64,000 nt of DNA from Pseudooceanicola sp. GTDB taxonomy: Bacteria; Pseudomonadota; Alphaproteobacteria; Rhodobacterales; Rhodobacteraceae. A model generated the notes under the pieces. It was not told the origin of the DNA. It worked only from the letters and a program-made list of their open reading frames with translations, and ran no database searches. The translations under genes were made by a program, and so were the position numbers. The stretch is taken from positions 50,265 through 114,264 of the forward strand of contig NZ_JARGNH010000012.1 in NCBI RefSeq assembly GCF_029213205.1. The letters are read 5' to 3'. This document shows positions 1-64,000 of the stretch, piece after piece; positions within the stretch are counted from its first letter, which is position 1, and every line of letters begins with the position of its first letter.

Positions 1-778
1 TACAACCTTGGCCCTTGCCGAAACCATCGCGCCCCTGCGTCGGGCGGCCAGCGATCTGGGGCGTATGGCCGAGGCTGCCAGACGCGTTTCGCGCGATATC
101 GCGGTGCCATTGCCAACAACCGCACCCGCCGCCGCGACAGGCGGGCCGTTGCAGATCCAGGCGGTGGCTTTGCAGCGTCCGCTTTCAAAGATTCCTGTAC
201 TCAATGGCCTGAGCTTTGAGGCCCGATCTGGTGAGGCCGTGGCCCTGACCGGGCCCAGTGGATCCGGAAAATCCACGTTGCTTTTATCGATTGCGGGTCT
301 GCATCCGGTCGCAGCGGGGCGGATCACGCTGGACGGTTTGCCGATCTCGGATTGGGATGAGCCGTCACTGCGCAGCGTCGTCGCGCTGTTGCCTCAGCGC
401 AGTGCCCTGATGAGTGGAACGGTCGCGGATACGCTTCGGCTTGCCGCTCCGAACAGTGATGATGAAACACTATGGCAGGTTCTTGAGGCCGTTCAGCTTG
501 TCGAAGTTTTGCAAGCAAGAGCCGGTTTGAACACCGCCATCGGTGCCGGCGGTGAAGGTCTGTCAGGTGGCGAAGCGCGCCGATTGGTCCTGGCCCGTGT
601 GTTGCTGCGCCGTCCGCAGGTGCTGCTCCTGGATGAACCAACCGAAGGGTTGGACGAAGCCACCGCTCGAGCCGTGCTCGCGGGGATGCGTCGGTTTTTG
701 CCTGACGCGGCTGTTGTGATCGCAGCCCACCGCCTTGTTGAGGCAAGTTTTGCTGATCGAACCGTCAGCTTGATTTAA
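1..778 (+). CDS. cydC: CydC, ATP-binding/permease subunit of the thiol-reductant ABC exporter (3' part only)
   Basis: The window opens inside this gene; the frame is open from base 2 and no start is visible. The remaining 256 or so residues form an ABC nucleotide-binding domain with Walker A GPSGSGKST (near residue 82), signature LSGGEARRL, Walker B VLLLDEP and a switch histidine in AAHRL. CydDC exports glutathione and cysteine to the periplasm and is needed to assemble cytochrome bd. The name rests on its position directly upstream of cydAB; the domain alone would only say ABC exporter ATPase. The upstream membrane domain and cydD lie outside the window. Confidence 0.85.
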   Translation, partial: TTLALAETIAPLRRAASDLGRMAEAARRVSRDIAVPLPTTAPAAATGGPLQIQAVALQRPLSKIPVLNGLSFEARSGEAVALTGPSGSGKSTLLLSIAGLHPVAAGRITLDGLPISDWDEPSLRSVVALLPQRSALMSGTVADTLRLAAPNSDDETLWQVLEAVQLVEVLQARAGLNTAIGAGGEGLSGGEARRLVLARVLLRRPQVLLLDEPTEGLDEATARAVLAGMRRFLPDAAVVIAAHRLVEASFADRTVSLI

Positions 779-800
779 GCTTTATCTGCGATATCGTTTA

Positions 801-814
801 TTGATTCAGATCAA
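801..814. promoter_or_regulatory. FNR/FnrL box upstream of cydA
   Basis: TTGATTCAGATCAA is a perfect match to the FNR consensus TTGAT-N4-ATCAA. It lies about 86 bases before the cydA start, in the only sizeable gap between cydC and cydA. It predicts oxygen-responsive control of cydABX by an FnrL-type regulator, possibly from a promoter separate from that of cydDC. Confidence 0.85.
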
Positions 815-900
815 AGCCACACAGCGCTCTGCTCTAGATACATTCCAGAGCGGGAATTTGAAGTAGGGGAGGTCGGTCCCCGATATCTGGAGCAATAGTT

Positions 901-2511
901 ATGGAATTTGGGATCGTTGAGCTGTCACGCCTGCAATTTGCTATGACAGCCCTGTATCACTTTCTCTTCGTGCCGCTGACGTTGGGCCTGTCTGTCCTCG
1001 TGGCGATCATGGAGACGGTCTATGTCATGACCAATCGCCCGATCTGGCGACAGATGACCAAGTTTTGGGGGATGCTGTTCGGCATCAACTTCGTGCTTGG
1101 CGTCGCCACCGGCATCACCATGGAATTCCAGTTCGGCATGAACTGGAGCTACTACAGCCACTATGTCGGCGACATTTTCGGCGCGCCGCTGGCGATCGAG
1201 GGTCTGATGGCCTTCTTCCTTGAGGCGACCTTCGTCGGGCTGTTCTTCTTTGGCTGGGACAAGCTGAGCAAGGTCGCGCACCTGACCGTCGCCTGGCTGG
1301 TGGCCATCGGCTCGAACTTCTCGGCGCTGTGGATCCTGATCGCCAACGGCTGGATGCAGAACCCGGTGGGGGCTGAATTCAATCCGATGACGATGCGGAT
1401 GGAGATGACGGACTTCTTCGAGGTGCTGTTCAACGAGGTCGCGCAGGCCAAATTCGTGCACACGGTTTCGGCAGGCTATGTCACCGCTTCGGTCTTCGTG
1501 ATTGGCGTCTCGGCCTGGTACCTGCTGAAGGGGCGGCACAGCGATCTGGCGCGCCGCTCGATCACCGTGGGCGCGGCCTTTGGCCTGGCCTCGGCGTTGT
1601 CGGTCGTGCTGCTGGGGGATGAATCGGGTTACTCCGCATCCCACAACCAAAAAATGAAGCTCGCCGCGATGGAAGGCATGTGGGAGACCCACGACGCGCC
1701 CGCGCCATTCAATCTGATCGGCTTTCCCGACCAGGAGGCGCGCGAGACGAAATACGCCATCTCGATCCCCTGGGTGATGGGCCTGATCGGCACCCGCTCG
1801 CTGACCACCGAAATGCCCGGTATCAACGATCTGGTGGCCGACGCCGAAGACCGCATCCGCTCGGGGCTGATTGCCTATGACGCCTTGCTGCACGTGCGCG
1901 AACAACGCGATGCTGCCGACCCGGCCACATTGGCGACATTTGAGGCGCATTCCGCCGACCTCGGCTTTGCCTTCCTGCTGAAGAAATACGTCGACAACCC
2001 GCTGGACGCGACCGAGGAGCAGATCAAGGCCGCTGCCAACGATACCGTGCCGCAGGTATGGCCGCTGTTCTGGGCGTTCCGGCTGATGGTGGGGCTTGGC
2101 TTCGGCTTCATCGGCACGATGCTGTATTTCTTCTATCGGGCCTCGTTCAAGGGCATGAACTTCCCGCGCCCTGCCCTGCATCTGGCCGTCTGGATGATCC
2201 CGGCGCCGTGGCTTGCCGCCGAGCTGGGCTGGTTCGTCGCCGAATTCGGACGTCAGCCCTGGACGGTGGACGGCGTGCTACCGACGGCGATGTCGGTCTC
2301 GGCCCTGTCAATGACCGAGGTGGCGCTGACGCTGGCGGGCTTCGTGTTGTTCTACACGGTGCTGTTCATCATCGAGATGGGCCTGATGCTGAAATACATT
2401 CGCAAGGGCCCGTACCAGGACGTTGAAGAAACCGAGGCCTGGAACGCCCGTCACCACAATCGCCTGGCCGGCCGGAAGAACGCCGACGCCATCGCCATGC
2501 CTGCGGAGTAA
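901..2511 (+). CDS. cydA: Cytochrome bd ubiquinol oxidase subunit I
   Basis: Large haem-bearing subunit of the bd-type quinol oxidase in the inner membrane, which oxidises ubiquinol and reduces O2 at very low oxygen. The 536 residues are close to the usual length. His20 corresponds to the haem b595 ligand (His19 in E. coli), and Glu100 and Glu108 in the run GAPLAIEGLMAFFLEATF correspond to the conserved E99/E107 pair. Several transmembrane helices and an extended loop in the middle are visible. The ATG is preceded by GGAG at 889-892. A perfect FNR box lies upstream, and cydB starts five bases after the stop. Confidence 0.97.
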   Translation: MEFGIVELSRLQFAMTALYHFLFVPLTLGLSVLVAIMETVYVMTNRPIWRQMTKFWGMLFGINFVLGVATGITMEFQFGMNWSYYSHYVGDIFGAPLAIEGLMAFFLEATFVGLFFFGWDKLSKVAHLTVAWLVAIGSNFSALWILIANGWMQNPVGAEFNPMTMRMEMTDFFEVLFNEVAQAKFVHTVSAGYVTASVFVIGVSAWYLLKGRHSDLARRSITVGAAFGLASALSVVLLGDESGYSASHNQKMKLAAMEGMWETHDAPAPFNLIGFPDQEARETKYAISIPWVMGLIGTRSLTTEMPGINDLVADAEDRIRSGLIAYDALLHVREQRDAADPATLATFEAHSADLGFAFLLKKYVDNPLDATEEQIKAAANDTVPQVWPLFWAFRLMVGLGFGFIGTMLYFFYRASFKGMNFPRPALHLAVWMIPAPWLAAELGWFVAEFGRQPWTVDGVLPTAMSVSALSMTEVALTLAGFVLFYTVLFIIEMGLMLKYIRKGPYQDVEETEAWNARHHNRLAGRKNADAIAMPAE

Positions 2512-2516
2512 GACAG

Positions 2517-3680
2517 ATGATCCTGCATGATTTTATGAGCTATGAATTGCTGCGCGTGATCTGGTGGGGCCTTCTGGGGGTATTGCTGATCGGCTTTGCC
2601 CTGACAGACGGGTTCGACATGGGGGTCGGCGCGCTTTTGCCCTTCGTCGCCAAGACCGATGTCGAACGCCGCGTTGCGATCAATACGGTCGGCCCGGTCT
2701 GGGAAGGCAACCAGGTCTGGTTCATCCTTGGCGGTGGCGCGATCTTTGCCGCCTGGCCGCCACTTTACGCGGTCAGTTTTTCGGGCTTTTACCTTGCGAT
2801 GTTTGTCATCCTCGCGGCCTTCATCGTGCGGCCGGTGGCGTTCAAATACCGCTCCAAGCGCGACGACCCGCGCTGGCGCAACACCTGGGACTGGGCGCTG
2901 TTCGGCAGTGGTGCAATCCCAGCGCTCTTGTTTGGTGTGGCGGTCGGCAACGTGATCCAGGGGGTTCCGTTCCACTTTACCGATGATCTGCACACCATCT
3001 ACGAGGGGGCATGGTACATGAAGTTCATCGGCCTGCTTGATCCGTTCTCTCTCCTTGCCGGTGTTGTGTCCTTTGCGATGCTGGTGATGCATGGCGGCGC
3101 GTGGTTGACCCTGAAAGCCGAAGGTGTGGTGCAGGCACGGGCCCGTGCGATCGGATCCATTGCGGCGCTGGTGGCTGTCGGCGCTTACGTTCTGGCGGGC
3201 CTGTGGATGGCCGTCGGCATCGAAGGCTTCCGGATCGTGGGGGATTACCTGACCAATGGCCCCTCCAATCCTTTGCACTTCGAGGTCGAGCGCACGTCGT
3301 CCTGGCTGAGCGCCTATGCGGATCGTCCGTGGATCGTTGTCGCACCGGTTCTGGGGATCCTAGGCGGCTTGCTGACCTTTCTCGGTCTGCGGGCCGGGCG
3401 CGAAGTTTCAACCCTGCTGTTCTCGAAGATGGCGATCCTCGGGGTGATTTCCTCGGTTGGCCTGACCATGTTCCCGTTCATCATGCCCAGCTCAAGCGAC
3501 CCGCAATCCTCGCTGACCGTCTGGAACAGCTCATCCTCGCACCTCACTCTGTTCATCATGCTGGTGGTCACGGCGATCTTCATGCCGCTGATCCTGATGT
3601 ACACCGCCTGGGTCTACAAGGTGCTCTGGGGCAAGGTCACCGAGGCCGATGTTTCTGAAAACTCCAATTCCGTTTACTGA
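2517..3680 (+). CDS. cydB: Cytochrome bd ubiquinol oxidase subunit II
   Basis: Second membrane subunit of the bd oxidase, 387 residues, matching the family length. The N-terminal run after the first helix contains GFALTDGFDMGVGALLPF, a hallmark of CydB, followed by GPVWEGNQVWFI. About eight to nine hydrophobic helices can be seen. It forms a heterodimer with CydA and starts five bases after cydA, so the two are clearly co-transcribed. cydX follows 14 bases downstream. Confidence 0.97.
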   Translation: MILHDFMSYELLRVIWWGLLGVLLIGFALTDGFDMGVGALLPFVAKTDVERRVAINTVGPVWEGNQVWFILGGGAIFAAWPPLYAVSFSGFYLAMFVILAAFIVRPVAFKYRSKRDDPRWRNTWDWALFGSGAIPALLFGVAVGNVIQGVPFHFTDDLHTIYEGAWYMKFIGLLDPFSLLAGVVSFAMLVMHGGAWLTLKAEGVVQARARAIGSIAALVAVGAYVLAGLWMAVGIEGFRIVGDYLTNGPSNPLHFEVERTSSWLSAYADRPWIVVAPVLGILGGLLTFLGLRAGREVSTLLFSKMAILGVISSVGLTMFPFIMPSSSDPQSSLTVWNSSSSHLTLFIMLVVTAIFMPLILMYTAWVYKVLWGKVTEADVSENSNSVY

Positions 3681-3694
3681 AGAAAGGCTTCCCG

Positions 3695-3835
3695 ATGTGG
3701 TATTTTGCATGGCTTTTGGGCCTTCCGCTGGCCGCCATCTTTGCCGTGATGAACGCGATGTGGCTTGAGTTGAAAGAAGATGAACGCAGGATGGCTGAAG
3801 GCGCAGACGCTTCGGCACAGGCACCACGGTCCTGA
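3695..3835 (+). CDS. cydX: CydX/CbdX small subunit of cytochrome bd oxidase
   Basis: A 46-codon gene. The protein begins MWYFAWLLGLPLAAIF, the conserved start of CydX, and continues with one transmembrane helix and a charged tail (ELKEDERR). CydX is a single-pass subunit that stabilises the bd oxidase haems. A GAAAGG ribosome-binding site lies before the ATG. The position immediately after cydB and before a strong terminator fits the third gene of a cydABX operon. Genes of this size are easily missed by automatic annotation. Confidence 0.93.
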   Translation: MWYFAWLLGLPLAAIFAVMNAMWLELKEDERRMAEGADASAQAPRS

Positions 3836-3845
3836 CCGAGATGGT

Positions 3846-3882
3846 GGCCCGGCGGCGGTCTTCTTCTCGCCGCCGCCGGGCC
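3846..3882 (+). terminator. Strong hairpin ending the cyd operon
   Basis: A perfect 13-bp stem, GGCCCGGCGGCGG at 3846-3858 and its complement at 3870-3882, encloses an 11-base loop just after the cydX stop. There is no clear U-tract. From 3883 to the next gene at 4109 I see only a 32-codon ORF (3919-4017) with no support. Confidence 0.75.
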
Positions 3883-4108
3883 TCGCCCCCATAACCTCAG
3901 CGACAGAAAGTCAGTCTAATGTCAGCTTCAGAAGCAGATCAGGCAATCGGATCGCGGCTTGCGAACCTGGTCGAAGGGCGTTTGTTCGACCCGGATGTCA
4001 CAACGCTGGCCTGGTAGAAACACGCAGCACCGGCACCGTTGCGCTGGAGCGGGTGCTCCCGAATGCACCATCGCCAGCCTGACAGAGTTTACCGAAAGGC
4101 AGTGAAAG

Positions 4109-5425
4109 ATGAAGTCCATCAATGAAATCCAGCCCTCGCGCCGCGCGTTCCTGGGGCTTACGCTCGGAGGGCTTGCAACCGCTGCTGCTGTGCGTCCAGC
4201 CTCCGCTCAACGGGTTCAGACAAAAGCGCGTATCGTGATCATCGGGGCAGGGGCGGCAGGGACATCCCTGGCCAACCGCCTCGTCGGGCGGCTGGACGGG
4301 GCAGAGATCACCATTCTCGATCCCAGTACCGAGCATCTATATCAACCGGGCCTGTCGCTGGTGGCGGCCGGGCTGAAGCCAGCAAGCTACACGCAATCAA
4401 ACACGGCCGACTGGCTGTCCAAGGGGATCACACTGATCCCCGAAGCTGCCGCTGCCATTGACCCGGTCGCCAAGACCGTCAGCACAAGCGGCGCTCAGAC
4501 ATTCGCCTATGACTTCCTTGTCGTCGCACCTGGTCTTGTTCTGGATCACGACGCGATCGAGGGCTTCTCGCTTGACCTGGTCGGGACCAACGGCATCGGT
4601 GCGCTGTATCCCGGCGCTCAATATGCGGCCAAGACCTGGGAGGCCGCATCAAAGTTCACCGAAGACGGCGGCGTCGGGATCTTCACCCGCCCCGCGACAG
4701 AGATGAAATGCGCCGGCGCCCCGCTCAAGCATGCCTTCCTGATCGAAGACATCGCCACACGCACCGCTGGCGCGGGCAAGCATGAAATGCACTATGCCTC
4801 AAACAACAACAGCCTGTTCGGGCTGCCGATCGTTTCCGAAAAAGTGCGGATGCTGTTCGAGGACCGCGGCATCACTCCCCAATACAGCCATGTTCTCAAG
4901 GCGATAGAGCCGGGGCGCAAGATCGCGACCTTTGCCACGCCCGAGGGGGATACAGAGATGGGGTATGACTATCTCCATGTCATCTCTCCGCAGCGCGCGC
5001 CCGATGTGGTTCGTCAATCCGGCCTGAGCTGGGCGGACAAGTGGACAGATCAGGGCTGGGTCGAGGTCGATCAACAGACCCTGCGCCACCTGCGCTACCC
5101 CGAGGTTTTCGCGCTTGGCGATGTGGCCGGTGTGCCCAAGGGCAAGACCGCGGCCTCGGTGAAATGGCAGGTGCCGGTGGTCGAGGATCACCTGATCGCG
5201 GCCATTGAAGGGCGGGAAGGCAATGCTGTCTATGACGGCTATACATCCTGCCCGCTGATGACACGGGTTGGCCGCGCGATGCTGGTCGAATTCGATTACC
5301 ACAACAACCTGACCCCCTCTTTCCCCGGCATCATTGCCCCCTTGGAAGAGCTGTGGATCAGCTGGTTGATGGAAGAAGTGGCGCTGAAAGCGACCTATAA
5401 CGCAATGTTGCGCGGCAAAGCCTGA
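4109..5425 (+). CDS. Tat-exported SQR-like FAD-dependent oxidoreductase
   Basis: Flavoprotein of the sulfide:quinone oxidoreductase/flavocytochrome c sulfide dehydrogenase group, 438 residues. A twin-arginine signal (SRRAFLGL, Arg11-Arg12) is followed by an FAD-binding GAGAAG at residues 46-51. SQR-type cysteines are present at Cys201 in KCAGAP and Cys381 in YTSCP; these would form the redox disulfide that accepts sulfide sulfur. The third cysteine of some SQR types is not obvious. The FAD-contacting ALGDVAG follows near residue 335. It probably passes electrons from sulfide or a persulfide to quinone. The DUF5368 gene starts 11 bases downstream. The substrate is inferred, not proven. Confidence 0.8.
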   Translation: MKSINEIQPSRRAFLGLTLGGLATAAAVRPASAQRVQTKARIVIIGAGAAGTSLANRLVGRLDGAEITILDPSTEHLYQPGLSLVAAGLKPASYTQSNTADWLSKGITLIPEAAAAIDPVAKTVSTSGAQTFAYDFLVVAPGLVLDHDAIEGFSLDLVGTNGIGALYPGAQYAAKTWEAASKFTEDGGVGIFTRPATEMKCAGAPLKHAFLIEDIATRTAGAGKHEMHYASNNNSLFGLPIVSEKVRMLFEDRGITPQYSHVLKAIEPGRKIATFATPEGDTEMGYDYLHVISPQRAPDVVRQSGLSWADKWTDQGWVEVDQQTLRHLRYPEVFALGDVAGVPKGKTAASVKWQVPVVEDHLIAAIEGREGNAVYDGYTSCPLMTRVGRAMLVEFDYHNNLTPSFPGIIAPLEELWISWLMEEVALKATYNAMLRGKA

Positions 5426-5436
5426 GGAGGCCGATC

Positions 5437-5793
5437 ATGGAACAACTAACGCCAGAGACCCTGATTGCCGTGTTCGAAGAAATCTTTGGGCGGGTGCTTT
5501 TCTGGGTGATGGTCGCGGCGGCTGTCGTCGTCACGCTGGCCTTTCTTTACGTTCTGATCCGCGATCGGTCGATGTCGATGCGGAAATTCCTGTTGTCGCA
5601 GCTTTCCATGCCATTTGGCGCGGTGGCGGCCGTTATCTTTGTGCTGGCCATGACACATTCGCAACTGCGCGACATGGGGGGCGCGATTGACGTGATCGTG
5701 CTGTTGGGAATCGCGGCGATGGGGGCCGTTGGGATCGCGATATTTGTCTACACCGCGCAATCGCTGCTGCGCGGAAAGCCAGATGAGTCATGA
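5437..5793 (+). CDS. DUF5368-type small membrane protein
   Basis: Predicted inner-membrane protein of 118 residues with three hydrophobic helices, near residues 18-40, 55-72 and 82-108. A short basic loop (RDRSMSMRKF) sits between the first two. A GGAGG ribosome-binding site precedes the ATG, and the gene is 11 bases after the SQR-like gene, so it is probably in the same operon. The DUF5368 assignment is from recalled family appearance. No function is known; it might serve as a membrane anchor or quinone-side partner of the flavoprotein, which is speculation. Confidence 0.65.
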   Translation: MEQLTPETLIAVFEEIFGRVLFWVMVAAAVVVTLAFLYVLIRDRSMSMRKFLLSQLSMPFGAVAAVIFVLAMTHSQLRDMGGAIDVIVLLGIAAMGAVGIAIFVYTAQSLLRGKPDES

Positions 5794-5845
5794 GTGTTTA
5801 TAACATTTATTGGCTGATGATTTCTAAAGAGGAAGCAGTCTGACA

Positions 5846-5864
5846 CGGCTCTGTTGCACAAATC
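5846..5864. repeat. Isolated insertion-sequence end
   Basis: CGGCTCTGTTGCACAAATC resembles the outer inverted repeat of IS6/IS5-type elements (GGCTCTGTTGCA). Only one end is present and it runs straight into the IS3 fragment, so it marks a decayed element. Confidence 0.5.
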
Positions 5865-5871
5865 CCGGGAA

Positions 5872-6021
5872 AGCTTGAACAACGTCACACCCGCAGATGC
5901 CTACTTCGGGGGTGACAAAGCCATCCTGCAACAAAGGGAAAGGGTCAAACGAAAGACCCTCGAAGCGCGCCGCTTGCATCACTGCCAGCGCGCAAACCGG
6001 GCTCCGGTTGCGGCTGGATGA
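5872..6021 (+). pseudogene. C-terminal fragment of an IS3-family transposase (OrfB)
   Basis: The frame encodes NVTPADAYFGGDKAILQQRE followed by RVKRKTLEARRLHHCQ and a stop. This is the conserved end of IS3-group OrfB (the LTPADVYFGR...KTLEARRLHHR pattern). About 50 codons remain of a protein normally near 280 residues, so the catalytic DDE core is gone. Its TGA overlaps the first codons of the next IS fragment. Confidence 0.8.
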
Positions 6022-6167
6022 AAGTTCAGTGGCAGGTCAAAACCTGTCGGGCGCTCTGCGATGCCGGTAAGCTCGCCAAAGTCACCATCAGGGCGGTCAT
6101 GCGCAAGCTGTTGGTCCTCGCAAACGCCCTCATCCGGGACGACCGGAAATGGGCGCAAACAGCCCCT
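6022..6167 (+). pseudogene. C-terminal fragment of an IS110-like transposase
   Basis: The in-frame run KVTIRAVMRKLLVLANALIR followed by DDRKW matches the C-terminal helix region of IS110-type transposases (AVMRKLLVLANALxRDxRKW). There is no catalytic domain. The reading frame has no stop and runs in frame into the acyl-CoA dehydrogenase gene at 6441, so automatic gene finders may predict a false fusion. Confidence 0.6.
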
Positions 6168-6360
6168 TACCAACACGAACAGTTTCTGAAGAAGATCGCC
6201 CGACAGTTCGTACCGCACCGCCGCCTTCGCCGAGTGGCAGTTCTCGTATTCAAGGTTCCGTTTGAACACATCAGGCTCTTGAAATGTTGTCCTGCAGAGT
6301 TGACCCGGAAGGGCATCCGCCCTGTGATGAGCCTTCAGAATCTGACTTTGTGGAGGAGAC

Positions 6361-6444
6361 ATGACTCGAACCCTGCACAAGAACGTCCATCACTTTCGAC
6401 AGGTTGCGCCCGGCGACCGCCTTGCACAGAGGGTAAACTCATGA
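6361..6444 (+). CDS. Possible 27-codon leader ORF coupled to the acyl-CoA dehydrogenase gene
   Basis: A short ORF starting MTRTLHKNVHHF is preceded by a strong GGAGGAG at 6352-6358. It ends in TGA that overlaps the next ATG (ATGA at 6441-6444). The tight spacing and overlap would allow translational coupling. No homology is recognised. It may equally be the tail of debris that happens to carry a ribosome-binding site. Confidence 0.3.
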   Translation: MTRTLHKNVHHFRQVAPGDRLAQRVNS

Positions 6445-7643
6445 CCGACACCCACCCGAGCTCCGGGTCAAATCCCGACCCCGATACCGACTGGAACGCT
6501 CTGCCCGAGGCAGAGTTTCGCGCCCATCTGCGCCGCTTTATCGACGAGAATTGCCCGCAGCATCTACGTTATGTCCGCCGTCGCCTGCCGCCGGCGGACA
6601 CCTTGCCCTGGTATCACGCGCTGGCGGCGGCGGGGCTGATCGCGCCGGGCTGGCCGCGTATTCATGGCGGTATGGAATTGTCGCCGGGGCGCCATTTGGT
6701 GTTCATCGAAGAGATGGATGCCGCCGGGACCCCCTGGCTGCATGACAGCGGCGTGCGCAATCTCGGCCTCGCCATCATCGCCCATGGCACCGACGCGCAA
6801 AAGCAGCGCTACCTGCCCGCCATCCATGCGGGCGATCAGATCTGGTGCCAGGGCTATTCCGAACCCGGCGCCGGATCGGATCTGGCCAGCCTGCGCTGCG
6901 CCGGAGAGATTGATGGCGACCGGCTGACCATCAATGGCCAGAAGATCTGGACCACCTCGGGCCAGCACGCCAACCATATGTTCATGCTGCTGCGCACCGA
7001 ACGCGGCACCACGGCGCATCGCGGCATCACCTTCGCCCTGGTCGATATGGCGACCCCCGGCATCACCGTCCGCCCGATCTATAACCTGAACGACGAGGCC
7101 GATTTCTGCGAGGTGTTCTTTGACGATGTCACCATCAGCACCGATTGCATTCTCGGTCAGCCGCATGACGGCTGGAATGTTGCGCGTTCGGTTCTGGGCT
7201 TTGAACGGATCTGGGCCGGGTCGCCGCGCCGTGCCCGCCATGCGTTGGGCGAGCTTGAGGCGATCGTCGCGCAATCCGGGCTCAGCGGCGACGCGGTCTG
7301 GCAGGACCGGCTGGTGCAGGCGGAATTTGATACGCTGGATGCGCAGGACCTCTACCGCACCTTTGCCGAGCTGATCACCAGTGACGGTCAGGTCGGCACC
7401 GAGGTTTCGGCGCTCAAGATCTTTTCGACCGAGACCTTTCAGCGGATCAGCGAATGGACGCTGGAGGCGGCGGGCGCCGAGGGCGCGCTGGCGACCGATC
7501 TCGACAGCGACGCGCGCTCGGCACAGCCGCTCTACACCTTTTTCGAAAGCCGGGCGCCGACAATCTTTTCCGGCACCAATGAAATCCACCGCAATATCCT
7601 GGCGCGCCGCGCCCTGGGACTTGGACGTGAGGACAAGGCATGA
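6441..7643 (+). CDS. Acyl-CoA dehydrogenase family protein (first of pair)
   Basis: FAD-dependent acyl-CoA dehydrogenase of 400 residues. It has the acyl-CoA dehydrogenase signature around YSEPGAGSDLASL, a flavin-contacting KIWTTSGQHAN, and a C-terminal YTFFESRAPTIFSGTNEIHR that ends the active-site region. The ATG at 6441 is chosen because upstream in-frame sequence is IS debris. The stop overlaps the next gene by four bases (ATGA). Paired acyl-CoA dehydrogenases of this kind usually act as heteromers on steroid or aromatic side-chain or branched acyl-CoAs; the substrate here is unknown. Confidence 0.85.
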   Translation: MTDTHPSSGSNPDPDTDWNALPEAEFRAHLRRFIDENCPQHLRYVRRRLPPADTLPWYHALAAAGLIAPGWPRIHGGMELSPGRHLVFIEEMDAAGTPWLHDSGVRNLGLAIIAHGTDAQKQRYLPAIHAGDQIWCQGYSEPGAGSDLASLRCAGEIDGDRLTINGQKIWTTSGQHANHMFMLLRTERGTTAHRGITFALVDMATPGITVRPIYNLNDEADFCEVFFDDVTISTDCILGQPHDGWNVARSVLGFERIWAGSPRRARHALGELEAIVAQSGLSGDAVWQDRLVQAEFDTLDAQDLYRTFAELITSDGQVGTEVSALKIFSTETFQRISEWTLEAAGAEGALATDLDSDARSAQPLYTFFESRAPTIFSGTNEIHRNILARRALGLGREDKA

Positions 7644-8710
7644 GCGTGCTTGACCGGGACAGCGCTGCCCTACTGGCGCAATCGGTAGCGATCTATGCCG
7701 GGCGACCGGCGGGTTCACCCGAGGATCACCTTGCCGCGCTGCATGAGCAGGGCTGGCTTGCCGCCGCGCTGCCCGAGGCCAGTGGCGGCATGGGCTTTGG
7801 CGTCGATGCGGCGGCGATCATCGCCGGCGGGTTGGCGCGTGGCCAGATCGGCGAGCCCTTCACCGCGACGTTTCTGGCGGCGCGGGTGCTGGGGCTGGCG
7901 GCACCGGGTTCCGACAGCGCCAAGGCACTGGCCGATGCCGGCGTTTTGTCGGCGCTGGCCTTTGATGAGGCGGGCGCGGCCCCCGTCCTGGCCAATGCTG
8001 ACGGCGTGCTGACCGGCACCAAGCGCCGCGTCGCCGGGGCCGAAGCCGCTGCCCGGCTGATCGTGACCGCGACCCGCGACACTCAGCCAGTATTGGTCGA
8101 GCTTGACGCAACTGCGCCCGGTGTCGACGCCCGGCATGCACGGCGGATCGACGGCGGCGCCCTGACCGAAATCAGTTTCGATGGCGCCAAGGGGACGATC
8201 ATTGCCAGCGGTGACATCGTGCCGCAAGCTCTGCGCCAGGCGTTGGCGGAAACCGGGCTGGTGATCGCCGCCGAGTTGCTGGCCCATTGCGATAGCCTGC
8301 GCGAATTGACGCTGGAGCATCTGCGCACCCGCCGCCAGTTCGGTCAAAGCCTGGGCGGATTTCAGGCGCTGCAACACAAGGCAGTTGATATGTATCTCGG
8401 CGCCCTGCTGTCACGCTCGGTCCTCGATCACGCCATAACCAAAGCGGCCGAGGATCTGTCGGCTGACGATCTCGACCGGCTGGCGTTTCGCGCCCGCGCC
8501 CGGCTCAACGATACCGCGATGCAACATGTCCGGCTGTCGATGCAATTGCTCGGCGCCTTTGGCACCACGGATGAAAGCCCGCTTGGCCCGCATATCAAGA
8601 GGGTGGTCCGTCTCTGTGGCTGGCTAGGCACCTCAGCCCAATACCGGGCACGCTACGCCGCCCTGGGCCGGGTGGCGACGCGCAACCAGGACAGAAAGGT
8701 CACAACATAA
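7640..8710 (+). CDS. Acyl-CoA dehydrogenase family protein (second of pair)
   Basis: A 356-residue, more divergent acyl-CoA dehydrogenase translationally coupled to the previous gene. The C-terminal domain carries HLRTRRQFGQSLGGFQALQH, the typical helix of this family, while the N-terminal half is degenerate and short of clear FAD motifs. This is characteristic of the partner subunit in alpha2beta2 acyl-CoA dehydrogenases, where the flavin site is shared. It overlaps the synthetase gene by one base. Confidence 0.82.
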   Translation: MSVLDRDSAALLAQSVAIYAGRPAGSPEDHLAALHEQGWLAAALPEASGGMGFGVDAAAIIAGGLARGQIGEPFTATFLAARVLGLAAPGSDSAKALADAGVLSALAFDEAGAAPVLANADGVLTGTKRRVAGAEAAARLIVTATRDTQPVLVELDATAPGVDARHARRIDGGALTEISFDGAKGTIIASGDIVPQALRQALAETGLVIAAELLAHCDSLRELTLEHLRTRRQFGQSLGGFQALQHKAVDMYLGALLSRSVLDHAITKAAEDLSADDLDRLAFRARARLNDTAMQHVRLSMQLLGAFGTTDESPLGPHIKRVVRLCGWLGTSAQYRARYAALGRVATRNQDRKVTT

Positions 8711-10824
8711 TGAGCCGCACTTCCCCGCCCGAGGTTTCGGGTAAAGCCGATCTGATGGCCCTGTTCCGGCCCCGCGCCATTGCGCTGGTCGGGGCATCAG
8801 ATGATCCCTTCAAGATCGGCGGGCGGCCGTTGCGCTATATGACCGATGGCAAATCCGATGTGAAAATCTATCCGGTCAACCCGACCCGGGACGAGGTTCA
8901 GGGCCACAAGGCCTATCCCAGCATCGGCGCGATTCCCGAACAGGTCGATCAGGTGATCCTGGCGGTGCCCGCGTCCCGCGCCGAGGCAGCGGTGGCCGAC
9001 GGGCTGGCGGCCGGGGTGCGAAGTTTCGTGATGTTTACCGCCGGTTTCGCCGAGGCCGGGCCCGAGGGGATCGTGGCGCAGGAAAAGCTGGTCGCCACCA
9101 TCCGCGCCGGTGGTGCCCGGCTGCTGGGGCCGAACGCCATGGGCCTGCTGAACATGAAGGACCGGATCTATTCGACCTTTTCCAGCGCCATGGACCGCGG
9201 CGAACAGGCGGTTGGCCGGGTCGGCGTGGTCAGCCAGAGCGGCGCGGTCGGGTCTTATATCCACAACCTTCTGACCAAGCGCGGCGTTGCCCTGTCGAAA
9301 TTTGTCGCCACCGGCAACGAGGCCGATGTCGAGGCTGCCGAATGCGCCGAATGGATGGCCAATGACCCGGAAACCGATGTGGTGGTGGTCTATCTGGAAA
9401 CCGGCCGCGACGGGCCGGGGTTGATGCGCGCGCTCGACACCGCGCGGCGCAACCGCAAGCCGATGATCGTGCTCAAGGCCGGTCGCACCGATGCCGGGCA
9501 ATCGGTGGCAGCCAGCCACACCGGCGCGATGGCTGGCTCGGCGGCGGTGTTCGAATCGGTGCTGCAGGCCAAGGGCGCGCTCGTCGCCCGCTCGATGCCG
9601 GATCTGGTGGACATGGCCTATGTCTGTGCCAACGGGCAGTTGCCCAAGGATAACACACTGGCCATCGTCACCGTTTCCGGCGGCGCCGGGGTGATGGCGA
9701 CGGATGCGGCGATGGAACAGGGCATGACAATGCCGCCGATGTCCGAAGCCGCCTTTGACATAGTGCGTCAGACCCTGCCATTGGCGGTCGGACGCAATCC
9801 GCTGGACACCACAGCCGCGACCATCGGCGACCGGACCCTGTTCATGGGCGCGGTCGAAACCATGCTGGACTCGCAGCCCTATGGTTCGGCGATGTTCTTT
9901 ATGGCCAATGCCGGGATGAACACCCGCGACATCGCGGCGATGAGCGACAGCCTCAGCGCCCTGCGCGCGCGCTTTCCCGACACCAATTTCGCGATCTGCA
10001 CCCAGAGCACGCCAGAAAACGCCCGCGCGCTTGAGGCGCTCGGCTTCATGGTGTTCCTTGACCCCGAAGCCTGCGTCAGGGCCTTTGCCGCCCTCAGCCG
10101 GCTGCCCGGAATTTTCGCGAACAGCGATGCCGCCGATACCTCTGCCTTGCCCGCGCAAATGGCACTGCCAGCGCGGATTGACGAAGCAGGCGCTTCGGAG
10201 TTGCTGGCATCTGCCGGACTCCCGTTTGCCCGCACCGGCACGGCTGCGACGGCCGAGGCGGCGATCGCTCTGGCCCAGGACATCGGATTTCCGGTGGTGC
10301 TCAAGATCCGCTCGCCCGATATCGCCCATAAATCCGAGGTCGGCGGCGTCAAGGTCGGCCTGGCGGATGCCGCTGCCGTGCAGCAAGCCTTTGATCAGGT
10401 CACGGCCAATGCGAAAAAGGCCGCCCCAGAGGCGGAAATCCTGGGGGTGACCGTGTCGCAGATGGTCAGCGGCGGGGTGCAGACCATCCTTGGGGTGCAC
10501 CGCGATCCGACCTTTGGCCCGATGGTAATGGTTGGGCTCGGCGGGATCTTTACCGAGGTGCTGAAGGATACGGTGATGCGGCCTGCGCCGGTGTCACGCA
10601 CCGCCGCGCTGGCGATGATCAAGAGCCTGAAGGGGTTTGCGATCCTCGACGGCGCCCGGGGCGAAGCGGCAGCCGATATCGGCGCGCTGGCCGATGCGCT
10701 GGTGACGCTGTCGCGCTTTGCCGCCGCCCAAGGCGAGACCCTGTCGGGGGCCGAGATCAATCCAATGTTGGTGCTGCCCGAGGGCTGTGTCGCGGTGGAT
10801 GCGCTGATCCTGCCCGCCGGGTAA
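8710..10824 (+). CDS. NDP-forming acyl-CoA synthetase (acetate--CoA ligase family)
   Basis: A 704-residue fused synthetase. It has a CoA-binding Rossmann domain (from about residue 15, IALVGASDDPFKIGG), a succinyl-CoA-synthetase-like domain with SQSGAVGSYIHN, the loop ASHTGAMAGS that carries the phosphohistidine, and a C-terminal ATP-grasp domain from about residue 490 (GFPVVLKIRSPDIAHKSEVG). It would activate an organic acid with ATP to the CoA thioester used by the two upstream dehydrogenases. It is the last gene of this three-gene operon and is followed by a bidirectional terminator. Confidence 0.88.
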   Translation: MSRTSPPEVSGKADLMALFRPRAIALVGASDDPFKIGGRPLRYMTDGKSDVKIYPVNPTRDEVQGHKAYPSIGAIPEQVDQVILAVPASRAEAAVADGLAAGVRSFVMFTAGFAEAGPEGIVAQEKLVATIRAGGARLLGPNAMGLLNMKDRIYSTFSSAMDRGEQAVGRVGVVSQSGAVGSYIHNLLTKRGVALSKFVATGNEADVEAAECAEWMANDPETDVVVVYLETGRDGPGLMRALDTARRNRKPMIVLKAGRTDAGQSVAASHTGAMAGSAAVFESVLQAKGALVARSMPDLVDMAYVCANGQLPKDNTLAIVTVSGGAGVMATDAAMEQGMTMPPMSEAAFDIVRQTLPLAVGRNPLDTTAATIGDRTLFMGAVETMLDSQPYGSAMFFMANAGMNTRDIAAMSDSLSALRARFPDTNFAICTQSTPENARALEALGFMVFLDPEACVRAFAALSRLPGIFANSDAADTSALPAQMALPARIDEAGASELLASAGLPFARTGTAATAEAAIALAQDIGFPVVLKIRSPDIAHKSEVGGVKVGLADAAAVQQAFDQVTANAKKAAPEAEILGVTVSQMVSGGVQTILGVHRDPTFGPMVMVGLGGIFTEVLKDTVMRPAPVSRTAALAMIKSLKGFAILDGARGEAAADIGALADALVTLSRFAAAQGETLSGAEINPMLVLPEGCVAVDALILPAG

Positions 10825-10845
10825 GCGCCATTTGCGCGCCCGTGT

Positions 10846-10873
10846 CGCCGCCCCGGAACAATCCGGGGCGGCG
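10846..10873. terminator. Bidirectional hairpin between convergent genes
   Basis: An 11-bp perfect stem (CGCCGCCCCGG at 10846-10856 with its complement at 10863-10873) and a six-base loop lie between the synthetase and tctC stops. Confidence 0.75.
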
Positions 10874-10881
10874 GACATTGC

Positions 10882-11832
10882 TTAGTTGGAAATGCCGCGC
10901 TCTTCGGCCAGCTTTTTCCATTTCGCCATCTCGTTGGACAGGCGCACGTTCACCTCGGCAACCGAGCTGGTTTCGATATTGATATCGATCGGTGCAACCA
11001 CGGCCTGGAACTCCGGGCTCAACACCAGTTCGTTGACCTCGGTATTGATGAACTCGACAAGTTCGTCAGGCACCGCGGAAGGCACGAACAATCCGATCCA
11101 CTGGCGGACCTGCACATCGGGATAGCCCGCCTCGGTGGTGGTCGGCACATCGGGCAGCGCCGTCACCCGACGATCATCCATCACCGCCAACGCGTTCAAC
11201 TTGCCTGCGCGGATCTGATCGGCAGCGGTGGGGACCGAGGTGTCAAAGACATCGGCCTCTTTGCTGAGAACCGCGACCATGGCGGGGCCGCCGCCCTTGT
11301 AATGCACGATGTCAAGGTCAAGCCCGGCATCGGACAGGAACTTTTCCATCCCGAAATGGGTGGTGGTGCCCAGACCGGCCGTCGCTGCGAACATGTCGCT
11401 GCCCTTGGCCTTTTCGACAAATTCCGCCAGGGTCTTGATGCCGGTATCAGCATTCACGATCAGGATATAGGCGACATAGCCAACAATCCCGATCGGTTTC
11501 ATCTCGGTCACCGGATCGAACGGCAGATCCTTGTAGACCGCCGGGGCGGTGGCAAAGGCCGATGTCGTCAGCAGGATGGTGTGCCCGTCGGGCTGGGCTT
11601 GGCTGACATAGGCAGTGCCGACCATCGAGCCGCCGCCGGGCTTGTTCTCGACCACAACGGCCTGTCCCCATTTCTCTGACAGGGCGGTTGCCAGATGGCG
11701 GGCGAAAATATCAGTGTTGCCACCGGGCGAATAGGGCACAACAAGCGTGACAGTGCCCGACGGATAATCCGCCGCCAGTGCCCCCTGGGTGAGGCCGAGC
11801 ATCAGTGCCGCAGCCGTAAGTAACTTTCTCAT
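10882..11832 (-). CDS. Tripartite tricarboxylate transporter substrate-binding protein (Bug/TctC family)
   Basis: Periplasmic binding protein of 316 residues. A Sec signal peptide (MRKLLTAAALMLGLTQGALA) is followed by the Bug-family start YPSGTVTLVVPYSPGGNTD and the VVENKPGGGSMVGT loop that contacts the carboxylate. A strong AAGGAGGAAG ribosome-binding site precedes the ATG. It delivers a carboxylate to the TctAB permease encoded just downstream in the order tctB, tctA, tctC on this strand. The ligand cannot be read from sequence; the surrounding genes suggest an organic acid destined for CoA activation. Confidence 0.92.
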   Translation of the reverse strand: MRKLLTAAALMLGLTQGALAADYPSGTVTLVVPYSPGGNTDIFARHLATALSEKWGQAVVVENKPGGGSMVGTAYVSQAQPDGHTILLTTSAFATAPAVYKDLPFDPVTEMKPIGIVGYVAYILIVNADTGIKTLAEFVEKAKGSDMFAATAGLGTTTHFGMEKFLSDAGLDLDIVHYKGGGPAMVAVLSKEADVFDTSVPTAADQIRAGKLNALAVMDDRRVTALPDVPTTTEAGYPDVQVRQWIGLFVPSAVPDELVEFINTEVNELVLSPEFQAVVAPIDINIETSSVAEVNVRLSNEMAKWKKLAEERGISN

Positions 11833-11855
11833 TTTTCTTCCTCCTTTGGTGAAAA

Positions 11856-13373
11856 TCAGGTCTCTCTCGCCAATTCTTCGGCGCGTCGTTTTCGTAACTT
11901 GTTGCTGGTCCAGATCCCCCAGATCAGGATGCCGCCCGTGATCGCCATGATCGCCGCGCTGACCGGGCGCTCAAAGAAGGTGGCGAAATCGCCGCGTGAC
12001 AGGACCATGGCGCGGCGAAAATGTTCCTCCATCAACGGGCCGAGGACAAAACCCAGCAACAGCGGTGCCCCCGGAAAACCAAAGATCCGCATCGCGTAAC
12101 CTGCGACACCGAAAAAGCAGACCTGCCAGACCGAGAGCGCGTTGTAGGTGGTCGAATAGGCGCCGATGCAGATGAACAGCAGAACCGAGGGGAACAGCAG
12201 GTGATAGGGGATCATCAGCATCCTGACCCAGACCCCGATCAGCGGGATATTCAGGATCAGCAGGATCACATTGCCGACCCAAAAGCTCATGATCAGGCCC
12301 CAGAACAGCTGTGGTTGGCTGGTGATCAGCGTCGGCCCCGGCGCAATGCCGTGGATCATCAGCGCGCCCAGCATCAGCGCCATGGTGGCACTGCCGGGCA
12401 CCCCAAGGGACAGGGTCGGAATGAATGCGGTCTGGTCAGCGGCGTTGTTGGCAGCCTCGGGCGCCATGATCCCCTCGATCGCCCCCTTGCCGAAGCGTTC
12501 CGGGGTCTTTGAGATCCGCTTTTCCACCGCATAGGATAGAAACGCGGCAATCGACGGCCCGGTGCCCGGTAGGGTGCCAAAGAATGATCCCATCGTAGAC
12601 CCGCGCACCATCGGCATCCACGAGCGGCGGACATCGTCGCGGGTCGGCTTGATCGCCTTCAGCTTGACGCTTTCGGGGTCAATGCTTGAGGTGCCGACGC
12701 GGCGAATGCTCATGATCACTTCGGCGACGCCAAAGACCCCCATCGCCAGCGCAATCAGGCTGATCCCGTCCAGCAGCCCAAGCGAGCCAAAGGTAAACCG
12801 CGCGGCCGCGCTCTGCGTGTCCATCCCGACCAGGCCGAACAGGATGCCAAGCGCCACCATCGCCAGCCCCTTGATCGCCGACCCGTCCGAGATCGTCGAG
12901 GCGGCGACCAGCCCCATCAGCATCAGCGAGAAATATTCAGCCGAGCCGAATTTCAGCGCGTATGAGGCAATCACCGGGGTGAACAGCATCAGCAGGATGA
13001 CCCCGACCGAAGCACCAAAGAACGACGCCACCGTGGTCATGAACAGCGCCACCCCGCCGCGGCCCTGCTGCGCCATCGGATAGCCATCAAGGCAGGTCAC
13101 CGCATTCGCCGGGGTGCCGGGGATGTTCAGCAGGATCGAGGCGGTGCTGCCGCCGTAGGTGGTGCCATACCAGATCCCCGCCAACATGATCAGCGCGGTG
13201 GTCGGCTCCAGCGTGAAGGTCAGCGGAAACAGCATCGAGATTGCAGCCAGCACCCCGACCCCGGGGATCACCCCGACCAGGGTGCCCAGCAGCGCGCCGA
13301 GAAAGCAGTAGAACACATTGGTGAGGCTGAGCGCGACACCGAGCCCCATGCCGAGATTGCCGAGAAGTTCCAT
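11856..13373 (-). CDS. Tripartite tricarboxylate transporter large permease (TctA)
   Basis: Inner-membrane permease of 505 residues with about twelve helices. The family hallmarks GVLVGVIPGVG-like (here GTLVGVIPGVGVLAAISMLF), YGGSTASILLNIPGTP and the second repeat GTLPGTGPSIAAFLSYAVEK are present. Its ATG overlaps the tctB stop (TGATG), so the pair is translationally coupled, and tctC follows 23 bases downstream. Confidence 0.95.
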   Translation of the reverse strand: MELLGNLGMGLGVALSLTNVFYCFLGALLGTLVGVIPGVGVLAAISMLFPLTFTLEPTTALIMLAGIWYGTTYGGSTASILLNIPGTPANAVTCLDGYPMAQQGRGGVALFMTTVASFFGASVGVILLMLFTPVIASYALKFGSAEYFSLMLMGLVAASTISDGSAIKGLAMVALGILFGLVGMDTQSAAARFTFGSLGLLDGISLIALAMGVFGVAEVIMSIRRVGTSSIDPESVKLKAIKPTRDDVRRSWMPMVRGSTMGSFFGTLPGTGPSIAAFLSYAVEKRISKTPERFGKGAIEGIMAPEAANNAADQTAFIPTLSLGVPGSATMALMLGALMIHGIAPGPTLITSQPQLFWGLIMSFWVGNVILLILNIPLIGVWVRMLMIPYHLLFPSVLLFICIGAYSTTYNALSVWQVCFFGVAGYAMRIFGFPGAPLLLGFVLGPLMEEHFRRAMVLSRGDFATFFERPVSAAIMAITGGILIWGIWTSNKLRKRRAEELARET

Positions 13374-13822
13374 CAGAAGGGCCAGTCAAACATGGCGATC
13401 TGCAAGCCGAGGCAGACGCGGAAAACGAAAGGGGTGAGCAACGACAGCGCCAGGCAGAGCAGCGCGAGGTTGGCGGGGCGAACCTTGAGCTCGGCCATCG
13501 AAGACACCACCGTGATGCCGATGATCGCCGGGATCAGCCCGAAATGCGGAATGGTAAGGGCAAAGATCGCGATGCTGCTGAGCACGAACAGCGGCGACCA
13601 GATCCGGATGTCGGCCCGCTCCGGCGGGCGGAACAGCGATTGCACCATCACCACCAGACCGAGCCCGGCGAGAATGCCGGCGATCCCCACCGGAAACATC
13701 CCCGGGCCCATTCGGCGGAGCGAACCGAGCGAATACTCCGTTGCCGCATAGCCGGCGGCGGTCAGACCGATGGCGAAGAGGATGAAACCGCCGATGAAAT
13801 CCTTCAGATCGAAACGTAGCAC
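13373..13822 (-). CDS. Tripartite tricarboxylate transporter small permease (TctB)
   Basis: A 149-residue protein with four hydrophobic helices; the run GSLRRMGPGMFPVGIAGILA is typical of TctB. I place the start at a GTG at 13822 because a GGAGGT ribosome-binding site lies four bases before it, and the longer upstream open frame has no family similarity. It heads the tctB-tctA-tctC operon and partners TctA in the membrane. Confidence 0.85.
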   Translation of the reverse strand: MLRFDLKDFIGGFILFAIGLTAAGYAATEYSLGSLRRMGPGMFPVGIAGILAGLGLVVMVQSLFRPPERADIRIWSPLFVLSSIAIFALTIPHFGLIPAIIGITVVSSMAELKVRPANLALLCLALSLLTPFVFRVCLGLQIAMFDWPF

Positions 13823-14107
13823 TTGGACCTCCGTTGCCTGAGCGGACCGGGCAGATCCACTCTCAGCCCTCCGCAGAAAGGCTTGCTTACCCCGGAAACC
13901 GGAACGCTGCCAAAGCTCTGCCAAAGTTCCCACATTCTTGATGCTATACAAGCTTCGGTTGTCGATCTGGGCGGCGTGCGGGTCTGGCCGCTGGACACCC
14001 GCAGATCGCCCGCGCAAACTTGGCGTTCTCGGCAAGGGCCGCAGCCAGAGGTGTTGCCCGAATCCGTCTTTGCCGCCAAGCCAAAGCCCTGATCGAGAGG
14101 AAACAGC
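13823..14107. other. Divergent promoter region between tctBAC and the amidohydrolase gene
   Basis: No gene is visible in these 285 bases. A small symmetric element, CTTG-N8-CAAG at 13937-13952, could be a GntR-type half-site pair, but the arms are only four bases. No regulator gene is adjacent. Confidence 0.35.
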
Positions 14108-14971
14108 ATGTCTGAGACCAGCCCAGCCATTCGCCTGCCGGAGGGCAGCACCGATTGTCATTTTCACATCTATGGCCCGGCTGACCGATTTCCCTATGTT
14201 ACCGGCGAGCGCTATTCGCCCCGGGGCGATGCCACGCTGGCAGATGCCTTTGCGCTGTGGGAGCGGATGGGTGTCAGCCGGGGCGTCATTGTCCATGCTT
14301 CCACGGCGGGCGAGGATAATGCCGTCACATTCGAGGCGCTGAAACGCTATCCCGACCGCCTGCGCGCCGTTGCCGTGCTTGACCCCGGGGTCAGCGACCG
14401 GCGCCTTGACGAGTTAACCGATGCCGGGTTCCGGGGGGTGCGGATCAACCTGATCCGCCAGGACGGACAGGTTATGTCGAACCGGGGCACCAGCCTCGAT
14501 GATCTGCGCAAGCTGGCGCCACGGATCGCCGAACGCGGCTGGCATGCGCAGCTCTGGGTCGAATGTTCGGACCTGGCCGAGGCCGCGCCGGAGCTGGATC
14601 GCCTGCCGCTGACCTATGTGGTCGATCACATGTGCCGCACCATGGCCGACAAGGGCGCCGATCATCCCGATTACCTGGCGTTTCTCGACCGGCTGCGCAG
14701 CGGCCGCTACTGGACCAAGATTTCCGGCGCCGACCGCAACACCCGGATCGGGCGGCCCTATGCCGACACCCGCAGCTTCATGCAGGCAATCGTCGCCGCC
14801 GCGCCGAAGCAGGTGGTCTGGGGCAGCGACTGGCCGCATGTCGGCCATACGCCAGAGACGGTCCCAGAGATGACGGACCTGCTGGCGATCCTGATGGAAT
14901 GCGTGCCGGACGACTCCACCCGTCGGCAGATTCTGATCGACAATCCGAAGCGGCTCTACGGTTTTGACTGA
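14108..14971 (+). CDS. Amidohydrolase family protein (2-pyrone-4,6-dicarboxylate hydrolase-like)
   Basis: A 287-residue TIM-barrel hydrolase of the amidohydrolase-2 group. The first metal/active-site motif is DCHFHIYGP, a later histidine follows in VVDHMCR, and the end of the barrel has VWGSDWPHVGHTP with the catalytic Asp. These match the LigI-like lactonase/hydrolase clade that acts on pyrone or muconolactone-type acids. It is divergent from tctBAC, so the transporter may import its substrate or a relative. The substrate is inferred. Confidence 0.8.
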   Translation: MSETSPAIRLPEGSTDCHFHIYGPADRFPYVTGERYSPRGDATLADAFALWERMGVSRGVIVHASTAGEDNAVTFEALKRYPDRLRAVAVLDPGVSDRRLDELTDAGFRGVRINLIRQDGQVMSNRGTSLDDLRKLAPRIAERGWHAQLWVECSDLAEAAPELDRLPLTYVVDHMCRTMADKGADHPDYLAFLDRLRSGRYWTKISGADRNTRIGRPYADTRSFMQAIVAAAPKQVVWGSDWPHVGHTPETVPEMTDLLAILMECVPDDSTRRQILIDNPKRLYGFD

Positions 14972-14972
14972 T

Positions 14973-14996
14973 CCGGCGCCTGGCGGGTGGCGCCGG
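14973..14996. terminator. Hairpin after the amidohydrolase gene
   Basis: An 8-bp perfect stem (CCGGCGCC at 14973-14980 and GGCGCCGG at 14989-14996) begins one base after the stop codon. It sits between convergent reading frames and has no U-tract. Confidence 0.6.
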
Positions 14997-14998
14997 GG

Positions 14999-15245
14999 TC
15001 AGCCGACCTCGGCGTCGTGAAAGGTCAGGATGAAGGCGCAGGAGCAATAGAACCCCATCAGGCCGGACAAGTCGCAGACCGCCTCGATTCCCAGCGCTGC
15101 GATGGCCTGGTCATAGACCGCCTTTGGCGCCGGTCGCGCGGTCAGCATCGCCGCCGTCGCCGCATGCACCGCCCTTTCGCGCTCGGTGTCCAGATCGGGG
15201 GTGCGGCCCGCGCGGATCGCCGCCATCGTCGCCTCGCTCAACCCG
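14999..15245 (-). pseudogene. Truncated carboxymuconolactone decarboxylase family gene (3' part)
   Basis: Read on the minus strand, the frame encodes GLSEATMAAIRAGRTPDL and then VYDQAIAALGIEAVCDLSGL, the C-terminal half of a CMD/AhpD-like protein. About 80 codons remain of a protein normally near 180 residues. The 5' part, including any CxxC or catalytic region, is missing because the sequence switches near 15245-15256 to a different gene on the other strand. It is probably nonfunctional. Confidence 0.7.
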
Positions 15246-15255
15246 ACGCGGGCGG

Positions 15256-15530
15256 TCTGCGTGTTTCCCGGCGGCTTTGGCGCCATGGACGAGACTTTCG
15301 AGGCGCTGACCCTGATCCAGACCGGACGGATGGAGCGGGTGCCGTTCCTGCTGTTTGGCCGGAAATTCTGGGAAAAGATCATCAACTGGGAGGCGCTGGC
15401 CGAGGCCGGGACGATTTCGGCGGAGGATCTGGAGCTGTTCCGCTTCGTCGAGACGGTGGAAGAGGCGATGGAAGCCATCGAGACCTGGCCGGGCGCAGGT
15501 GAGAAGCGGGGGGAGATCCCGGGGCGGTGA
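15256..15530 (+). pseudogene. Truncated LOG-family protein gene (3' part)
   Basis: The frame encodes VFPGGFGAMDETFEALTLIQ and then a C-terminal LFGRKFWEKIINWEALAEAG, the second half of a LOG/TIGR00730-type nucleotide-binding protein (the PGGxGTxxE motif is the active site). The N-terminal Rossmann half is absent; the similarity begins where the minus-strand decarboxylase fragment ends. With only about 90 codons and no plausible start, this is a decayed gene. Confidence 0.7.
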
Positions 15531-15819
15531 TGGGGGGGAGGCAGTGAGCGGATGTTTGTGTCGGGGCGGGCGGCAGGGAACGGGCGTTCGTTGTGATTTG
15601 TCCTAAGGGCGGTAAGCGGACTTTCGCGGGGCCGAGCACGAAGGTCAGGAAAGCGCAGGGAGCGGGCTTTGAAAAGTTATCTCAAATTGCAGAAAGCAGA
15701 CCCTCGTGCCATTTGTTGCAAGCGTGAGTTTGGAACCCCTGCTGTGGAATGCTGCAGCTATCGAGAGAAGGTAAAGGGCGGCTCGCGATACCCGATGGTA
15801 GGTCCGAAGGGGATGGAGA
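15531..15819. other. Gap without recognised features
   Basis: I see no gene, hairpin with a U-tract or repeat here. Composition drops in GC toward the next gene, which suggests the edge of a transferred segment. Confidence 0.4.
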
Positions 15820-16632
15820 ATGGCGAACGAGTATAATTTGGATTTCGATGGCATCCTAGAGATTGCACTCAAAGGTGTGCGGAGATCATCAGTCTTCATG
15901 GGGCTCGGTGTGAACGCAGCATTGGATCCGAGCAACAGCAACTACCAACTCTCTCACATTACTCGGATCCAAGTCATCCCCGACGATGCCCCCCAAGAGG
16001 CTCTCGAGCACTTCAAGGAAGAGTTCAAAATATGGATCGAGGCCTGCGCCTTGCGCGAAGCAACTGAGTCATTCGCGTTATTCCTTGACGAGTTGCATCG
16101 TGCCTGCAGTGTCATTCACGCCGTCAAAGGCAATGGCTCTATGGAAGAAGTTTCTGAAAAGCAAAGCAAGTTCGCGAAAGAAGGTTTGCCCAACAAGCTC
16201 AACATTCTTGAACAGCGCTTTGGGGTCACGTCGGCGCATAGCGGCAACCTTTCTCTCATCAATAGAGCGCGAAACTGTCTAACGCATCGAAAAGGACTGG
16301 TTGGGCTGGAGGATATCAGGGATCAACCAAAATTCACCGTAGCATGGCGCGGTTTGGACCTGTTTGTCGAGGAGCCGGATGGCACTAAGTCCGACTTGGG
16401 CGAAATTCCAGAGGGCGGTTTGCTGTTGGAGAATGGAGGCTTCGTAGGAGTCGAGTTTGTCGAGCGCAGTCGAACTTTCGACCTCGGTACCATGCTCTCT
16501 CTTTCGCCACGCGACCTAGCCGAGATCTGCTGGTTTCTTGCAAAAGAGGCGAAAACGATCACGAATTCGGCGATTTCGTATGCTCAAGCGAATGGTGTCG
16601 TCATGAACCAGGTTACCCAAAACAAAGGATAG
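15820..16632 (+). CDS. Hypothetical protein with an HEPN-like R-N-x3-H motif
   Basis: I do not recognise this 270-residue protein as a named family. Around residues 148-160 it reads INRARNCLTHRKG, with Arg151, Asn152 and His156 fitting the R-(N/D/H)-x3-H motif of HEPN nucleases. Predicted helices flank it, from residue 60 to 145, also as in HEPN domains. The C-terminal 100 residues look like a separate beta-rich part followed by a helix. AAGGGG lies upstream of the ATG. Codon use is less GC-biased than in its neighbours, and it sits beside broken genes, so it is probably an accessory import. A role in RNA cleavage or defence is inference only. Confidence 0.6.
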   Translation: MANEYNLDFDGILEIALKGVRRSSVFMGLGVNAALDPSNSNYQLSHITRIQVIPDDAPQEALEHFKEEFKIWIEACALREATESFALFLDELHRACSVIHAVKGNGSMEEVSEKQSKFAKEGLPNKLNILEQRFGVTSAHSGNLSLINRARNCLTHRKGLVGLEDIRDQPKFTVAWRGLDLFVEEPDGTKSDLGEIPEGGLLLENGGFVGVEFVERSRTFDLGTMLSLSPRDLAEICWFLAKEAKTITNSAISYAQANGVVMNQVTQNKG

Positions 16633-16707
16633 GCTTTGAAGTCGTCCGCTACAGGCTGAGAACGGTCACTAGACGTGTTTCGCGCAAACGCCAGCCATAG
16701 ACCAACC

Positions 16708-19700
16708 TCACCTCTCCCCCCAACCGCCCCCACCCGGCGTCAGCATCTCGAAGGCATCCCCGGCGCTCAGGCTGGATTCGGAATTCCCCGGCACCACCTC
16801 GCGGCGTCCATCTCCGCGCAGCACCGCGTTCTCGCCCACCGCTCCCGGCGCGCCGCCGTCGCCGCCCGGCGGTGGCACCAGGCGGTGTGACGACAGCGTG
16901 GTGACCGTCACATCGTCGAGGAACCGCACCACCCGGTGGATGCCATTGCCGCCCTGCCAGCGCCCGGCGCCGCCCGATCCCTGGCGCAGCGCCATCGTCT
17001 CCACCCGCACCGGGAACCTTGTTTCCAGCACTTCCGGGTCGGTCATCAGGGTGTTGGTCATATGCGAATGCACGCCCGAGGCGCCGTCGAACCCCGGCCC
17101 GGCGCCGCTGCCCCCGGCGATGGTCTCGTAATTCTGAAAGCGGTCATTGCCCCAGACGAAATTGTTCATCGTGCCCTGCGATCCGGCGATCACCCCGAGC
17201 GCGCCGAACAGGCAATCGGCAATCGCCTGGCTGACCTCGGTATTGCCGGCGATCACCGCCGCCGGGTGCACCGGGTTGATCATCGACCCGTCCGGCAGGA
17301 TCAGCTGCAGCGGTTTCAGGCAGCCCTCGTTCATCGGGATGTCACGGCCAACCAGGGTGCGGAACACATAGAGCGTCACCGCCATGGTGATCGATTTCGG
17401 CGCGTTGTAATTGGTGCCGTGCTGGGGTGAGGTGCCGGTGAAATCCAGCACCGCCTCGCCCGCCTGGCGATCGACGGTGATCCTGACCTTGATCTGCGAT
17501 CCGTCATCCAGCGGATAGGTGCAGGCGCCATCCTTCAACGATCCGATCACCTGCCGGACCGAGGCTTCGGCATTGGCCTGCACATGGCCCATGTAGGCGA
17601 GCACGGTGGCATGGCCGAAATTGTCGATCATCCGGGTGACCTCGGCGATGCCGGTGGCATTGGCGGCGACCTGCGCCTCAAGATCGGCGAGGTTGTCATC
17701 GGGGTTGCGGCAGGGATAGCGGCCAGAGGCGAGCAGGGCGCGAGTCTCGGCCTCGCGCAGTTTGCCGTCGCGAACCAGCAGGAAATTGTCGATCACCACC
17801 CCTTCTTCCTCGATATGGGTGCTGTCGGGGGGCGCCGATCCCGGGGTCCGGCCGCCGATATCGGCATGGTGGCCGCGCGAGCCGACCCAGAACAGGATCT
17901 CGGCCCCGGCCTGGTCAAATACCGGTGTGATCACGGTGACATCCGGCAGATGGGTGCCGCCATTGAACGGCGCGTTCAGCATATAGGCATCGCCGGGCTG
18001 GATCCGCCCGGCGTTGAGCCGCGCCACGGTGCGCACCGAATCCGACATTGAGCCGAGGTGGACCGGCACATGCGGCGCATTGGCGACCAGATTGCCATCG
18101 CTGTCGAACAACGCGCAGGAGAAATCCAGCCGTTCCTTGATATTCACCGAATAGGCGGTGTTTTTCAGCGTCGCGCCCATCTGTTCGGCAATCGACATGA
18201 ACAGGTTGTTGAACACTTCCAGCAGGATCGGGTCGGCCTCGGTGCCCAGGGCGTGCTGGGAGTGCCGCGCCTCGGTCCGGGTCAGGATCAGGTTGCCGAC
18301 GGTGTCAATCCGCGCCGACCAGCCCGGTTCGATGGCGTTGGTGCCGGTCGCCTCGGTGATGATCGCCGGGCCGGTGATCTCGGCCCCCGCCGCCAGGCTC
18401 TCGCGCTCATAGAGCGGCACCTGGTGCGCGGTGCCGTCCATGACCACCGGGATCCGGCCGCTGTCCATCGGGTCGTCGCTGCCGGTTGGCACCGGTGCGA
18501 TGGCGTCGTCGGTGGCGCCAATCGCCTCGACCGCCAGCATTTCGATCAGCAAGGGCCGGTCCGGCGCGGCAAAGCCAAAGCGTGCCTGATGCTGCGCGTG
18601 GAACGCGGCCTGCATCGCAGGGGCCTCGGCGAAGGGCACCTCCAGCGTCTGGTGAGAGCCTTCATAACGCAGGTGCGCGCGGGCCTCGGTGCGGATATCG
18701 GCGGCGGCGATGCCCTGGGCGGCGACCTCATCGCGGGTGGTCGCTTCCATATCCGCGACCTGCGATTCCAGCGCCGCGAGTGCCGTCATCGGCTTGTCGA
18801 CCTGCATCTCGCGGCTGGCGCGGATATCGGCCAGACCCATGCCGAAAGCCGACAAAACGCCAGCGTAGGGATGGACGAAGATCGAGGTCATCCCCAAGGC
18901 ATCGGCGACCAGGCAGGCGTGTTGCCCGCCGGCGCCGCCAAAGCAGTTGAGGGTGTAGCGGGTCACGTCATAGCCGCGCTCGACGCTGATCTTCTTGATC
19001 GCCTGTGCCATGTTCTGCACCGCAATTTTCAGAAACCCCTCGGCGGTTGCCTCGGGCGAGAGCGGCGGCTGGCCGGTGGCGGCGGCGATATCATCGGCCA
19101 ATATCACGAATTTCTGCCGCACCACATCGGCATCCAGCGGTTGATCGCCCTTGGGGCCGAACACCGCAGGGAAATGCGCTGGCGACAGCTTGCCCAGCAT
19201 CACGTTGCAATCGGTGACGGTCAGCGGCCCGCCGCGCCGATAGCAGGCCGGGCCGGGATCGGCGCCGGCACTTTCCGGGCCAACCTGATAGCGCCCCTCG
19301 CGGAACGCCAGCAGCGAGCCGCCACCCGCCGCAACCGTATGGATATGCATCATCGGCGCGCGCATCCTGGTGCCCGCCACTTCGGTTTCAAAGCTGCGTT
19401 CATAACTGCCCGCGTAATGGCAGACGTCGGTCGAGGTGCCGCCCATGTCAAAGCCGATCAGCCGGGTGAACCCCGCCGCCTCGGCGGTGCGGACCATACC
19501 GACGACGCCGCCCGCGGGCCCGGACAGGATCGCGTCCTTGCCCTGGAACATCCGCGCATCGGTCAGCCCGCCAGAGGATTGCATGAAAAACAGCCGTTCG
19601 CAGGCGCCGGCCGGGCCGAGGTCCAGCGCATCGGCCACTTGCTCGACATAGCGCCGCAGCACCGGCGACAGATAGGCGTCAACCACGGCGGTGTCGCCGC

Positions 19701-20313
19701 GTGACACCAGTTTGATCAGGGCGCTGGCCTGATGCGAGGGGGTGATCTGGGTGAACCCGACCTCGCGCGCAATCGCGGCAATGCGCTGTTCGTGGGCGGG
19801 GTTGAGATAGCCGTGCATGCAGGCAATCGCGACCGAGCGCAGGCCGTCGGCATAGGCGGCGCGCAGGATGGCGCGGGTGGCATCCTCGTCCAGCGGTTTC
19901 AGAATACGGCCATCGGCGGCGATGCGCTCGGGCAGTTCGGCAACCCTTGCATAGATCGGATCGGGCAGCCGGATGTGCAGGTCAAACAGCCGGGGCCGCG
20001 CCTGGGTTCCGATTCGCAGCAGGTCGGCAAAACCCGCAGTGATCAGCAGCAGGGTCGGGGTGCCCTTGCGTTCCAACAGGGCGTTGGTGGCCACCGTGGT
20101 GCCCATCTTGACACTGTCGATGCTGCCCGGGGTAAACTCGTGGGTTCCCAGCAGGCGCCGGATTCCCTCGATGGCGGCGTCGGGGTAAATCTCTGGATTC
20201 TCGGACAAAAGCTTGGCGGTGTGCAGCGATCCATCCGGCGCGCGACCAACCAGATCGGTAAAGGTGCCGCCGCGATCCACCCAGAACTGCCACTTTTGCG
20301 CGCGTTTGGTCAT
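16708..20313 (-). CDS. Fused hydantoinase A/B protein, 5-oxoprolinase type
   Basis: A 1201-residue protein that joins a hydantoinase-A half and a hydantoinase-B half. The N-terminus [20 protein letters not shown] is the ATP-dependent 5-oxoprolinase pattern. The A half has [15 protein letters not shown], and the B half from about residue 690 contains [20 protein letters not shown]. 5-Oxoprolinase opens 5-oxoproline to glutamate with ATP; a related hydantoin or lactam substrate is possible. I chose the ATG at 20313 because similarity begins there; a GAGGG lies 11 bases upstream. It is divergent from a TRAP transporter operon with a palindromic operator between. Confidence 0.88.
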
Positions 20314-20355
20314 TCGGTTTGCATCCCTCAAGAATTCTGTTGCGTTACTCCCAGA

Positions 20356-20376
20356 ACGTTGGCAATTTGTCAACGT
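20356..20376. promoter_or_regulatory. 21-bp palindromic operator between the oxoprolinase and TRAP genes
   Basis: Arms ACGTTGGCAA (20356-20365) and TTGTCAACGT (20367-20376) are inverted repeats with a single mismatch around one central T. Size and TTG-CAA content fit a MarR-type dimer site. It lies 43 bases from each start codon in the divergent gap, so one regulator could control both sides. The winged-helix gene at 23420-23935 is the nearest candidate. Confidence 0.65.
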
Positions 20377-20418
20377 AATGAAAACGAAGTGAACAAACCA
20401 ACTTCAGGGAGATTGATC

Positions 20419-21378
20419 ATGCTACGCTTTGCTCTGCCACTGGCGGTTCTACTGACCGCGACGCCTGCGTTGGCCGAAAAATGGGATATGCCGACGCCCT
20501 ATGGCGACACCACATTCCACACCCAGAATATCCGCGCCTTTGCCGATGAGGTGAAAACCGTGACCGGCGGCGGGCTGGAGGTCACCGTCCATTCCGCCGG
20601 GTCGCTGTTTCCGCATGGCGAGATCAAGAATGCCGTCCGCTCACGCCAGGTGCCAATGGGGGAATTCTTCCTCTCGACCCTGGCGAACGAGGACCCGGCC
20701 TTTGGCATGGACAGCCAGCCGTTCCTCGCCACCTCCTATGATGATGCGGCCAAGCTCTGGGCCGCACAGCGCCCGGTGGTCGAAAAGCTGCTGGCGACCC
20801 AGGGGCTGATGCCGCTGTTCTCAGTGCCATGGCCGGCGCAGGGGCTTTATACCAAGGCCGAAATCAAATCGGTGGACGATCTGAATGGCCTGCGCTTCCG
20901 CGCCTACAACGCCGCGCTCGAGGAATTCGCGACCCTGGCCGGGGCGGCCCCGGTGCAGGTCGAAGCGCCAGATATCCCGCAGGCCTTTTCGACCGGTCAG
21001 GTCGAGGCGATGATCACCTCGCCCTCGACCGGCGCAAACTCCAAGGCCTGGGATTTCCTGTCGCATTACACCCCGATCAACGCCTGGGTCCCCAAGAACA
21101 TCGTGGTGGTCAACAAGCGCAGCTTTGATGGCCTTGATGCGGCGACGCAAAAAGCGGTTCTGGACGCGGCTGCGGCTGCCGAGGCGCGCGGGCTTGAAAT
21201 GTCGATGGCCGAGACCGACGCCAAGACCAAGGAACTGGCCGACAACGGCATCACCGTCTACCCGCCGAGCGCGGACCTGGTTGCCGGGCTGCAGGCGATT
21301 GGCGACAAGATGCTCGACAATTGGATGGCCAAGGCCAGCGACGACGCAAAGTCGGCGCTTGCCGCCTATCAGAAGTAA
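20419..21378 (+). CDS. TRAP transporter substrate-binding protein (DctP family)
   Basis: Periplasmic solute receptor of 319 residues with a Sec signal (MLRFALPLAVLLTATPALA). The mature part has the DctP-family features LNGLRFRAYNAALEEFATLA, with the arginine that binds the substrate carboxylate, and QVEAMITSPSTGANSKAWD. The ATG at 20419 is preceded by AGGGAGA and is the start that yields the signal peptide; the longer in-frame extension is antisense to the oxoprolinase. It is followed by a terminator-like hairpin and then dctQM. It probably captures the lactam or amino-acid-like carboxylate used by the divergent enzyme (inference). Confidence 0.92.
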   Translation: MLRFALPLAVLLTATPALAEKWDMPTPYGDTTFHTQNIRAFADEVKTVTGGGLEVTVHSAGSLFPHGEIKNAVRSRQVPMGEFFLSTLANEDPAFGMDSQPFLATSYDDAAKLWAAQRPVVEKLLATQGLMPLFSVPWPAQGLYTKAEIKSVDDLNGLRFRAYNAALEEFATLAGAAPVQVEAPDIPQAFSTGQVEAMITSPSTGANSKAWDFLSHYTPINAWVPKNIVVVNKRSFDGLDAATQKAVLDAAAAAEARGLEMSMAETDAKTKELADNGITVYPPSADLVAGLQAIGDKMLDNWMAKASDDAKSALAAYQK

Positions 21379-21386
21379 GCGAACGA

Positions 21387-21412
21387 GGGCGGGTGGCAAC
21401 ACCCGCCCTTTT
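21387..21412 (+). terminator. Rho-independent hairpin between dctP and dctQ
   Basis: An 8-bp stem, GGGCGGGT (21387-21394) and ACCCGCCC (21401-21408), is followed by TTTT. Placed inside the TRAP operon, it probably attenuates transcription so that the receptor is made in excess over the permease. Confidence 0.8.
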
Positions 21413-21479
21413 CAATTGGCCCGGGCAGACTCACCCGCAGGGTGCTAGGCTCGGGCTCTATTGATTCAGGTGGCTGGCG

Positions 21480-22004
21480 ATGCGCCGATTTCTCGACACG
21501 ATATACAAGGTCTCCGGCGGGCTGGCAGCAGCGCTGATTCTGGCGATCTGCCTGTTGATCTCGGCGCAGATCCTGCTGAACCTCGCCTCGCGGATGATGG
21601 GCCCGGCCTGGAGCTATACGATCCCCTCCTATGCCGATTTCGCCGGGTTCATGCTGGCCGGGGCCTCGTTCCTGGCGCTGGCCTATACCCTCAGGATGGG
21701 CGGCCATGTTCGGGTGTCGCTGGTCACCCAGCGGTTGCCGCGCCGCGCCGCCCTGGCCGCCGAAGTGCTGAGCCTGACCCTGGCCACCGGCCTCGCCGGT
21801 TTCGCCGGATTCTATCTGGTGTCGCTGGTGCAGGAGAGTCGACATTACGGCGACACCTCGGCCGGAATCGTGCCGATCCCGCTATGGATTCCGCAATCAG
21901 CGGTGGCGCTGGGCATGGGGCTGCTGGTCATCGCCCTGCTCGACACGCTGGTGCAAACTCTCCGCGCCGGGGCGCCGACCTTGCCCAACTCTGCCGAGGA
22001 ATGA
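21480..22004 (+). CDS. TRAP transporter small permease (DctQ)
   Basis: A 174-residue membrane protein with four helices. The run MRMGGHVRVSLVTQRLPRRA is the typical loop between the second and third helices of DctQ. Its stop overlaps or abuts the dctM start region, and it pairs with DctM as the membrane part of the TRAP transporter. Confidence 0.9.
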   Translation: MRRFLDTIYKVSGGLAAALILAICLLISAQILLNLASRMMGPAWSYTIPSYADFAGFMLAGASFLALAYTLRMGGHVRVSLVTQRLPRRAALAAEVLSLTLATGLAGFAGFYLVSLVQESRHYGDTSAGIVPIPLWIPQSAVALGMGLLVIALLDTLVQTLRAGAPTLPNSAEE

Positions 22005-22006
22005 TC

Positions 22007-23305
22007 ATGTCCGATCCGCTTGTCGCGCTGACCCTTCTGGCGGTTCTGATCGGCCTGCTGGCGCTGGGCGTCTGGGTTGCCTTTGCGCTGATCGCGGTGG
22101 CGCTGATCGCCATCGTCTTCTTTTCCAATGCGCCGGTCGGGCTGGTGCTGGCCACCACGCTCTGGGGGCATTCGCATTCCTGGGCGCTGGCGGCACTGCC
22201 GCTGTTTATCCTGATGGGCGAAATCCTGCTGCGCTCGCGGCTGTCACAAGACATGTTCTCGGGTATCGCGCCCTGGATCGGCCGCTTCCCCGGGCGGCTT
22301 CTGCATGTCAATATCCTCGGCTGTGCGATCTTTGCGGCAGTCTCCGGGTCGAGCGCGGCCACCGCCGCCACCATTGGGCGGATGTCGGTGCCCGAACTCA
22401 AGGCACGCGGCTATCCCGAAATCATGATCCTCGGCACCCTGGCCGGCAGCGCCACCCTGGGCCTGCTGATCCCGCCATCGATCATCCTGATCGTCTATGG
22501 CGTCGCCACCGAACAAAGCATCGCCCGGCTGTTCGTCGCCGGGATCCTGCCGGGGATCATGCTGGTGCTGCTGTTTGCCGCCTATGTCGCGGGCTATGCC
22601 TGGATGCGCCCGCTGTCGATCCCGGCCGAACCGGCACACAATTGGCGTGAAAAGATCAGCGCCTCGCGGCGGCTGATCCCGGTGGCGCTGTTGATCGCCG
22701 GGGTGATCGGGTCGATCTACACTGGCATTGCCAGCCCGACCGACGCGGCGGCGCTGGGGGTGGTGCTGTCCGTGATCCTGGCCTTCGCCACCGGGGGCTT
22801 CAGCTGGGTCAAGCTGGGCGAGGCGCTGATGTCAGCCACGCGGACCAGCGCGATGATCGCCTTCATCCTGGTGGCGGCGGCGTTTCTGTCAATCGCCATG
22901 GGCTTCACCGGGCTGCCGCGCAACCTGGCCGCCTGGATCGGGTCGCTGGGGCTCAGCCAAGGCGCGCTGCTGGCGGCGCTCACCATCTTCTTCATCGCTC
23001 TTGGCTGCTTCCTCGACGGCATTTCAGTGGTGGTGCTGACCACCTCGATCATCATGCCGATGGTCAGCGCCGCCGGGATCGATCCGCTGTGGTTCGGCAT
23101 CTACCTGGTGATTGTCGTCGAGATGAGCCAGATCACCCCGCCGGTCGGCTTCAACCTGTTTGTCATCCAGGGACTCACCGGCATCGACATCCTGCGGGTG
23201 GCAAAGGCGGCGCTGCCGTTCTTCTTCCTGCTGGTGCTGGGGGTGATCCTGATCACCCTCTTCCCGGCAATCGTGACCTGGCTGCCCGGGCTGATGGGGC
23301 GTTAG
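22007..23305 (+). CDS. TRAP transporter large permease (DctM)
   Basis: A 432-residue Na+-coupled permease with about twelve helices. Hallmarks include ALPLFILMGEILLRS, AAVSGSSAATAATIGRMSVP, which forms part of the ion and substrate site, and the second repeat FLDGISVVVLTTSIIMPMV with ITPPVGFNLFVIQ. Two ATG codons are close together (22001 and 22007); the second has GAGGA at a proper six-base distance and is chosen. The gene ends the TRAP operon and faces a convergent regulator gene across a hairpin. Confidence 0.94.
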   Translation: MSDPLVALTLLAVLIGLLALGVWVAFALIAVALIAIVFFSNAPVGLVLATTLWGHSHSWALAALPLFILMGEILLRSRLSQDMFSGIAPWIGRFPGRLLHVNILGCAIFAAVSGSSAATAATIGRMSVPELKARGYPEIMILGTLAGSATLGLLIPPSIILIVYGVATEQSIARLFVAGILPGIMLVLLFAAYVAGYAWMRPLSIPAEPAHNWREKISASRRLIPVALLIAGVIGSIYTGIASPTDAAALGVVLSVILAFATGGFSWVKLGEALMSATRTSAMIAFILVAAAFLSIAMGFTGLPRNLAAWIGSLGLSQGALLAALTIFFIALGCFLDGISVVVLTTSIIMPMVSAAGIDPLWFGIYLVIVVEMSQITPPVGFNLFVIQGLTGIDILRVAKAALPFFFLLVLGVILITLFPAIVTWLPGLMGR

Positions 23306-23318
23306 ACCGCATCCCCCG

Positions 23319-23363
23319 CTTCCTCTGGTCAAAAATATCCCGGGGTTTGGGGCAGAGCCCCAA
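23319..23363 (-). repeat. Intergenic hairpin-plus-motif element, copy 1, with terminator
   Basis: A 7-bp hairpin (TTGGGGC at 23347-23353, GCCCCAA at 23357-23363) is followed, on the minus strand, by a conserved string reading GATATTTTTGACCAGAGGAAG-like (23319-23340). Three related elements occur at 27688-27740, 59405-59460 and 62284-62348. Here it lies between convergent genes and probably terminates both. Confidence 0.6.
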
Positions 23364-23419
23364 TCAAACAAAGGGCAGGCGCGCCGCGCGCCTTTGGAGC
23401 CCTCAGACCGCAGCCCCCC

Positions 23420-23935
23420 TCAGAGAGAGGCCGCCGCCCGGCTGGCCTGATCATATTGCCCCGACAGCGCCCTGAGCCGGGTGGCCATCTCTCGCAGCTC
23501 GTCGCCGGTCATTTCCATATGCCCCAGCCCCTCCAGCAGGCATTGGGCGCGCACTTCGCGATAGGCCTCGCAGACCTCGGCGCCTTTGGATGAGGCGCGA
23601 TAGAACACCTCTTTGCCACGCTTCTCGCCCTCCAGAAGCTCGGCTTTCAGCAATTTACGCAGGGCGTAATTCACCGTGTGGGTGTCTTCGATGTTCAGCA
23701 GGAAACAGATGTCGCTCAGCCGCTTGTCGCGGCCCCGCGAATTGACATTGTGCAGCACCAGGATCTCCAGCGGGCTGAATTCGCCGGGGCTGGCGGCGGA
23801 CATGCATTTGACCATCCAGCGGGCAAAGGCGTTATAGGCGATGATCAGCCCGTATTCGAACTCTGATGCCTCCCAGCCATCACCCTCGGCGAGGTGGCGG
23901 GATGACACGATGCGACGCTTTTCCGGTTCTGCCAT
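23420..23935 (-). CDS. MarR-like winged-helix transcriptional regulator
   Basis: A 171-residue protein with a central winged-helix DNA-binding region (FSPLEILVLHNVNSRGRDKR, then LSDICFLLNIEDTHTVNYAL as the recognition helix, and a wing with EGEKRGKEVFYRAS). I start it at the ATG at 23935 because AGGAGG precedes it. It is convergent with dctM and is the only regulator near the divergent oxoprolinase/TRAP region, so it is the best candidate to bind the palindrome at 20356-20376. It could instead be an unrelated housekeeping regulator of the type conserved next to rpsT and dnaA. Confidence 0.75.
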   Translation of the reverse strand: MAEPEKRRIVSSRHLAEGDGWEASEFEYGLIIAYNAFARWMVKCMSAASPGEFSPLEILVLHNVNSRGRDKRLSDICFLLNIEDTHTVNYALRKLLKAELLEGEKRGKEVFYRASSKGAEVCEAYREVRAQCLLEGLGHMEMTGDELREMATRLRALSGQYDQASRAAASL

Positions 23936-24131
23936 GGGGCCTCCTGTGATCCTCAGCCTAGCACTGGCATAGCTCATGCGAAAGGATCGCGCCTGGATCA
24001 AGCCGGGTTCATATCAGGGTGGATCGCGCGGTCAGACGAAATCCCTCTCCGCCCTGTTGACTTGCTGCCGACTCGGGCCTAAAGACGCGACTTCTGAATA
24101 AACCGAACCGAAGCTACGGGACCAAGCACAT

Positions 24132-24395
24132 ATGGCCAATTCGCCGCAATCCAAGAAACGCGCACGTCAAGCGGACCGCCGCGAGATCGTCAACAAAGCG
24201 CGCCGGTCACGGATCCGCACCTTCCTGAAAAAGGTGGAAGAGGCGATTGCCTCGGGTGACAAATCCGCCGCTGCCACCGCCCTGCGGGTTGCGCAGCCGG
24301 AGCTGATGCGCGGCGTGACCAAGGGTGTGTATCACAAGAATACGGCGTCGCGGAAAGTCTCGCGGCTGGCGTCGCGGGTCAAATCCCTCGCCTGA
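24132..24395 (+). CDS. rpsT: 30S ribosomal protein S20
   Basis: Small basic primary rRNA-binding protein of 87 residues. It starts [17 protein letters not shown] after Met and contains KAARRSR-like [15 protein letters not shown], matching S20 throughout. It stands alone between the regulator and dnaA, as in other Rhodobacterales, and is followed by a textbook terminator. S20 genes are commonly autoregulated, but no such element is evident here. Confidence 0.97.
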
Positions 24396-24450
24396 GTGAC
24401 CTGATCCAGGGCAGGTTTTCCTGCCTGCAGGCCAATCGACCAGTGAAAGA

Positions 24451-24477
24451 AAAGGCACCCCACAGGGGTGCCTTTTT
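24451..24477 (+). terminator. Rho-independent terminator of rpsT
   Basis: Stem GGCACCCC (24454-24461) and GGGGTGCC (24465-24472) with a three-base loop, preceded by AAA and followed by TTTTT. Confidence 0.95.
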
Positions 24478-24926
24478 GCATATATGCTTGGCTTTCAAGG
24501 GGGGCGGAGATTCTTTTTCGGCATCGTGCGAGTCAAGCGATATGTAGGCTTGCCGCTTCGCAGACGAGGTTGCTACCTTGATACCTGCGAGTCACTTCGC
24601 TTGGGGGACATGATGAACCGGGTTCGGTTCAGCGCGTGTCGGTGACCGGGATTTCCGGTCGCTAACTGTCGAAAAGACGGCACGCGCAGGTCTGCAGGTC
24701 TGCCTTCGGGCATGCAACAGTTTTACGGGCCGCCTCTGCCGGGCACCCGAAATATGACTGCGCGCCATCGGCGCCGCACGGGGCCTGTGGAGTCGGATCT
24801 TGATGCAACCGCGTTTGCGCGTTTGTCATGCCATGCTCTCTCCCCCGAGCTGGAAGTGTAGGGTACCTGCTGGCCGCGGGTTCGCGAATGGCCATGGGAC
24901 TGCGACTTTTGGGGGCGACCGAGAAC
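24478..24926. other. dnaA upstream region
   Basis: About 450 bases without a gene. I looked for DnaA boxes (TTATCCACA or its complement) and AT-rich 13-mers and found none, so this is probably not the replication origin. A small repeated string CAGGTCTGC occurs twice near 24690. It presumably carries the dnaA promoter. Confidence 0.5.
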
Positions 24927-26312
24927 ATGAAAACCGGACAATGGGGTGAATTGAAGCGACAGCTTCAGGCCACCGTCGGAGAGAGCAACTACCGTAACTG
25001 GATCGAGCCGTTGCAATTCACCAGCGCCGCCAATGGCGTCGCGCAGATTGCTGCCCCGACCAATTTTGCCGGCACCTATGTGTCGCGCAATTTCGGCGAT
25101 ATCATCCTGCAAAAGATCGCGGCGGTGAAACCCGATGTGCGCCGGATCGAATTTTCCGCCTCCCGGGCCAACCGGGCAATGCGGGCCGCTCGGCCTGTCG
25201 CCCAGTCCGAAGCGGCCCCAGCACAGCCCGCCGCCGCCGCCGCCGCTCCGACGGCGCGCCGCGACGGCATGTTGCCCCCGGCGCCGCTGGATCAGCGCTT
25301 CACCTTTGACACATTCGTGGTCGGCAAGCCCAACGAACTCGCCCATGCTGCCGCCCGCCGCGTCGCCGAAGGCGGCCCAGTCACCTTCAACCCGCTGTTC
25401 CTTTATGGCGGCGTCGGGTTGGGCAAGACCCATCTGATGCATGCCATTGCCTGGGAATTGCAGACCGCGCGCCCCGATTTGAACGTGGTCTACCTGAGCG
25501 CCGAACAATTCATGTATCGCTTTGTCCAGGCGCTGCGGGATCGCAAGATCATGGATTTCAAGCTGCTGTTCCGTTCGGTCGATGTGCTGATGGTGGACGA
25601 TGTGCAATTCATCGCCGGCAAGGACAGCACTCAGGAAGAGTTCTTTCACACCTTCAACGCGCTGATCGACCAGAACCGGCAGATCATCATCTCTGCCGAC
25701 CGTGCCCCGGGCGAGATCGCGGATATGGAGGAACGGATCAGGTCGCGGTTGCAATGCGGGCTGGTGGTCGATCTGCACCCGACCGATTATGAGCTGCGCC
25801 TCGGCATCCTGCTGTCGAAAACCGAAACCTTCCGCAAACAACAGCCGGATCTGGTGATCGCCGACGGGGTGCTGGAATTTCTGGCGCATCGGATCAGCAC
25901 CAATGTGCGGGTGCTGGAAGGCGCGCTGACCCGGCTGTTCGCCTTTGCCAGCCTGGTGGGCCGCGAGATTACCCTGGAATTGGCACAGGATTGCCTGGCG
26001 GACATCCTGCGCGCCTCTGAACGCAAGATCACCGTTGAGGAAATCCAGCGCAAGGTCAGCGAACATTACAACATTCGATTGTCGGATATGCTGGGGCCAA
26101 AGCGCCTGCGCTCCTTCGCCCGGCCACGGCAGGTGGCGATGTATCTGTGCAAGCAGATGACCTCGCGCTCGCTGCCGGAAATCGGGCGCCGCTTTGGTGG
26201 CCGCGACCACACCACGGTAATTCACGGGGTGAAGCGGATCGAAGAGCTGAAGGGCCAGGACGGCCAGATCGCGGAAGACCTGGAAATGCTGCGCCGCACG
26301 CTCGAGGCCTGA
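24927..26312 (+). CDS. dnaA: Chromosomal replication initiator protein DnaA
   Basis: Initiator ATPase that opens oriC, 461 residues. Domain I starts MKTGQWGELKRQLQATVGES with the NYRNWIEPLQF helix. A short low-complexity linker rich in Ala and Pro spans about 90-120. The AAA+ domain has Walker A GGVGLGKTH (161-169) and Walker B VLMVDDVQF, and the C-terminal HTH carries the DnaA signature RFGGRDHTTVIHGVKRIEEL. The ATG at 24927 is chosen by alignment with the family N-terminus; an extension to 24828 is possible but unlike DnaA. A terminator separates it from dnaN. Confidence 0.97.
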   Translation: MKTGQWGELKRQLQATVGESNYRNWIEPLQFTSAANGVAQIAAPTNFAGTYVSRNFGDIILQKIAAVKPDVRRIEFSASRANRAMRAARPVAQSEAAPAQPAAAAAAPTARRDGMLPPAPLDQRFTFDTFVVGKPNELAHAAARRVAEGGPVTFNPLFLYGGVGLGKTHLMHAIAWELQTARPDLNVVYLSAEQFMYRFVQALRDRKIMDFKLLFRSVDVLMVDDVQFIAGKDSTQEEFFHTFNALIDQNRQIIISADRAPGEIADMEERIRSRLQCGLVVDLHPTDYELRLGILLSKTETFRKQQPDLVIADGVLEFLAHRISTNVRVLEGALTRLFAFASLVGREITLELAQDCLADILRASERKITVEEIQRKVSEHYNIRLSDMLGPKRLRSFARPRQVAMYLCKQMTSRSLPEIGRRFGGRDHTTVIHGVKRIEELKGQDGQIAEDLEMLRRTLEA

Positions 26313-26340
26313 ATTTGGTCCCACAGTGTCGCGTTTGAAG

Positions 26341-26363
26341 CCCGTCGCCTTGCGACGGGTTTT
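26341..26363 (+). terminator. Rho-independent terminator after dnaA
   Basis: Stem CCCGTCGC (26341-26348) and GCGACGGG (26352-26359) with a CTT loop, followed by TTTT. It implies that dnaN has its own promoter in the remaining 190 bases. Confidence 0.9.
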
Positions 26364-26550
26364 CACGTTTTGCAGGGGGTGATGTCCAGCTGGCGGGTGC
26401 GGGCAGGTGCCCGATTGCGCGGTGGATCGCAGCTTGCGGCCGTAACTGCCCCGAAAAACGCAGAAAACGCTTGAGCCGGGGGCTGAAACCGGTAGCGTGT
26501 CCATCCCGGATGAAACCGGTATGGGCCCGTCAAAGGACAGGAGCGAGGGT

Positions 26551-27669
26551 ATGAAACTCAGCATCGAACGCGGCACGCTGCTCAAGGCGGTGGCACAGGC
26601 GCAGTCGGTTGTCGAACGGCGCAACACGATTCCGATCCTCGCCAATGTGCTGATCGAGGCCGAGGGCGATGCCGTCCGGTTCCGGGCCACCGATCTGGAT
26701 ATCGAGGTGGTCGATACCGTCCCGGCCAAGGTCGAGCGGGCGGGGGCGACCACGGTCAATGCGGTGACCCTGCATGAAATCGTGCGCAAATTGCCCGATG
26801 GCGCATTGGTGTCGCTGTCCGACGATGGTGCCTCGGGGCGGCTGGTGGTCGAGGCCGGGCGATCGAATTTTGCCCTGGCGACGCTGCCGAAAGAAGATTT
26901 TCCGCAGATGACCTCGTCGGAATACACCGCCAATTTCTCGGCCAAGGCGCCGGTACTGCGGCGGTTGTTCGACAAGTCCAAATTCGCGATTTCGACCGAG
27001 GAAACAAGGTATTATCTGAACGGCGTCTATATGCATGTCGCTGAATCCGATGGCGGGCGGGTGCTGCGCTGTGTGGCCACCGACGGACACAGGCTGGCCC
27101 GGATCGACGCGGATCTGCCCGCCGGGGCCGAGACGATGCCGGGCGTCATCGTGCCGCGCAAGACCGTGGGCGAGATGCGCAAGCTGCTGGATGACGATGA
27201 CGCGACCATCGCGGTGTCGGTGAGTGAAACCAAGGTGCGCTTTGCCACCCCCGGCATCACCCTGACCTCGAAAGTGATCGACGGCACATTCCCGGATTAC
27301 ACCCGGGTCATCCCGCAGAACAATCCGAAGCGGATGGAGGTCGATGCCGCCGATTTCGCCCGGGCGGTGGATCGGGTGGCGACGGTCAGCTCCGAGCGCT
27401 CACGCGCCGTCAAGCTGTCGCTGGACGAGGACCGGCTGGTGCTGAGCGTCAATGCGCCCGACACCGGGGCCGCCGAGGAAGAACTGGCAGTGGCCTATGG
27501 CGACGAGCCGCTGGAAATCGGCTTCAACGCCAAATACCTGCTGGAAATCGCCAGCCAGGTGGACCGCGAGAACGCGGTGTTCCTGTTCAATTCGGCCGGT
27601 GATCCGACAATGATGCGCGAAGGCAATGACACCAGCGCGGTCTATGTCGTGATGCCGATGCGGGTGTAA
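26551..27669 (+). CDS. dnaN: DNA polymerase III beta sliding clamp
   Basis: Ring-forming processivity clamp of 372 residues. It starts MKLSIERGTLLKAVAQAQSV and has the three-domain layout, with FRATDLDIEV in domain 1, TEETRYYLNGVYMH in domain 2 and the C-terminal AVYVVMPMRV that closes the peptide-binding pocket. The ATG at 26551 follows a purine-rich GGAGCGAGGG and matches the family start; an upstream in-frame start at 26497 adds 18 unrelated residues. Confidence 0.97.
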   Translation: MKLSIERGTLLKAVAQAQSVVERRNTIPILANVLIEAEGDAVRFRATDLDIEVVDTVPAKVERAGATTVNAVTLHEIVRKLPDGALVSLSDDGASGRLVVEAGRSNFALATLPKEDFPQMTSSEYTANFSAKAPVLRRLFDKSKFAISTEETRYYLNGVYMHVAESDGGRVLRCVATDGHRLARIDADLPAGAETMPGVIVPRKTVGEMRKLLDDDDATIAVSVSETKVRFATPGITLTSKVIDGTFPDYTRVIPQNNPKRMEVDAADFARAVDRVATVSSERSRAVKLSLDEDRLVLSVNAPDTGAAEEELAVAYGDEPLEIGFNAKYLLEIASQVDRENAVFLFNSAGDPTMMREGNDTSAVYVVMPMRV

Positions 27670-27687
27670 GTCAGGCTGCGCGCCGGG

Positions 27688-27740
27688 ACGCCGCTGACGC
27701 GGCGTTGCCGCCGGCGGGAGTATTTAGCGAAAGATGAAGA
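27688..27740 (+). repeat. Intergenic hairpin-plus-motif element, copy 2
   Basis: A 7-bp hairpin (ACGCCGC 27688-27694, GCGGCGT 27699-27705) is followed by GGCGGGAGTATTTAGCGAAA and GATGAAGAG. It lies between dnaN and recF, just before the recF start, and is the most divergent of the four copies. Confidence 0.5.
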
Positions 27741-27750
27741 GGGGGCCGGT

Positions 27751-28863
27751 TTGGCGGGTTTGTATCTGACCGAGCTGGCCCTGTCGCATTTCCGCTCGCA
27801 TCGGCGGGCAGAGATTGCACTGGATGGGCGTCCGGTGGCGATCTGGGGCCCGAACGGGGCTGGCAAGACCAATCTGATTGAAGCGGTCAGCCTGTTTTCG
27901 CCGGGCCGCGGGCTGCGCCGGGCGGCGGCCGAAGAGATGGCGCGGCGCCCCGAGGCGCTGGGCTGGCAGCTGCGCGGGCTGCTACGCTCGACCAGCCAGC
28001 TGCATGAGATCGAGATTTCCGCCGAGCCGGGCGCGGCACGCCAGCTGCGCATCGATGGCAAGGCGGCGACCCAGGCGGTGCTGGGCCGGATCGCCCGGGT
28101 GCTGTGGCTGGTGCCGAGCATGGATCGGCTGTGGATCGAGGGCGCGGACGGACGGCGGCGGTTTCTCGACCGGATGACGCTGTCATTCCTGCCCGGCCAT
28201 GCCGAGGTGTCGTTGACCTATGGCAAAGCGATGCGCGATCGCAACCGGTTGTTGAAAGACATGGTGCGCGATGGCCATTGGTATGTGGCGCTGGAACGCC
28301 AGATGGCTGAGACCGGGGCGCAGATCATGGCGAACCGGCGCCAGGCGCTGGCGCTGATCGCGGCGGCGCAGGGGGCGGCGAGCGCGGAATTTCCCGCCGC
28401 CGATCTGACGCTGACCCATGCCGAGGGGGTGTTGCCGGAGGGCGCAGCGGAACTGCGCGACGCGCTGTCGGAGGGGCGGGGCCGCGACATCGCCGCCGGG
28501 CGCAGCCTGATCGGGCCGCACCGGGTTGATCTGGAGGCGCAGTGGGCCGCCAAGGGGATTGCCGCGAAAGAGGCCTCGACCGGCGAGCAGAAAGCGCTGT
28601 TGATCTCGCTGATCCTGGCCAATGCCCGGGCGCTGGCCCAGGATTTCGGCGCCCCGCCGATCCTGTTGCTCGACGAGGTGGCGGCGCATCTTGACGCCAA
28701 TCGGCGCGCCGCGCTTTATGATGAGGTCGTCAGGCTGGGCGCGCAGGCCTGGATGACCGGCACCGGGCCGGAGCTGTTTGCTGATCTCGCCGGGCGGGCG
28801 CAATTTCTGGAAGTGACGGAGGAGGCGGGCGCCAGCCAGGTGACACCCAGGGAGAGCCTATGA
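27751..28863 (+). CDS. recF: DNA replication/repair protein RecF
   Basis: SMC-like ATPase of 370 residues that loads RecA at gaps. Walker A is GPNGAGKTNLIEAVSLFSPG near residues 33-50, the signature STGEQKALLISLILANA lies near 275, and Walker B is PPILLLDEVAAHLD. No ATG is available in frame near the start; TTG at 27751 with an AGAGGGGG upstream is the likely initiator, and a TTG at 27760 is an alternative. The stop overlaps the next gene (ATGA). Confidence 0.95.
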   Translation: MAGLYLTELALSHFRSHRRAEIALDGRPVAIWGPNGAGKTNLIEAVSLFSPGRGLRRAAAEEMARRPEALGWQLRGLLRSTSQLHEIEISAEPGAARQLRIDGKAATQAVLGRIARVLWLVPSMDRLWIEGADGRRRFLDRMTLSFLPGHAEVSLTYGKAMRDRNRLLKDMVRDGHWYVALERQMAETGAQIMANRRQALALIAAAQGAASAEFPAADLTLTHAEGVLPEGAAELRDALSEGRGRDIAAGRSLIGPHRVDLEAQWAAKGIAAKEASTGEQKALLISLILANARALAQDFGAPPILLLDEVAAHLDANRRAALYDEVVRLGAQAWMTGTGPELFADLAGRAQFLEVTEEAGASQVTPRESL

Positions 28864-29291
28864 AATCGCAACGGGTTACGCTGATCACCCTCGGGGTCAA
28901 CGATCTGGATCGCGCCCGCGCCTTTTATGGAGCGCTGGGCTGGGAACCGGTGCCGGGGCCGCCAGGGGTGGTGTTCTATCAGATGGATGGAATGGCGCTG
29001 GGCCTGTTCGGGCGCGGCCCGCTGGCCGCGGATCAGGGCCGTCCGGGCGCAGCCCTGGGCACCGGGGCGATGACCTTGGCGCAGAATTTTGCGAGCGAGG
29101 CTGAGGTCGACGCGGCGTTCGACGCCGCCATCGCGGCGGGTGCCGTTGCGCTGAAACGCCCCGAGAAGGTGTTCTGGGGCGGCTATTCCGGCTATTACGC
29201 CGATCCGGACGGCCATGTCTGGGAATTGGCGATGAACCCGTTCTGGACGCTGGATTCGACCGGGCGGCTGACCATCCCCCTGCCTGAATGA
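28860..29291 (+). CDS. VOC-family (glyoxalase/bleomycin-resistance fold) protein
   Basis: A 143-residue protein with paired beta-alpha-beta-beta-beta modules. ITLGVNDLDRARAFYGALGW is the standard VOC start, and the second module ends YYADPDGHVWELAMNP with the conserved metal-ligand glutamate. It overlaps recF by four bases and so is coupled to it, an unusual neighbour for recF. The substrate is unknown; members include lactoylglutathione lyases, dioxygenases and drug-binding proteins. Confidence 0.85.
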   Translation: MKSQRVTLITLGVNDLDRARAFYGALGWEPVPGPPGVVFYQMDGMALGLFGRGPLAADQGRPGAALGTGAMTLAQNFASEAEVDAAFDAAIAAGAVALKRPEKVFWGGYSGYYADPDGHVWELAMNPFWTLDSTGRLTIPLPE

Positions 29292-29370
29292 CACCTGCCG
29301 CAACGGCGCGCGGATATCTAAGTGGTTTTGTCATTGGATTGATCCCGGCGCGATTGCTAACCTCGCCGGG

Positions 29371-31845
29371 ATGAAATGGCTTGTTCTCATATGGCTGGTG
29401 CTGGCCCCGGCTGCCGGGCTTGCCGATGGGCGTCTGGCGCTGGTGTTCGGCAACGACCGCTATGACCACCTGCGGCCGCTGGCCAATGCCGGGGCGGATG
29501 CCGATGCGGTCGCCGACACGCTGGAAGCCCTGGGGTTCGAGGTGCTGCGCGAGCGCGACCGCGATCTGCGCCGGATGCGGCGGGCGCTGGAGGATCTGGA
29601 ATATGATGGCCAGGACGCCGAGGTGGTGCTGGTCTATTTCGCCGGGCACGGGTTTGAAGTGGCGGGCGACAACCGGCTGCTGCCGGTGGACGCGGTGACC
29701 GGCAGCATCGAGACGCTGATCGAGGGCAGCCTGTCGCTGAACGATATCCGCACGCTGGTCGCCCGGATCGCCAAGGTCGGGATCGTGCTGGTCGATGCCT
29801 GTCGCGAGGATCCCTTTGTCGCCAGCGGTGCCGGGCGCAGTGGCGTCGCGCTGAACGGGGCGCAGACGCGTCCCGGCTTTGCGGCGGTCGACAAGGCCGA
29901 AGGCACCCTGGTCGGCTTTGCCACCGCGCCGGGGGATACCGCCTTGGACGGGGTGGATGGCCATTCGCCCTTTGCCAGCGCGCTGATCCGGCATCTGGCG
30001 ACCCCGGGGCTTGAGGTGCGTTCGGTCCTGACGCTGGTGCAGCAAGAGGTCTATGACCGCACCCGTGGCGATCAGCTGCCCTATGTCGAAAGCGCCCTGC
30101 CGAGGCTGTTCTTTGCGGCGCAGGCGCAGGATCAGCTGCCCGAGCGTGAGCGGCTGCTGCTGGCGATGGCCGGGCTGAACCCGGACCTGCGGGCTGAGGT
30201 CGAAAAGGCGGCCGCGGCGGCGAACATGCCGCTGGCGCCGCTCTATGGCGCGCTGATTGGCGCCGGGTTGGCAAGGGAATCCGCCGACGACCGGGCCAGG
30301 ATGCTGATTGATGCCGCCCGCGCCTATACCGAGACCCGCGAGCGGCTGAGCAACCTGGCGGCGCAGGATGCCGAGGTGTCGCGGCTGCGCGATACGGCGG
30401 CCGAGCGGCTGGACCTCGGTGATTTCAGCGGTGCGATGGCGGCGCTGGATCTGGCGGCGGCGCGGGACCGGGACTCAGGCACGCAGCTTGAGGCGAATCT
30501 GGTGGCGCGCCGATTGTCCGAGGCCGAGAGCCTGACGCTGAAGGCCGGTGTCGCCAAGACGGCGCTGGATTATCCGGTGGCGGTGGCGGCGCTGACCCAG
30601 GCGGCGGCGCTGCATGCCGGGATCGCCGGGTTGGATGTGGCGGATGCGGACCGCAGAAAGCGGACCTGGCTGCTGGCCGATCTGGGGGAAATTCACCGCC
30701 GCCTCGGGGCGACAGACGCGGCAATGCAAAGCTATTCCGAGATGCAGGCGGCCGCCCTGGCCCGGCTTGCGGCAGCGCCCGACACCCACGAGGCCGAATA
30801 TGACCTCGCCGCGACCTATGACCGGATTGGCGAGGTCGAAGTGCTGCAAGGCGATCTGCCCGCCGCGCAATCGTGGTATGCAAAGGCCTACGAAATCACC
30901 GCGCGGTTGGTGGCGCTGGAACCCGACAATCAGAAATGGCAGCGCGGTCTTGGCGTGTCGTTCTTCCGGGCCGGTGAGGTCCGCTTCTGGCAGGGCGATC
31001 TGCAAGGCGCCTTGACCGCTTATTCGCAAGGCTTGGAGCACAGCCAGAGGCGCGCGGCGTTGGCGCCCGAGGACGCCGCGCTTCAGCGGGACATTGCGGC
31101 AAACCATACCCGGATCGGCGATGTGAATATTGCCCTGGGTGAAGGGATCGCGGCGCTGGGCGCATTTCGCGCGGCTCTGGAAATCTCTGAGGCCTTGGCC
31201 GCACTCGATCCGGCGGATGCCGCGCGCCAGCGGGATGTGTCCGTGAACCATGGTCGAGTGGGCGTGGCCTACCAGGCTCTGGGTGACCTTCCGGCGGCAT
31301 TGGGGGCCTATCAGGATTCCTTCGACATCATCGAACAACTTCTGACGAAGGACCCCAGCAACACCGGGTTGCAGAGCGAAAGCGCAGTCGGACAAGGCCT
31401 GATCGGGCAGGTGCTTGAGGCGCAGAGCGATCTGCCGGGTGCTCTGAGAGCCTATCAGGCGAGCAAGGCAATCCAGGAACGCCTTGTCGCGCAAGACCCC
31501 AGTAATGGGGTATGGGGGCGCGACCTGTCGGTGACCTATAACAAGATCGGCGGGATCAAACGGAAACAGGGCGACGCGACGGCGGCCTATGCCGCCTTTC
31601 AGGCCTCACTGGCGACCGTCCAGAGATTTGCCGATCGCGACCCGAGCCAAGCGACCTGGCAGCGCGATCTGGTGGTGTCCCATTACAACCTGGCGCTGGT
31701 TGGCCCGACGCCGCGCGCGCATTATTCCCGGGCCCTGGAGGTCGTGGAAAGCATGATCGAGAAAGGCATTCTCGCACCGCCGGATGCGTTCCTGCCCGGC
31801 CTGCTGCGCAAGAAACTCGACGCGCTGCCGCCGGGTTCCCCCTGA
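29371..31845 (+). CDS. Exported caspase-like (peptidase C14) protein with TPR repeats
   Basis: A predicted secreted 824-residue protein. A short signal peptide (MKWLVLIWLVLAPAAGLA) is followed by a caspase p20-type domain, residues 19-255. It starts RLALVFGNDRYDHLRPLANA and carries the catalytic dyad His93 in YFAGHGFE and Cys144 in LVDACRED. From about residue 270 the chain is helical, with multiple TPR-like units each containing GDLPAAL- or ALxAYxxS-type pairs. Metacaspase-like TPR proteins are common in alphaproteobacteria, but targets are unknown. It separates recF (with the VOC gene) from gyrB. Confidence 0.88.
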   Translation: MKWLVLIWLVLAPAAGLADGRLALVFGNDRYDHLRPLANAGADADAVADTLEALGFEVLRERDRDLRRMRRALEDLEYDGQDAEVVLVYFAGHGFEVAGDNRLLPVDAVTGSIETLIEGSLSLNDIRTLVARIAKVGIVLVDACREDPFVASGAGRSGVALNGAQTRPGFAAVDKAEGTLVGFATAPGDTALDGVDGHSPFASALIRHLATPGLEVRSVLTLVQQEVYDRTRGDQLPYVESALPRLFFAAQAQDQLPERERLLLAMAGLNPDLRAEVEKAAAAANMPLAPLYGALIGAGLARESADDRARMLIDAARAYTETRERLSNLAAQDAEVSRLRDTAAERLDLGDFSGAMAALDLAAARDRDSGTQLEANLVARRLSEAESLTLKAGVAKTALDYPVAVAALTQAAALHAGIAGLDVADADRRKRTWLLADLGEIHRRLGATDAAMQSYSEMQAAALARLAAAPDTHEAEYDLAATYDRIGEVEVLQGDLPAAQSWYAKAYEITARLVALEPDNQKWQRGLGVSFFRAGEVRFWQGDLQGALTAYSQGLEHSQRRAALAPEDAALQRDIAANHTRIGDVNIALGEGIAALGAFRAALEISEALAALDPADAARQRDVSVNHGRVGVAYQALGDLPAALGAYQDSFDIIEQLLTKDPSNTGLQSESAVGQGLIGQVLEAQSDLPGALRAYQASKAIQERLVAQDPSNGVWGRDLSVTYNKIGGIKRKQGDATAAYAAFQASLATVQRFADRDPSQATWQRDLVVSHYNLALVGPTPRAHYSRALEVVESMIEKGILAPPDAFLPGLLRKKLDALPPGSP

Positions 31846-31896
31846 CCCCTAAATCTTGTGTCTGCGACGTGACATTCCCCCCACGGAGCGCTATAA

Positions 31897-34836
<2,940 letters not shown>

Positions 34837-34869
34837 CTTGTCACAAGACGGGTCCGCGATGGGCTGCGG

Positions 34870-35262
34870 CTACCCAAGCTCGAGAAACGCGCGAAGCAGG
34901 TTCTCGCGTGTGAGAACCCCGACAAGCGCGGTGCCTTCTGTCACCGGGTAGGCGCGATACGGCTTTTCCTGAAAGACCTCTGCCGCGGCAATGATGTCGA
35001 TATCGGCCTGAAGCGTCACGACACTGCGCGACATGTGATTCCCGACCGTATCTGACCATTGCTGGTAATAGCTGGCATTGAGGGCCGACCGGAAGCAATC
35101 CTTGGGGGTCAGGACGCCCAGGAGCTCGCCCGCCTCGCCGCAGATGCAGGCGAGGGGCTGCGCGGCGGCGAGCAGTCGGGCAATGGCGTCGCGCATGGGG
35201 CAGCCTTCATCGAGCAGAAGAAATTCGCGCGACATGATGGTGGTGACTTCTCGTTCAGCCAT
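34870..35262 (-). CDS. CBS-domain pair protein
   Basis: A 130-residue protein made of two CBS domains, the first with DEGCPMRDAIARLLAAAQPL and GVLTPKDCFR, the second with ADIDIIAAAEVFQEKPYRAY, PVTEG and GVLTRENLLR. CBS pairs sense adenine nucleotides. The ATG at 35262 has GGGAGG upstream and overlaps the nqrM stop by eight bases, so it is translated from the nqr operon. It may regulate the complex according to cell energy state, which is inference. Confidence 0.85.
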   Translation of the reverse strand: MAEREVTTIMSREFLLLDEGCPMRDAIARLLAAAQPLACICGEAGELLGVLTPKDCFRSALNASYYQQWSDTVGNHMSRSVVTLQADIDIIAAAEVFQEKPYRAYPVTEGTALVGVLTRENLLRAFLELG

Positions 35263-35419
35263 GTCTCTGGGCCTCCCTGCGGCGCGGACAGATGTCGCAA
35301 TGCCCCGCACAGGCGGCAGCTCCGCAGCTGTCGCTTGGCGGTCGTCCGGTCAGCATCAACCCGAGGCCGAGCCCCCCGGCGGTGATCAGAATGATGCCAA
35401 AGACCAGGATGAATTCCAT
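35255..35419 (-). CDS. nqrM: NqrM, (Na+)-NQR maturation factor
   Basis: A 54-codon gene. One N-terminal helix (EFILVFGIILITAGGLGLGL) is followed by a cysteine-rich tail SCGAAACAGHCDICPRR. That cysteine arrangement is the NqrM (DUF539) hallmark; the protein helps deliver iron to the NqrD/NqrE site. It starts three bases after the apbE stop and its end overlaps the CBS gene, so it belongs to the nqr operon. Confidence 0.9.
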   Translation of the reverse strand: MEFILVFGIILITAGGLGLGLMLTGRPPSDSCGAAACAGHCDICPRRREAQRHG

Positions 35420-35422
35420 GGA

Positions 35423-36430
35423 TCAGATCCTTTCCAGACCGTCCGACAGGGTGCCGGTCGTGACAAGGTCCGGCGCGCTGTTCGCCCGGTTCAGGACAAA
35501 GAGGGCGCTCAGGTCATTCCGCTTTGCGAGCTGCTGGCCCAGTTCCGGCCCTGCCGCCATCAATGCCGTTGCCCAGCCATCCGCCACAATCGCCGTTTCG
35601 GCCAGAACCGTGACCGAGAGAAGCGATGACCGCCGGGGGCCTTGCCGGTCCGGCGCGATGATATGGCCATAGCTCTGTCCGGCGAAGTCATAGCCGTTCA
35701 CCTTGTTGCCAGAGGTCGCGAGCGCGGCGTCGCCAAGCGCGAGAGTCGCGACGAGGCCCGTTTGGCCGACCCGCGGATCTTCGACACCAGCCCGCCAGGC
35801 GCGCCCGTCCGGATGTGCGCCCCAGGCGATGATTTCTCCGCCGAACTCGATAAAGCCGGCCTCGGCCCCCACCCCGCGCGCCAGCGCCGCCAGCCGGTCG
35901 AGCGCATGGCCCTTGGCGATGCCGCAGGGATCAAAAGTGGTGCCATCGGTGGTCTTGACGATGCGGCTGCCCGCGACCTCGATCTGCCGCCAGTCCGGCC
36001 TGTCCGAGCCGTCGCTGATCGGGCCGAAGCCGAAGCGTGCGACCAGCGGGCCAACGGTCGGGTCAAACTGCCCCCCGCTGGCGCCTGCAATGGCAAGCGA
36101 CTGCCTGGCCACCAGTAGCAGATCATCCCCCCGGGCGGTCGCGCCGGCCTGTGCCCTGTTGAATGCGGTCACGACACTGTCTCTGCGCCACGGTGACAGC
36201 GCCGCATCGAGCGCGGACAGGCGTGTTTCGGCCCGGTTTGCGAATTCGGCGAGCGGCAGGCTGTCGGGCAGGAGGGCGTGCCAGCTTGTGCCGAAAGCGG
36301 CGCCCGAGACCGCGCGCAGCGGCGGCGTGCGCCCGATCACTGGAACGGCCGCAAGGCCGGAGGCCAGGGCGGCCAGCCCGCCGCCGATGGCCAGGACACC
36401 GCGCCTGTGCAGTCTGCCGCATTGATGCAT
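35423..36430 (-). CDS. apbE: FAD:protein FMN transferase (ApbE)
   Basis: Flavin transferase of 335 residues that covalently attaches FMN to Thr/Ser in NqrC (and NqrB) on the periplasmic side. The N-terminus MHQCGRLHRRGVLAIGGGLA looks like a Tat or Sec signal. The ApbE core shows FGTSWHALLP, LSPWRRDSVVTAFN, GQFDPTVGPLV and DPCGIAKGHALDR with the Mg/FAD-binding residues. A GGAGG upstream selects the ATG at 36430, four bases after the nqrF stop. Confidence 0.94.
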   Translation of the reverse strand: MHQCGRLHRRGVLAIGGGLAALASGLAAVPVIGRTPPLRAVSGAAFGTSWHALLPDSLPLAEFANRAETRLSALDAALSPWRRDSVVTAFNRAQAGATARGDDLLLVARQSLAIAGASGGQFDPTVGPLVARFGFGPISDGSDRPDWRQIEVAGSRIVKTTDGTTFDPCGIAKGHALDRLAALARGVGAEAGFIEFGGEIIAWGAHPDGRAWRAGVEDPRVGQTGLVATLALGDAALATSGNKVNGYDFAGQSYGHIIAPDRQGPRRSSLLSVTVLAETAIVADGWATALMAAGPELGQQLAKRNDLSALFVLNRANSAPDLVTTGTLSDGLERI

Positions 36431-36434
36431 CGCT

Positions 36435-37655
36435 CTATCCTCCGAAATCGTCATTGAAGATCATATGCCGTTCGACGCCGAGCTTGCGCAGGGTCGCGAG
36501 CACTGCGGAAATCATCAGCGGCGGACCGCAGAGGTAATATTCGCAGCTTTCCGGCGCCGGGTGCCGGGCCATGTGACGTTCCAGGATCGTGTGAATGAAC
36601 CCGGTCGGCCCCTGCCAGCGGTCGCCGGGTCCGGGATCGGACAGGGCGGCAATCCATTCGAAGCTCTTGTGCGCCGCGTGGATGGCCTCGAACTCCTCGA
36701 CATAGAAAAGGTCGGCCTTGGTCCGGGCGCCATAGAAATAGGTGATGCGGCGATCCGTGCCGCGCGCGACCTGTTCGTGCACCATGGACCTGAGCGGTGC
36801 CATGCCCACGCCGCCGCCGACCAGAACGATGTCGTTGGCCGTGTCCTGCACATGGAACTCTCCGAAGGGGCCGGAGACTTCGACCGGGTCGCCGCGCCGA
36901 CGCGAAAACAGCCAGGAGGAGACGACGCCGGGCGGTATCTCCGCCTCTTTCCCGGCGGGCGGCGCGGCCAGACGGATGTTGAAGACCAGCGTTCCGGCGT
37001 CTTCCGGTCGGTTTGCCACCGAATAGGCACGGGTCACGGGCGCGTCAGACCGGCTTGTGAGGCGGGCCCAGCCGGCATGGTCCCAGGCCAGCGCATGGGC
37101 CGGCTCGATGGCGACATCCGAGAAGTCGAGCGTATAGGCTGGGGCAGTCAGCTGCATGAAGCCGCCCGCGCGGAAGGGAATGTCGCGTGGCACCTTCGGA
37201 CGCAGAACCAGTTCGCGGATGAGCGGGGCCATCATCCGGTTCGAAACCACTTCGCAAGTGAAGGTTTCGGCGGCGAGAATGTCGCCGGGCACGGTGACCG
37301 CGACATCGCCACCCAGGACAAGCTGGCAGGCGAGCCGGGTATTCGCCCGCCGTTCCGCCGCGGACAGCAGGCTGATTTCGGTCGGACGCAGCGGCGCGCA
37401 GCCCGGCCCGGTGGCCTGGACCCGGCACAGGCCGCAGGTGCCGCTGCCCCCGCAGCCCGCCGGAATCGGAACTCCCGCGCCATGCAGCGTGGACAGTAGC
37501 GTCTCGCCCTGTTTGGCGATGATCGGCGGGCCGTCGTTGACTGTCACCTGGCTTTCTCCGCGCGGTAGCCACAATGAGCGGGCAGCCAGCAGACCCAGGC
37601 TGAGAACCAGGACCAGCGTGATCATGATGCCGGAGCCGACAAGAATCTCGGTCAT
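36435..37655 (-). CDS. nqrF: Na+-translocating NADH:quinone reductase subunit F
   Basis: NADH-oxidising subunit of 406 residues: one N-terminal helix, then a [2Fe-2S] ferredoxin domain with Cys68, Cys74, Cys77 and Cys110 (GCGGSGTCGLC), an FAD domain with TRAYSVANRPED, and an NAD domain with LVGGGVGMAPLRSMV and CEYYLCGPPLM. The end FNDDFGG matches NqrF. The ATG overlaps the nqrE stop. It accepts hydride from NADH and passes electrons to the NqrD/E iron centre. Confidence 0.95.
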   Translation of the reverse strand: MTEILVGSGIMITLVLVLSLGLLAARSLWLPRGESQVTVNDGPPIIAKQGETLLSTLHGAGVPIPAGCGGSGTCGLCRVQATGPGCAPLRPTEISLLSAAERRANTRLACQLVLGGDVAVTVPGDILAAETFTCEVVSNRMMAPLIRELVLRPKVPRDIPFRAGGFMQLTAPAYTLDFSDVAIEPAHALAWDHAGWARLTSRSDAPVTRAYSVANRPEDAGTLVFNIRLAAPPAGKEAEIPPGVVSSWLFSRRRGDPVEVSGPFGEFHVQDTANDIVLVGGGVGMAPLRSMVHEQVARGTDRRITYFYGARTKADLFYVEEFEAIHAAHKSFEWIAALSDPGPGDRWQGPTGFIHTILERHMARHPAPESCEYYLCGPPLMISAVLATLRKLGVERHMIFNDDFGG

Positions 37656-38263
37656 GAGGTCACCATCTGGGCGAAGGCCGAGAACCCGAGCGAGAGCATC
37701 CCGGTCAGCAGAAACGCCACGCCAAGGCCGCGCAGGCCCGCCGGAAGGTCGGCATAGGCCAGCCGCTTGCGGATCGCGGCCAGCATGATGACCGCCAGCG
37801 CGAACCCGGCGCCGGAGCCAAATCCGAAGACCGCGCTTTCGGCGAGGTCGTAGCGCCGTTCGACCATGAACAGGCTGCCGGCAAGGATGGCGCATTGCAC
37901 CGTCAGCAGCGGCAGGAACGACCCGAAGGCGGCATGGATCGCCGGCACAAACCTTTGCAGCAGAATTTCGAGAAGCTGGACCGTGGCGGCGATTACTCCG
38001 ATGAAGGCCAGCAGCGCCAGATAGCTGAGGTCGATCTCGGGATGGCCAGCCCAGCCCCAGGCCCCGGGCGCGAGAAACAGATCGTAAACCAGCCGGTTGA
38101 GTGGGACCGTCAGGCCGAGGACGAACATCATCGTGACACCCAGCCCGAGAGCAGCTTCGACCCGGCGCGACAGGGCCAGAAAGGTGCAGAGGCCCAGGAA
38201 GAAGGTCAGCGGCATGTTCTCGACGAACATGGCCCTGAGAAAGAGGCTGCCCAGCTCGGTCAT
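37652..38263 (-). CDS. nqrE: Na+-NQR subunit E
   Basis: A 203-residue membrane subunit with six helices. Cys26 (FLGLCTFLAL) and Cys124 (LLTVQCAILAG) correspond to the two cysteines that bind the intramembrane iron centre together with NqrD. It overlaps nqrD and nqrF by four bases each. Confidence 0.95.
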   Translation of the reverse strand: MTELGSLFLRAMFVENMPLTFFLGLCTFLALSRRVEAALGLGVTMMFVLGLTVPLNRLVYDLFLAPGAWGWAGHPEIDLSYLALLAFIGVIAATVQLLEILLQRFVPAIHAAFGSFLPLLTVQCAILAGSLFMVERRYDLAESAVFGFGSGAGFALAVIMLAAIRKRLAYADLPAGLRGLGVAFLLTGMLSLGFSAFAQMVTS

Positions 38264-38922
38264 TCCCCGGCCTCCCGCCGCCGCGGCGGCGTATGGGCCG
38301 GCGGCTCGACCTGCTCCGGCAGGGCAGAGCGGATCGCCCAGACCAGGAGTCCCAGCAGGAAGAAGGCGCTCGGAGCCAGCAGCATCAGGTTCAGCGGAAC
38401 GAACCAGCCGCCATCCTCGACACTCCGCAGAACCGGTTGGCCCATAAGAGTGCCCTTGCCCAGGACTTCGCGGATTGTACCGATCACGATCAGGATCAGC
38501 GAATAGCCCAGCCCGTTGCCCGCAGCGTCGACCACCGAGGGGATCACCGGATTGCTGCGGGCAAAGGACTCGGTCCGCCCCAGAACAAGGCAATTGGTGG
38601 TGATCAGGCTGACAAAGACCGACAGCCTCTGGCTGATGCCAAAGAAATAGGCCTGAAGCACCTGGTCGATGACGATGACCAACGAGGCAACAATGAGGAT
38701 CTGGAGGATCAGGCGGATGCTGACCGGGATATGTCGCCGGATCATGCTGATGATCGCTGCCGACAGCACCAGCACCACGGTCAGGGAAACCGACATCGTC
38801 AGCGCGGTGTCGAGCGATGTGGTCACCGCCAGCGCCGAACAGATGCCGAGGATCTGGAGCGTGATCGGATTTTCCCGGATCAACGGCGACAGGAACGTCT
38901 GGCGGAGTGCGGGCCGGGCCAT
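38260..38922 (-). CDS. nqrD: Na+-NQR subunit D
   Basis: A 220-residue membrane subunit homologous to NqrE in inverted topology. Cys28 (LGICSALAV) and Cys111 (TTNCLVLGRTE) supply the other two iron ligands. Length and motifs are canonical apart from a Pro/Arg-rich tail. The nqrC stop lies two bases upstream. Confidence 0.95.
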   Translation of the reverse strand: MARPALRQTFLSPLIRENPITLQILGICSALAVTTSLDTALTMSVSLTVVLVLSAAIISMIRRHIPVSIRLILQILIVASLVIVIDQVLQAYFFGISQRLSVFVSLITTNCLVLGRTESFARSNPVIPSVVDAAGNGLGYSLILIVIGTIREVLGKGTLMGQPVLRSVEDGGWFVPLNLMLLAPSAFFLLGLLVWAIRSALPEQVEPPAHTPPRRREAGE

Positions 38923-38923
38923 C

Positions 38924-39724
38924 TCAGAACTCCTGCCGCCGGATAGCCTCGATCACCGGGCCATAACCGTCCGGGCCGAGCCAGAACCGCACCATCTGCG
39001 TGACCCCGCGCCCGGTGCGGCTGGCACCGGTGATGCCATCGACCTCGTAGGAGGACACCGCCGGGCCGCGGGCAACGGCGAATTTCATCGCGCCGGACGG
39101 GTCGCGAATCACGGTGCCCTGAAATCCCGCCTGCCAGGTCGGTTCCTCGATCCGCGCGCCCAGACCGGGGGTTTCGGATTGCTGCGTGACCGCCAGGCCC
39201 GCGATCGTGTTCATGTCGCCGGTCAGGGCGATCATCGCCTCAATCGGGCCATTATAGCCCGACCCGATCACCGGAAAGATCGCGGTCTGCACCTGGTCGT
39301 CGCGGCGCAGGATATAGATCTGCACATAGCGCGGGCGCGTCCCGATCCCGGCGATGTCGGCGGCGGCGTCCAGCGGCCTGTAATTGTCGGCTTCCTGAAG
39401 CGCGGCGTCGAGCGTTGCCGGCGTCACCTCACGCGCCGCCATCCCGGTGTCGAGGTCGACAACGACGGTCGAGAGCTTGGCGCTGGCATCCGCGGCCAGC
39501 AGCTCCTGCATGCCCGGGATCGCGCTGATCAGCGCCTCCAGCCGAAGCTGGGTTTCGGCGGCGCGGTTGGCGGCCTGGATCGGACGCAGCAAGACCGTGG
39601 CCCCGGTCACGAAGGCAGAGCAGGTCGCGGCGACCAGAACCGCGACGAAGATGGTCTTGCCGCGGTTGTCGTTCGGTTGGGCGAGGAAGCGTTTCCACAG
39701 CGCGAGCGGGGACCAGTCAGCCAT
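38924..39724 (-). CDS. nqrC: Na+-NQR subunit C, flavinylated
   Basis: Covalent-FMN subunit of 266 residues: one N-terminal helix and a periplasmic FMN-binding domain. The ApbE acceptor motif is DGITGASRTG, so the acceptor is Ser235 rather than the Thr found in well-studied NqrC proteins (SGAT). ApbE accepts either residue by its D-x-x-(S/T)-G-A-(S/T) rule. The ATG at 39724 overlaps the nqrB stop. Confidence 0.92.
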   Translation of the reverse strand: MADWSPLALWKRFLAQPNDNRGKTIFVAVLVAATCSAFVTGATVLLRPIQAANRAAETQLRLEALISAIPGMQELLAADASAKLSTVVVDLDTGMAAREVTPATLDAALQEADNYRPLDAAADIAGIGTRPRYVQIYILRRDDQVQTAIFPVIGSGYNGPIEAMIALTGDMNTIAGLAVTQQSETPGLGARIEEPTWQAGFQGTVIRDPSGAMKFAVARGPAVSSYEVDGITGASRTGRGVTQMVRFWLGPDGYGPVIEAIRRQEF

Positions 39725-40499
39725 GGCGGTTTCTCCGTGTTGCCTGCCAAAGAAGCAGCGCGATTTCGTCCAGAAGCGGGGCGGCGAGATTCGCCAGCAG
39801 CGCCGCACTGAGGGCGAGCTGCGTGGTCGCGGCCCCGTCCCAGACCGCCAGAAAGAGGGCGATGAGGGCACCGTAGAACAGCCCCTGCATCCAGCGGCCG
39901 GTCTGCGTATTGGCCGACGTCACCGGATCGCAGACCAGCAGCGCGAAGCTGGCGAGTATGGCCGGGGCAGTGAACGGGTCGGTGACCGGCAGCCCCACCA
40001 GCGCGGCCAGCGAAAGCGCGATGGCCGTCCCGGCGACCAGGCGGATGGCGTAGAGGCCGAACGCCACGGCCAGAGCCAGCGTGCCGCATGCGCCCCAGGT
40101 TATCAGGATCGACAGCTCAGGCCATGGCGCGGCCGGATAGCCGAACCCCAGAAAGGCAATGGCGACCGTGGCCGGATGCAGGATGTTGCGGCCCCACCCG
40201 CCAAACGCCAGCTCGCCAATGACCACGCCAAAGCTGACGCCCAGCACGAAGGCGAAAGCGCCGAGGCCGGTCGGGGCCAGAACCGCGATCGCGAATGCGG
40301 TCACCACACCGGCGAGCGATGGCGGCTGTGCGCGCAGCAGCAGGAAGGCCAACTGCCAGCCGTAGGTAATGGCAAGCGCGGCAAGCAGGCGGATAGCGCC
40401 GTCCCAGCCTGCGCCCGTCAGCCAGACCACTGCCAGCGGCAGCATCGCGATGACCAGAAAAAGCGCCACTGTTTCCCGCGACCACATGCCCCTTGTCAT
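39717..40499 (-). CDS. nqrB: Short Na+-NQR subunit B (NqrB/RnfD family)
   Basis: A 260-residue membrane protein, against about 410 in Vibrio. The conserved GELAFGGWGRNILHPATVAI and the late LVCDPVTSANTQTGRWMQG are clear, so family membership is safe. Missing are the N-terminal extension of about 55 residues and, after FGYPA, the segment with DGYSGAT whose threonine carries the covalent FMN in canonical NqrB. No other D-x-x-(S/T)-G-A-(S/T) motif is present. It overlaps nqrA and nqrC. Whether riboflavin and quinone sites persist cannot be told. Confidence 0.88.
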   Translation of the reverse strand: MTRGMWSRETVALFLVIAMLPLAVVWLTGAGWDGAIRLLAALAITYGWQLAFLLLRAQPPSLAGVVTAFAIAVLAPTGLGAFAFVLGVSFGVVIGELAFGGWGRNILHPATVAIAFLGFGYPAAPWPELSILITWGACGTLALAVAFGLYAIRLVAGTAIALSLAALVGLPVTDPFTAPAILASFALLVCDPVTSANTQTGRWMQGLFYGALIALFLAVWDGAATTQLALSAALLANLAAPLLDEIALLLWQATRRNRHG

Positions 40500-41785
40500 A
40501 TCCCCCCCTCTTCCGCGACCTGATCGATCAGCAGGCGCAATTGCGCTGCGATCGGCGGATCGGCTTGGGTGATGTAATCGACCAGCGCGAGGTCTTCCTC
40601 AACCAGAGACAGCGCCCCGAGCGCGATCGCGCTCTCCGTATCGCCCGAAGAGATCGCGCGGATGAGCGGCATGACGGGAACTGTCCCGCCAAGCGCCTGA
40701 TCCAGCCCGGCGGTCGGAATGACAGGCAGCGGGCGCGACGAACGGCCAAGCGCCGCGCGAAGCCAGTGACGCCGTCCGGCGGGCTCGGGCTCGGTGAGCA
40801 CGGTGATCTGACGACTGCCCCAACTCAGCCAGCGCGCAGGCGTGCCGTCGATCGGGGATCCCGACAGGACCAGATGTTTCCCGGGCACAACTTTGCCAAG
40901 GAGAAGCTCACGAATATCCGCACCGGGCTGCACCTTGAGCAGAAGCGGATTGCGCATCCCCGGTCCGCTCAGGGCGACATGCCTGGTCTCGGGGATGTGG
41001 CCGGTGCGCATGAGCGCGCCGATATCCGCGAGCGCCTCAATGTGGATATCCCAGACCGGATGGGTGAAACTTGCGGGCGCGTGGCGCAGTATATGAATAC
41101 CAGCCAGCCCCCAGGGATGGGTTGCGGGAGCCTCGATGGTTCTCACCCGGCCGCCGGCGCTGCGCATGTCGATCTCGGCGCCGCGCGGTTTGACCAGAAA
41201 TATCGGCCCCTGTGTCAGAGTGGATAGCGCCGCCAGCCCGGCCTTGATCTCGGCGCCTCTCTCCTGCACCCAGTCCAGCGGGCACCCAGCACCGGGGCGG
41301 GTGTCATGGGCCATCACCACAATCGCCGACGGGCGCACCTCGCCGAAAGCGGGGGCGAAACCGGGGCGTTGCCGAAAGGCGCGCCATAACCCGGTGTTGG
41401 CCAGCAGCGTCCATATCTCGGCGCCGCTCGGGCTGTCCGGCACCTCGAAGGCATGCCGCCCTGCATCGGGTTCGTAATAAAACAGGATCGAATTCAAACG
41501 GTGGCCTCGGTCCATGTCGACCGAGGCCACACGGGCCGACATCGGGGCGGTCATGGTGAAGGCATGCGCTTTGGTCGCTCGCAGCACCGGCTGACCCTGC
41601 GCGACCAGATCGCCGGGCTTGACCAGAAGCTCGACCCGAAAGTCGCCACGGAACGGCGAACGGATCAGCGCTTCGTTGGTGATCCGTGTTTCGGTCATGG
41701 CGTTTGCGCCAGCGTCCGACGGACGGAGGCCTCTTGAACGGTCGCTCGTGGGCACCGTCAGACCGATGGCATGTCGCGACACCAC
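40496..41785 (-). CDS. nqrA: Na+-NQR subunit A
   Basis: Peripheral quinone-associated subunit of 429 residues. Recognisable parts are ALIRSPFRGDFRVELLVKPG, DLVAQGQPVL, the biotinyl-lipoyl-like fold at the N-terminus, and ALVDYITQADPPIAAQLRLL at the end. It starts with GTG at 41785 with AAGGAA six bases before. First gene of the operon nqrABCDEF-apbE-nqrM-CBS, divergent from a pentaheme cytochrome gene. Confidence 0.88.
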   Translation of the reverse strand: MVSRHAIGLTVPTSDRSRGLRPSDAGANAMTETRITNEALIRSPFRGDFRVELLVKPGDLVAQGQPVLRATKAHAFTMTAPMSARVASVDMDRGHRLNSILFYYEPDAGRHAFEVPDSPSGAEIWTLLANTGLWRAFRQRPGFAPAFGEVRPSAIVVMAHDTRPGAGCPLDWVQERGAEIKAGLAALSTLTQGPIFLVKPRGAEIDMRSAGGRVRTIEAPATHPWGLAGIHILRHAPASFTHPVWDIHIEALADIGALMRTGHIPETRHVALSGPGMRNPLLLKVQPGADIRELLLGKVVPGKHLVLSGSPIDGTPARWLSWGSRQITVLTEPEPAGRRHWLRAALGRSSRPLPVIPTAGLDQALGGTVPVMPLIRAISSGDTESAIALGALSLVEEDLALVDYITQADPPIAAQLRLLIDQVAEEGGI

Positions 41786-41899
41786 TTCGAGTTCCTTTTC
41801 ATCGACCGTCGTAACGTGATGCTATCCAAGATTTGTGGCGAATCCAAATTTCCTGTAGGGTTTTGGAAGCGTAAGCTTTTAATTTGACGGGAAAAATTC
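41786..41899. promoter_or_regulatory. Divergent promoter region for nqr and the pentaheme cytochrome gene
   Basis: A 114-base gap, AT-richer than its surroundings, between opposite start codons. It must hold both promoters, so the nqr operon and the cytochrome gene are likely co-regulated. No palindrome or FNR box was seen. Confidence 0.5.
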
Positions 41900-43090
41900 A
41901 TGAATCTGCCGCACATGAATACTTTGAGGGCAATTTACTTGATGGCGGGCTTCGCCGGTATCGTGATCGCCACGACCGGGCCGGTCCTTGCTCAGAGCGA
42001 TAAACCCTCTGAGATCGAAGAGATTGCCCGGGAATTGTCGACCTACGTCTTCCCGAAAACTGGCCCCTACACGCCGGAAGCAATCGTGATCGGGAATGCG
42101 CGCCAAATCGAAAGCTGGGCGCGATCGGCCCATGCCAACTCTGCCGCCGAAGCCTTTGCCCATTGGAATGCCGATGGCGAGATTCCCGGCGCCTGTGCCG
42201 TTTGCCATTCCGGCCAGGGGTTCCGCGCCTTCCACGGCCTGGACGGGAGCGCGCCCGGGCCCCTGCAATCCCCGATTCCGACCGGCGGCGTCGTGGATTG
42301 CGAAACCTGCCACAAGCCGGGACTTGCCGAGATCGACAGCGTTACCTTGCCCTCCGGTGTTGTCCACCCGACGGAGACTGCCCTGGTGCCCTGCCTGACC
42401 TGCCACACCGGTCGGTCCTCGGGCGCGAACGTGGCAAAGGTGACCGCCAACATGGCCGAGGATACGGTGAACCCGGAATTGTCTTTCGTGAACCCGCATT
42501 ACAAGGTGGCCGGGGCCACATGGCTCGGCGGTTATGGCGGCATCGGATATCATTATCCCGGCAAGACCTATTCCGGCCGCTTCCTTCACGCCAAGCCGGT
42601 CGCAAGCTGCCTGTCCTGCCACGAGCCTCATGCGCTGACGGTGAACGAGGCGATCTGCCTGACATGTCACGAGACCGGTGCGGCGCAGGATATCCGAATC
42701 TCGCGCCAGAGCTATGATGGCAGTGGCGATACCGCACAGGGGATCGCGGTGGACATCCGCGCCAACAGTGACCTGCTTATGCGTGAAATGCTGGACTATG
42801 CGTCGCAGGTTGCCAAGACCGGGCTGATCTACGACAGCGGTCGATATCCCTATTTCTTTGCCGACGCGAACCGCGACGGCGTTGTCGACCAGACCGACGG
42901 GCGGCCTGTCACGTTCAAAGGCTGGACGCCGACGCTGCTGCGGGCGGCCTATAATTGGAAAGTGGTCACGAGCGATCCGGGCATCCATGTGCACAACCCG
43001 CATTACGCGCTTGAACTGATCCATGATTCGATCGAATCCCTTGCCAAGGCGCAGGGAAAGGACTTTGCCGCATTCGGACTGATGCGGTGA
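41900..43090 (+). CDS. Periplasmic pentaheme c-type cytochrome
   Basis: A 396-residue exported protein. An N-terminal signal/anchor region (TLRAIYLMAGFAGIVIA to LAQ near 31) precedes five CxxCH haem motifs: CAVCH (99), CETCH (134), CLTCH (165), CLSCH (237) and CLTCH (253). Extra histidines (for example His200, His218, His230) may be distal ligands. The C-terminal 130 residues lack haem motifs and may be a partner-binding part. It is divergent from nqrA by 114 bases. It resembles the polyheme membrane-associated cytochromes but I cannot assign a named family; an electron-exchange role with the NQR complex is inferred from position. Confidence 0.85.
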   Translation: MNLPHMNTLRAIYLMAGFAGIVIATTGPVLAQSDKPSEIEEIARELSTYVFPKTGPYTPEAIVIGNARQIESWARSAHANSAAEAFAHWNADGEIPGACAVCHSGQGFRAFHGLDGSAPGPLQSPIPTGGVVDCETCHKPGLAEIDSVTLPSGVVHPTETALVPCLTCHTGRSSGANVAKVTANMAEDTVNPELSFVNPHYKVAGATWLGGYGGIGYHYPGKTYSGRFLHAKPVASCLSCHEPHALTVNEAICLTCHETGAAQDIRISRQSYDGSGDTAQGIAVDIRANSDLLMREMLDYASQVAKTGLIYDSGRYPYFFADANRDGVVDQTDGRPVTFKGWTPTLLRAAYNWKVVTSDPGIHVHNPHYALELIHDSIESLAKAQGKDFAAFGLMR

Positions 43091-43149
43091 TGGCCCTGCC
43101 GACAGACGGCACCTGACCTCGGGCACCTTCGCGGGCACGTGACGCCGTC

Positions 43150-43977
43150 TTAATACTCGGCCCCGCGCGCGATCAGAAGATCTGCGGGGGGATCCCGCAG
43201 GAGTTCCGCCGCGAACGAGCCGAGGCCGGTGAACGACAGGGTGCGGGTGGTGGCACCTACGGCGATCAGGTCCGGCGCAAAGGTCTTTATCTCATTGTAG
43301 CAGCTCGTTCCGACACCATTCTGGACGAGGTCGACTTTCGGCAGCTTCGTGGGAAGGCCTGCGCTCCACGTGGCGGATTGCTCGGCAGTTTCGCGTTGCA
43401 CGGCACGCGCATAATCCGATGTTTTCCCACCTGTCAGCCCCTCAAACGGCGCCATCCAGGCATGGAAGACCCGATAGGTTGCTTCGGGTGCCACGCTGAG
43501 CGCGGTGGTGACGGCCTGGCGGCACGCGGCAGAGAACGCCACGGGTGCCAGAACCCGGGCATAGCCATGCTGAACCGGGTCGGTGACGAGCAGCACCGGC
43601 GTCAGGGATTGGGACACGACACTCTCCACGGTCGTCTTTCTCAACCCGTCGAAAACGCGCCTGGCACGGTGCCGGCCCATGACAACCAGGTCGACCTCTG
43701 CGGAATTCACAAACTCGACCAGCCGCGCGATGGGATCGCCCGTTTCGATGTGGATCGTGTAGGGCAGGTTTTCGGCTATGCTCTTTGCCGAGGCTTCCAG
43801 ATGAGCCCGAAATTTGTCGACGAGTTCGAGGGCCAAGGACTCGGGAACACTGTCGTCAATGATCGACACCACCTGTACCTGGGCGTCCAGTTCATGGGCC
43901 AGAAGGAAGCCCCGCTGCAGGGCGCGATCGGACCGTGCTGAAAGATCCGACGCAATCAGAATGGACTTGATGTGCAT
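43150..43977 (-). CDS. Universal stress protein family, tandem UspA domains
   Basis: A 275-residue protein with two Usp domains. The first has SILIASDLSARSDRALQRGF and the ATP-type loop VVMGRHRARRVFDGLRKTTV; the second has APDLIAVGATTRTLSFTGLG. AGGAGAGG before the ATG at 43977 selects this start. It is convergent with the cytochrome gene. Usp proteins often accompany anaerobic or redox-stress operons; the target is unknown. Confidence 0.87.
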   Translation of the reverse strand: MHIKSILIASDLSARSDRALQRGFLLAHELDAQVQVVSIIDDSVPESLALELVDKFRAHLEASAKSIAENLPYTIHIETGDPIARLVEFVNSAEVDLVVMGRHRARRVFDGLRKTTVESVVSQSLTPVLLVTDPVQHGYARVLAPVAFSAACRQAVTTALSVAPEATYRVFHAWMAPFEGLTGGKTSDYARAVQRETAEQSATWSAGLPTKLPKVDLVQNGVGTSCYNEIKTFAPDLIAVGATTRTLSFTGLGSFAAELLRDPPADLLIARGAEY

Positions 43978-44083
43978 TGTTCTACCTCTCCTGGGCTGGG
44001 ACCTCGGCAGCAAGGTCGGCGGGCAGCTGTGGCCTCGCATCAATGATGTGGCGCTGAGGTACCTCTCAGCGGGCATTCCAAGT

Positions 44084-44101
44084 TATACATGATATACATG
44101 A
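44084..44101. repeat. Tandem 9-base direct repeat upstream of the usp gene
   Basis: TATACATGA occurs twice head to tail (44084-44092 and 44093-44101), about 107 bases before the usp start. It may be an operator half-site pair or IS-associated debris. Confidence 0.35.
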
Positions 44102-44150
44102 TAAAGCCGCGTCAGATTTGACCGACTTCAACGCTGCAACGACTGATGGT

Positions 44151-44462
44151 CTAGGCGGCGTCTTCATTTAAGCAAGCCAGGTCATTGCGCATGCGCGAGA
44201 CACAAAGGCTCGGAAGGATGAGACGTCTCAGGTGATCAGCGTGGTAAGCCGCGTCCGCCATCACATGCCCGACGCCTTCCAACCCTTCGATCAAGTCGGG
44301 GGCCTGCGGACAATCACCCCATTGACCGGGGGTGATGGTGAAGCGGATCGGCAGCCCGAGCGCATCGACGGCGGCATGGGCCTTGCAAATGCTTGCATCG
44401 ACGATGGGCGTATTCGAAGTCTGGGTCTTGGCGTATAGCGTTTCGACTTCAACTTGAAACAT
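44151..44462 (-). pseudogene. IS5-family transposase fragment
   Basis: The minus-strand frame contains KTQTSNTPIVDASICKAHAA, VDALGLPIRF and GLEGVGHVMADAAYHADHLR, typical of the DDE domain of IS5-type transposases. Both ends are missing: similarity starts inside the protein and is lost after LRRLI. About 90 codons remain. It abuts the broken 3' end of the enolase-superfamily gene. Confidence 0.8.
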
Positions 44463-44496
44463 GTCCCATCATGTAACGCGTTGAAATATATGACTT

Positions 44497-45456
44497 TCAG
44501 GCCGTGTTATGTGACTCAGGTTTGAGTTTGAACTGCTTTAACGTTCTGAAAAGAACTCTCCCGAACGCCTGACAGCGTCCAGCGCCGGACTCGGCAATGC
44601 ACCGTTCGCCAGTTGCCCGGCTCGGGCGGTAAATCTCGCCACGGCGACGCCGTTCGCGCCAGCCACAGGAAAGCCGGTTGTCCGTCGCAACCGGGATCGA
44701 GGTGGCGCGGGCGACCTCAGCCATGCTGTCCAGATTGTCCGGCGGCACCGGCTCCTCGAACCAGAGCGGCGCATAGGGCGCGATGGCCTCGGCCAATCGA
44801 ACGGCGCCGCCGGTGGAAAACTGGCCATGGGTGCCGAACAGCAGATCGGCGCGGTCGCCCACCGCCGCCCGGATCGCCCGGCAGAATTCGGCGGAGCGGG
44901 TAATGTCGCGCATCGCGGGCATGTGGCCGCCGCGCATCGTATAAGGGCCAGCCGGGTCGAACTTCACCGCCGTATAGCCGCGCCCAACCAGATCCAGCGC
45001 GCTTTCGGCGGTCTGCTCGGCGCTGATCCAGAACTCGGCCAGGGTGTGATGGGGCAGGGGGTAGAGGTAGGAATAGGCGCGCAGCCTTTCGTTCATCCGC
45101 CCGCCGATCAGCGCATGCACCGGGCGGTCGCGGTCTTTGCCCAGAATGTCCCAACAGGCGATCTCCAGCCCGGAAAACGCCCCCATTACGGTGGGATCAG
45201 GACGCTGGGTAAAGCCGCTGGAATAGGCCCGGCGGAACATCATCTCGATGTTCTCGGGGTTCTCTCCGGCCATGTGCCGGTCAAACACATCCCGGATCAC
45301 CGCCGATTGCGCGTCCGGTCCGACAGCGGCGGCATAGCATTCGCCCCAGCCAATGATCCCGGTGTCGGTGGTCACCTTCACCAGGAGCCAGTAGCGCCCG
45401 CCCCAGCCCGGAGCGGGCGGGGCGGTCACGATGATATCGAGTGAGTCGAGCCTCAC
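44497..45456 (-). pseudogene. Truncated mandelate racemase/galactonate dehydratase-like gene
   Basis: The first 250 residues are a good enolase-superfamily protein: the capping domain to about 110, then YTAVKFDPAGPY with the KxxD-type lysine region, LLFGTHGQFSTGGAVRLAEA and LWFEEPVPPDNLDSMAEV. After SIPVAT the sequence is out of register (a Arg-rich tail ending KPESHNTA), and the last barrel strands with the catalytic histidine region are absent. An IS5 remnant lies at the break. It overlaps the dehydrogenase gene upstream by four bases, so the operon was once intact. Confidence 0.75.
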
Positions 45457-46538
45457 CGCATTACGATGACATTGCGTCGGGCGGTGCCGGTCTTGGTGTT
45501 TTCGATTGCCTCGTTGATCTGATCGAAGCTGTAACGCCCGGAAATCAGCTCATCCAGCTTCAGCCGGCCCTGATGGTAAAGGTCGACGATCCAGGGGATG
45601 TCGCGCTTGATCACCACGTCGCCCATTTTCGACCCGATGAAGCCCTGGCCCTGATTGGCCATGATCAGCGGCGAATAAGAGGCGGTCTTGTCGCCATGCG
45701 GCATCCCGACCATCACCACATGACCGCCCGCCGCCAGATACTGCGGTGCCTGGGTGTAAACGGCATCGACACCGACGGTGACCAGCACCGCATCGGCGCC
45801 CCGGCCGAGGATGTTCTTCACCGCTTTCCAGGGCTTTTCGCCGGTGGCCGAGACCACATCGGTGGCGCCGAATTCGCGGGCGATCTCCAGCTTTTCATCC
45901 AGCATGTCCACCGCCACGACGCGCCGTGCCCCGGCGATCACCGCGCCCTGAATGGCGTTCAGCCCGACGCCGCCAGCGCCGATCACCACAACGTCCTGTC
46001 CGACCCGAATGTCGGCGGCCAGAGCGGCGGCGCCCACCCCGGTGATCACCCCGCAAGAGATCAGCGCCGCGACCTCTTTCGACAGATCGGCGGGGATCTT
46101 GCAGATCTGGCTCTGATCCACGACCACCTTTTCGGCAAAGGCGCCCGAGGCCATTGCCTGATAGACCGGCGCGCCGTCGATGGTGCTGAGCGGCCCTTTT
46201 GAGCCGTCATAGGGGGTTTCGCAGATCGTCGGTTGGCCAGAGCCGCAGGAAATGCAATGGCCGCAGGCGCGGATCAGGGTGACGCAAACGTGATCGCCAA
46301 TCGCCACGCCTTGCACGCCCTCGCCCAGGCCGATGACACGGCCAGCGGCCTCATGGCCGAACACCGCCGGCACCGGGCCGCCAAAGCCACCCTGCTGGAA
46401 CGAGATATCGGAATGGCAGATCGCAACCGCGTCGACCTCAACCATCACTTCGCCCATTTTCGGTTCGGCAAGCCGAATTTCTTCGATGATCAGCGGTTTT
46501 CCGTGCTCGTGACAGACTGCGGCTTTGATGGTTTGCAT
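45453..46538 (-). CDS. Zinc-dependent alcohol dehydrogenase
   Basis: Medium-chain dehydrogenase of 361 residues. Catalytic-zinc residues appear in AICHSDISF and GHEAAGRVIG, the structural-zinc set in CGHCISCGSGQPTIC, and the NAD motif in VVVIGAGGVGLNAIQGAV. It resembles class III/formaldehyde-type ADHs. GGAGG before the ATG at 46538 sets the start. It is coupled to the truncated enolase-superfamily gene, suggesting a former sugar-acid or aldehyde route. Confidence 0.9.
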   Translation of the reverse strand: MQTIKAAVCHEHGKPLIIEEIRLAEPKMGEVMVEVDAVAICHSDISFQQGGFGGPVPAVFGHEAAGRVIGLGEGVQGVAIGDHVCVTLIRACGHCISCGSGQPTICETPYDGSKGPLSTIDGAPVYQAMASGAFAEKVVVDQSQICKIPADLSKEVAALISCGVITGVGAAALAADIRVGQDVVVIGAGGVGLNAIQGAVIAGARRVVAVDMLDEKLEIAREFGATDVVSATGEKPWKAVKNILGRGADAVLVTVGVDAVYTQAPQYLAAGGHVVMVGMPHGDKTASYSPLIMANQGQGFIGSKMGDVVIKRDIPWIVDLYHQGRLKLDELISGRYSFDQINEAIENTKTGTARRNVIVMR

Positions 46539-46630
46539 TATTTCCTCCGGCAATTGAAGGATTAACCCTGTCGGGGGAACCGATATCATGCAAGCCGAAA
46601 TTCAATTCCATTGATCGAAACCAACCTGTG

Positions 46631-46933
46631 TCACGGTGCCACCCGCTCCGATCGGGCCAGGGCAAACACCGCCAATGCGGGCAGCAGGATCAGGACCGAT
46701 AACGCAAATGGTGCGTCAGGCAGATTGAGTGGCGCCGTCTCGGCGGTGAACAGGCGAAAGGTGGCGGTGAACAGGATCGGCGCGCCGACCATGGTCAGCG
46801 CCATCAGTGCTGACAGCACCCCCTGCAGCGCGACTTGGGAAACGTCGGGCGCCACCGCAAAGATCAGCCCGATCCCCATTGCGTCCAGCGCCACGGTGAT
46901 GATGATAAACGCAAAGGGCAGTCTTTTCGGCAT
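46631..46933 (-). pseudogene. MFS efflux gene with a large internal deletion
   Basis: The 100-residue frame joins the N-terminus of a TetA/Bcr-type MFS transporter (LPFAFIIITVALDAMGIGLI) directly to its extreme C-terminus (LQGVLSALMALTMVGAPILF, TATFRLFTAE). About 300 residues in between are missing but the frame is kept. It cannot form a transporter. Confidence 0.75.
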
Positions 46934-47069
46934 CAGCGACCAGCGGCAAAATCCCGCCAGATACTGGTCACTGCCTCCGGGCTGTCAACGTCCCCGGCTT
47001 CATCTTGCCAGAAATATTCCCGCCGGAGGCTCCCACAGCACCGGATCGCGCTGTCGCCGGGCAGGGGCC

Positions 47070-48401
47070 TCAGCCGTGCCCTCGGGCCTGCGCCACAAAC
47101 GCCCGCGCCTCGGCCGGGGCGCTGCCCATCTGCCGGGCGGGATCGAACACATCGTCGGTGTCGATCTCTGGCCAGGTCTCGGCGGCGACCTCGGCCAGAT
47201 GCCGTCCCTGGCTCATCGCGTTCTGACAGGCCTGTTTCACCGCCGCCTGCGCCTCGGGGCGCGGCATATGCGCGGCCAGGCGGAAACTCAGCGCCTCGGC
47301 ATGGATCATCCCGCGACTGGCGGTCAGCGCTGCGGCCATTGCGACGGGGATCGGCACGATGCCCGGCACCAAAGCCCGGGCGGTTTCCAGCGCCGAGGCG
47401 CTGGCCAGCACCAGCCCCGGCAGGCTCAGCCATTCGGTGAACCAATCGGCGCCGTCGCGTTGTTGCCTTGGGCTGCCGGCCAGCAGCAGCGCGCCGTTCA
47501 GCGCCGCCACCTGATGCGCCAGCGCCACCAGCACCGAGGCCGCCACCGGGTTCTGTTTCTGCGGCATGGTCGACGAGGCGCCCACCGCGGCCAGGGCGAC
47601 CTCGCCGATGCCGCTTTGCACCGCCAGGATCAGATCCTCGCCAATCTTGCCCAGGGCCGCCGCCAGCCGCGCCAACCAGGCAGCGATGCGCAGCACCGGC
47701 CCCCGGTCGGCATGCCAGGACCGGCCCGGATCGCGCAGCCCCAGCGCCTCGGCCAGGGCCCGCCGCAGCGCGGCCGGATCCGGGCCCAGCTTGGATCCGG
47801 TGCCCGCCGCACCCGACAGCGAAACCAGCAGGCCGTCGGCGCGGATATTGGCCAATTCGCCGCGCAGATCGAGCAGCGGCCAACCCCATTGCGCCACCAC
47901 AGCGCCAAAGCTCACCGGCGCCGCCAGCTGGCCATAGGTGCGCCCGGCCATGGGCAGATCGGCATGGGTTTCCGCCAGATTGGCCAGATCGGTCAGCAGC
48001 CCGCCCAGCCCGGTGTCGATCAGCGCCAGAACCTGGCGCAGCCGCAGCATCAGCGCGGTGTCCATGATGTCCTGGCTGGTGGCGCCCCAATGCAGATATT
48101 GCGCATGCTCCGGCGCCTGCATCGCCGCGCGAAAGGCGGCAACCAGGGCTGGCACCGGCACCCCGTTCTGGCCCGTCGCTGCGGCCATGCCGCCGGGGTC
48201 GAGCGGCAGTTCCAGCGCCGCGCGGTGGATGAAGGTGCCCGAAAGCTCGGGGATCACCCCGGCCGCGCCCTGGACCTTGGCCAGGGTGCCCTCGACCAGC
48301 AGCATCGCGCGGAGTTCGGCGCTGTCGCTGAACAGCCGTCCGATCTCGCCGGTCGGAAACAGCTTACTGTAAAGCTGGCTGTCGTGCAGTGATCCGGCCA
48401 T
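47070..48401 (-). CDS. pcaB: 3-Carboxy-cis,cis-muconate cycloisomerase
   Basis: Fumarase/aspartase-superfamily enzyme of 443 residues that cyclises 3-carboxymuconate to gamma-carboxymuconolactone. Landmarks are YLHWGATSQDIMDTALMLRL, the TYGQLAAPVSFG loop and the signature GASSTMPQKQNPVAASVLV with the active serine. Its ATG shares one base with the hydrolase stop (TGATG). Last gene of the pobA-pca operon. Confidence 0.93.
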   Translation of the reverse strand: MAGSLHDSQLYSKLFPTGEIGRLFSDSAELRAMLLVEGTLAKVQGAAGVIPELSGTFIHRAALELPLDPGGMAAATGQNGVPVPALVAAFRAAMQAPEHAQYLHWGATSQDIMDTALMLRLRQVLALIDTGLGGLLTDLANLAETHADLPMAGRTYGQLAAPVSFGAVVAQWGWPLLDLRGELANIRADGLLVSLSGAAGTGSKLGPDPAALRRALAEALGLRDPGRSWHADRGPVLRIAAWLARLAAALGKIGEDLILAVQSGIGEVALAAVGASSTMPQKQNPVAASVLVALAHQVAALNGALLLAGSPRQQRDGADWFTEWLSLPGLVLASASALETARALVPGIVPIPVAMAAALTASRGMIHAEALSFRLAAHMPRPEAQAAVKQACQNAMSQGRHLAEVAAETWPEIDTDDVFDPARQMGSAPAEARAFVAQARGHG

Positions 48402-49111
48402 CAGCGCGGAGTCGCGATGCGGTGGATATGTTCGGCCAGTTCTTCCGGCTGTGACAGGAACGGCGAATGGCCGGTGGCCATGTCGATCAGCGCCGCGCCA
48501 GCTGCGCGCGCCATTCGGGCCTGATCTTCCGGCGGGATCATCAGATCTTCGGTGCAACGGATAAAGCTTTTCGGAACCCCGGCAAAGCCCGCGCCCAGGT
48601 GGATCGCCTCACGATGCGGCGCCGAAGGTTCATAGCAGATCTGCGCGGCAGCCCAGGCCGCATCTTCCGGGCTGACACCGTTGTAAAGCAGCGGCGCGGC
48701 GCTGACCGGATCAAAGCTGAAGCTGGCGCGATCCGGGCTGACCACCATCTTCGCCGGCGGCGTGTCGCGGGCGAACCCGGCCATGGTCTTGCCCAGCGCG
48801 GCGCCGTCCTGCGGCAGCAGCGCTGCGACAAACACCAGGTGCTGCACCTTGTCCGGCGCGGCCTCGGCGGCGGCGGCAATGGAAAACCCGCCCGCCGAAT
48901 GGCCGACCAGCACGGCGCCGTCACGGGCGACGTCCAGGATCGTCTGCGCCTGATCGGCCAGGGTCAGGCCAGCCGGGTCACGGGTGTCGCCTGCGCGGCC
49001 GGGCATGTCGAGGGCTTGCACCTCATGTCCCCGCGCTTCCAGCGCCGGGATCACGTCGCGCCAGCACCAGGAACCGTGGCAGGCGCCGTGTATCAGTAGG
49101 ATCTGTGTCAT
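48401..49111 (-). CDS. Alpha/beta-hydrolase inside the pca operon
   Basis: A 236-residue hydrolase with oxyanion-hole ILLIHGACHGSWCWRDV, nucleophile GHSAGGFS, and a late GHSPFLSQPEELAEH histidine. It resembles plant-type methyl esterases and EstC-like enzymes rather than PcaD, which is present separately at 50812-51600. Sandwiched with overlaps between pcaG and pcaB, it may hydrolyse an ester feeding protocatechuate. Substrate unknown. Confidence 0.82.
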   Translation of the reverse strand: MTQILLIHGACHGSWCWRDVIPALEARGHEVQALDMPGRAGDTRDPAGLTLADQAQTILDVARDGAVLVGHSAGGFSIAAAAEAAPDKVQHLVFVAALLPQDGAALGKTMAGFARDTPPAKMVVSPDRASFSFDPVSAAPLLYNGVSPEDAAWAAAQICYEPSAPHREAIHLGAGFAGVPKSFIRCTEDLMIPPEDQARMARAAGAALIDMATGHSPFLSQPEELAEHIHRIATPR

Positions 49112-49707
49112 AGGTCAAGGAAAACAGTTTCCCCGGCGCCCTGCAAGCGGATGTCGAAGCGATAGCCCCCATAGCCGGTCTTTTTGGCGATCAGCGTCTC
49201 AACCCGGTTGCGCTGTTCGATGCGGGCCAGCAGCGGATCGGTGCTGTTGTTCTCATCCTCGAAATAGATCCGGGTCTGCAACCCGACATTGATGCCCCGC
49301 GCCACGACCCAAAGGGCGATATGCGGCGCTTGCAGGCCACCGCCGCGGGCCGGAGTCGCCCCCGGCTTCACCGTGCGCAATTGGAATTCACCACTTTCAC
49401 CATCGGCGGCAAAGCGGCAAAAGCCGCTGACTGCCGGATCGGCGCCCGGCTGGCCGGGAAATTTTCCTGCGGCATCGGCTTGCCAGCTCTCCACCATCGC
49501 ATCGCGCAGCGCCCAGCCGGTGCCGTCGATGACCTGGCCGCGAATTGTTATGATCTCGCCCTTGGCCCCGTCGGCAATCGGGGTGGTGCCGATCTCGGTC
49601 GCATAGGCCCCGGCATTGCCCGCGAAGGTCGGCATACAGCCGATATGGACATAAGGCCCGCCGGTTTGCGACGGGGTTTCGCGCAGGTTGTTGAGTGACT
49701 GAACCAT
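49108..49707 (-). CDS. pcaG: Protocatechuate 3,4-dioxygenase alpha subunit
   Basis: A 199-residue intradiol dioxygenase subunit. TPSQTGGPYVHIGCMP and WQADAAGKFPGQPGADP mark PcaG; GFCRFAADGESGEFQLRTVK and RIYFEDENN follow. The subunit supports the active site formed by PcaH. Overlaps the hydrolase gene by four bases and follows pcaH by one base. Confidence 0.95.
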   Translation of the reverse strand: MVQSLNNLRETPSQTGGPYVHIGCMPTFAGNAGAYATEIGTTPIADGAKGEIITIRGQVIDGTGWALRDAMVESWQADAAGKFPGQPGADPAVSGFCRFAADGESGEFQLRTVKPGATPARGGGLQAPHIALWVVARGINVGLQTRIYFEDENNSTDPLLARIEQRNRVETLIAKKTGYGGYRFDIRLQGAGETVFLDL

Positions 49708-49708
49708 C

Positions 49709-50440
49709 TCACATCCCCTCGATCTTGTTTTCGAACATCGTCTGGCGGCGTCCACGCAGCACGATATCCATCTTGTAGGCCAGGAAATCCAAAGGTCGGG
49801 ATTTCGCCATATCCAGTGGCGCGACCAGCCGATCCAGCTGGCTGCGATCCTTGATCGTCGCGGCAATCGGGCAGATGTCGATCAGCGGGTCACCCTGGAA
49901 ATACATCTGGCTGATCAGCCGTTGGCCAAAGGAATGCCCGAAAACCGAATAATGGATATGCATCGGCCGCCAGTCATTGGCGCGGTTCGGCCAGGGATAG
50001 GCGCCGGGGCGGATGGTCAGGAATTCGTAATAGCCGTTTTCATCGGTGATGGTGCGCCCGCAGCCGCCGAAATTCGGGTCGATCGGGGCGAAATAGGTAT
50101 CTTTCACATGGCGATAACGCCCGCCCGCATTGGCTTGCCAGATCTCGACCAGGGTCTGCGGCACCGGGCGGCCGAATTCATCCAGCACCCGCCCATGCAC
50201 AAGGATCCGCTCGCCCACCGCCGCCGCCGTGCCGCCGGTCCAGTTCAGGATCAGGTTGTTGTCGAGCGGCCCCAGCAGGGACTGGCCAAAGCGCGGGCCG
50301 GTTTCCTCGGAGGGGGTCGATTCCATCGACAGCAGCGGCCATTGCGGGCTGCGCGGCACGCTGGTCTTGTAATCGACGTCGTAGGCCACCGGATGCGCGG
50401 TCCGGTCGCGGGGCACGAGTGGCCCAAGGTCAATGGTCAT
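49709..50440 (-). CDS. pcaH: Protocatechuate 3,4-dioxygenase beta subunit
   Basis: Iron-bearing subunit of 243 residues. The active-site run DPNFGGCGRTITDENGYYEF, GAYPW and NDWRPMHIHYSVFG includes the Tyr and His-x-His ligands of Fe(III). The enzyme opens protocatechuate between the hydroxyls. GGAGG before the ATG at 50440 lies inside the end of pcaC, which it overlaps. Confidence 0.96.
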   Translation of the reverse strand: MTIDLGPLVPRDRTAHPVAYDVDYKTSVPRSPQWPLLSMESTPSEETGPRFGQSLLGPLDNNLILNWTGGTAAAVGERILVHGRVLDEFGRPVPQTLVEIWQANAGGRYRHVKDTYFAPIDPNFGGCGRTITDENGYYEFLTIRPGAYPWPNRANDWRPMHIHYSVFGHSFGQRLISQMYFQGDPLIDICPIAATIKDRSQLDRLVAPLDMAKSRPLDFLAYKMDIVLRGRRQTMFENKIEGM

Positions 50441-50819
50441 CGCCTTGCTCCTCCAGTTCGGCATAGATGTCCTTGGCCAGCTTGAACGCGTGATTGGCGC
50501 GCGGCACCCCGGCGTAGATCGCGACGTGGTGTAGCACCTCGCGGATATCGACCTTGCTCGCGCCGGTGTTGACCGTGGCGCGCAGATGCAGCTGGAATTC
50601 CTCGAAATTCCCCAAGCCCGCCAAAAGCGCCAGCGTCAGCATCGAGCGTTCGCGTTTGCTGATCGCCTCCGATGACCAGATCGATCCCCAGGCGCCTTCG
50701 GTGATCAGCTCGATAAAGCCCGCGTCGAAATCGCTCGACCCGCCTTTAGAGCGGTTCACATGGGCGTCGCCCAGAACCGCGCGGCGGGTCGCCTCGCCCT
50801 GTGCGCGCTTGTCAGACAT
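50430..50819 (-). CDS. pcaC: 4-Carboxymuconolactone decarboxylase
   Basis: A 129-residue CMD-family enzyme converting 4-carboxymuconolactone to beta-ketoadipate enol-lactone. The family core RERSMLTLALLAGLGNFEEF, LHLRATVNTGASKVDIREVL and GVPRANHAF is intact. It overlaps pcaD by eight bases and pcaH by eleven. Confidence 0.95.
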   Translation of the reverse strand: MSDKRAQGEATRRAVLGDAHVNRSKGGSSDFDAGFIELITEGAWGSIWSSEAISKRERSMLTLALLAGLGNFEEFQLHLRATVNTGASKVDIREVLHHVAIYAGVPRANHAFKLAKDIYAELEEQGDDH

Positions 50820-51599
50820 GGCCGGTGCCGGTGATGAAATCGTTCAGGACCCGGGCATAGTCTTCGGGCTTTTCGACACAGGGCAGGTGACCGGCGCCTC
50901 GGATCAGCGCGAACCGGGACCCGGGGATCAGGTCAATGGTTTCGCGCACCAGATCCGGCGGTGTCGATCCATCCTCGGACCCGGCGATGCCAAGCGCGGG
51001 AATCCGCAGGGCGGCGGTGGTGGTATAGAAATCCGTGCCCGAGATTGCGGCGCAGCACCCGGCATAGCCGTCGATATTCTGCTGGACCAGCATGTTGCGC
51101 CAGCCGGTCAACTCGTCCGTGGCGCGAAACCCGGCAGAGAACCAGCGCTCCATCACCCCGTCGGCCATCGGTGCGATCCCGGTGGCGCGGGCCGCCGCGA
51201 TCCGGTCGGCCCACATCTCGCGGGTGCCGATCTTGGCCCCTGAATTCGAGATCACCACAGCGCGCACCAGATCGGGCCGCTTGGCCGCCAGCCCCTGGGC
51301 GATCATGCCGCCGATCGACAATCCGACAAACAGCGCGTCCTTGACGCCGAGGTGGTCCATCAGCCGCTCCACGTCGCGCACCAGCATGCCCATCGAATAG
51401 GGCGCCGCTGTCACCTCGCTCAGCCCATGACCGCGCTTGTCATAGCGGATGATCCGCAGCCCGGCGGGCAACAGCGGCAGCAGCTTGTCCCAGAGCCGGA
51501 AATCGGTGCCCAGCGAGTTGGCAAAGACAATCGGCGCGCCCGCCGGGTCGCCTTCGTCGGCATAGTGGATATGGATGTCGTCGAGTTTCGCGATATGCA

Positions 51600-51600
<1 letters not shown>
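50812..51600 (-). CDS. pcaD: 3-Oxoadipate enol-lactonase
   Basis: A 262-residue alpha/beta-hydrolase. FANSLGTDFRLWDKLLPLLP, RYDKRGHGLSE, nucleophile GLSIGGMIAQGLAA and catalytic GAGHLPCVEKPE match PcaD. It produces beta-ketoadipate, the end point of the genes present here; pcaIJ and pcaF are not in the window. Overlaps pobA and pcaC. Confidence 0.95.
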
Positions 51601-52799
<1,199 letters not shown>

Positions 52800-52807
52800 T
52801 CAGTATT

Positions 52808-52828
52808 TTAATTGTCGACATCAATTAA
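52808..52828. promoter_or_regulatory. Palindromic operator upstream of pobA
   Basis: TTAATTG (52808-52814) and CAATTAA (52822-52828) are perfect 7-base arms around TCGACAT. The centre contains an eight-base palindrome TGTCGACA (52813-52820), the GT-N-AC symmetry of GntR-type operators. It is 39 bases before pobA; no regulator gene is adjacent. Confidence 0.6.
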
Positions 52829-52864
52829 TTTTGTGGCGTACCGGCCGCCGGGCGCGTCAGTGGA

Positions 52865-53302
52865 TCAGCCTCGGCGTTTCAGCAGATGCGTGATCGCATA
52901 GGTCAGAACGATTTCACCCGATTGATTTCGCACGGAATAATCGACATCGATCCGGCCCCGGTCCGGGCGTGACCCGGAGGGGGTAACCGCCGTGACCTCG
53001 GCCAGAACGCCGAGGGTGTCACCGGGACGGACAGGCCGCAGCCAGCGGATACGATCCATACCGGGCGAGCCCATCGACGATTCGTTGAACAGATCCGCGT
53101 CGAGGGTCAGGCGAAAGGCAATGGCGCAGGTCTGCAGGCCGCTGGCTATGATGCCACCATAGATTGACGCGGCGGCGGCCTGGGGGTCGATGTGAAAGGG
53201 CTGCGGGTCATATTGGCGGGCATAGGCCAGGATCTCCTCCTCGCTCAGCGTATGTCTGGGCGTGTGGAAGGCCTGACCGGCGGCAAAGTCGTCAAAATAC
53301 AT
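52865..53302 (-). CDS. MaoC-family dehydratase
   Basis: A 145-residue single hotdog-fold enoyl hydratase-type protein. YDPQPFHIDPQAAAASIYGG contains the catalytic Asp and His of R-specific hydratases, followed by ASGLQTCAIAFRL. It ends the HAD-hydrolase-dehydratase-MaoC operon, ten bases after the PLP enzyme gene. Confidence 0.88.
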   Translation of the reverse strand: MYFDDFAAGQAFHTPRHTLSEEEILAYARQYDPQPFHIDPQAAAASIYGGIIASGLQTCAIAFRLTLDADLFNESSMGSPGMDRIRWLRPVRPGDTLGVLAEVTAVTPSGSRPDRGRIDVDYSVRNQSGEIVLTYAITHLLKRRG

Positions 53303-53311
53303 CGGTGATCC

Positions 53312-54295
53312 TCACAGCGTCGCCAACGCCCGGGAGAACATCGCCGGGTCGACATTGCCGCCTGATATCACTGCGATCACCGTGTCGCCGGCAAGGACGT
53401 CGCCCCGATAGAGCGCTGCGGCCAGCGCCACCGCGCCGCCGGGCTCGGCCACCAGCTTCAACCGCAGGAACGCCTGTGCCATCGCCGCCAGTGCCTGATC
53501 GTCGCTGACCGTGATTCCGGGACCGCAGAGCGCGGCCATGATCGGAAAGGTCAATTCGCCCGGTTGCGGCGTCACCACCGCGTCGCAGATCGATCCGGAC
53601 AGCCGGGCATTGCGCTGGATTGCGCCGGTGGAGAGTGAGCGGGCGACATCGTCAAACCCCGCCGGTTCGACCGGATGGGTGGTCAGCCCCGGCGCCCGAT
53701 CGGCCAGCGCCATCGCCACGCCCGAGGTCAGCCCACCGCCGCCGCAGCAGACCAGCACCTCGGCGCTGTCCACGCCCAGGTCCGCCGCCTGTTCGGCGAT
53801 CTCCAGCCCGACCGAGGCCTGACCGGCGATCACCACCGGATTGTCAAAGGGCTTGATCAGCGAGAGGCCGCGTTCACTGGCCAGGGTGTCGCCGATCACA
53901 TCGCGGTCTTCGGTTTCGCGGTCATAGAGCACCACCTCGGCACCCAGCGCCCGGGTGTTGGCGATCTTCAGCGCCGGGGCGTCGCTGGGCATAATGATCA
54001 CCGAAGGCGCGCCATGCGCCGCCGCCGCCCAGGCGACGCCCTGGGCGTGGTTGCCCGAGGAAAACGCGATCACGCCACGGGTCCGGACATCGGCGGGCAG
54101 GGCGGAAATCGCTGACCAGGCGCCGCGCGCCTTGAAGCTGCCGGTGTGTTGCAGGCATTCCGGTTTCACCAGAACCCGGCGCCCGGCGATCTGGTCCAGA
54201 AACGGCGAGGACAACAGCGGCGTGCGCCGGACATGCCCGGCCAGACGGGCGGCGGCGGCGTCGATATCAGACATGTCGAGGGCAAAGCCGGTCAT
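53312..54295 (-). CDS. Threonine/serine dehydratase family PLP enzyme
   Basis: Fold-type II PLP enzyme of 327 residues. The PLP lysine lies in HTGSFKARGAWSAISAL, the substrate loop in FSSGNHAQGVAWAAAAHG and the phosphate-binding glycines in VCCGGGGLTSGVAMALAD. No C-terminal ACT domain, so it is the catabolic type, perhaps acting on hydroxy-amino acids. ATG overlaps the upstream hydrolase stop. Confidence 0.88.
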   Translation of the reverse strand: MTGFALDMSDIDAAAARLAGHVRRTPLLSSPFLDQIAGRRVLVKPECLQHTGSFKARGAWSAISALPADVRTRGVIAFSSGNHAQGVAWAAAAHGAPSVIIMPSDAPALKIANTRALGAEVVLYDRETEDRDVIGDTLASERGLSLIKPFDNPVVIAGQASVGLEIAEQAADLGVDSAEVLVCCGGGGLTSGVAMALADRAPGLTTHPVEPAGFDDVARSLSTGAIQRNARLSGSICDAVVTPQPGELTFPIMAALCGPGITVSDDQALAAMAQAFLRLKLVAEPGGAVALAAALYRGDVLAGDTVIAVISGGNVDPAMFSRALATL

Positions 54296-55119
54296 TGCAT
54301 TTGGCCCAGCCAAAGGTTCAACGCCGCCAGCGATTCCGCCTCGTCCAGAAACGGGATATGGGCGCGGTCCGGCACATGGGCGGTGATCAGATCAGGATTG
54401 CGCCGGGCCATTTCATCGACGGTTTCCCGGGACAGCAGGTCCGAATTTTCGCCGTGGATAACCGCGCAGGGCAGCGGCGCCACCTTCTCGAACAGCGGCC
54501 AGAGATCCAGGGTGACCGCGGCTGCCTCGCCATTGCCCAGCGCATCGGCGAGGCGGGGGTCGTAATTCAGGCGCAGCCCCTCGTCGGTCAGCACCGCGGT
54601 GTTGGTCACCTCCTTGCGCCAACGCTCCAGCGGCACGCCGGGAAATTTCTCCGCATTCAACGCCATCCGTGCCTTGGCCGCCTCTTCCACGGTCTTTTGC
54701 TCCGGGTGTTTGCCGACATAGCCGCGGATCACCTCCAGCCCGGCGCTATTCAACTCCGCACCGATATCGTTCAGCGCCAGGCCGAGCATCCGGTCCTTGG
54801 CCTTGACCGCCATCAGCATCCCGATGAGCCCGCCGCGCGAGGCGCCCAGCACCGCCGCCTTTTCGATCCCCAGCAGGTCGAGCAGCGCCAGCGCATCGGC
54901 CATCTCGACCTTGACGTCATAGGTGGCCGGGTCGGCCCAGTCGGAATGACCCCGGCCCCGGTAATCCATCCGAATCATCCGCACCCCGCTGAGATGCGGC
55001 GCGACATAGTCGTAATCCCGGGCGTTGCGGGTGAGGCCAGAAAGGCAGAGCAACGGTAGACCGGTGCCGGCGTCTTCGTAGTAGAGCGATATCCCGTCAG
55101 GGGCGATGAAATGTGGCAT
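54292..55119 (-). CDS. Alpha/beta-fold hydrolase
   Basis: A 275-residue hydrolase: oxyanion strand LPLLCLSGLTRNARDYDYVA, RMDYRGRGHSDWADP, nucleophile GASRGGLIGMLMAV and catalytic-histidine region VPDRAHIPFLDEAES. It resembles C-C or ester hydrolases of acid catabolism. Overlaps both neighbours. Confidence 0.85.
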   Translation of the reverse strand: MPHFIAPDGISLYYEDAGTGLPLLCLSGLTRNARDYDYVAPHLSGVRMIRMDYRGRGHSDWADPATYDVKVEMADALALLDLLGIEKAAVLGASRGGLIGMLMAVKAKDRMLGLALNDIGAELNSAGLEVIRGYVGKHPEQKTVEEAAKARMALNAEKFPGVPLERWRKEVTNTAVLTDEGLRLNYDPRLADALGNGEAAAVTLDLWPLFEKVAPLPCAVIHGENSDLLSRETVDEMARRNPDLITAHVPDRAHIPFLDEAESLAALNLWLGQMQ

Positions 55120-55805
55120 CAGAAAATCTCCAGGTTCGGCAGGTCGGACAGATCGGTCAGAATATGGGCGGGGCGGCCGGGCAGCCGGTCGATGGGCTCG
55201 CCGCGCCGGTTCACCCAGGCGGTGACGAATCCGTAATCCGCCGCTGCTGCCGCGTCCCAGCCATTTGAGGACACGAACAGAACCTCGCCGGGGGCGCAGC
55301 CGTAGCGCTGGCCAACCAGGTCATAGACGACCCGCGCCGGTTTGAAGATGCCGACGCTGTCCACCGAGAGGCAGGAGTCGAGCAATTCGCCGATCCCAGC
55401 CGAGGCGACCGCATCGGCCAGCATTCCCGGCGAGCCATTCGACAGAATCGCGCAGGTCAGGCCGCGATCCTGCAGCGCCCGCAGCATCGCGGGCACCTCG
55501 GCATAGGCCGCAAGCTCACGGTACAGCGCCAGTAGTCGGGTGCGCAGGGCGGCATCTCCGGCCAGCCCCTGCGCCTCCAGCGCCCAGTCCAGCGCGTCCT
55601 GGGTGACGACCCAGAAATCGCAATATTGCCCGGCCACGGCGCGCAGCCAGGAATAGGACAATTGCTTGATCCGCCAATCCTCGGCGAGTTTCGGCCAACA
55701 GGCGGCCAGCGCCTCGCGCCCCGGTTCGGCGGCGGCGACACGGGCGGCGGCGGCGACGTCGAACAGGGTGCCGTAGGCATCGAAAATGCAGGTGGTGACA
55801 GGCAT
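55119..55805 (-). CDS. Haloacid dehalogenase, type II
   Basis: A 228-residue HAD hydrolase. Motif I is CIFDAYGTLFDVAAAARV with the nucleophile Asp, then AILSNGSPGMLADAV and KPARVVYDLV, and VSSNGWDAAAAADYGF near the end. This pattern is that of L-2-haloacid dehalogenases. AAGGAG precedes the ATG at 55805. First gene of a four-gene operon. Confidence 0.88.
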   Translation of the reverse strand: MPVTTCIFDAYGTLFDVAAAARVAAAEPGREALAACWPKLAEDWRIKQLSYSWLRAVAGQYCDFWVVTQDALDWALEAQGLAGDAALRTRLLALYRELAAYAEVPAMLRALQDRGLTCAILSNGSPGMLADAVASAGIGELLDSCLSVDSVGIFKPARVVYDLVGQRYGCAPGEVLFVSSNGWDAAAAADYGFVTAWVNRRGEPIDRLPGRPAHILTDLSDLPNLEIF

Positions 55806-55971
55806 CCCAAGCTCCTTGTTTCGGGTTGAGCCTGCCATGTTGAAACCGGCGGCGGAAGGGGTGTTTGCATCGCCCGGGCCTCTGGCCTAGAATTCCGCAT
55901 CCGTTCGGGCACCCGCAGACAGCGGCCCCGACAAACCCATCCCAACACAGCTGAAAATGACAGGAGCCTTC

Positions 55972-56400
55972 ATGACACAGGCCAAAGCGGGCGATACTGT
56001 CCGAATTCACTATACCGGCACCCTGAATGACGGGACCGAATTCGACAGCTCAGCCGGGCGCGACCCGCTGGAATTCGTCGTCGGTTCGGGCCAGATCATT
56101 CCCGGCCTTGATCAGGCGATCCCCGGCATGGTGGTGGGCGACAGCAAGACCGTCGCCGTGCCCTGCACCGAGGCCTATGGCGAACACAACGCCGATGCCA
56201 AACAGGTGGTGCCGCGCGATCAGATTCCGGCGGAAATCCCGGTCGAGGAAGGGCTGCAATTGCAGGTCCAGACTCCGGATGGTCAGACCCTGCCGGTGAC
56301 CGTGACCGCGGTCACTGACACCGAGGTGACGCTTGACGCCAACCACCCGCTGGCGGGCAAGGATTTGAATTTCGCCATTGAATTGATCGCAATCGCCTGA
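55972..56400 (+). CDS. FKBP-type peptidyl-prolyl cis-trans isomerase, SlyD-like
   Basis: A 142-residue isomerase. VRIHYTGTLNDGTEFDSSAG, PLEFVVGSGQIIPGLDQAIP and the inserted flap domain with EAYGEHNADAKQVVPRDQIP are the SlyD layout; the His-rich metal tail of E. coli SlyD is absent. AGGAG before the ATG at 55972 excludes the ATG at 55957. Confidence 0.93.
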   Translation: MTQAKAGDTVRIHYTGTLNDGTEFDSSAGRDPLEFVVGSGQIIPGLDQAIPGMVVGDSKTVAVPCTEAYGEHNADAKQVVPRDQIPAEIPVEEGLQLQVQTPDGQTLPVTVTAVTDTEVTLDANHPLAGKDLNFAIELIAIA

Positions 56401-56480
56401 GGCCTGGCGCCTTCGGGATTGATCTCTGGATTTCCGGCCAGAAGCGCGTAAGTTTATGTGCCACAGGCCGGGAATTCACC

Positions 56481-57083
56481 ATGACCAAACCACTTGACTC
56501 CATTCGCAAACGCATCGCCTCGCTCCAGGAAGATCTGGAGGTGGAACTGGCGCAACAACGCGAGAAGTTTCGCTACCGGGTCGAAAACGGCAAGGTCCGG
56601 TTCGAGGCCGGGGTGCATGAACGCCAGAAAGAACTGCGCGAGGGCTGGGCCAGCTTTCTCGCCCGGACCCGACCCAGCGTGGTTATGGTCGCGCCGGTGA
56701 TCTATTCGCTGATCGTGCCCTTTGTCATCGTCGATATCTGGGTCTCGCTGTATCAGGCGATCTGTTTCCCGGTCTATGGCATCGAAAAGGCCAAACGCGG
56801 AGATTACATCCGCATCGACCGGCACCGGCTGGCCTATCTCAACTGGCTGCAAAAGCTGAACTGCGTCTACTGCGGCTATGTGAACGGGCTGATTGCCTAT
56901 ATCCGTGAAGTCGCCGGCCGGACCGAGGCTTTCTGGTGCCCGATCAAACATGCGGAACGGGTCGCCGGGCGGCATGGCCATTATCAGGATTTTGTCGATT
57001 ACGGCGATGCCGAAGGTTTTGCCGAGGGGCTCGCCCAATCCCGGGAAACCGTCAGAAGCGGCAAAGACAAGCCGGAAGCGTGA
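56481..57083 (+). CDS. Conserved membrane protein with a cysteine cluster
   Basis: Not a named family to me. Of 200 residues, 1-60 are a charged helical (coiled-coil-like) segment, 66-98 are hydrophobic with one or two helices (VVMVAPVIYSLIVPFVIVDI), and 110-160 hold RHRLAYLNWLQKLNCVYCGY and TEAFWCPIKHA. Cys128, Cys131, Cys153 and His157 could bind a metal. The strongly conserved-looking core suggests a real housekeeping role. It is followed by a terminator. Confidence 0.75.
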   Translation: MTKPLDSIRKRIASLQEDLEVELAQQREKFRYRVENGKVRFEAGVHERQKELREGWASFLARTRPSVVMVAPVIYSLIVPFVIVDIWVSLYQAICFPVYGIEKAKRGDYIRIDRHRLAYLNWLQKLNCVYCGYVNGLIAYIREVAGRTEAFWCPIKHAERVAGRHGHYQDFVDYGDAEGFAEGLAQSRETVRSGKDKPEA

Positions 57084-57103
57084 GCCTCTCGCCCATGTGT
57101 GTC

Positions 57104-57132
57104 CCGGGCGCGGGCTTTGGCCGCGCGCCCGG
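57104..57132. terminator. Bidirectional hairpin before mcl1
   Basis: A 9-bp stem, CCGGGCGCG (57104-57112) with CGCGCCCGG (57124-57132), lies between two convergent stops. Confidence 0.65.
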
Positions 57133-57143
57133 TGCCGGGTCGG

Positions 57144-58106
57144 TCAGGTGTTGGCGGCGATCAGCTCGGATTGCTTGACGATCACCTCGGCCTGTTTGAT
57201 TGAGGCGATGTCGACCAAACGGCCCTTGTAAACCACTGCCCCTGCGCCATTTTTCTGCGCCTCGTCCATCGCGGCGAGGATTTCGCGGGCCTCGGCGACC
57301 TTGGCATCCGACGGGGTGAACACCTCGTTCGAGAGGGCGATCTGCTTGGGGTGGATCGCCCATTTGCCGACCATGCCGAGTGTGGCCGAACGCAGCGCCT
57401 GGGCGCGGAAGCCATCATCGTCGCTGAAATCGCCAAAGGGGCCGTCCACCGGCAGCAGCCCATGGGTGCGGCAGGCGGCGACAATCGCGGTCTGCGCCCA
57501 ATGCCAGGGGTCGGACCAGTATTTCTGCCCCTCGCGCAGCATATAGTAATCTTCCTGGGTGCCACCGATGCCGGTGGTCTGCATCCCCATCGAGGCGGCG
57601 AAATCTGCCGCGCCGAGGCTCATCGCCTCCAGGCGGGGCGAGGCGGCGGCGATTTCTTCGACATGGGCGATGCCAGCCGCGCTTTCGATGATCACTTCGA
57701 ATTTGATCGGCTTGGTGCGGCCCTTGGCGCGCTCGATGGCGGTGACCAGCGCATCGACGGCATAGATATCCTCGGCGCAGCCGACCTTGGGGATCATGAT
57801 CATGTCGAGCCGGTCCGAGGATTTTTCCAGCAGATCGACCACGTCGCGATACCAATAGGGCGTATCCAGCCCGTTGATCCGCACCGACAGCGTCTTGGCG
57901 CCCCAGTCGATATCGCCAATCGCATCGACGGCCATTTGCCGCGCCATTTCCTTGTCGTCGGGGGCGACGGCGTCCTCAAGGTCCAGATTGATCACATCGG
58001 CGGCGCTGGTGGCCATTTTCGGTGGCAGTTTGGGATTCGAGGCGGGGCCGAACAGCTGGCAGCGATTGGGACGGGCGGGGGGCTGAGGCTGGATGCGGAA
58101 GGACAT
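57144..58106 (-). CDS. mcl1: L-malyl-CoA/beta-methylmalyl-CoA lyase
   Basis: HpcH/HpaI-type lyase of 320 residues. PARPNRCQLFGPASNPKL, VINLDLEDAVAPDDKEMARQ, EVIIESAAGIAHVEEIAAAS, MSLGAADFAASMGMQTTGIG and GMVGKWAIHPKQIAL match Mcl1 of Rhodobacter. It cleaves malyl-CoA to acetyl-CoA and glyoxylate and methylmalyl-CoA to propionyl-CoA and glyoxylate, in the ethylmalonyl-CoA pathway. AAGGAG selects the ATG at 58106. Confidence 0.94.
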   Translation of the reverse strand: MSFRIQPQPPARPNRCQLFGPASNPKLPPKMATSAADVINLDLEDAVAPDDKEMARQMAVDAIGDIDWGAKTLSVRINGLDTPYWYRDVVDLLEKSSDRLDMIMIPKVGCAEDIYAVDALVTAIERAKGRTKPIKFEVIIESAAGIAHVEEIAAASPRLEAMSLGAADFAASMGMQTTGIGGTQEDYYMLREGQKYWSDPWHWAQTAIVAACRTHGLLPVDGPFGDFSDDDGFRAQALRSATLGMVGKWAIHPKQIALSNEVFTPSDAKVAEAREILAAMDEAQKNGAGAVVYKGRLVDIASIKQAEVIVKQSELIAANT

Positions 58107-58353
58107 GGGTGCTCCTTGCGGGCAATGAAATTTCGTTATGATGGGGTCGAGGGGTATGAAATTGCGCCCGGCCTCGCAAGCTCCATTTTGCTCTGTGGTG
58201 AGGCAGGCCCGGCCGCATTGCGCAGAATCTTCGCACAAAAGCGGCCAGTCGCGGAAAAACTTGCACCAGAGCCGGCGGCAGCCGCAGACTTGCAAAGCAT
58301 TTGTGTGTCGCACCCGTTTGAATGGACCGGAACACTTATGCCGGGGCAAAGCC

Positions 58354-59355
58354 ATGATCGACACTCCATATCTCTTGTTTTTGGGCGATGCGCCCGATCC
58401 GTTGGCGGCCAAGGTGGCCCAGGGCATCCGCGACTGGCGACCCGACAATGCCGTCGGCCAGTTCCGGATGGCAGGCTGCCTGGCCGATATGAAATTGCCT
58501 GACATGAGCCTGGCCGAGGCCAGGGCGGCGGGGGCCAAGACCCTGGTGATCGGCGTCGCCAACCGGGGCGGGTTGATCAGCCCGGCCTGGAAAAAGGTGC
58601 TGATCGAAGCGCTGGAAGAGGGGTTCGATCTGGCCTCGGGGCTGCACAACCTGCTGCGCGAGGAGCCGGACTTGAAGGCGGTGGCCGAGGCGACCGGGCG
58701 CCAGCTGCATGACGTGCGGGTGCCGAGCGTGAAATACCCGATCGCCAATGGTGAAAAGCGGACCGGCAAGCGCTGTCTGGCGATCGGCACCGATTGTTCG
58801 GTCGGCAAGATGTATACCGCGCTGGCAATGGATCTGGAGATGAAGGCGCGCGGGATGAAGTCGAATTTCCGCGCCACCGGCCAGACCGGCATCCTGATCA
58901 CCGGCAACGGCGTGCCGCTGGATGCGGTGGTGGCCGATTTCATGGCCGGGTCAATCGAATGGCTGACCCCGGACAATGATGCCGATCATTGGGACATGAT
59001 CGAGGGGCAGGGCAGTCTGTTCCATGTTTCCTATTCCGGGGTGACGATGGCGCTGGTGCATGGCGGACAGCCGGACGCGCTGATTCTTTGTCATGAGCCG
59101 ACGCGGACCCATATGCGCGGGTTGCCGGGATACAAATTGCCGAGCCTGGAAGACCTGCGCGACATCGGTCTGCGATTGGCGCAGGTGGCCAACCCGGCCT
59201 GCACAGTGGTCGGCATCTCGATCAACAGCCAGCAGATGGGTGAGGCCGAGGCCGCCGATTATTGCGCCAAGGTCGAGGCGCGGATGGGTCTGCCCTGCGT
59301 CGATCCGTTCCGCCATGGTGCGGCCCGGCTGGTGGATGCGCTGGCGGCGGTTTGA
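58354..59355 (+). CDS. dgcN: DgcN-type protein (DUF1611), D-glutamate N-acetyltransferase
   Basis: A 333-residue P-loop-like protein of the DUF1611 family. Recognisable parts are GVANRGGLISPAWKKVL, LAIGTDCSVGKMYTALAMDL with a nucleotide-binding-like loop, and LVHGGQPDALILCHEPTRTH. In marine bacteria DgcN acetylates D-glutamate for the DgcN-DgcA route. The next two genes fit that route. Divergent from mcl1; a hairpin follows the stop. Confidence 0.85.
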   Translation: MIDTPYLLFLGDAPDPLAAKVAQGIRDWRPDNAVGQFRMAGCLADMKLPDMSLAEARAAGAKTLVIGVANRGGLISPAWKKVLIEALEEGFDLASGLHNLLREEPDLKAVAEATGRQLHDVRVPSVKYPIANGEKRTGKRCLAIGTDCSVGKMYTALAMDLEMKARGMKSNFRATGQTGILITGNGVPLDAVVADFMAGSIEWLTPDNDADHWDMIEGQGSLFHVSYSGVTMALVHGGQPDALILCHEPTRTHMRGLPGYKLPSLEDLRDIGLRLAQVANPACTVVGISINSQQMGEAEAADYCAKVEARMGLPCVDPFRHGAARLVDALAAV

Positions 59356-59404
59356 GCGATCTGAGGAAAATCTGCGCGGCGCGCGCGCCTTTCTTGAGGG
59401 TTGA

Positions 59405-59460
59405 CGAGGGGGCGTTGCCCCCTCGCGCTCTCCCAAGATAGTTGTGACCAGAAGAAGATA
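59405..59460 (+). repeat. Intergenic hairpin-plus-motif element, copy 3
   Basis: A 9-bp hairpin (CGAGGGGGC 59405-59413, GCCCCCTCG 59417-59425) followed by CCCAAGATAGTTGTGACCAG and AAGAAG. It lies between dgcN and dgcA and may attenuate the operon. Confidence 0.6.
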
Positions 59461-59483
59461 ACCAGAGCAGGAAAGGGGTGGCG

Positions 59484-60449
59484 ATGCAGATTGAGGTCAC
59501 GGCCGAAACATTCCGGCTGGCGCAGGTGTTCACCATTTCGCGCGGCAGCCGGACCGAGGCGCAGGTGTTGCGGGTGCAGATCAAGGAGGGCGGTTTCAGC
59601 GGCCAGGGCGAATGTGTGCCCTATGCGCGCTATGGCGAGACCCTGGAGAGCGTGAGCGCCGAGATTCGCGGCCTGCCGGACCGGTTCGACCGGGCTGCGC
59701 TTGCCGATCTGCTGCCTGCCGGGGCGGCGCGCAATGCGGTTGATTGCGCGCTCTGGGACCTGGAAAGCAAGCGGGCGGGCAAACGGGCTTGGGAACTGGC
59801 CGGGCTGCCGGTGCCAGGGCCGGAGGTGACCGCCTATACCCTGTCGCTGGCCGAACCGGACGAGATGCAGGCCCAGGCGGAAAAGAACGCGCATCGGCCG
59901 ATCCTGAAGATCAAGCTTGGCACCCCGGATGACATGCCGCGATTGGAGGCGGTGCGGCGCGGGGCGCCGAAATCGGTGATTATTGTTGATGCCAATGAGG
60001 GCTGGAGCGCGGCGGTCTATGCCGATCTGGCTCCGCATCTGGTGCGGCTGGGGGTGGCGCTGGTCGAACAGCCCTTGCCAGCGGGTGCGGATGAGGCGCT
60101 GATCGGCATGGCGCGCCCGGTGCCGGTCTGCGCCGATGAAAGCTGCCATGATCGCGCTAGCCTGGCCGGGCTGGCGGGCAAATATGACGTGGTGAACATC
60201 AAGCTGGACAAGACCGGCGGGCTCAGTGAGGCGCTGCGCCTGCGTACAGCGGCGCTGGCCGAGGGTTATCGGGTGATGGTTGGCTGCATGGTCGGCACCT
60301 CGCTGGCAATGGCGCCGGCGGTGCTGGTGGCGCAGGGGGCGATGGTGACAGACCTTGACGGGCCGCTTCTGTTGGCCGAAGACCGCGCCACGCCGCTGTT
60401 TTACGACGAAAAAGGCGTGTATCCGCCCGAGCCTGCGCTCTGGGGCTGA
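59484..60449 (+). CDS. dgcA: DgcA-type enolase-superfamily epimerase
   Basis: A 321-residue enolase-superfamily member of the dipeptide-epimerase/MLE group: general base pair in PILKIKLGTPDD (KxK), metal ligands in IVDANEGW, VEQPLP and ADESCHD, and second lysine in VVNIKLDKTGG. Named DgcA (N-acetyl-D-glutamate racemase) because of its dgcN neighbour. AAAGGGG precedes the ATG at 59484; a GTG at 59478 is less likely. Confidence 0.85.
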   Translation: MQIEVTAETFRLAQVFTISRGSRTEAQVLRVQIKEGGFSGQGECVPYARYGETLESVSAEIRGLPDRFDRAALADLLPAGAARNAVDCALWDLESKRAGKRAWELAGLPVPGPEVTAYTLSLAEPDEMQAQAEKNAHRPILKIKLGTPDDMPRLEAVRRGAPKSVIIVDANEGWSAAVYADLAPHLVRLGVALVEQPLPAGADEALIGMARPVPVCADESCHDRASLAGLAGKYDVVNIKLDKTGGLSEALRLRTAALAEGYRVMVGCMVGTSLAMAPAVLVAQGAMVTDLDGPLLLAEDRATPLFYDEKGVYPPEPALWG

Positions 60450-60464
60450 GTTGGGAGAGTTGAG

Positions 60465-61328
60465 ATGAGCCGCACCGTCTATGTGAATGGAAATTACCTG
60501 CCTGAGGAAGAGGCGAAGATTTCGATCTTTGATCGTGGCTTCCTGATGGCGGATGGCGTCTATGAGGTGACCAGCGTGTTGGGCGGCAAGCTGATCGATT
60601 TCGACGGCCATGCCAAGCGGCTGCAACGCTCGCTGGGCGAACTGGATATGGCGACGCCCTGTTCCACTGAGGAGCTGCTGGACATTCACCGGGCACTTGT
60701 CGAAAAGAACGCGCTCGTCGACGGGATGATCTATCTGCAGGTCACCCGTGGCGCCGCCGGGGACCGGGATTTTGCCTTTCCCGATCCCGAACAGGTGCCC
60801 TCGACCCTGGTTCTGTTCACCCAGTCCAAACCCGGGTTGGCCGAGGATCCGAAGGTGGCCAAGGGGATTTCGGTGATCTCGATCGAGGATATCCGCTGGG
60901 GTCGGCGCGACATCAAGACGGTGCAGCTGCTCTATCCGTCGATGGGCAAGATGATGGCCAAAGCCGCCGGGGCGGATGACGCCTGGATGGTCGAGGAGGG
61001 GGCGGTGACCGAGGGCACCAGCAACAACGCCTATATCGTCAAGGGCAACAAGATCATTACCCGGGCGCTGAGCCATGACATCCTGCACGGGATCACCCGC
61101 GCTGCGGTGCTGCGCTTTGCCCGTGAGGCGCAGATGGAGGTCGAGGAGCGGTCGTTTTCCATCGACGAGGCGCAGGCGGCGGATGAGGCCTTTATCACCT
61201 CGGCCTCGAGTTTCGTGATGCCGGTGGTCGAGATCGACGGCGCCAAGGTCGGCAGCGGCACACCGGGGCGGGTGGCGCTGCGGCTGCGCGAGATTTATCT
61301 TGAGGAAAGCCGCAAGGCGGCGCGCTGA
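60465..61328 (+). CDS. D-amino-acid transaminase
   Basis: Fold-type IV PLP aminotransferase of 287 residues. VNGNYLPEEEAKISIFDRGF, the PLP lysine in RRDIKTVQLLYPSMGK, EGAVTEGTSNNAYIVKGN and TASSF-like TSASSFVMPVVEIDG match D-alanine aminotransferases. It lies 15 bases after dgcA and would link D-alanine and D-glutamate with 2-oxo acids. Confidence 0.9.
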   Translation: MSRTVYVNGNYLPEEEAKISIFDRGFLMADGVYEVTSVLGGKLIDFDGHAKRLQRSLGELDMATPCSTEELLDIHRALVEKNALVDGMIYLQVTRGAAGDRDFAFPDPEQVPSTLVLFTQSKPGLAEDPKVAKGISVISIEDIRWGRRDIKTVQLLYPSMGKMMAKAAGADDAWMVEEGAVTEGTSNNAYIVKGNKIITRALSHDILHGITRAAVLRFAREAQMEVEERSFSIDEAQAADEAFITSASSFVMPVVEIDGAKVGSGTPGRVALRLREIYLEESRKAAR

Positions 61329-61353
61329 TACTGACCGCTGGCGAGCAAGGGCC

Positions 61354-61378
61354 GCGCCCCGCCGCATAGGCGGGGCGC
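61354..61378. terminator. Bidirectional hairpin between the transaminase and GNAT genes
   Basis: Stem GCGCCCCGCC (61354-61363) and GGCGGGGCGC (61369-61378) with a GCATA loop. CTGACC and GGTCAG further out can extend it. Confidence 0.8.
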
Positions 61379-61384
61379 TCAGGG

Positions 61385-61894
61385 TCAGTCCAGCTGCGCA
61401 CACATCTGCACCGCCGGGAACAGCACCCCGGGGGCCAGGCGGATTTCGATGCCGCCACTGCGGGTAAATCCCAACCTCTCATAGAACGGCTCGGCGGTGA
61501 GCGTGCTTTGGCAATGCAGCCGGGTCAGCCCGGCGGCGGCGGCAGAGCGCAGCACCTCGGTCATCAATCGGCGGGCATGGCCCTGGCCGATATGCTCGGG
61601 GTCGGTGGCGACATGGCGGATATGGCCCTGACCTCGGCGACCGGCGCGGCCATGCGGCGAGCTGTCGGTCCAGCCGCCGACAGCCAGGGTGCGACCGGTG
61701 TCATCCTCGCTGAGGAAATAGGTGCCACAGCGCAGCAGCCGCGGGCGTGACTGGGTCATCAGCGGCAGGGCGGCGGCGAGTACGGTGGTCGGGTAGTCAG
61801 AGGCCAGCAGGGCGCGGTAGGAGCGTCCCAGCAGGGTGGTGACCCGCGCCGCATCGGCGGGGATGGTCGGACGGATGGTGATGCTCTGGCACAT
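61385..61894 (-). CDS. GNAT-family N-acetyltransferase
   Basis: A 169-residue acetyltransferase: ITIRPTIPADAARVTTLLGR at the start, acetyl-CoA loop VATDPEHIGQGHARRLMTEV (the Q-x-x-G/A motif), and FYERLGFTRSGG near the end. The substrate is unknown. It follows rpmG on the same strand beyond a terminator. Confidence 0.88.
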   Translation of the reverse strand: MCQSITIRPTIPADAARVTTLLGRSYRALLASDYPTTVLAAALPLMTQSRPRLLRCGTYFLSEDDTGRTLAVGGWTDSSPHGRAGRRGQGHIRHVATDPEHIGQGHARRLMTEVLRSAAAAGLTRLHCQSTLTAEPFYERLGFTRSGGIEIRLAPGVLFPAVQMCAQLD

Positions 61895-61937
61895 GGTCGT
61901 GGTCCTGATCCCGAGAAGGGAGAGGCGCGCGACCCTG

Positions 61938-61972
61938 AAAAAGACAAGAGCCGCGCTGGGATGGCGCGGCTC
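61938..61972 (-). terminator. Rho-independent terminator of rpmG
   Basis: Stem GAGCCGCGC (61948-61956) and GCGCGGCTC (61964-61972); on the minus strand it is followed by TTGTCTTTTT. Confidence 0.88.
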
Positions 61973-61999
61973 GGCTTGGTCTTTGCAAGGGGGCGATCG

Positions 62000-62167
62000 T
62001 TACTTGATCTTGCCTTCCTTGTATTCGACATGCTTGCGCACCACGGGGTCGTATTTACGCACCGCCATCTTTTCGGTCATGGTTCGTGCGTTTTTCTTGG
62101 TCACATAAAAATGGCCAGTGCCCGCGGACGAGTTCAGGCGGATCTTGATGGTGGTCGGCTTCGCCAT
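62000..62167 (-). CDS. rpmG: 50S ribosomal protein L33
   Basis: A 55-residue ribosomal protein: [33 protein letters not shown] and [20 protein letters not shown]. The zinc cysteines of the C+ form are absent, as usual in proteobacteria. GGAG precedes the ATG. Confidence 0.97.
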
Positions 62168-62283
62168 TGGTCTTCTCCTGCGGTGGGGCCAGCTGCGGCC
62201 CGCGAAATCTCACGAAGCCTGCCTTTTAGCGATAGGCGGGGGGGAGTCAACTGCAAAGGAAGGGGAAAATACCGAAACCGGTT

Positions 62284-62348
62284 GGGGGGGGGCATCTCCT
62301 CGTCGGCCTCCGGCCGCCCCCCACCGAGGTATTTTGGACCAGAAGAAG
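62284..62348 (+). repeat. Intergenic hairpin-plus-motif element, copy 4
   Basis: A G-rich/C-rich stem (around 62284-62292 and 62315-62322) is followed by CCGAGGTATTTTGGACCAGA and AGAAG (to 62348). It lies between rpmG and the IS3 fragment. Apart from this I see no feature in 62168-62400. Confidence 0.55.
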
Positions 62349-62454
62349 CGGTAAGAATTCAGGTTTTGCAGAGGTGGTTCCGGACATCTGAACGGTCGGG
62401 ACAAGTGGATTTTCCGTGCAACAGCGGCAGGATGCTGCGAGCAGGGAGAAGACC

Positions 62455-62646
62455 ATGGCAAGACGGCCGCGCCGGAACCACAGCCCGGCATTCAAGGCGA
62501 AAGTGGCGGTGGTCGCGATCAAGGGCAAGACGACCCCGATCGAGCTGGCGCAGGAGTTCGACAGCCATCCGAAGCAGATCAAGCAGTGGTGCGACCAGCT
62601 GCTTGAGGGCGCGGCCGGGGTGTTCGGCGATCGACATGAAGTGTAG
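62455..62646 (+). pseudogene. IS3-family transposase OrfA fragment
   Basis: Encodes RRPRRNHSPAFKAKVAVVAI, ELAQEFDSHPKQIKQWCDQL and LEGAAGVFG, the HTH of IS3-group OrfA. After GVFG it reads DRHEV and stops; DRHEV looks like a remnant of the later IDMKSLHAKIG helix, implying an internal deletion, and the rest of the IS is absent. The IS481-type element begins within a few bases. Confidence 0.8.
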
Positions 62647-62653
62647 TGGTTCA

Positions 62654-63845
62654 GATGTGATCTGACAGTTGGCCATTTTTCTGGCGGCGTCTGTCAGGTC
62701 AAGTTCAGTTCACGAACTTTTCCTTCCAGATTGTTTTACCCTCGATCATAGTTTCGATGGGCGTTCTGCCGCAACACATTTTGCCCTGATGCGTACGCTC
62801 GTGGTTGTAATGATGCAGCCACTCATCCAGATCGGCCTGAAGCGTATCAATGCTGTCGTAGAGCTTTTTGCGGAACGCGACCTGGTAAAACTCCTGCAGG
62901 ATCGTTTTGTGGAACCGCTCGCAAATGCCGTTCGTTTGAGGCGATTTCACCTTGGTCTTGGTGTGGTCGATGTCATTGATGGCCAGGAAGAGCTGGAAGT
63001 CGTGCTTGTCGATCCGCCCACAATACTCCGTCCCGCGATCCGTCAGAATGCGCAGCACCGGTAGATCGTTTTCCTCATGGAACGGCAGCACCCTGTCGTT
63101 GAGCAGATCCGCCGCCGTGATCGGCGTTTTGGTGGTATAAAGCTTGGCATGGGCCACCTTGCTGTAGGTGTCGACATAGGTCTGCTGATAGACGCGCCCG
63201 ACGCCCTTGAGAGTGCCGACGTAGAACGTGTCCTGCGAGCCAAGATAACCTGGGTGGGCCGTCTCGATCTCGCCGCAGGCTTCGTCGTCCAATTTCTTCT
63301 TTTCCAGCGCCTGCACCTGCGCTTCGGTCAGAATGCCGCCCTCTTCGGCGACCAAGGCTTCCAGCGCTTTCAGGCGGGTCTTGAAGTTCGCCAGATCGAC
63401 CGCACGCCCGAGGGCGAAACGAACACCCCCAGCTTGCGCAGCTCGTTGGACGTGCGGGCCTGGCCATAGGCCGGGAAATCCGTAGCGGATTTGATGACAG
63501 CGTCCTCGGTCGCCTGATCCACCCGGTTCGCCAGATTGGGTTTGCGCCGCGTGCGCTCAAACAGCGCCTCGACGCCCCCATCCTCGACCGCCGACTTGTA
63601 GCGGTAGAACGTGTCACGCGACATGCCCATGACCTGGCAGGCTTTGGATACGTTGCCAAGTTCCTCGGCCAGGTTCAGCAGCCCAGTCTTGTGCTTGATG
63701 ATTTTTTCAGAAGTATTCAACATTGTGGTTTCCTTGTTGATGGTTCGGTTTGCACCACCATCAAAACGGACAACCGTCATCTCGTTCAAGAGATGCTCCG
63801 TCCCCATTCCAGCGTGCTGGGAAGGGGGCGGTGTCAGATCACATC
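62654..63845 (-). mobile_element. IS481-type insertion sequence
   Basis: The element is bounded by perfect 14-base inverted repeats GATGTGATCTGACA (62654-62667) and TGTCAGATCACATC (63832-63845), with weaker similarity outside them. It holds one minus-strand transposase frame that is broken near 63391-63400. Size about 1.2 kb fits IS481-type elements. Confidence 0.75.
62705..63723 (-). pseudogene. IS481-type transposase, frameshifted
   Basis: From the ATG at 63723 the first part (MLNTSEKIIKHKTGLLNLAE, an HTH with CQVMGMSRDTFYRYK, then RKLGVFVSPSGVRSIW) is in one frame. The rest, from DLANFKTRLKALEALVAEEG through the rve-type DDE core (SQDTFYVGTLKGVGRVYQQT, LTDRGTEYCG, QTNGICERFHKTILQEF) to KEKFVN, is in another. 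The break is at about 63391-63400, where a repeat-mediated deletion seems to have occurred. Confidence 0.8.
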
Positions 63846-64000
63846 AAGACTAATTCACGTAAAGTGGAGCAAATGGCCTCCGACAAACCCGGCGCGGTTC
63901 AGTTTGTCATTTCCAGAGGCTCATGGGCCAGATGCTCATGGGGATGTAACCCTAAATCTGGTATCCACCCCGGCAAACGCGCGTGGCGGCGTGGCGGAAA
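63846..64000. other. Window end without recognised gene
   Basis: After the right inverted repeat I recognise nothing in about 155 bases; it is not the continuation of the interrupted IS3 orfA. Confidence 0.4.

Follow-up and report, generated by a model that had tools for sequence, protein, structure and literature searches.

A cut-down Na+-pump-type NADH enzyme encoded beside a five-haem-motif protein in many alphaproteobacteria

Genes of the locus and their products

A neighbourhood of ten genes, common to many alphaproteobacteria, encodes a cut-down Na+-pump-type NADH enzyme together with a five-haem-motif protein (Table 1). The copy described here lies in a stretch of 64,000 nucleotides, which is called the window as a whole. 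The layout proposed in a sequence-only reading of this DNA, nqrABCDEF-apbE-nqrM-CBS divergent from a pentaheme CxxCH cytochrome gene across 114 bases, is confirmed by the coordinates.

Table 1. Positions of the genes and the shared intergenic region in the window
Feature	Position	Strand	Remarks
CBS-domain protein	34870..35262	-	130 aa, last in the unit; PF00571, two stretches
nqrM-like	35255..35419	-	54 aa, four Cys; Fe-S maturation factor as predicted from sequence
apbE, FAD:protein FMN transferase	35423..36454	-	PF02424 above cut-off; NF007774 matched, below cut-off
nqrF, NADH/FAD/[2Fe-2S] electron input subunit	36435..37658	-	TIGR01941, 396.9 bits, above cut-off
nqrE	37652..38266	-	TIGR01940 above cut-off
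nqrD	38260..38922	-	TIGR01939 and NF006777 above cut-off
nqrC, binds FMN; flavinylation motif DGITGAS	38924..39730	-	268 aa; PF04205
short nqrB, without FMN-attachment loop and N-terminal quinone-pocket stretch	39717..40499	-	260 aa; PF03116
nqrA, divergent in sequence	40496..41785	-	PF24836 and PF11973 above cut-off; PF05896 below; below NCBIfam cut-offs
shared divergent intergenic region	41786..41899	.	114 bases, between nqrA and the cytochrome gene
secreted cytochrome	41900..43090	+	396 aa, five CxxCH, predicted NrfA-like pentaheme fold

The genes nqrA to nqrF stand in the standard order of a Na+-NQR. NqrD, NqrE and NqrF score above their NCBIfam cut-offs, and NqrA, NqrB and NqrC are recognised below theirs, NqrB being furthest below (71.6 bits vs. 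a cut-off of 414). RnfC and RnfB gave no match at E 0.001 among the window's proteins; the input subunit is NqrF and the first subunit has matches to NqrA domains. Across the 3.69 Mb and 60 contigs of the window's genome, this pair was the only match to the NqrD/NqrE family, and neither ordinary NQR nor RNF was found there. Complex I is present in the same genome, as judged from the NuoH family.

The chief alteration lies in NqrB, 260 aa long in the window vs. 399–428 aa in 20 ordinary NqrB proteins from the same family. The motif for covalent FMN attachment is found at the NqrB site in none of 120 short NqrB sequences and in all of the 20 ordinary ones fetched. In the FMN-site segment, where two of three reported Na+ ligands lie, about 48 out of 60 residues are gone. 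The NqrB model aligns only from Vibrio cholerae residue 47 onward, and the N-terminal stretch is absent; two papers count this stretch as part of the quinone pocket (PMC12174285, PMC9325719). In alignment A1 (120 sequences out of 538 matches, with the window's own protein, P0123, excluded), N203 is kept in 103/120 and G141 in 98/120; the idea that the family as a whole lacks N203 and the quinone-site glycines, true of the window's protein, was therefore dropped. N200, a residue of the riboflavin site, is kept in 120/120. Because these positions are mostly kept, an electron path back to the cytoplasmic side may still exist in the variant. FMN may also sit in NqrB non-covalently.

The other subunits are better preserved. 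In 25/25 loci, cysteines 72, 78, 81 and 114 and R213, Y215 and S216 of NqrF, cysteines 28 and 111 of NqrD, and two cysteines of NqrE are invariant. NqrC is full-length and carries TGA[T/S] in 25/25 loci, the acceptor being T in 22 and S in three; NqrA is divergent. The earlier view that both NqrB and NqrC are altered thus holds mainly for NqrB, short and with its loop lost, NqrC being of undiminished length (268 aa) with DGITGAS kept. Cysteines 32, 37, 41 and 44 of the nqrM-like protein are invariant in the 14 copies recovered by BLAST. The CBS gene, present in 24/25 syntenic loci, is part of the unit as proposed, and no sign of the tie to energy status suggested for it was seen. A Usp gene, considered as a further component, was discarded after appearing in 4/28 loci in the first neighbour survey and 2/67 in the family survey.

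The cytochrome has an N-terminus judged signal-like by eye. In alignment A2 (119 of 769 matches; the window's own P0003 and P0116, of 672 aa, excluded), a CxxCK haem of the NrfA type occurs in 0/119 sequences, and its absence rules out identity with NrfA nitrite reductase. Six invariant histidines besides those of the CxxCH motifs are enough for the far side of every haem. The predicted fold is nearest to the pentaheme modules of NrfA and OcwA/OmhA, a weak resemblance with no Foldseek match at E 0.001, and the haem order is that of NrfA. By sequence, the protein gave one weak match to solved structures; its profile gave short or weak ones, the best being a Shewanella-type cytochrome c-552 (E 0.00043).

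Conservation of the unit and exchange of the partner

A scan of GTDB genomes yielded 27 cytochrome loci, 24 of them with the divergent nqr cassette. The three exceptions are a more distant cytochrome (L027), a contig ending inside the gene (L028), and a locus in which a cytochrome of the close class defined below is retained and only the first part of nqrA, with its start, is left (L029). By BLAST among the 24 cassette loci, apbE was not found in L005, L006, L007 and L009, nor CBS in L011. As a possible partner, a PpsA-type gene was matched in eight loci, in four of these as partial frames only. Carriers of the unit include Rhodobacterales and Hyphomicrobiales, Paracoccus solventivorans and Shinella granuli among them. 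The unit appears to move as a block, because four plasmids (of Shinella, Paracoccus, Nitratireductor and Pseudooceanicola) hold it amid different flanks. On a fifth matching plasmid, from Defluviimonas, some 2 kb separate the cytochrome from a cluster of PepSY, cytochrome b, DUF2271 and ApbE genes. A Mantel test also finds the genes travelling together, which is no more than synteny already shows, and a class-wide search met the cytochrome in 2/289 genomes, too sparse for co-occurrence.

A survey of 394 genomes of the window's family, Rhodobacteraceae, four of them shared with the first scan, found the cytochrome in 66 and an NqrB-like match in 107. The cytochromes split into two score classes, with no score falling from 447.6 to 556.1 bits. 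Every genome with a close-class cytochrome has a short NqrB (30/30), matched over most of its length in 29 and as a fragment on another contig in the remaining one (G446), which bears out the proposed tie of a variant NQR to periplasmic haems. In all of the 30 loci, two cut by contig ends (L132, L135), nqrA adjoins the cytochrome gene on the opposite strand. Standard NQR operons had been said to lack such a partner; indeed, among 20 ordinary nqr loci of the same family, chosen from the survey's NqrB match list, no such cytochrome was found within a 12 kb stretch (20/20).

The 38 second-class loci are more varied: 16 have variant nqr, another 16 a ferric-reductase-like protein, and six have neither adjoining. 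In the variant-nqr loci, the genes lie on opposite strands in 13 and on the same strand in three; one is decayed (L106) and two are cut by contig ends (L081, L104). One of the six loci with neither partner (L099) adjoins cytochrome b561 and a PF11783 multiheme cytochrome, and five have no redox partner next to them; one of the six is the locus of G631, whose variant nqr is described below. Second-group short nqrB genes occur in 21 genomes, 17 of which have the cytochrome: adjacent in 16, and on another contig in G631 (cytochrome at L084, variant nqr at L140). Short nqrB is thus accompanied by a cytochrome of the family in 47/51 genomes and lacks it in 4/51, all of the second group (4/21), so that the pairing, for which either gene occurring widely alone would have counted against it, stands with few exceptions on this side. 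Among these four genomes, G531 has its contig cut off within nqrB, and in G395 the position of the cytochrome is taken by a PF09459 haem protein. Of 56 genomes with ordinary-type NqrB only, two by hand count have a family cytochrome, with a ferric-reductase-like partner in G299 and a b561 one in G295.

On the cytochrome side the exceptions are more frequent, with 22/68 loci lacking an adjoining nqr, and for this wider family the proposal as first worded is not borne out. In 16 of these 22, an NAD(P)H-binding membrane protein is encoded divergently instead, which fits the idea of electron exchange. It is a ferric-reductase-like FAD/NAD(P)H protein (PF01794), unrelated to NQR and broken in L105. 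Proteins of this type push NAD(P)H electrons outward. Their replacement of nqr in the same position favours NADH oxidation, in a matter, NAD reduction or oxidation, that the sequence-only reading had left open.

Trees were built from chosen subsets of loci. For NqrD plus NqrF, 8/20 ordinary loci were dropped for gaps and 54/62 loci kept; variants and ordinary NQR are parted by a branch whose ultrafast bootstrap is 100; the close class is also a clade (100), unlike the second group of variant nqr. Among the cytochromes, all 16 sequences linked to a ferric-reductase-like protein group with the solitary L102 in a single clade (100), which lies among those linked to variant nqr. On present sampling, the exchange of partner probably happened once, because the ferric-reductase-linked cytochromes form a single clade.

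A PF00999 Na+/H+ exchanger is encoded near 18/46 nqr-linked survey loci (11/30 close-class, 7/16 second-class), in 13 of the 18 at 7–55 bases downstream of the cytochrome gene on the same strand. It was found in 0/16 ferric-reductase-linked loci, a contrast with p 0.003, weaker when pooled at 0.018, neither value accounting for shared descent, and in 0/20 ordinary nqr loci. In G631 the exchanger comes after the solitary cytochrome (L084), and in L139 it adjoins the nqr genes. Its occurrence in some lineages is taken to suggest movement of Na+. Against this, the first scan has it in only 1/24 cassette loci and in 0/4 plasmids, the 64,000-nt window has none, and one query of the window's genome gave no match either, a result that says little on its own.

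Proposed electron route and its alternatives

Taken together, the intact input half, the altered output half, the near-constant cytochrome and the swap for a ferric-reductase-like protein point to NADH electrons leaving via NqrC. Probably, this is a rewired NQR in which the electrons pass to the periplasmic pentaheme cytochrome and not to ubiquinone, possibly with Na+ moved outward. Electrons would flow outward from NADH through NqrF and NqrD/E to the NqrC flavin, and from there to the adjacently encoded cytochrome as the putative acceptor in place of ubiquinone. Beyond it, they may go to a reductase or other acceptor whose gene lies elsewhere, or the cytochrome itself may reduce a small molecule. 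If Na+ is pumped outward during this transfer, it would more likely pass through the NqrD/E dimer, since most residues are gone from the NqrB segment with two of the three reported ligands. NqrA is retained although the outward scheme leaves less work for it, which counts against this explanation, as do the kept riboflavin-site residues, the loci in which either partner is missing and the patchy distribution of the exchanger. The fuller proposal is tentative and, in its entirety, somewhat doubtful: a quinone-free Na+ pump that would couple NADH oxidation to electron export to the cytochrome, with Na+ passing via NqrD/E, and whose place beside this cytochrome family has in evolution also been taken by a ferric-reductase-like exporter, may be a previously undescribed respiratory coupling site. 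The scarcity of the exchanger in the first scan and on plasmids makes it somewhat less likely.

The pentaheme protein could instead be a terminal, NrfA-type reductase of nitrite, hydroxylamine or a similar small molecule, fed by the variant NQR. This is partly compatible with export through NqrC, and we give it a limited chance, since the CxxCK haem is missing in 119/119 sequences and the six extra histidines would occupy every haem's far side. It appears unlikely that the complex goes on reducing quinone by way of a non-covalent NqrB FMN, beside a cytochrome that is a separate enzyme merely sharing the promoter region. The kept riboflavin-site residues and NqrA agree with such an enzyme, and an NqrB-like subunit without the conserved Thr and with an apparently non-covalent flavin site has been proposed for two-gene NQR/RNF-like systems (PMC11334425); but the variant has lost some 48 FMN-loop residues and the quinone-pocket stretch, not a single residue, and shared regulation alone hardly explains a 30/30 pairing and a swap for an exporter-type protein.

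An inward run, in which the cytochrome receives electrons from a donor in the periplasm and the variant NQR, powered by Na+ influx, lifts them uphill to NAD+, is regarded as quite unlikely. RNF works in both directions (PMC12174285), and the Na+/H+ exchanger could also supply the Na+ gradient for it. Against it stand the 16/38 loci in which distant cytochromes are paired with proteins of the outward type, and the lack of any donor enzyme recurring beside the cassette, as far as the rough neighbour calling in GC-rich DNA tells.

Relation to known systems

Like the Na+-NQR of V. cholerae, the unit encodes all six subunits in unchanged order and includes apbE and an nqrM-like gene; the residues for NADH and FAD, the two Fe-S sites and the flavin site of NqrC are kept. 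Unlike it, the variant has a divergent periplasmic cytochrome and an NqrB from which the FMN loop and the quinone-pocket stretch at the N-terminus are missing; from ordinary NQR of the window's family it is set apart by a fully supported branch. Methanosarcina acetivorans reportedly combines RNF with a multiheme cytochrome, MmcA. That is an archaeal RNF, and here an NADH-fed NQR with a short NqrB and a five-CxxCH NrfA-like cytochrome is found. Ferric-reductase-like oxidoreductases (PF01794) take the same divergent position beside the distant cytochromes, but as a single unrelated protein, and we know of no ion pumping by them. NrfA and OcwA/OmhA come nearest, weakly, in predicted fold, and the haem order is that of NrfA; the cytochrome differs in lacking CxxCK and in its weak sequence similarity to solved structures. 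A two-gene NQR/RNF-like flavinylation system, proposed to work in NAD(P)H export in one direction (PMC8238504, PMC11334425), resembles the unit in an NqrB-like subunit without the conserved flavin Thr. One of its two subunits fuses the NqrB-like part to an NAD domain, whereas here there are six subunits and an NqrB of 260 aa with PF03116 only. Searches of openly licensed literature, a weak basis for a negative, brought up no account of an NQR whose NqrB is shortened or which has a pentaheme cytochrome encoded divergently.

The Na+ route in NQR and RNF is debated between NqrB/RnfD and the NqrD/E (RnfA/E) dimer (PMC12174285). If the variant complex pumps, the NqrD/E model gains, given that the NqrB segment with the FMN site and two of three Na+ ligands reported is mostly gone and the NqrD/E cysteines are kept. 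Alphaproteobacteria could then spend NADH on periplasmic reactions and conserve energy in doing so, in parallel to the simpler ferric-reductase-like route. In the public records examined, such genes are annotated as Nqr subunits, ‘RnfD’, ‘cytochrome C’ and ‘cytochrome c3 family protein’.

Partners of the cytochrome and of the variant nqr

The cytochrome b561/PF11783 pair at L099 is an additional type of partner for the second-class cytochromes, the more distant members of the family. Beside the variant nqr (that with the short nqrB) of L138, the place of the pentaheme cytochrome is occupied by the PF09459 haem protein. Decayed copies are found of both the nqr-linked unit (L106) and the ferric-reductase-linked unit (L105). 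A pyruvate phosphate dikinase-type gene is a repeated neighbour of second-class loci (L073, L076, L081, L084, and L088).

Features at other loci and in the window outside the unit
Location	Coordinates	Strand	Feature
L099	5863-9549		second-class cytochrome adjoining cytochrome b561 (PF01292) and PF11783 multiheme cytochrome
L032, Defluviimonas plasmid	8836-17934		same-family cytochrome ~2 kb from PepSY/cytochrome b/DUF2271/ApbE flavinylation cluster
L138	1367-2752		ethylbenzene-dehydrogenase-type haem protein (PF09459), divergent from variant nqr
window	44154-44462	-	DDE transposase fragment (PF01609), directly past Usp gene
window	29371-31845	+	caspase-domain (PF00656) and TPR protein, adjoining gyrB

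Surroundings of the unit in the window

The transposase fragment is a mobile-element scar adjoining the nqr-cytochrome unit. By eye, a palindrome-like AATTTG/CAAATT element is seen within the nqrA-cytochrome intergenic region (window 41786-41899), and inspection by eye finds a similar element at the loci L003 and L004.
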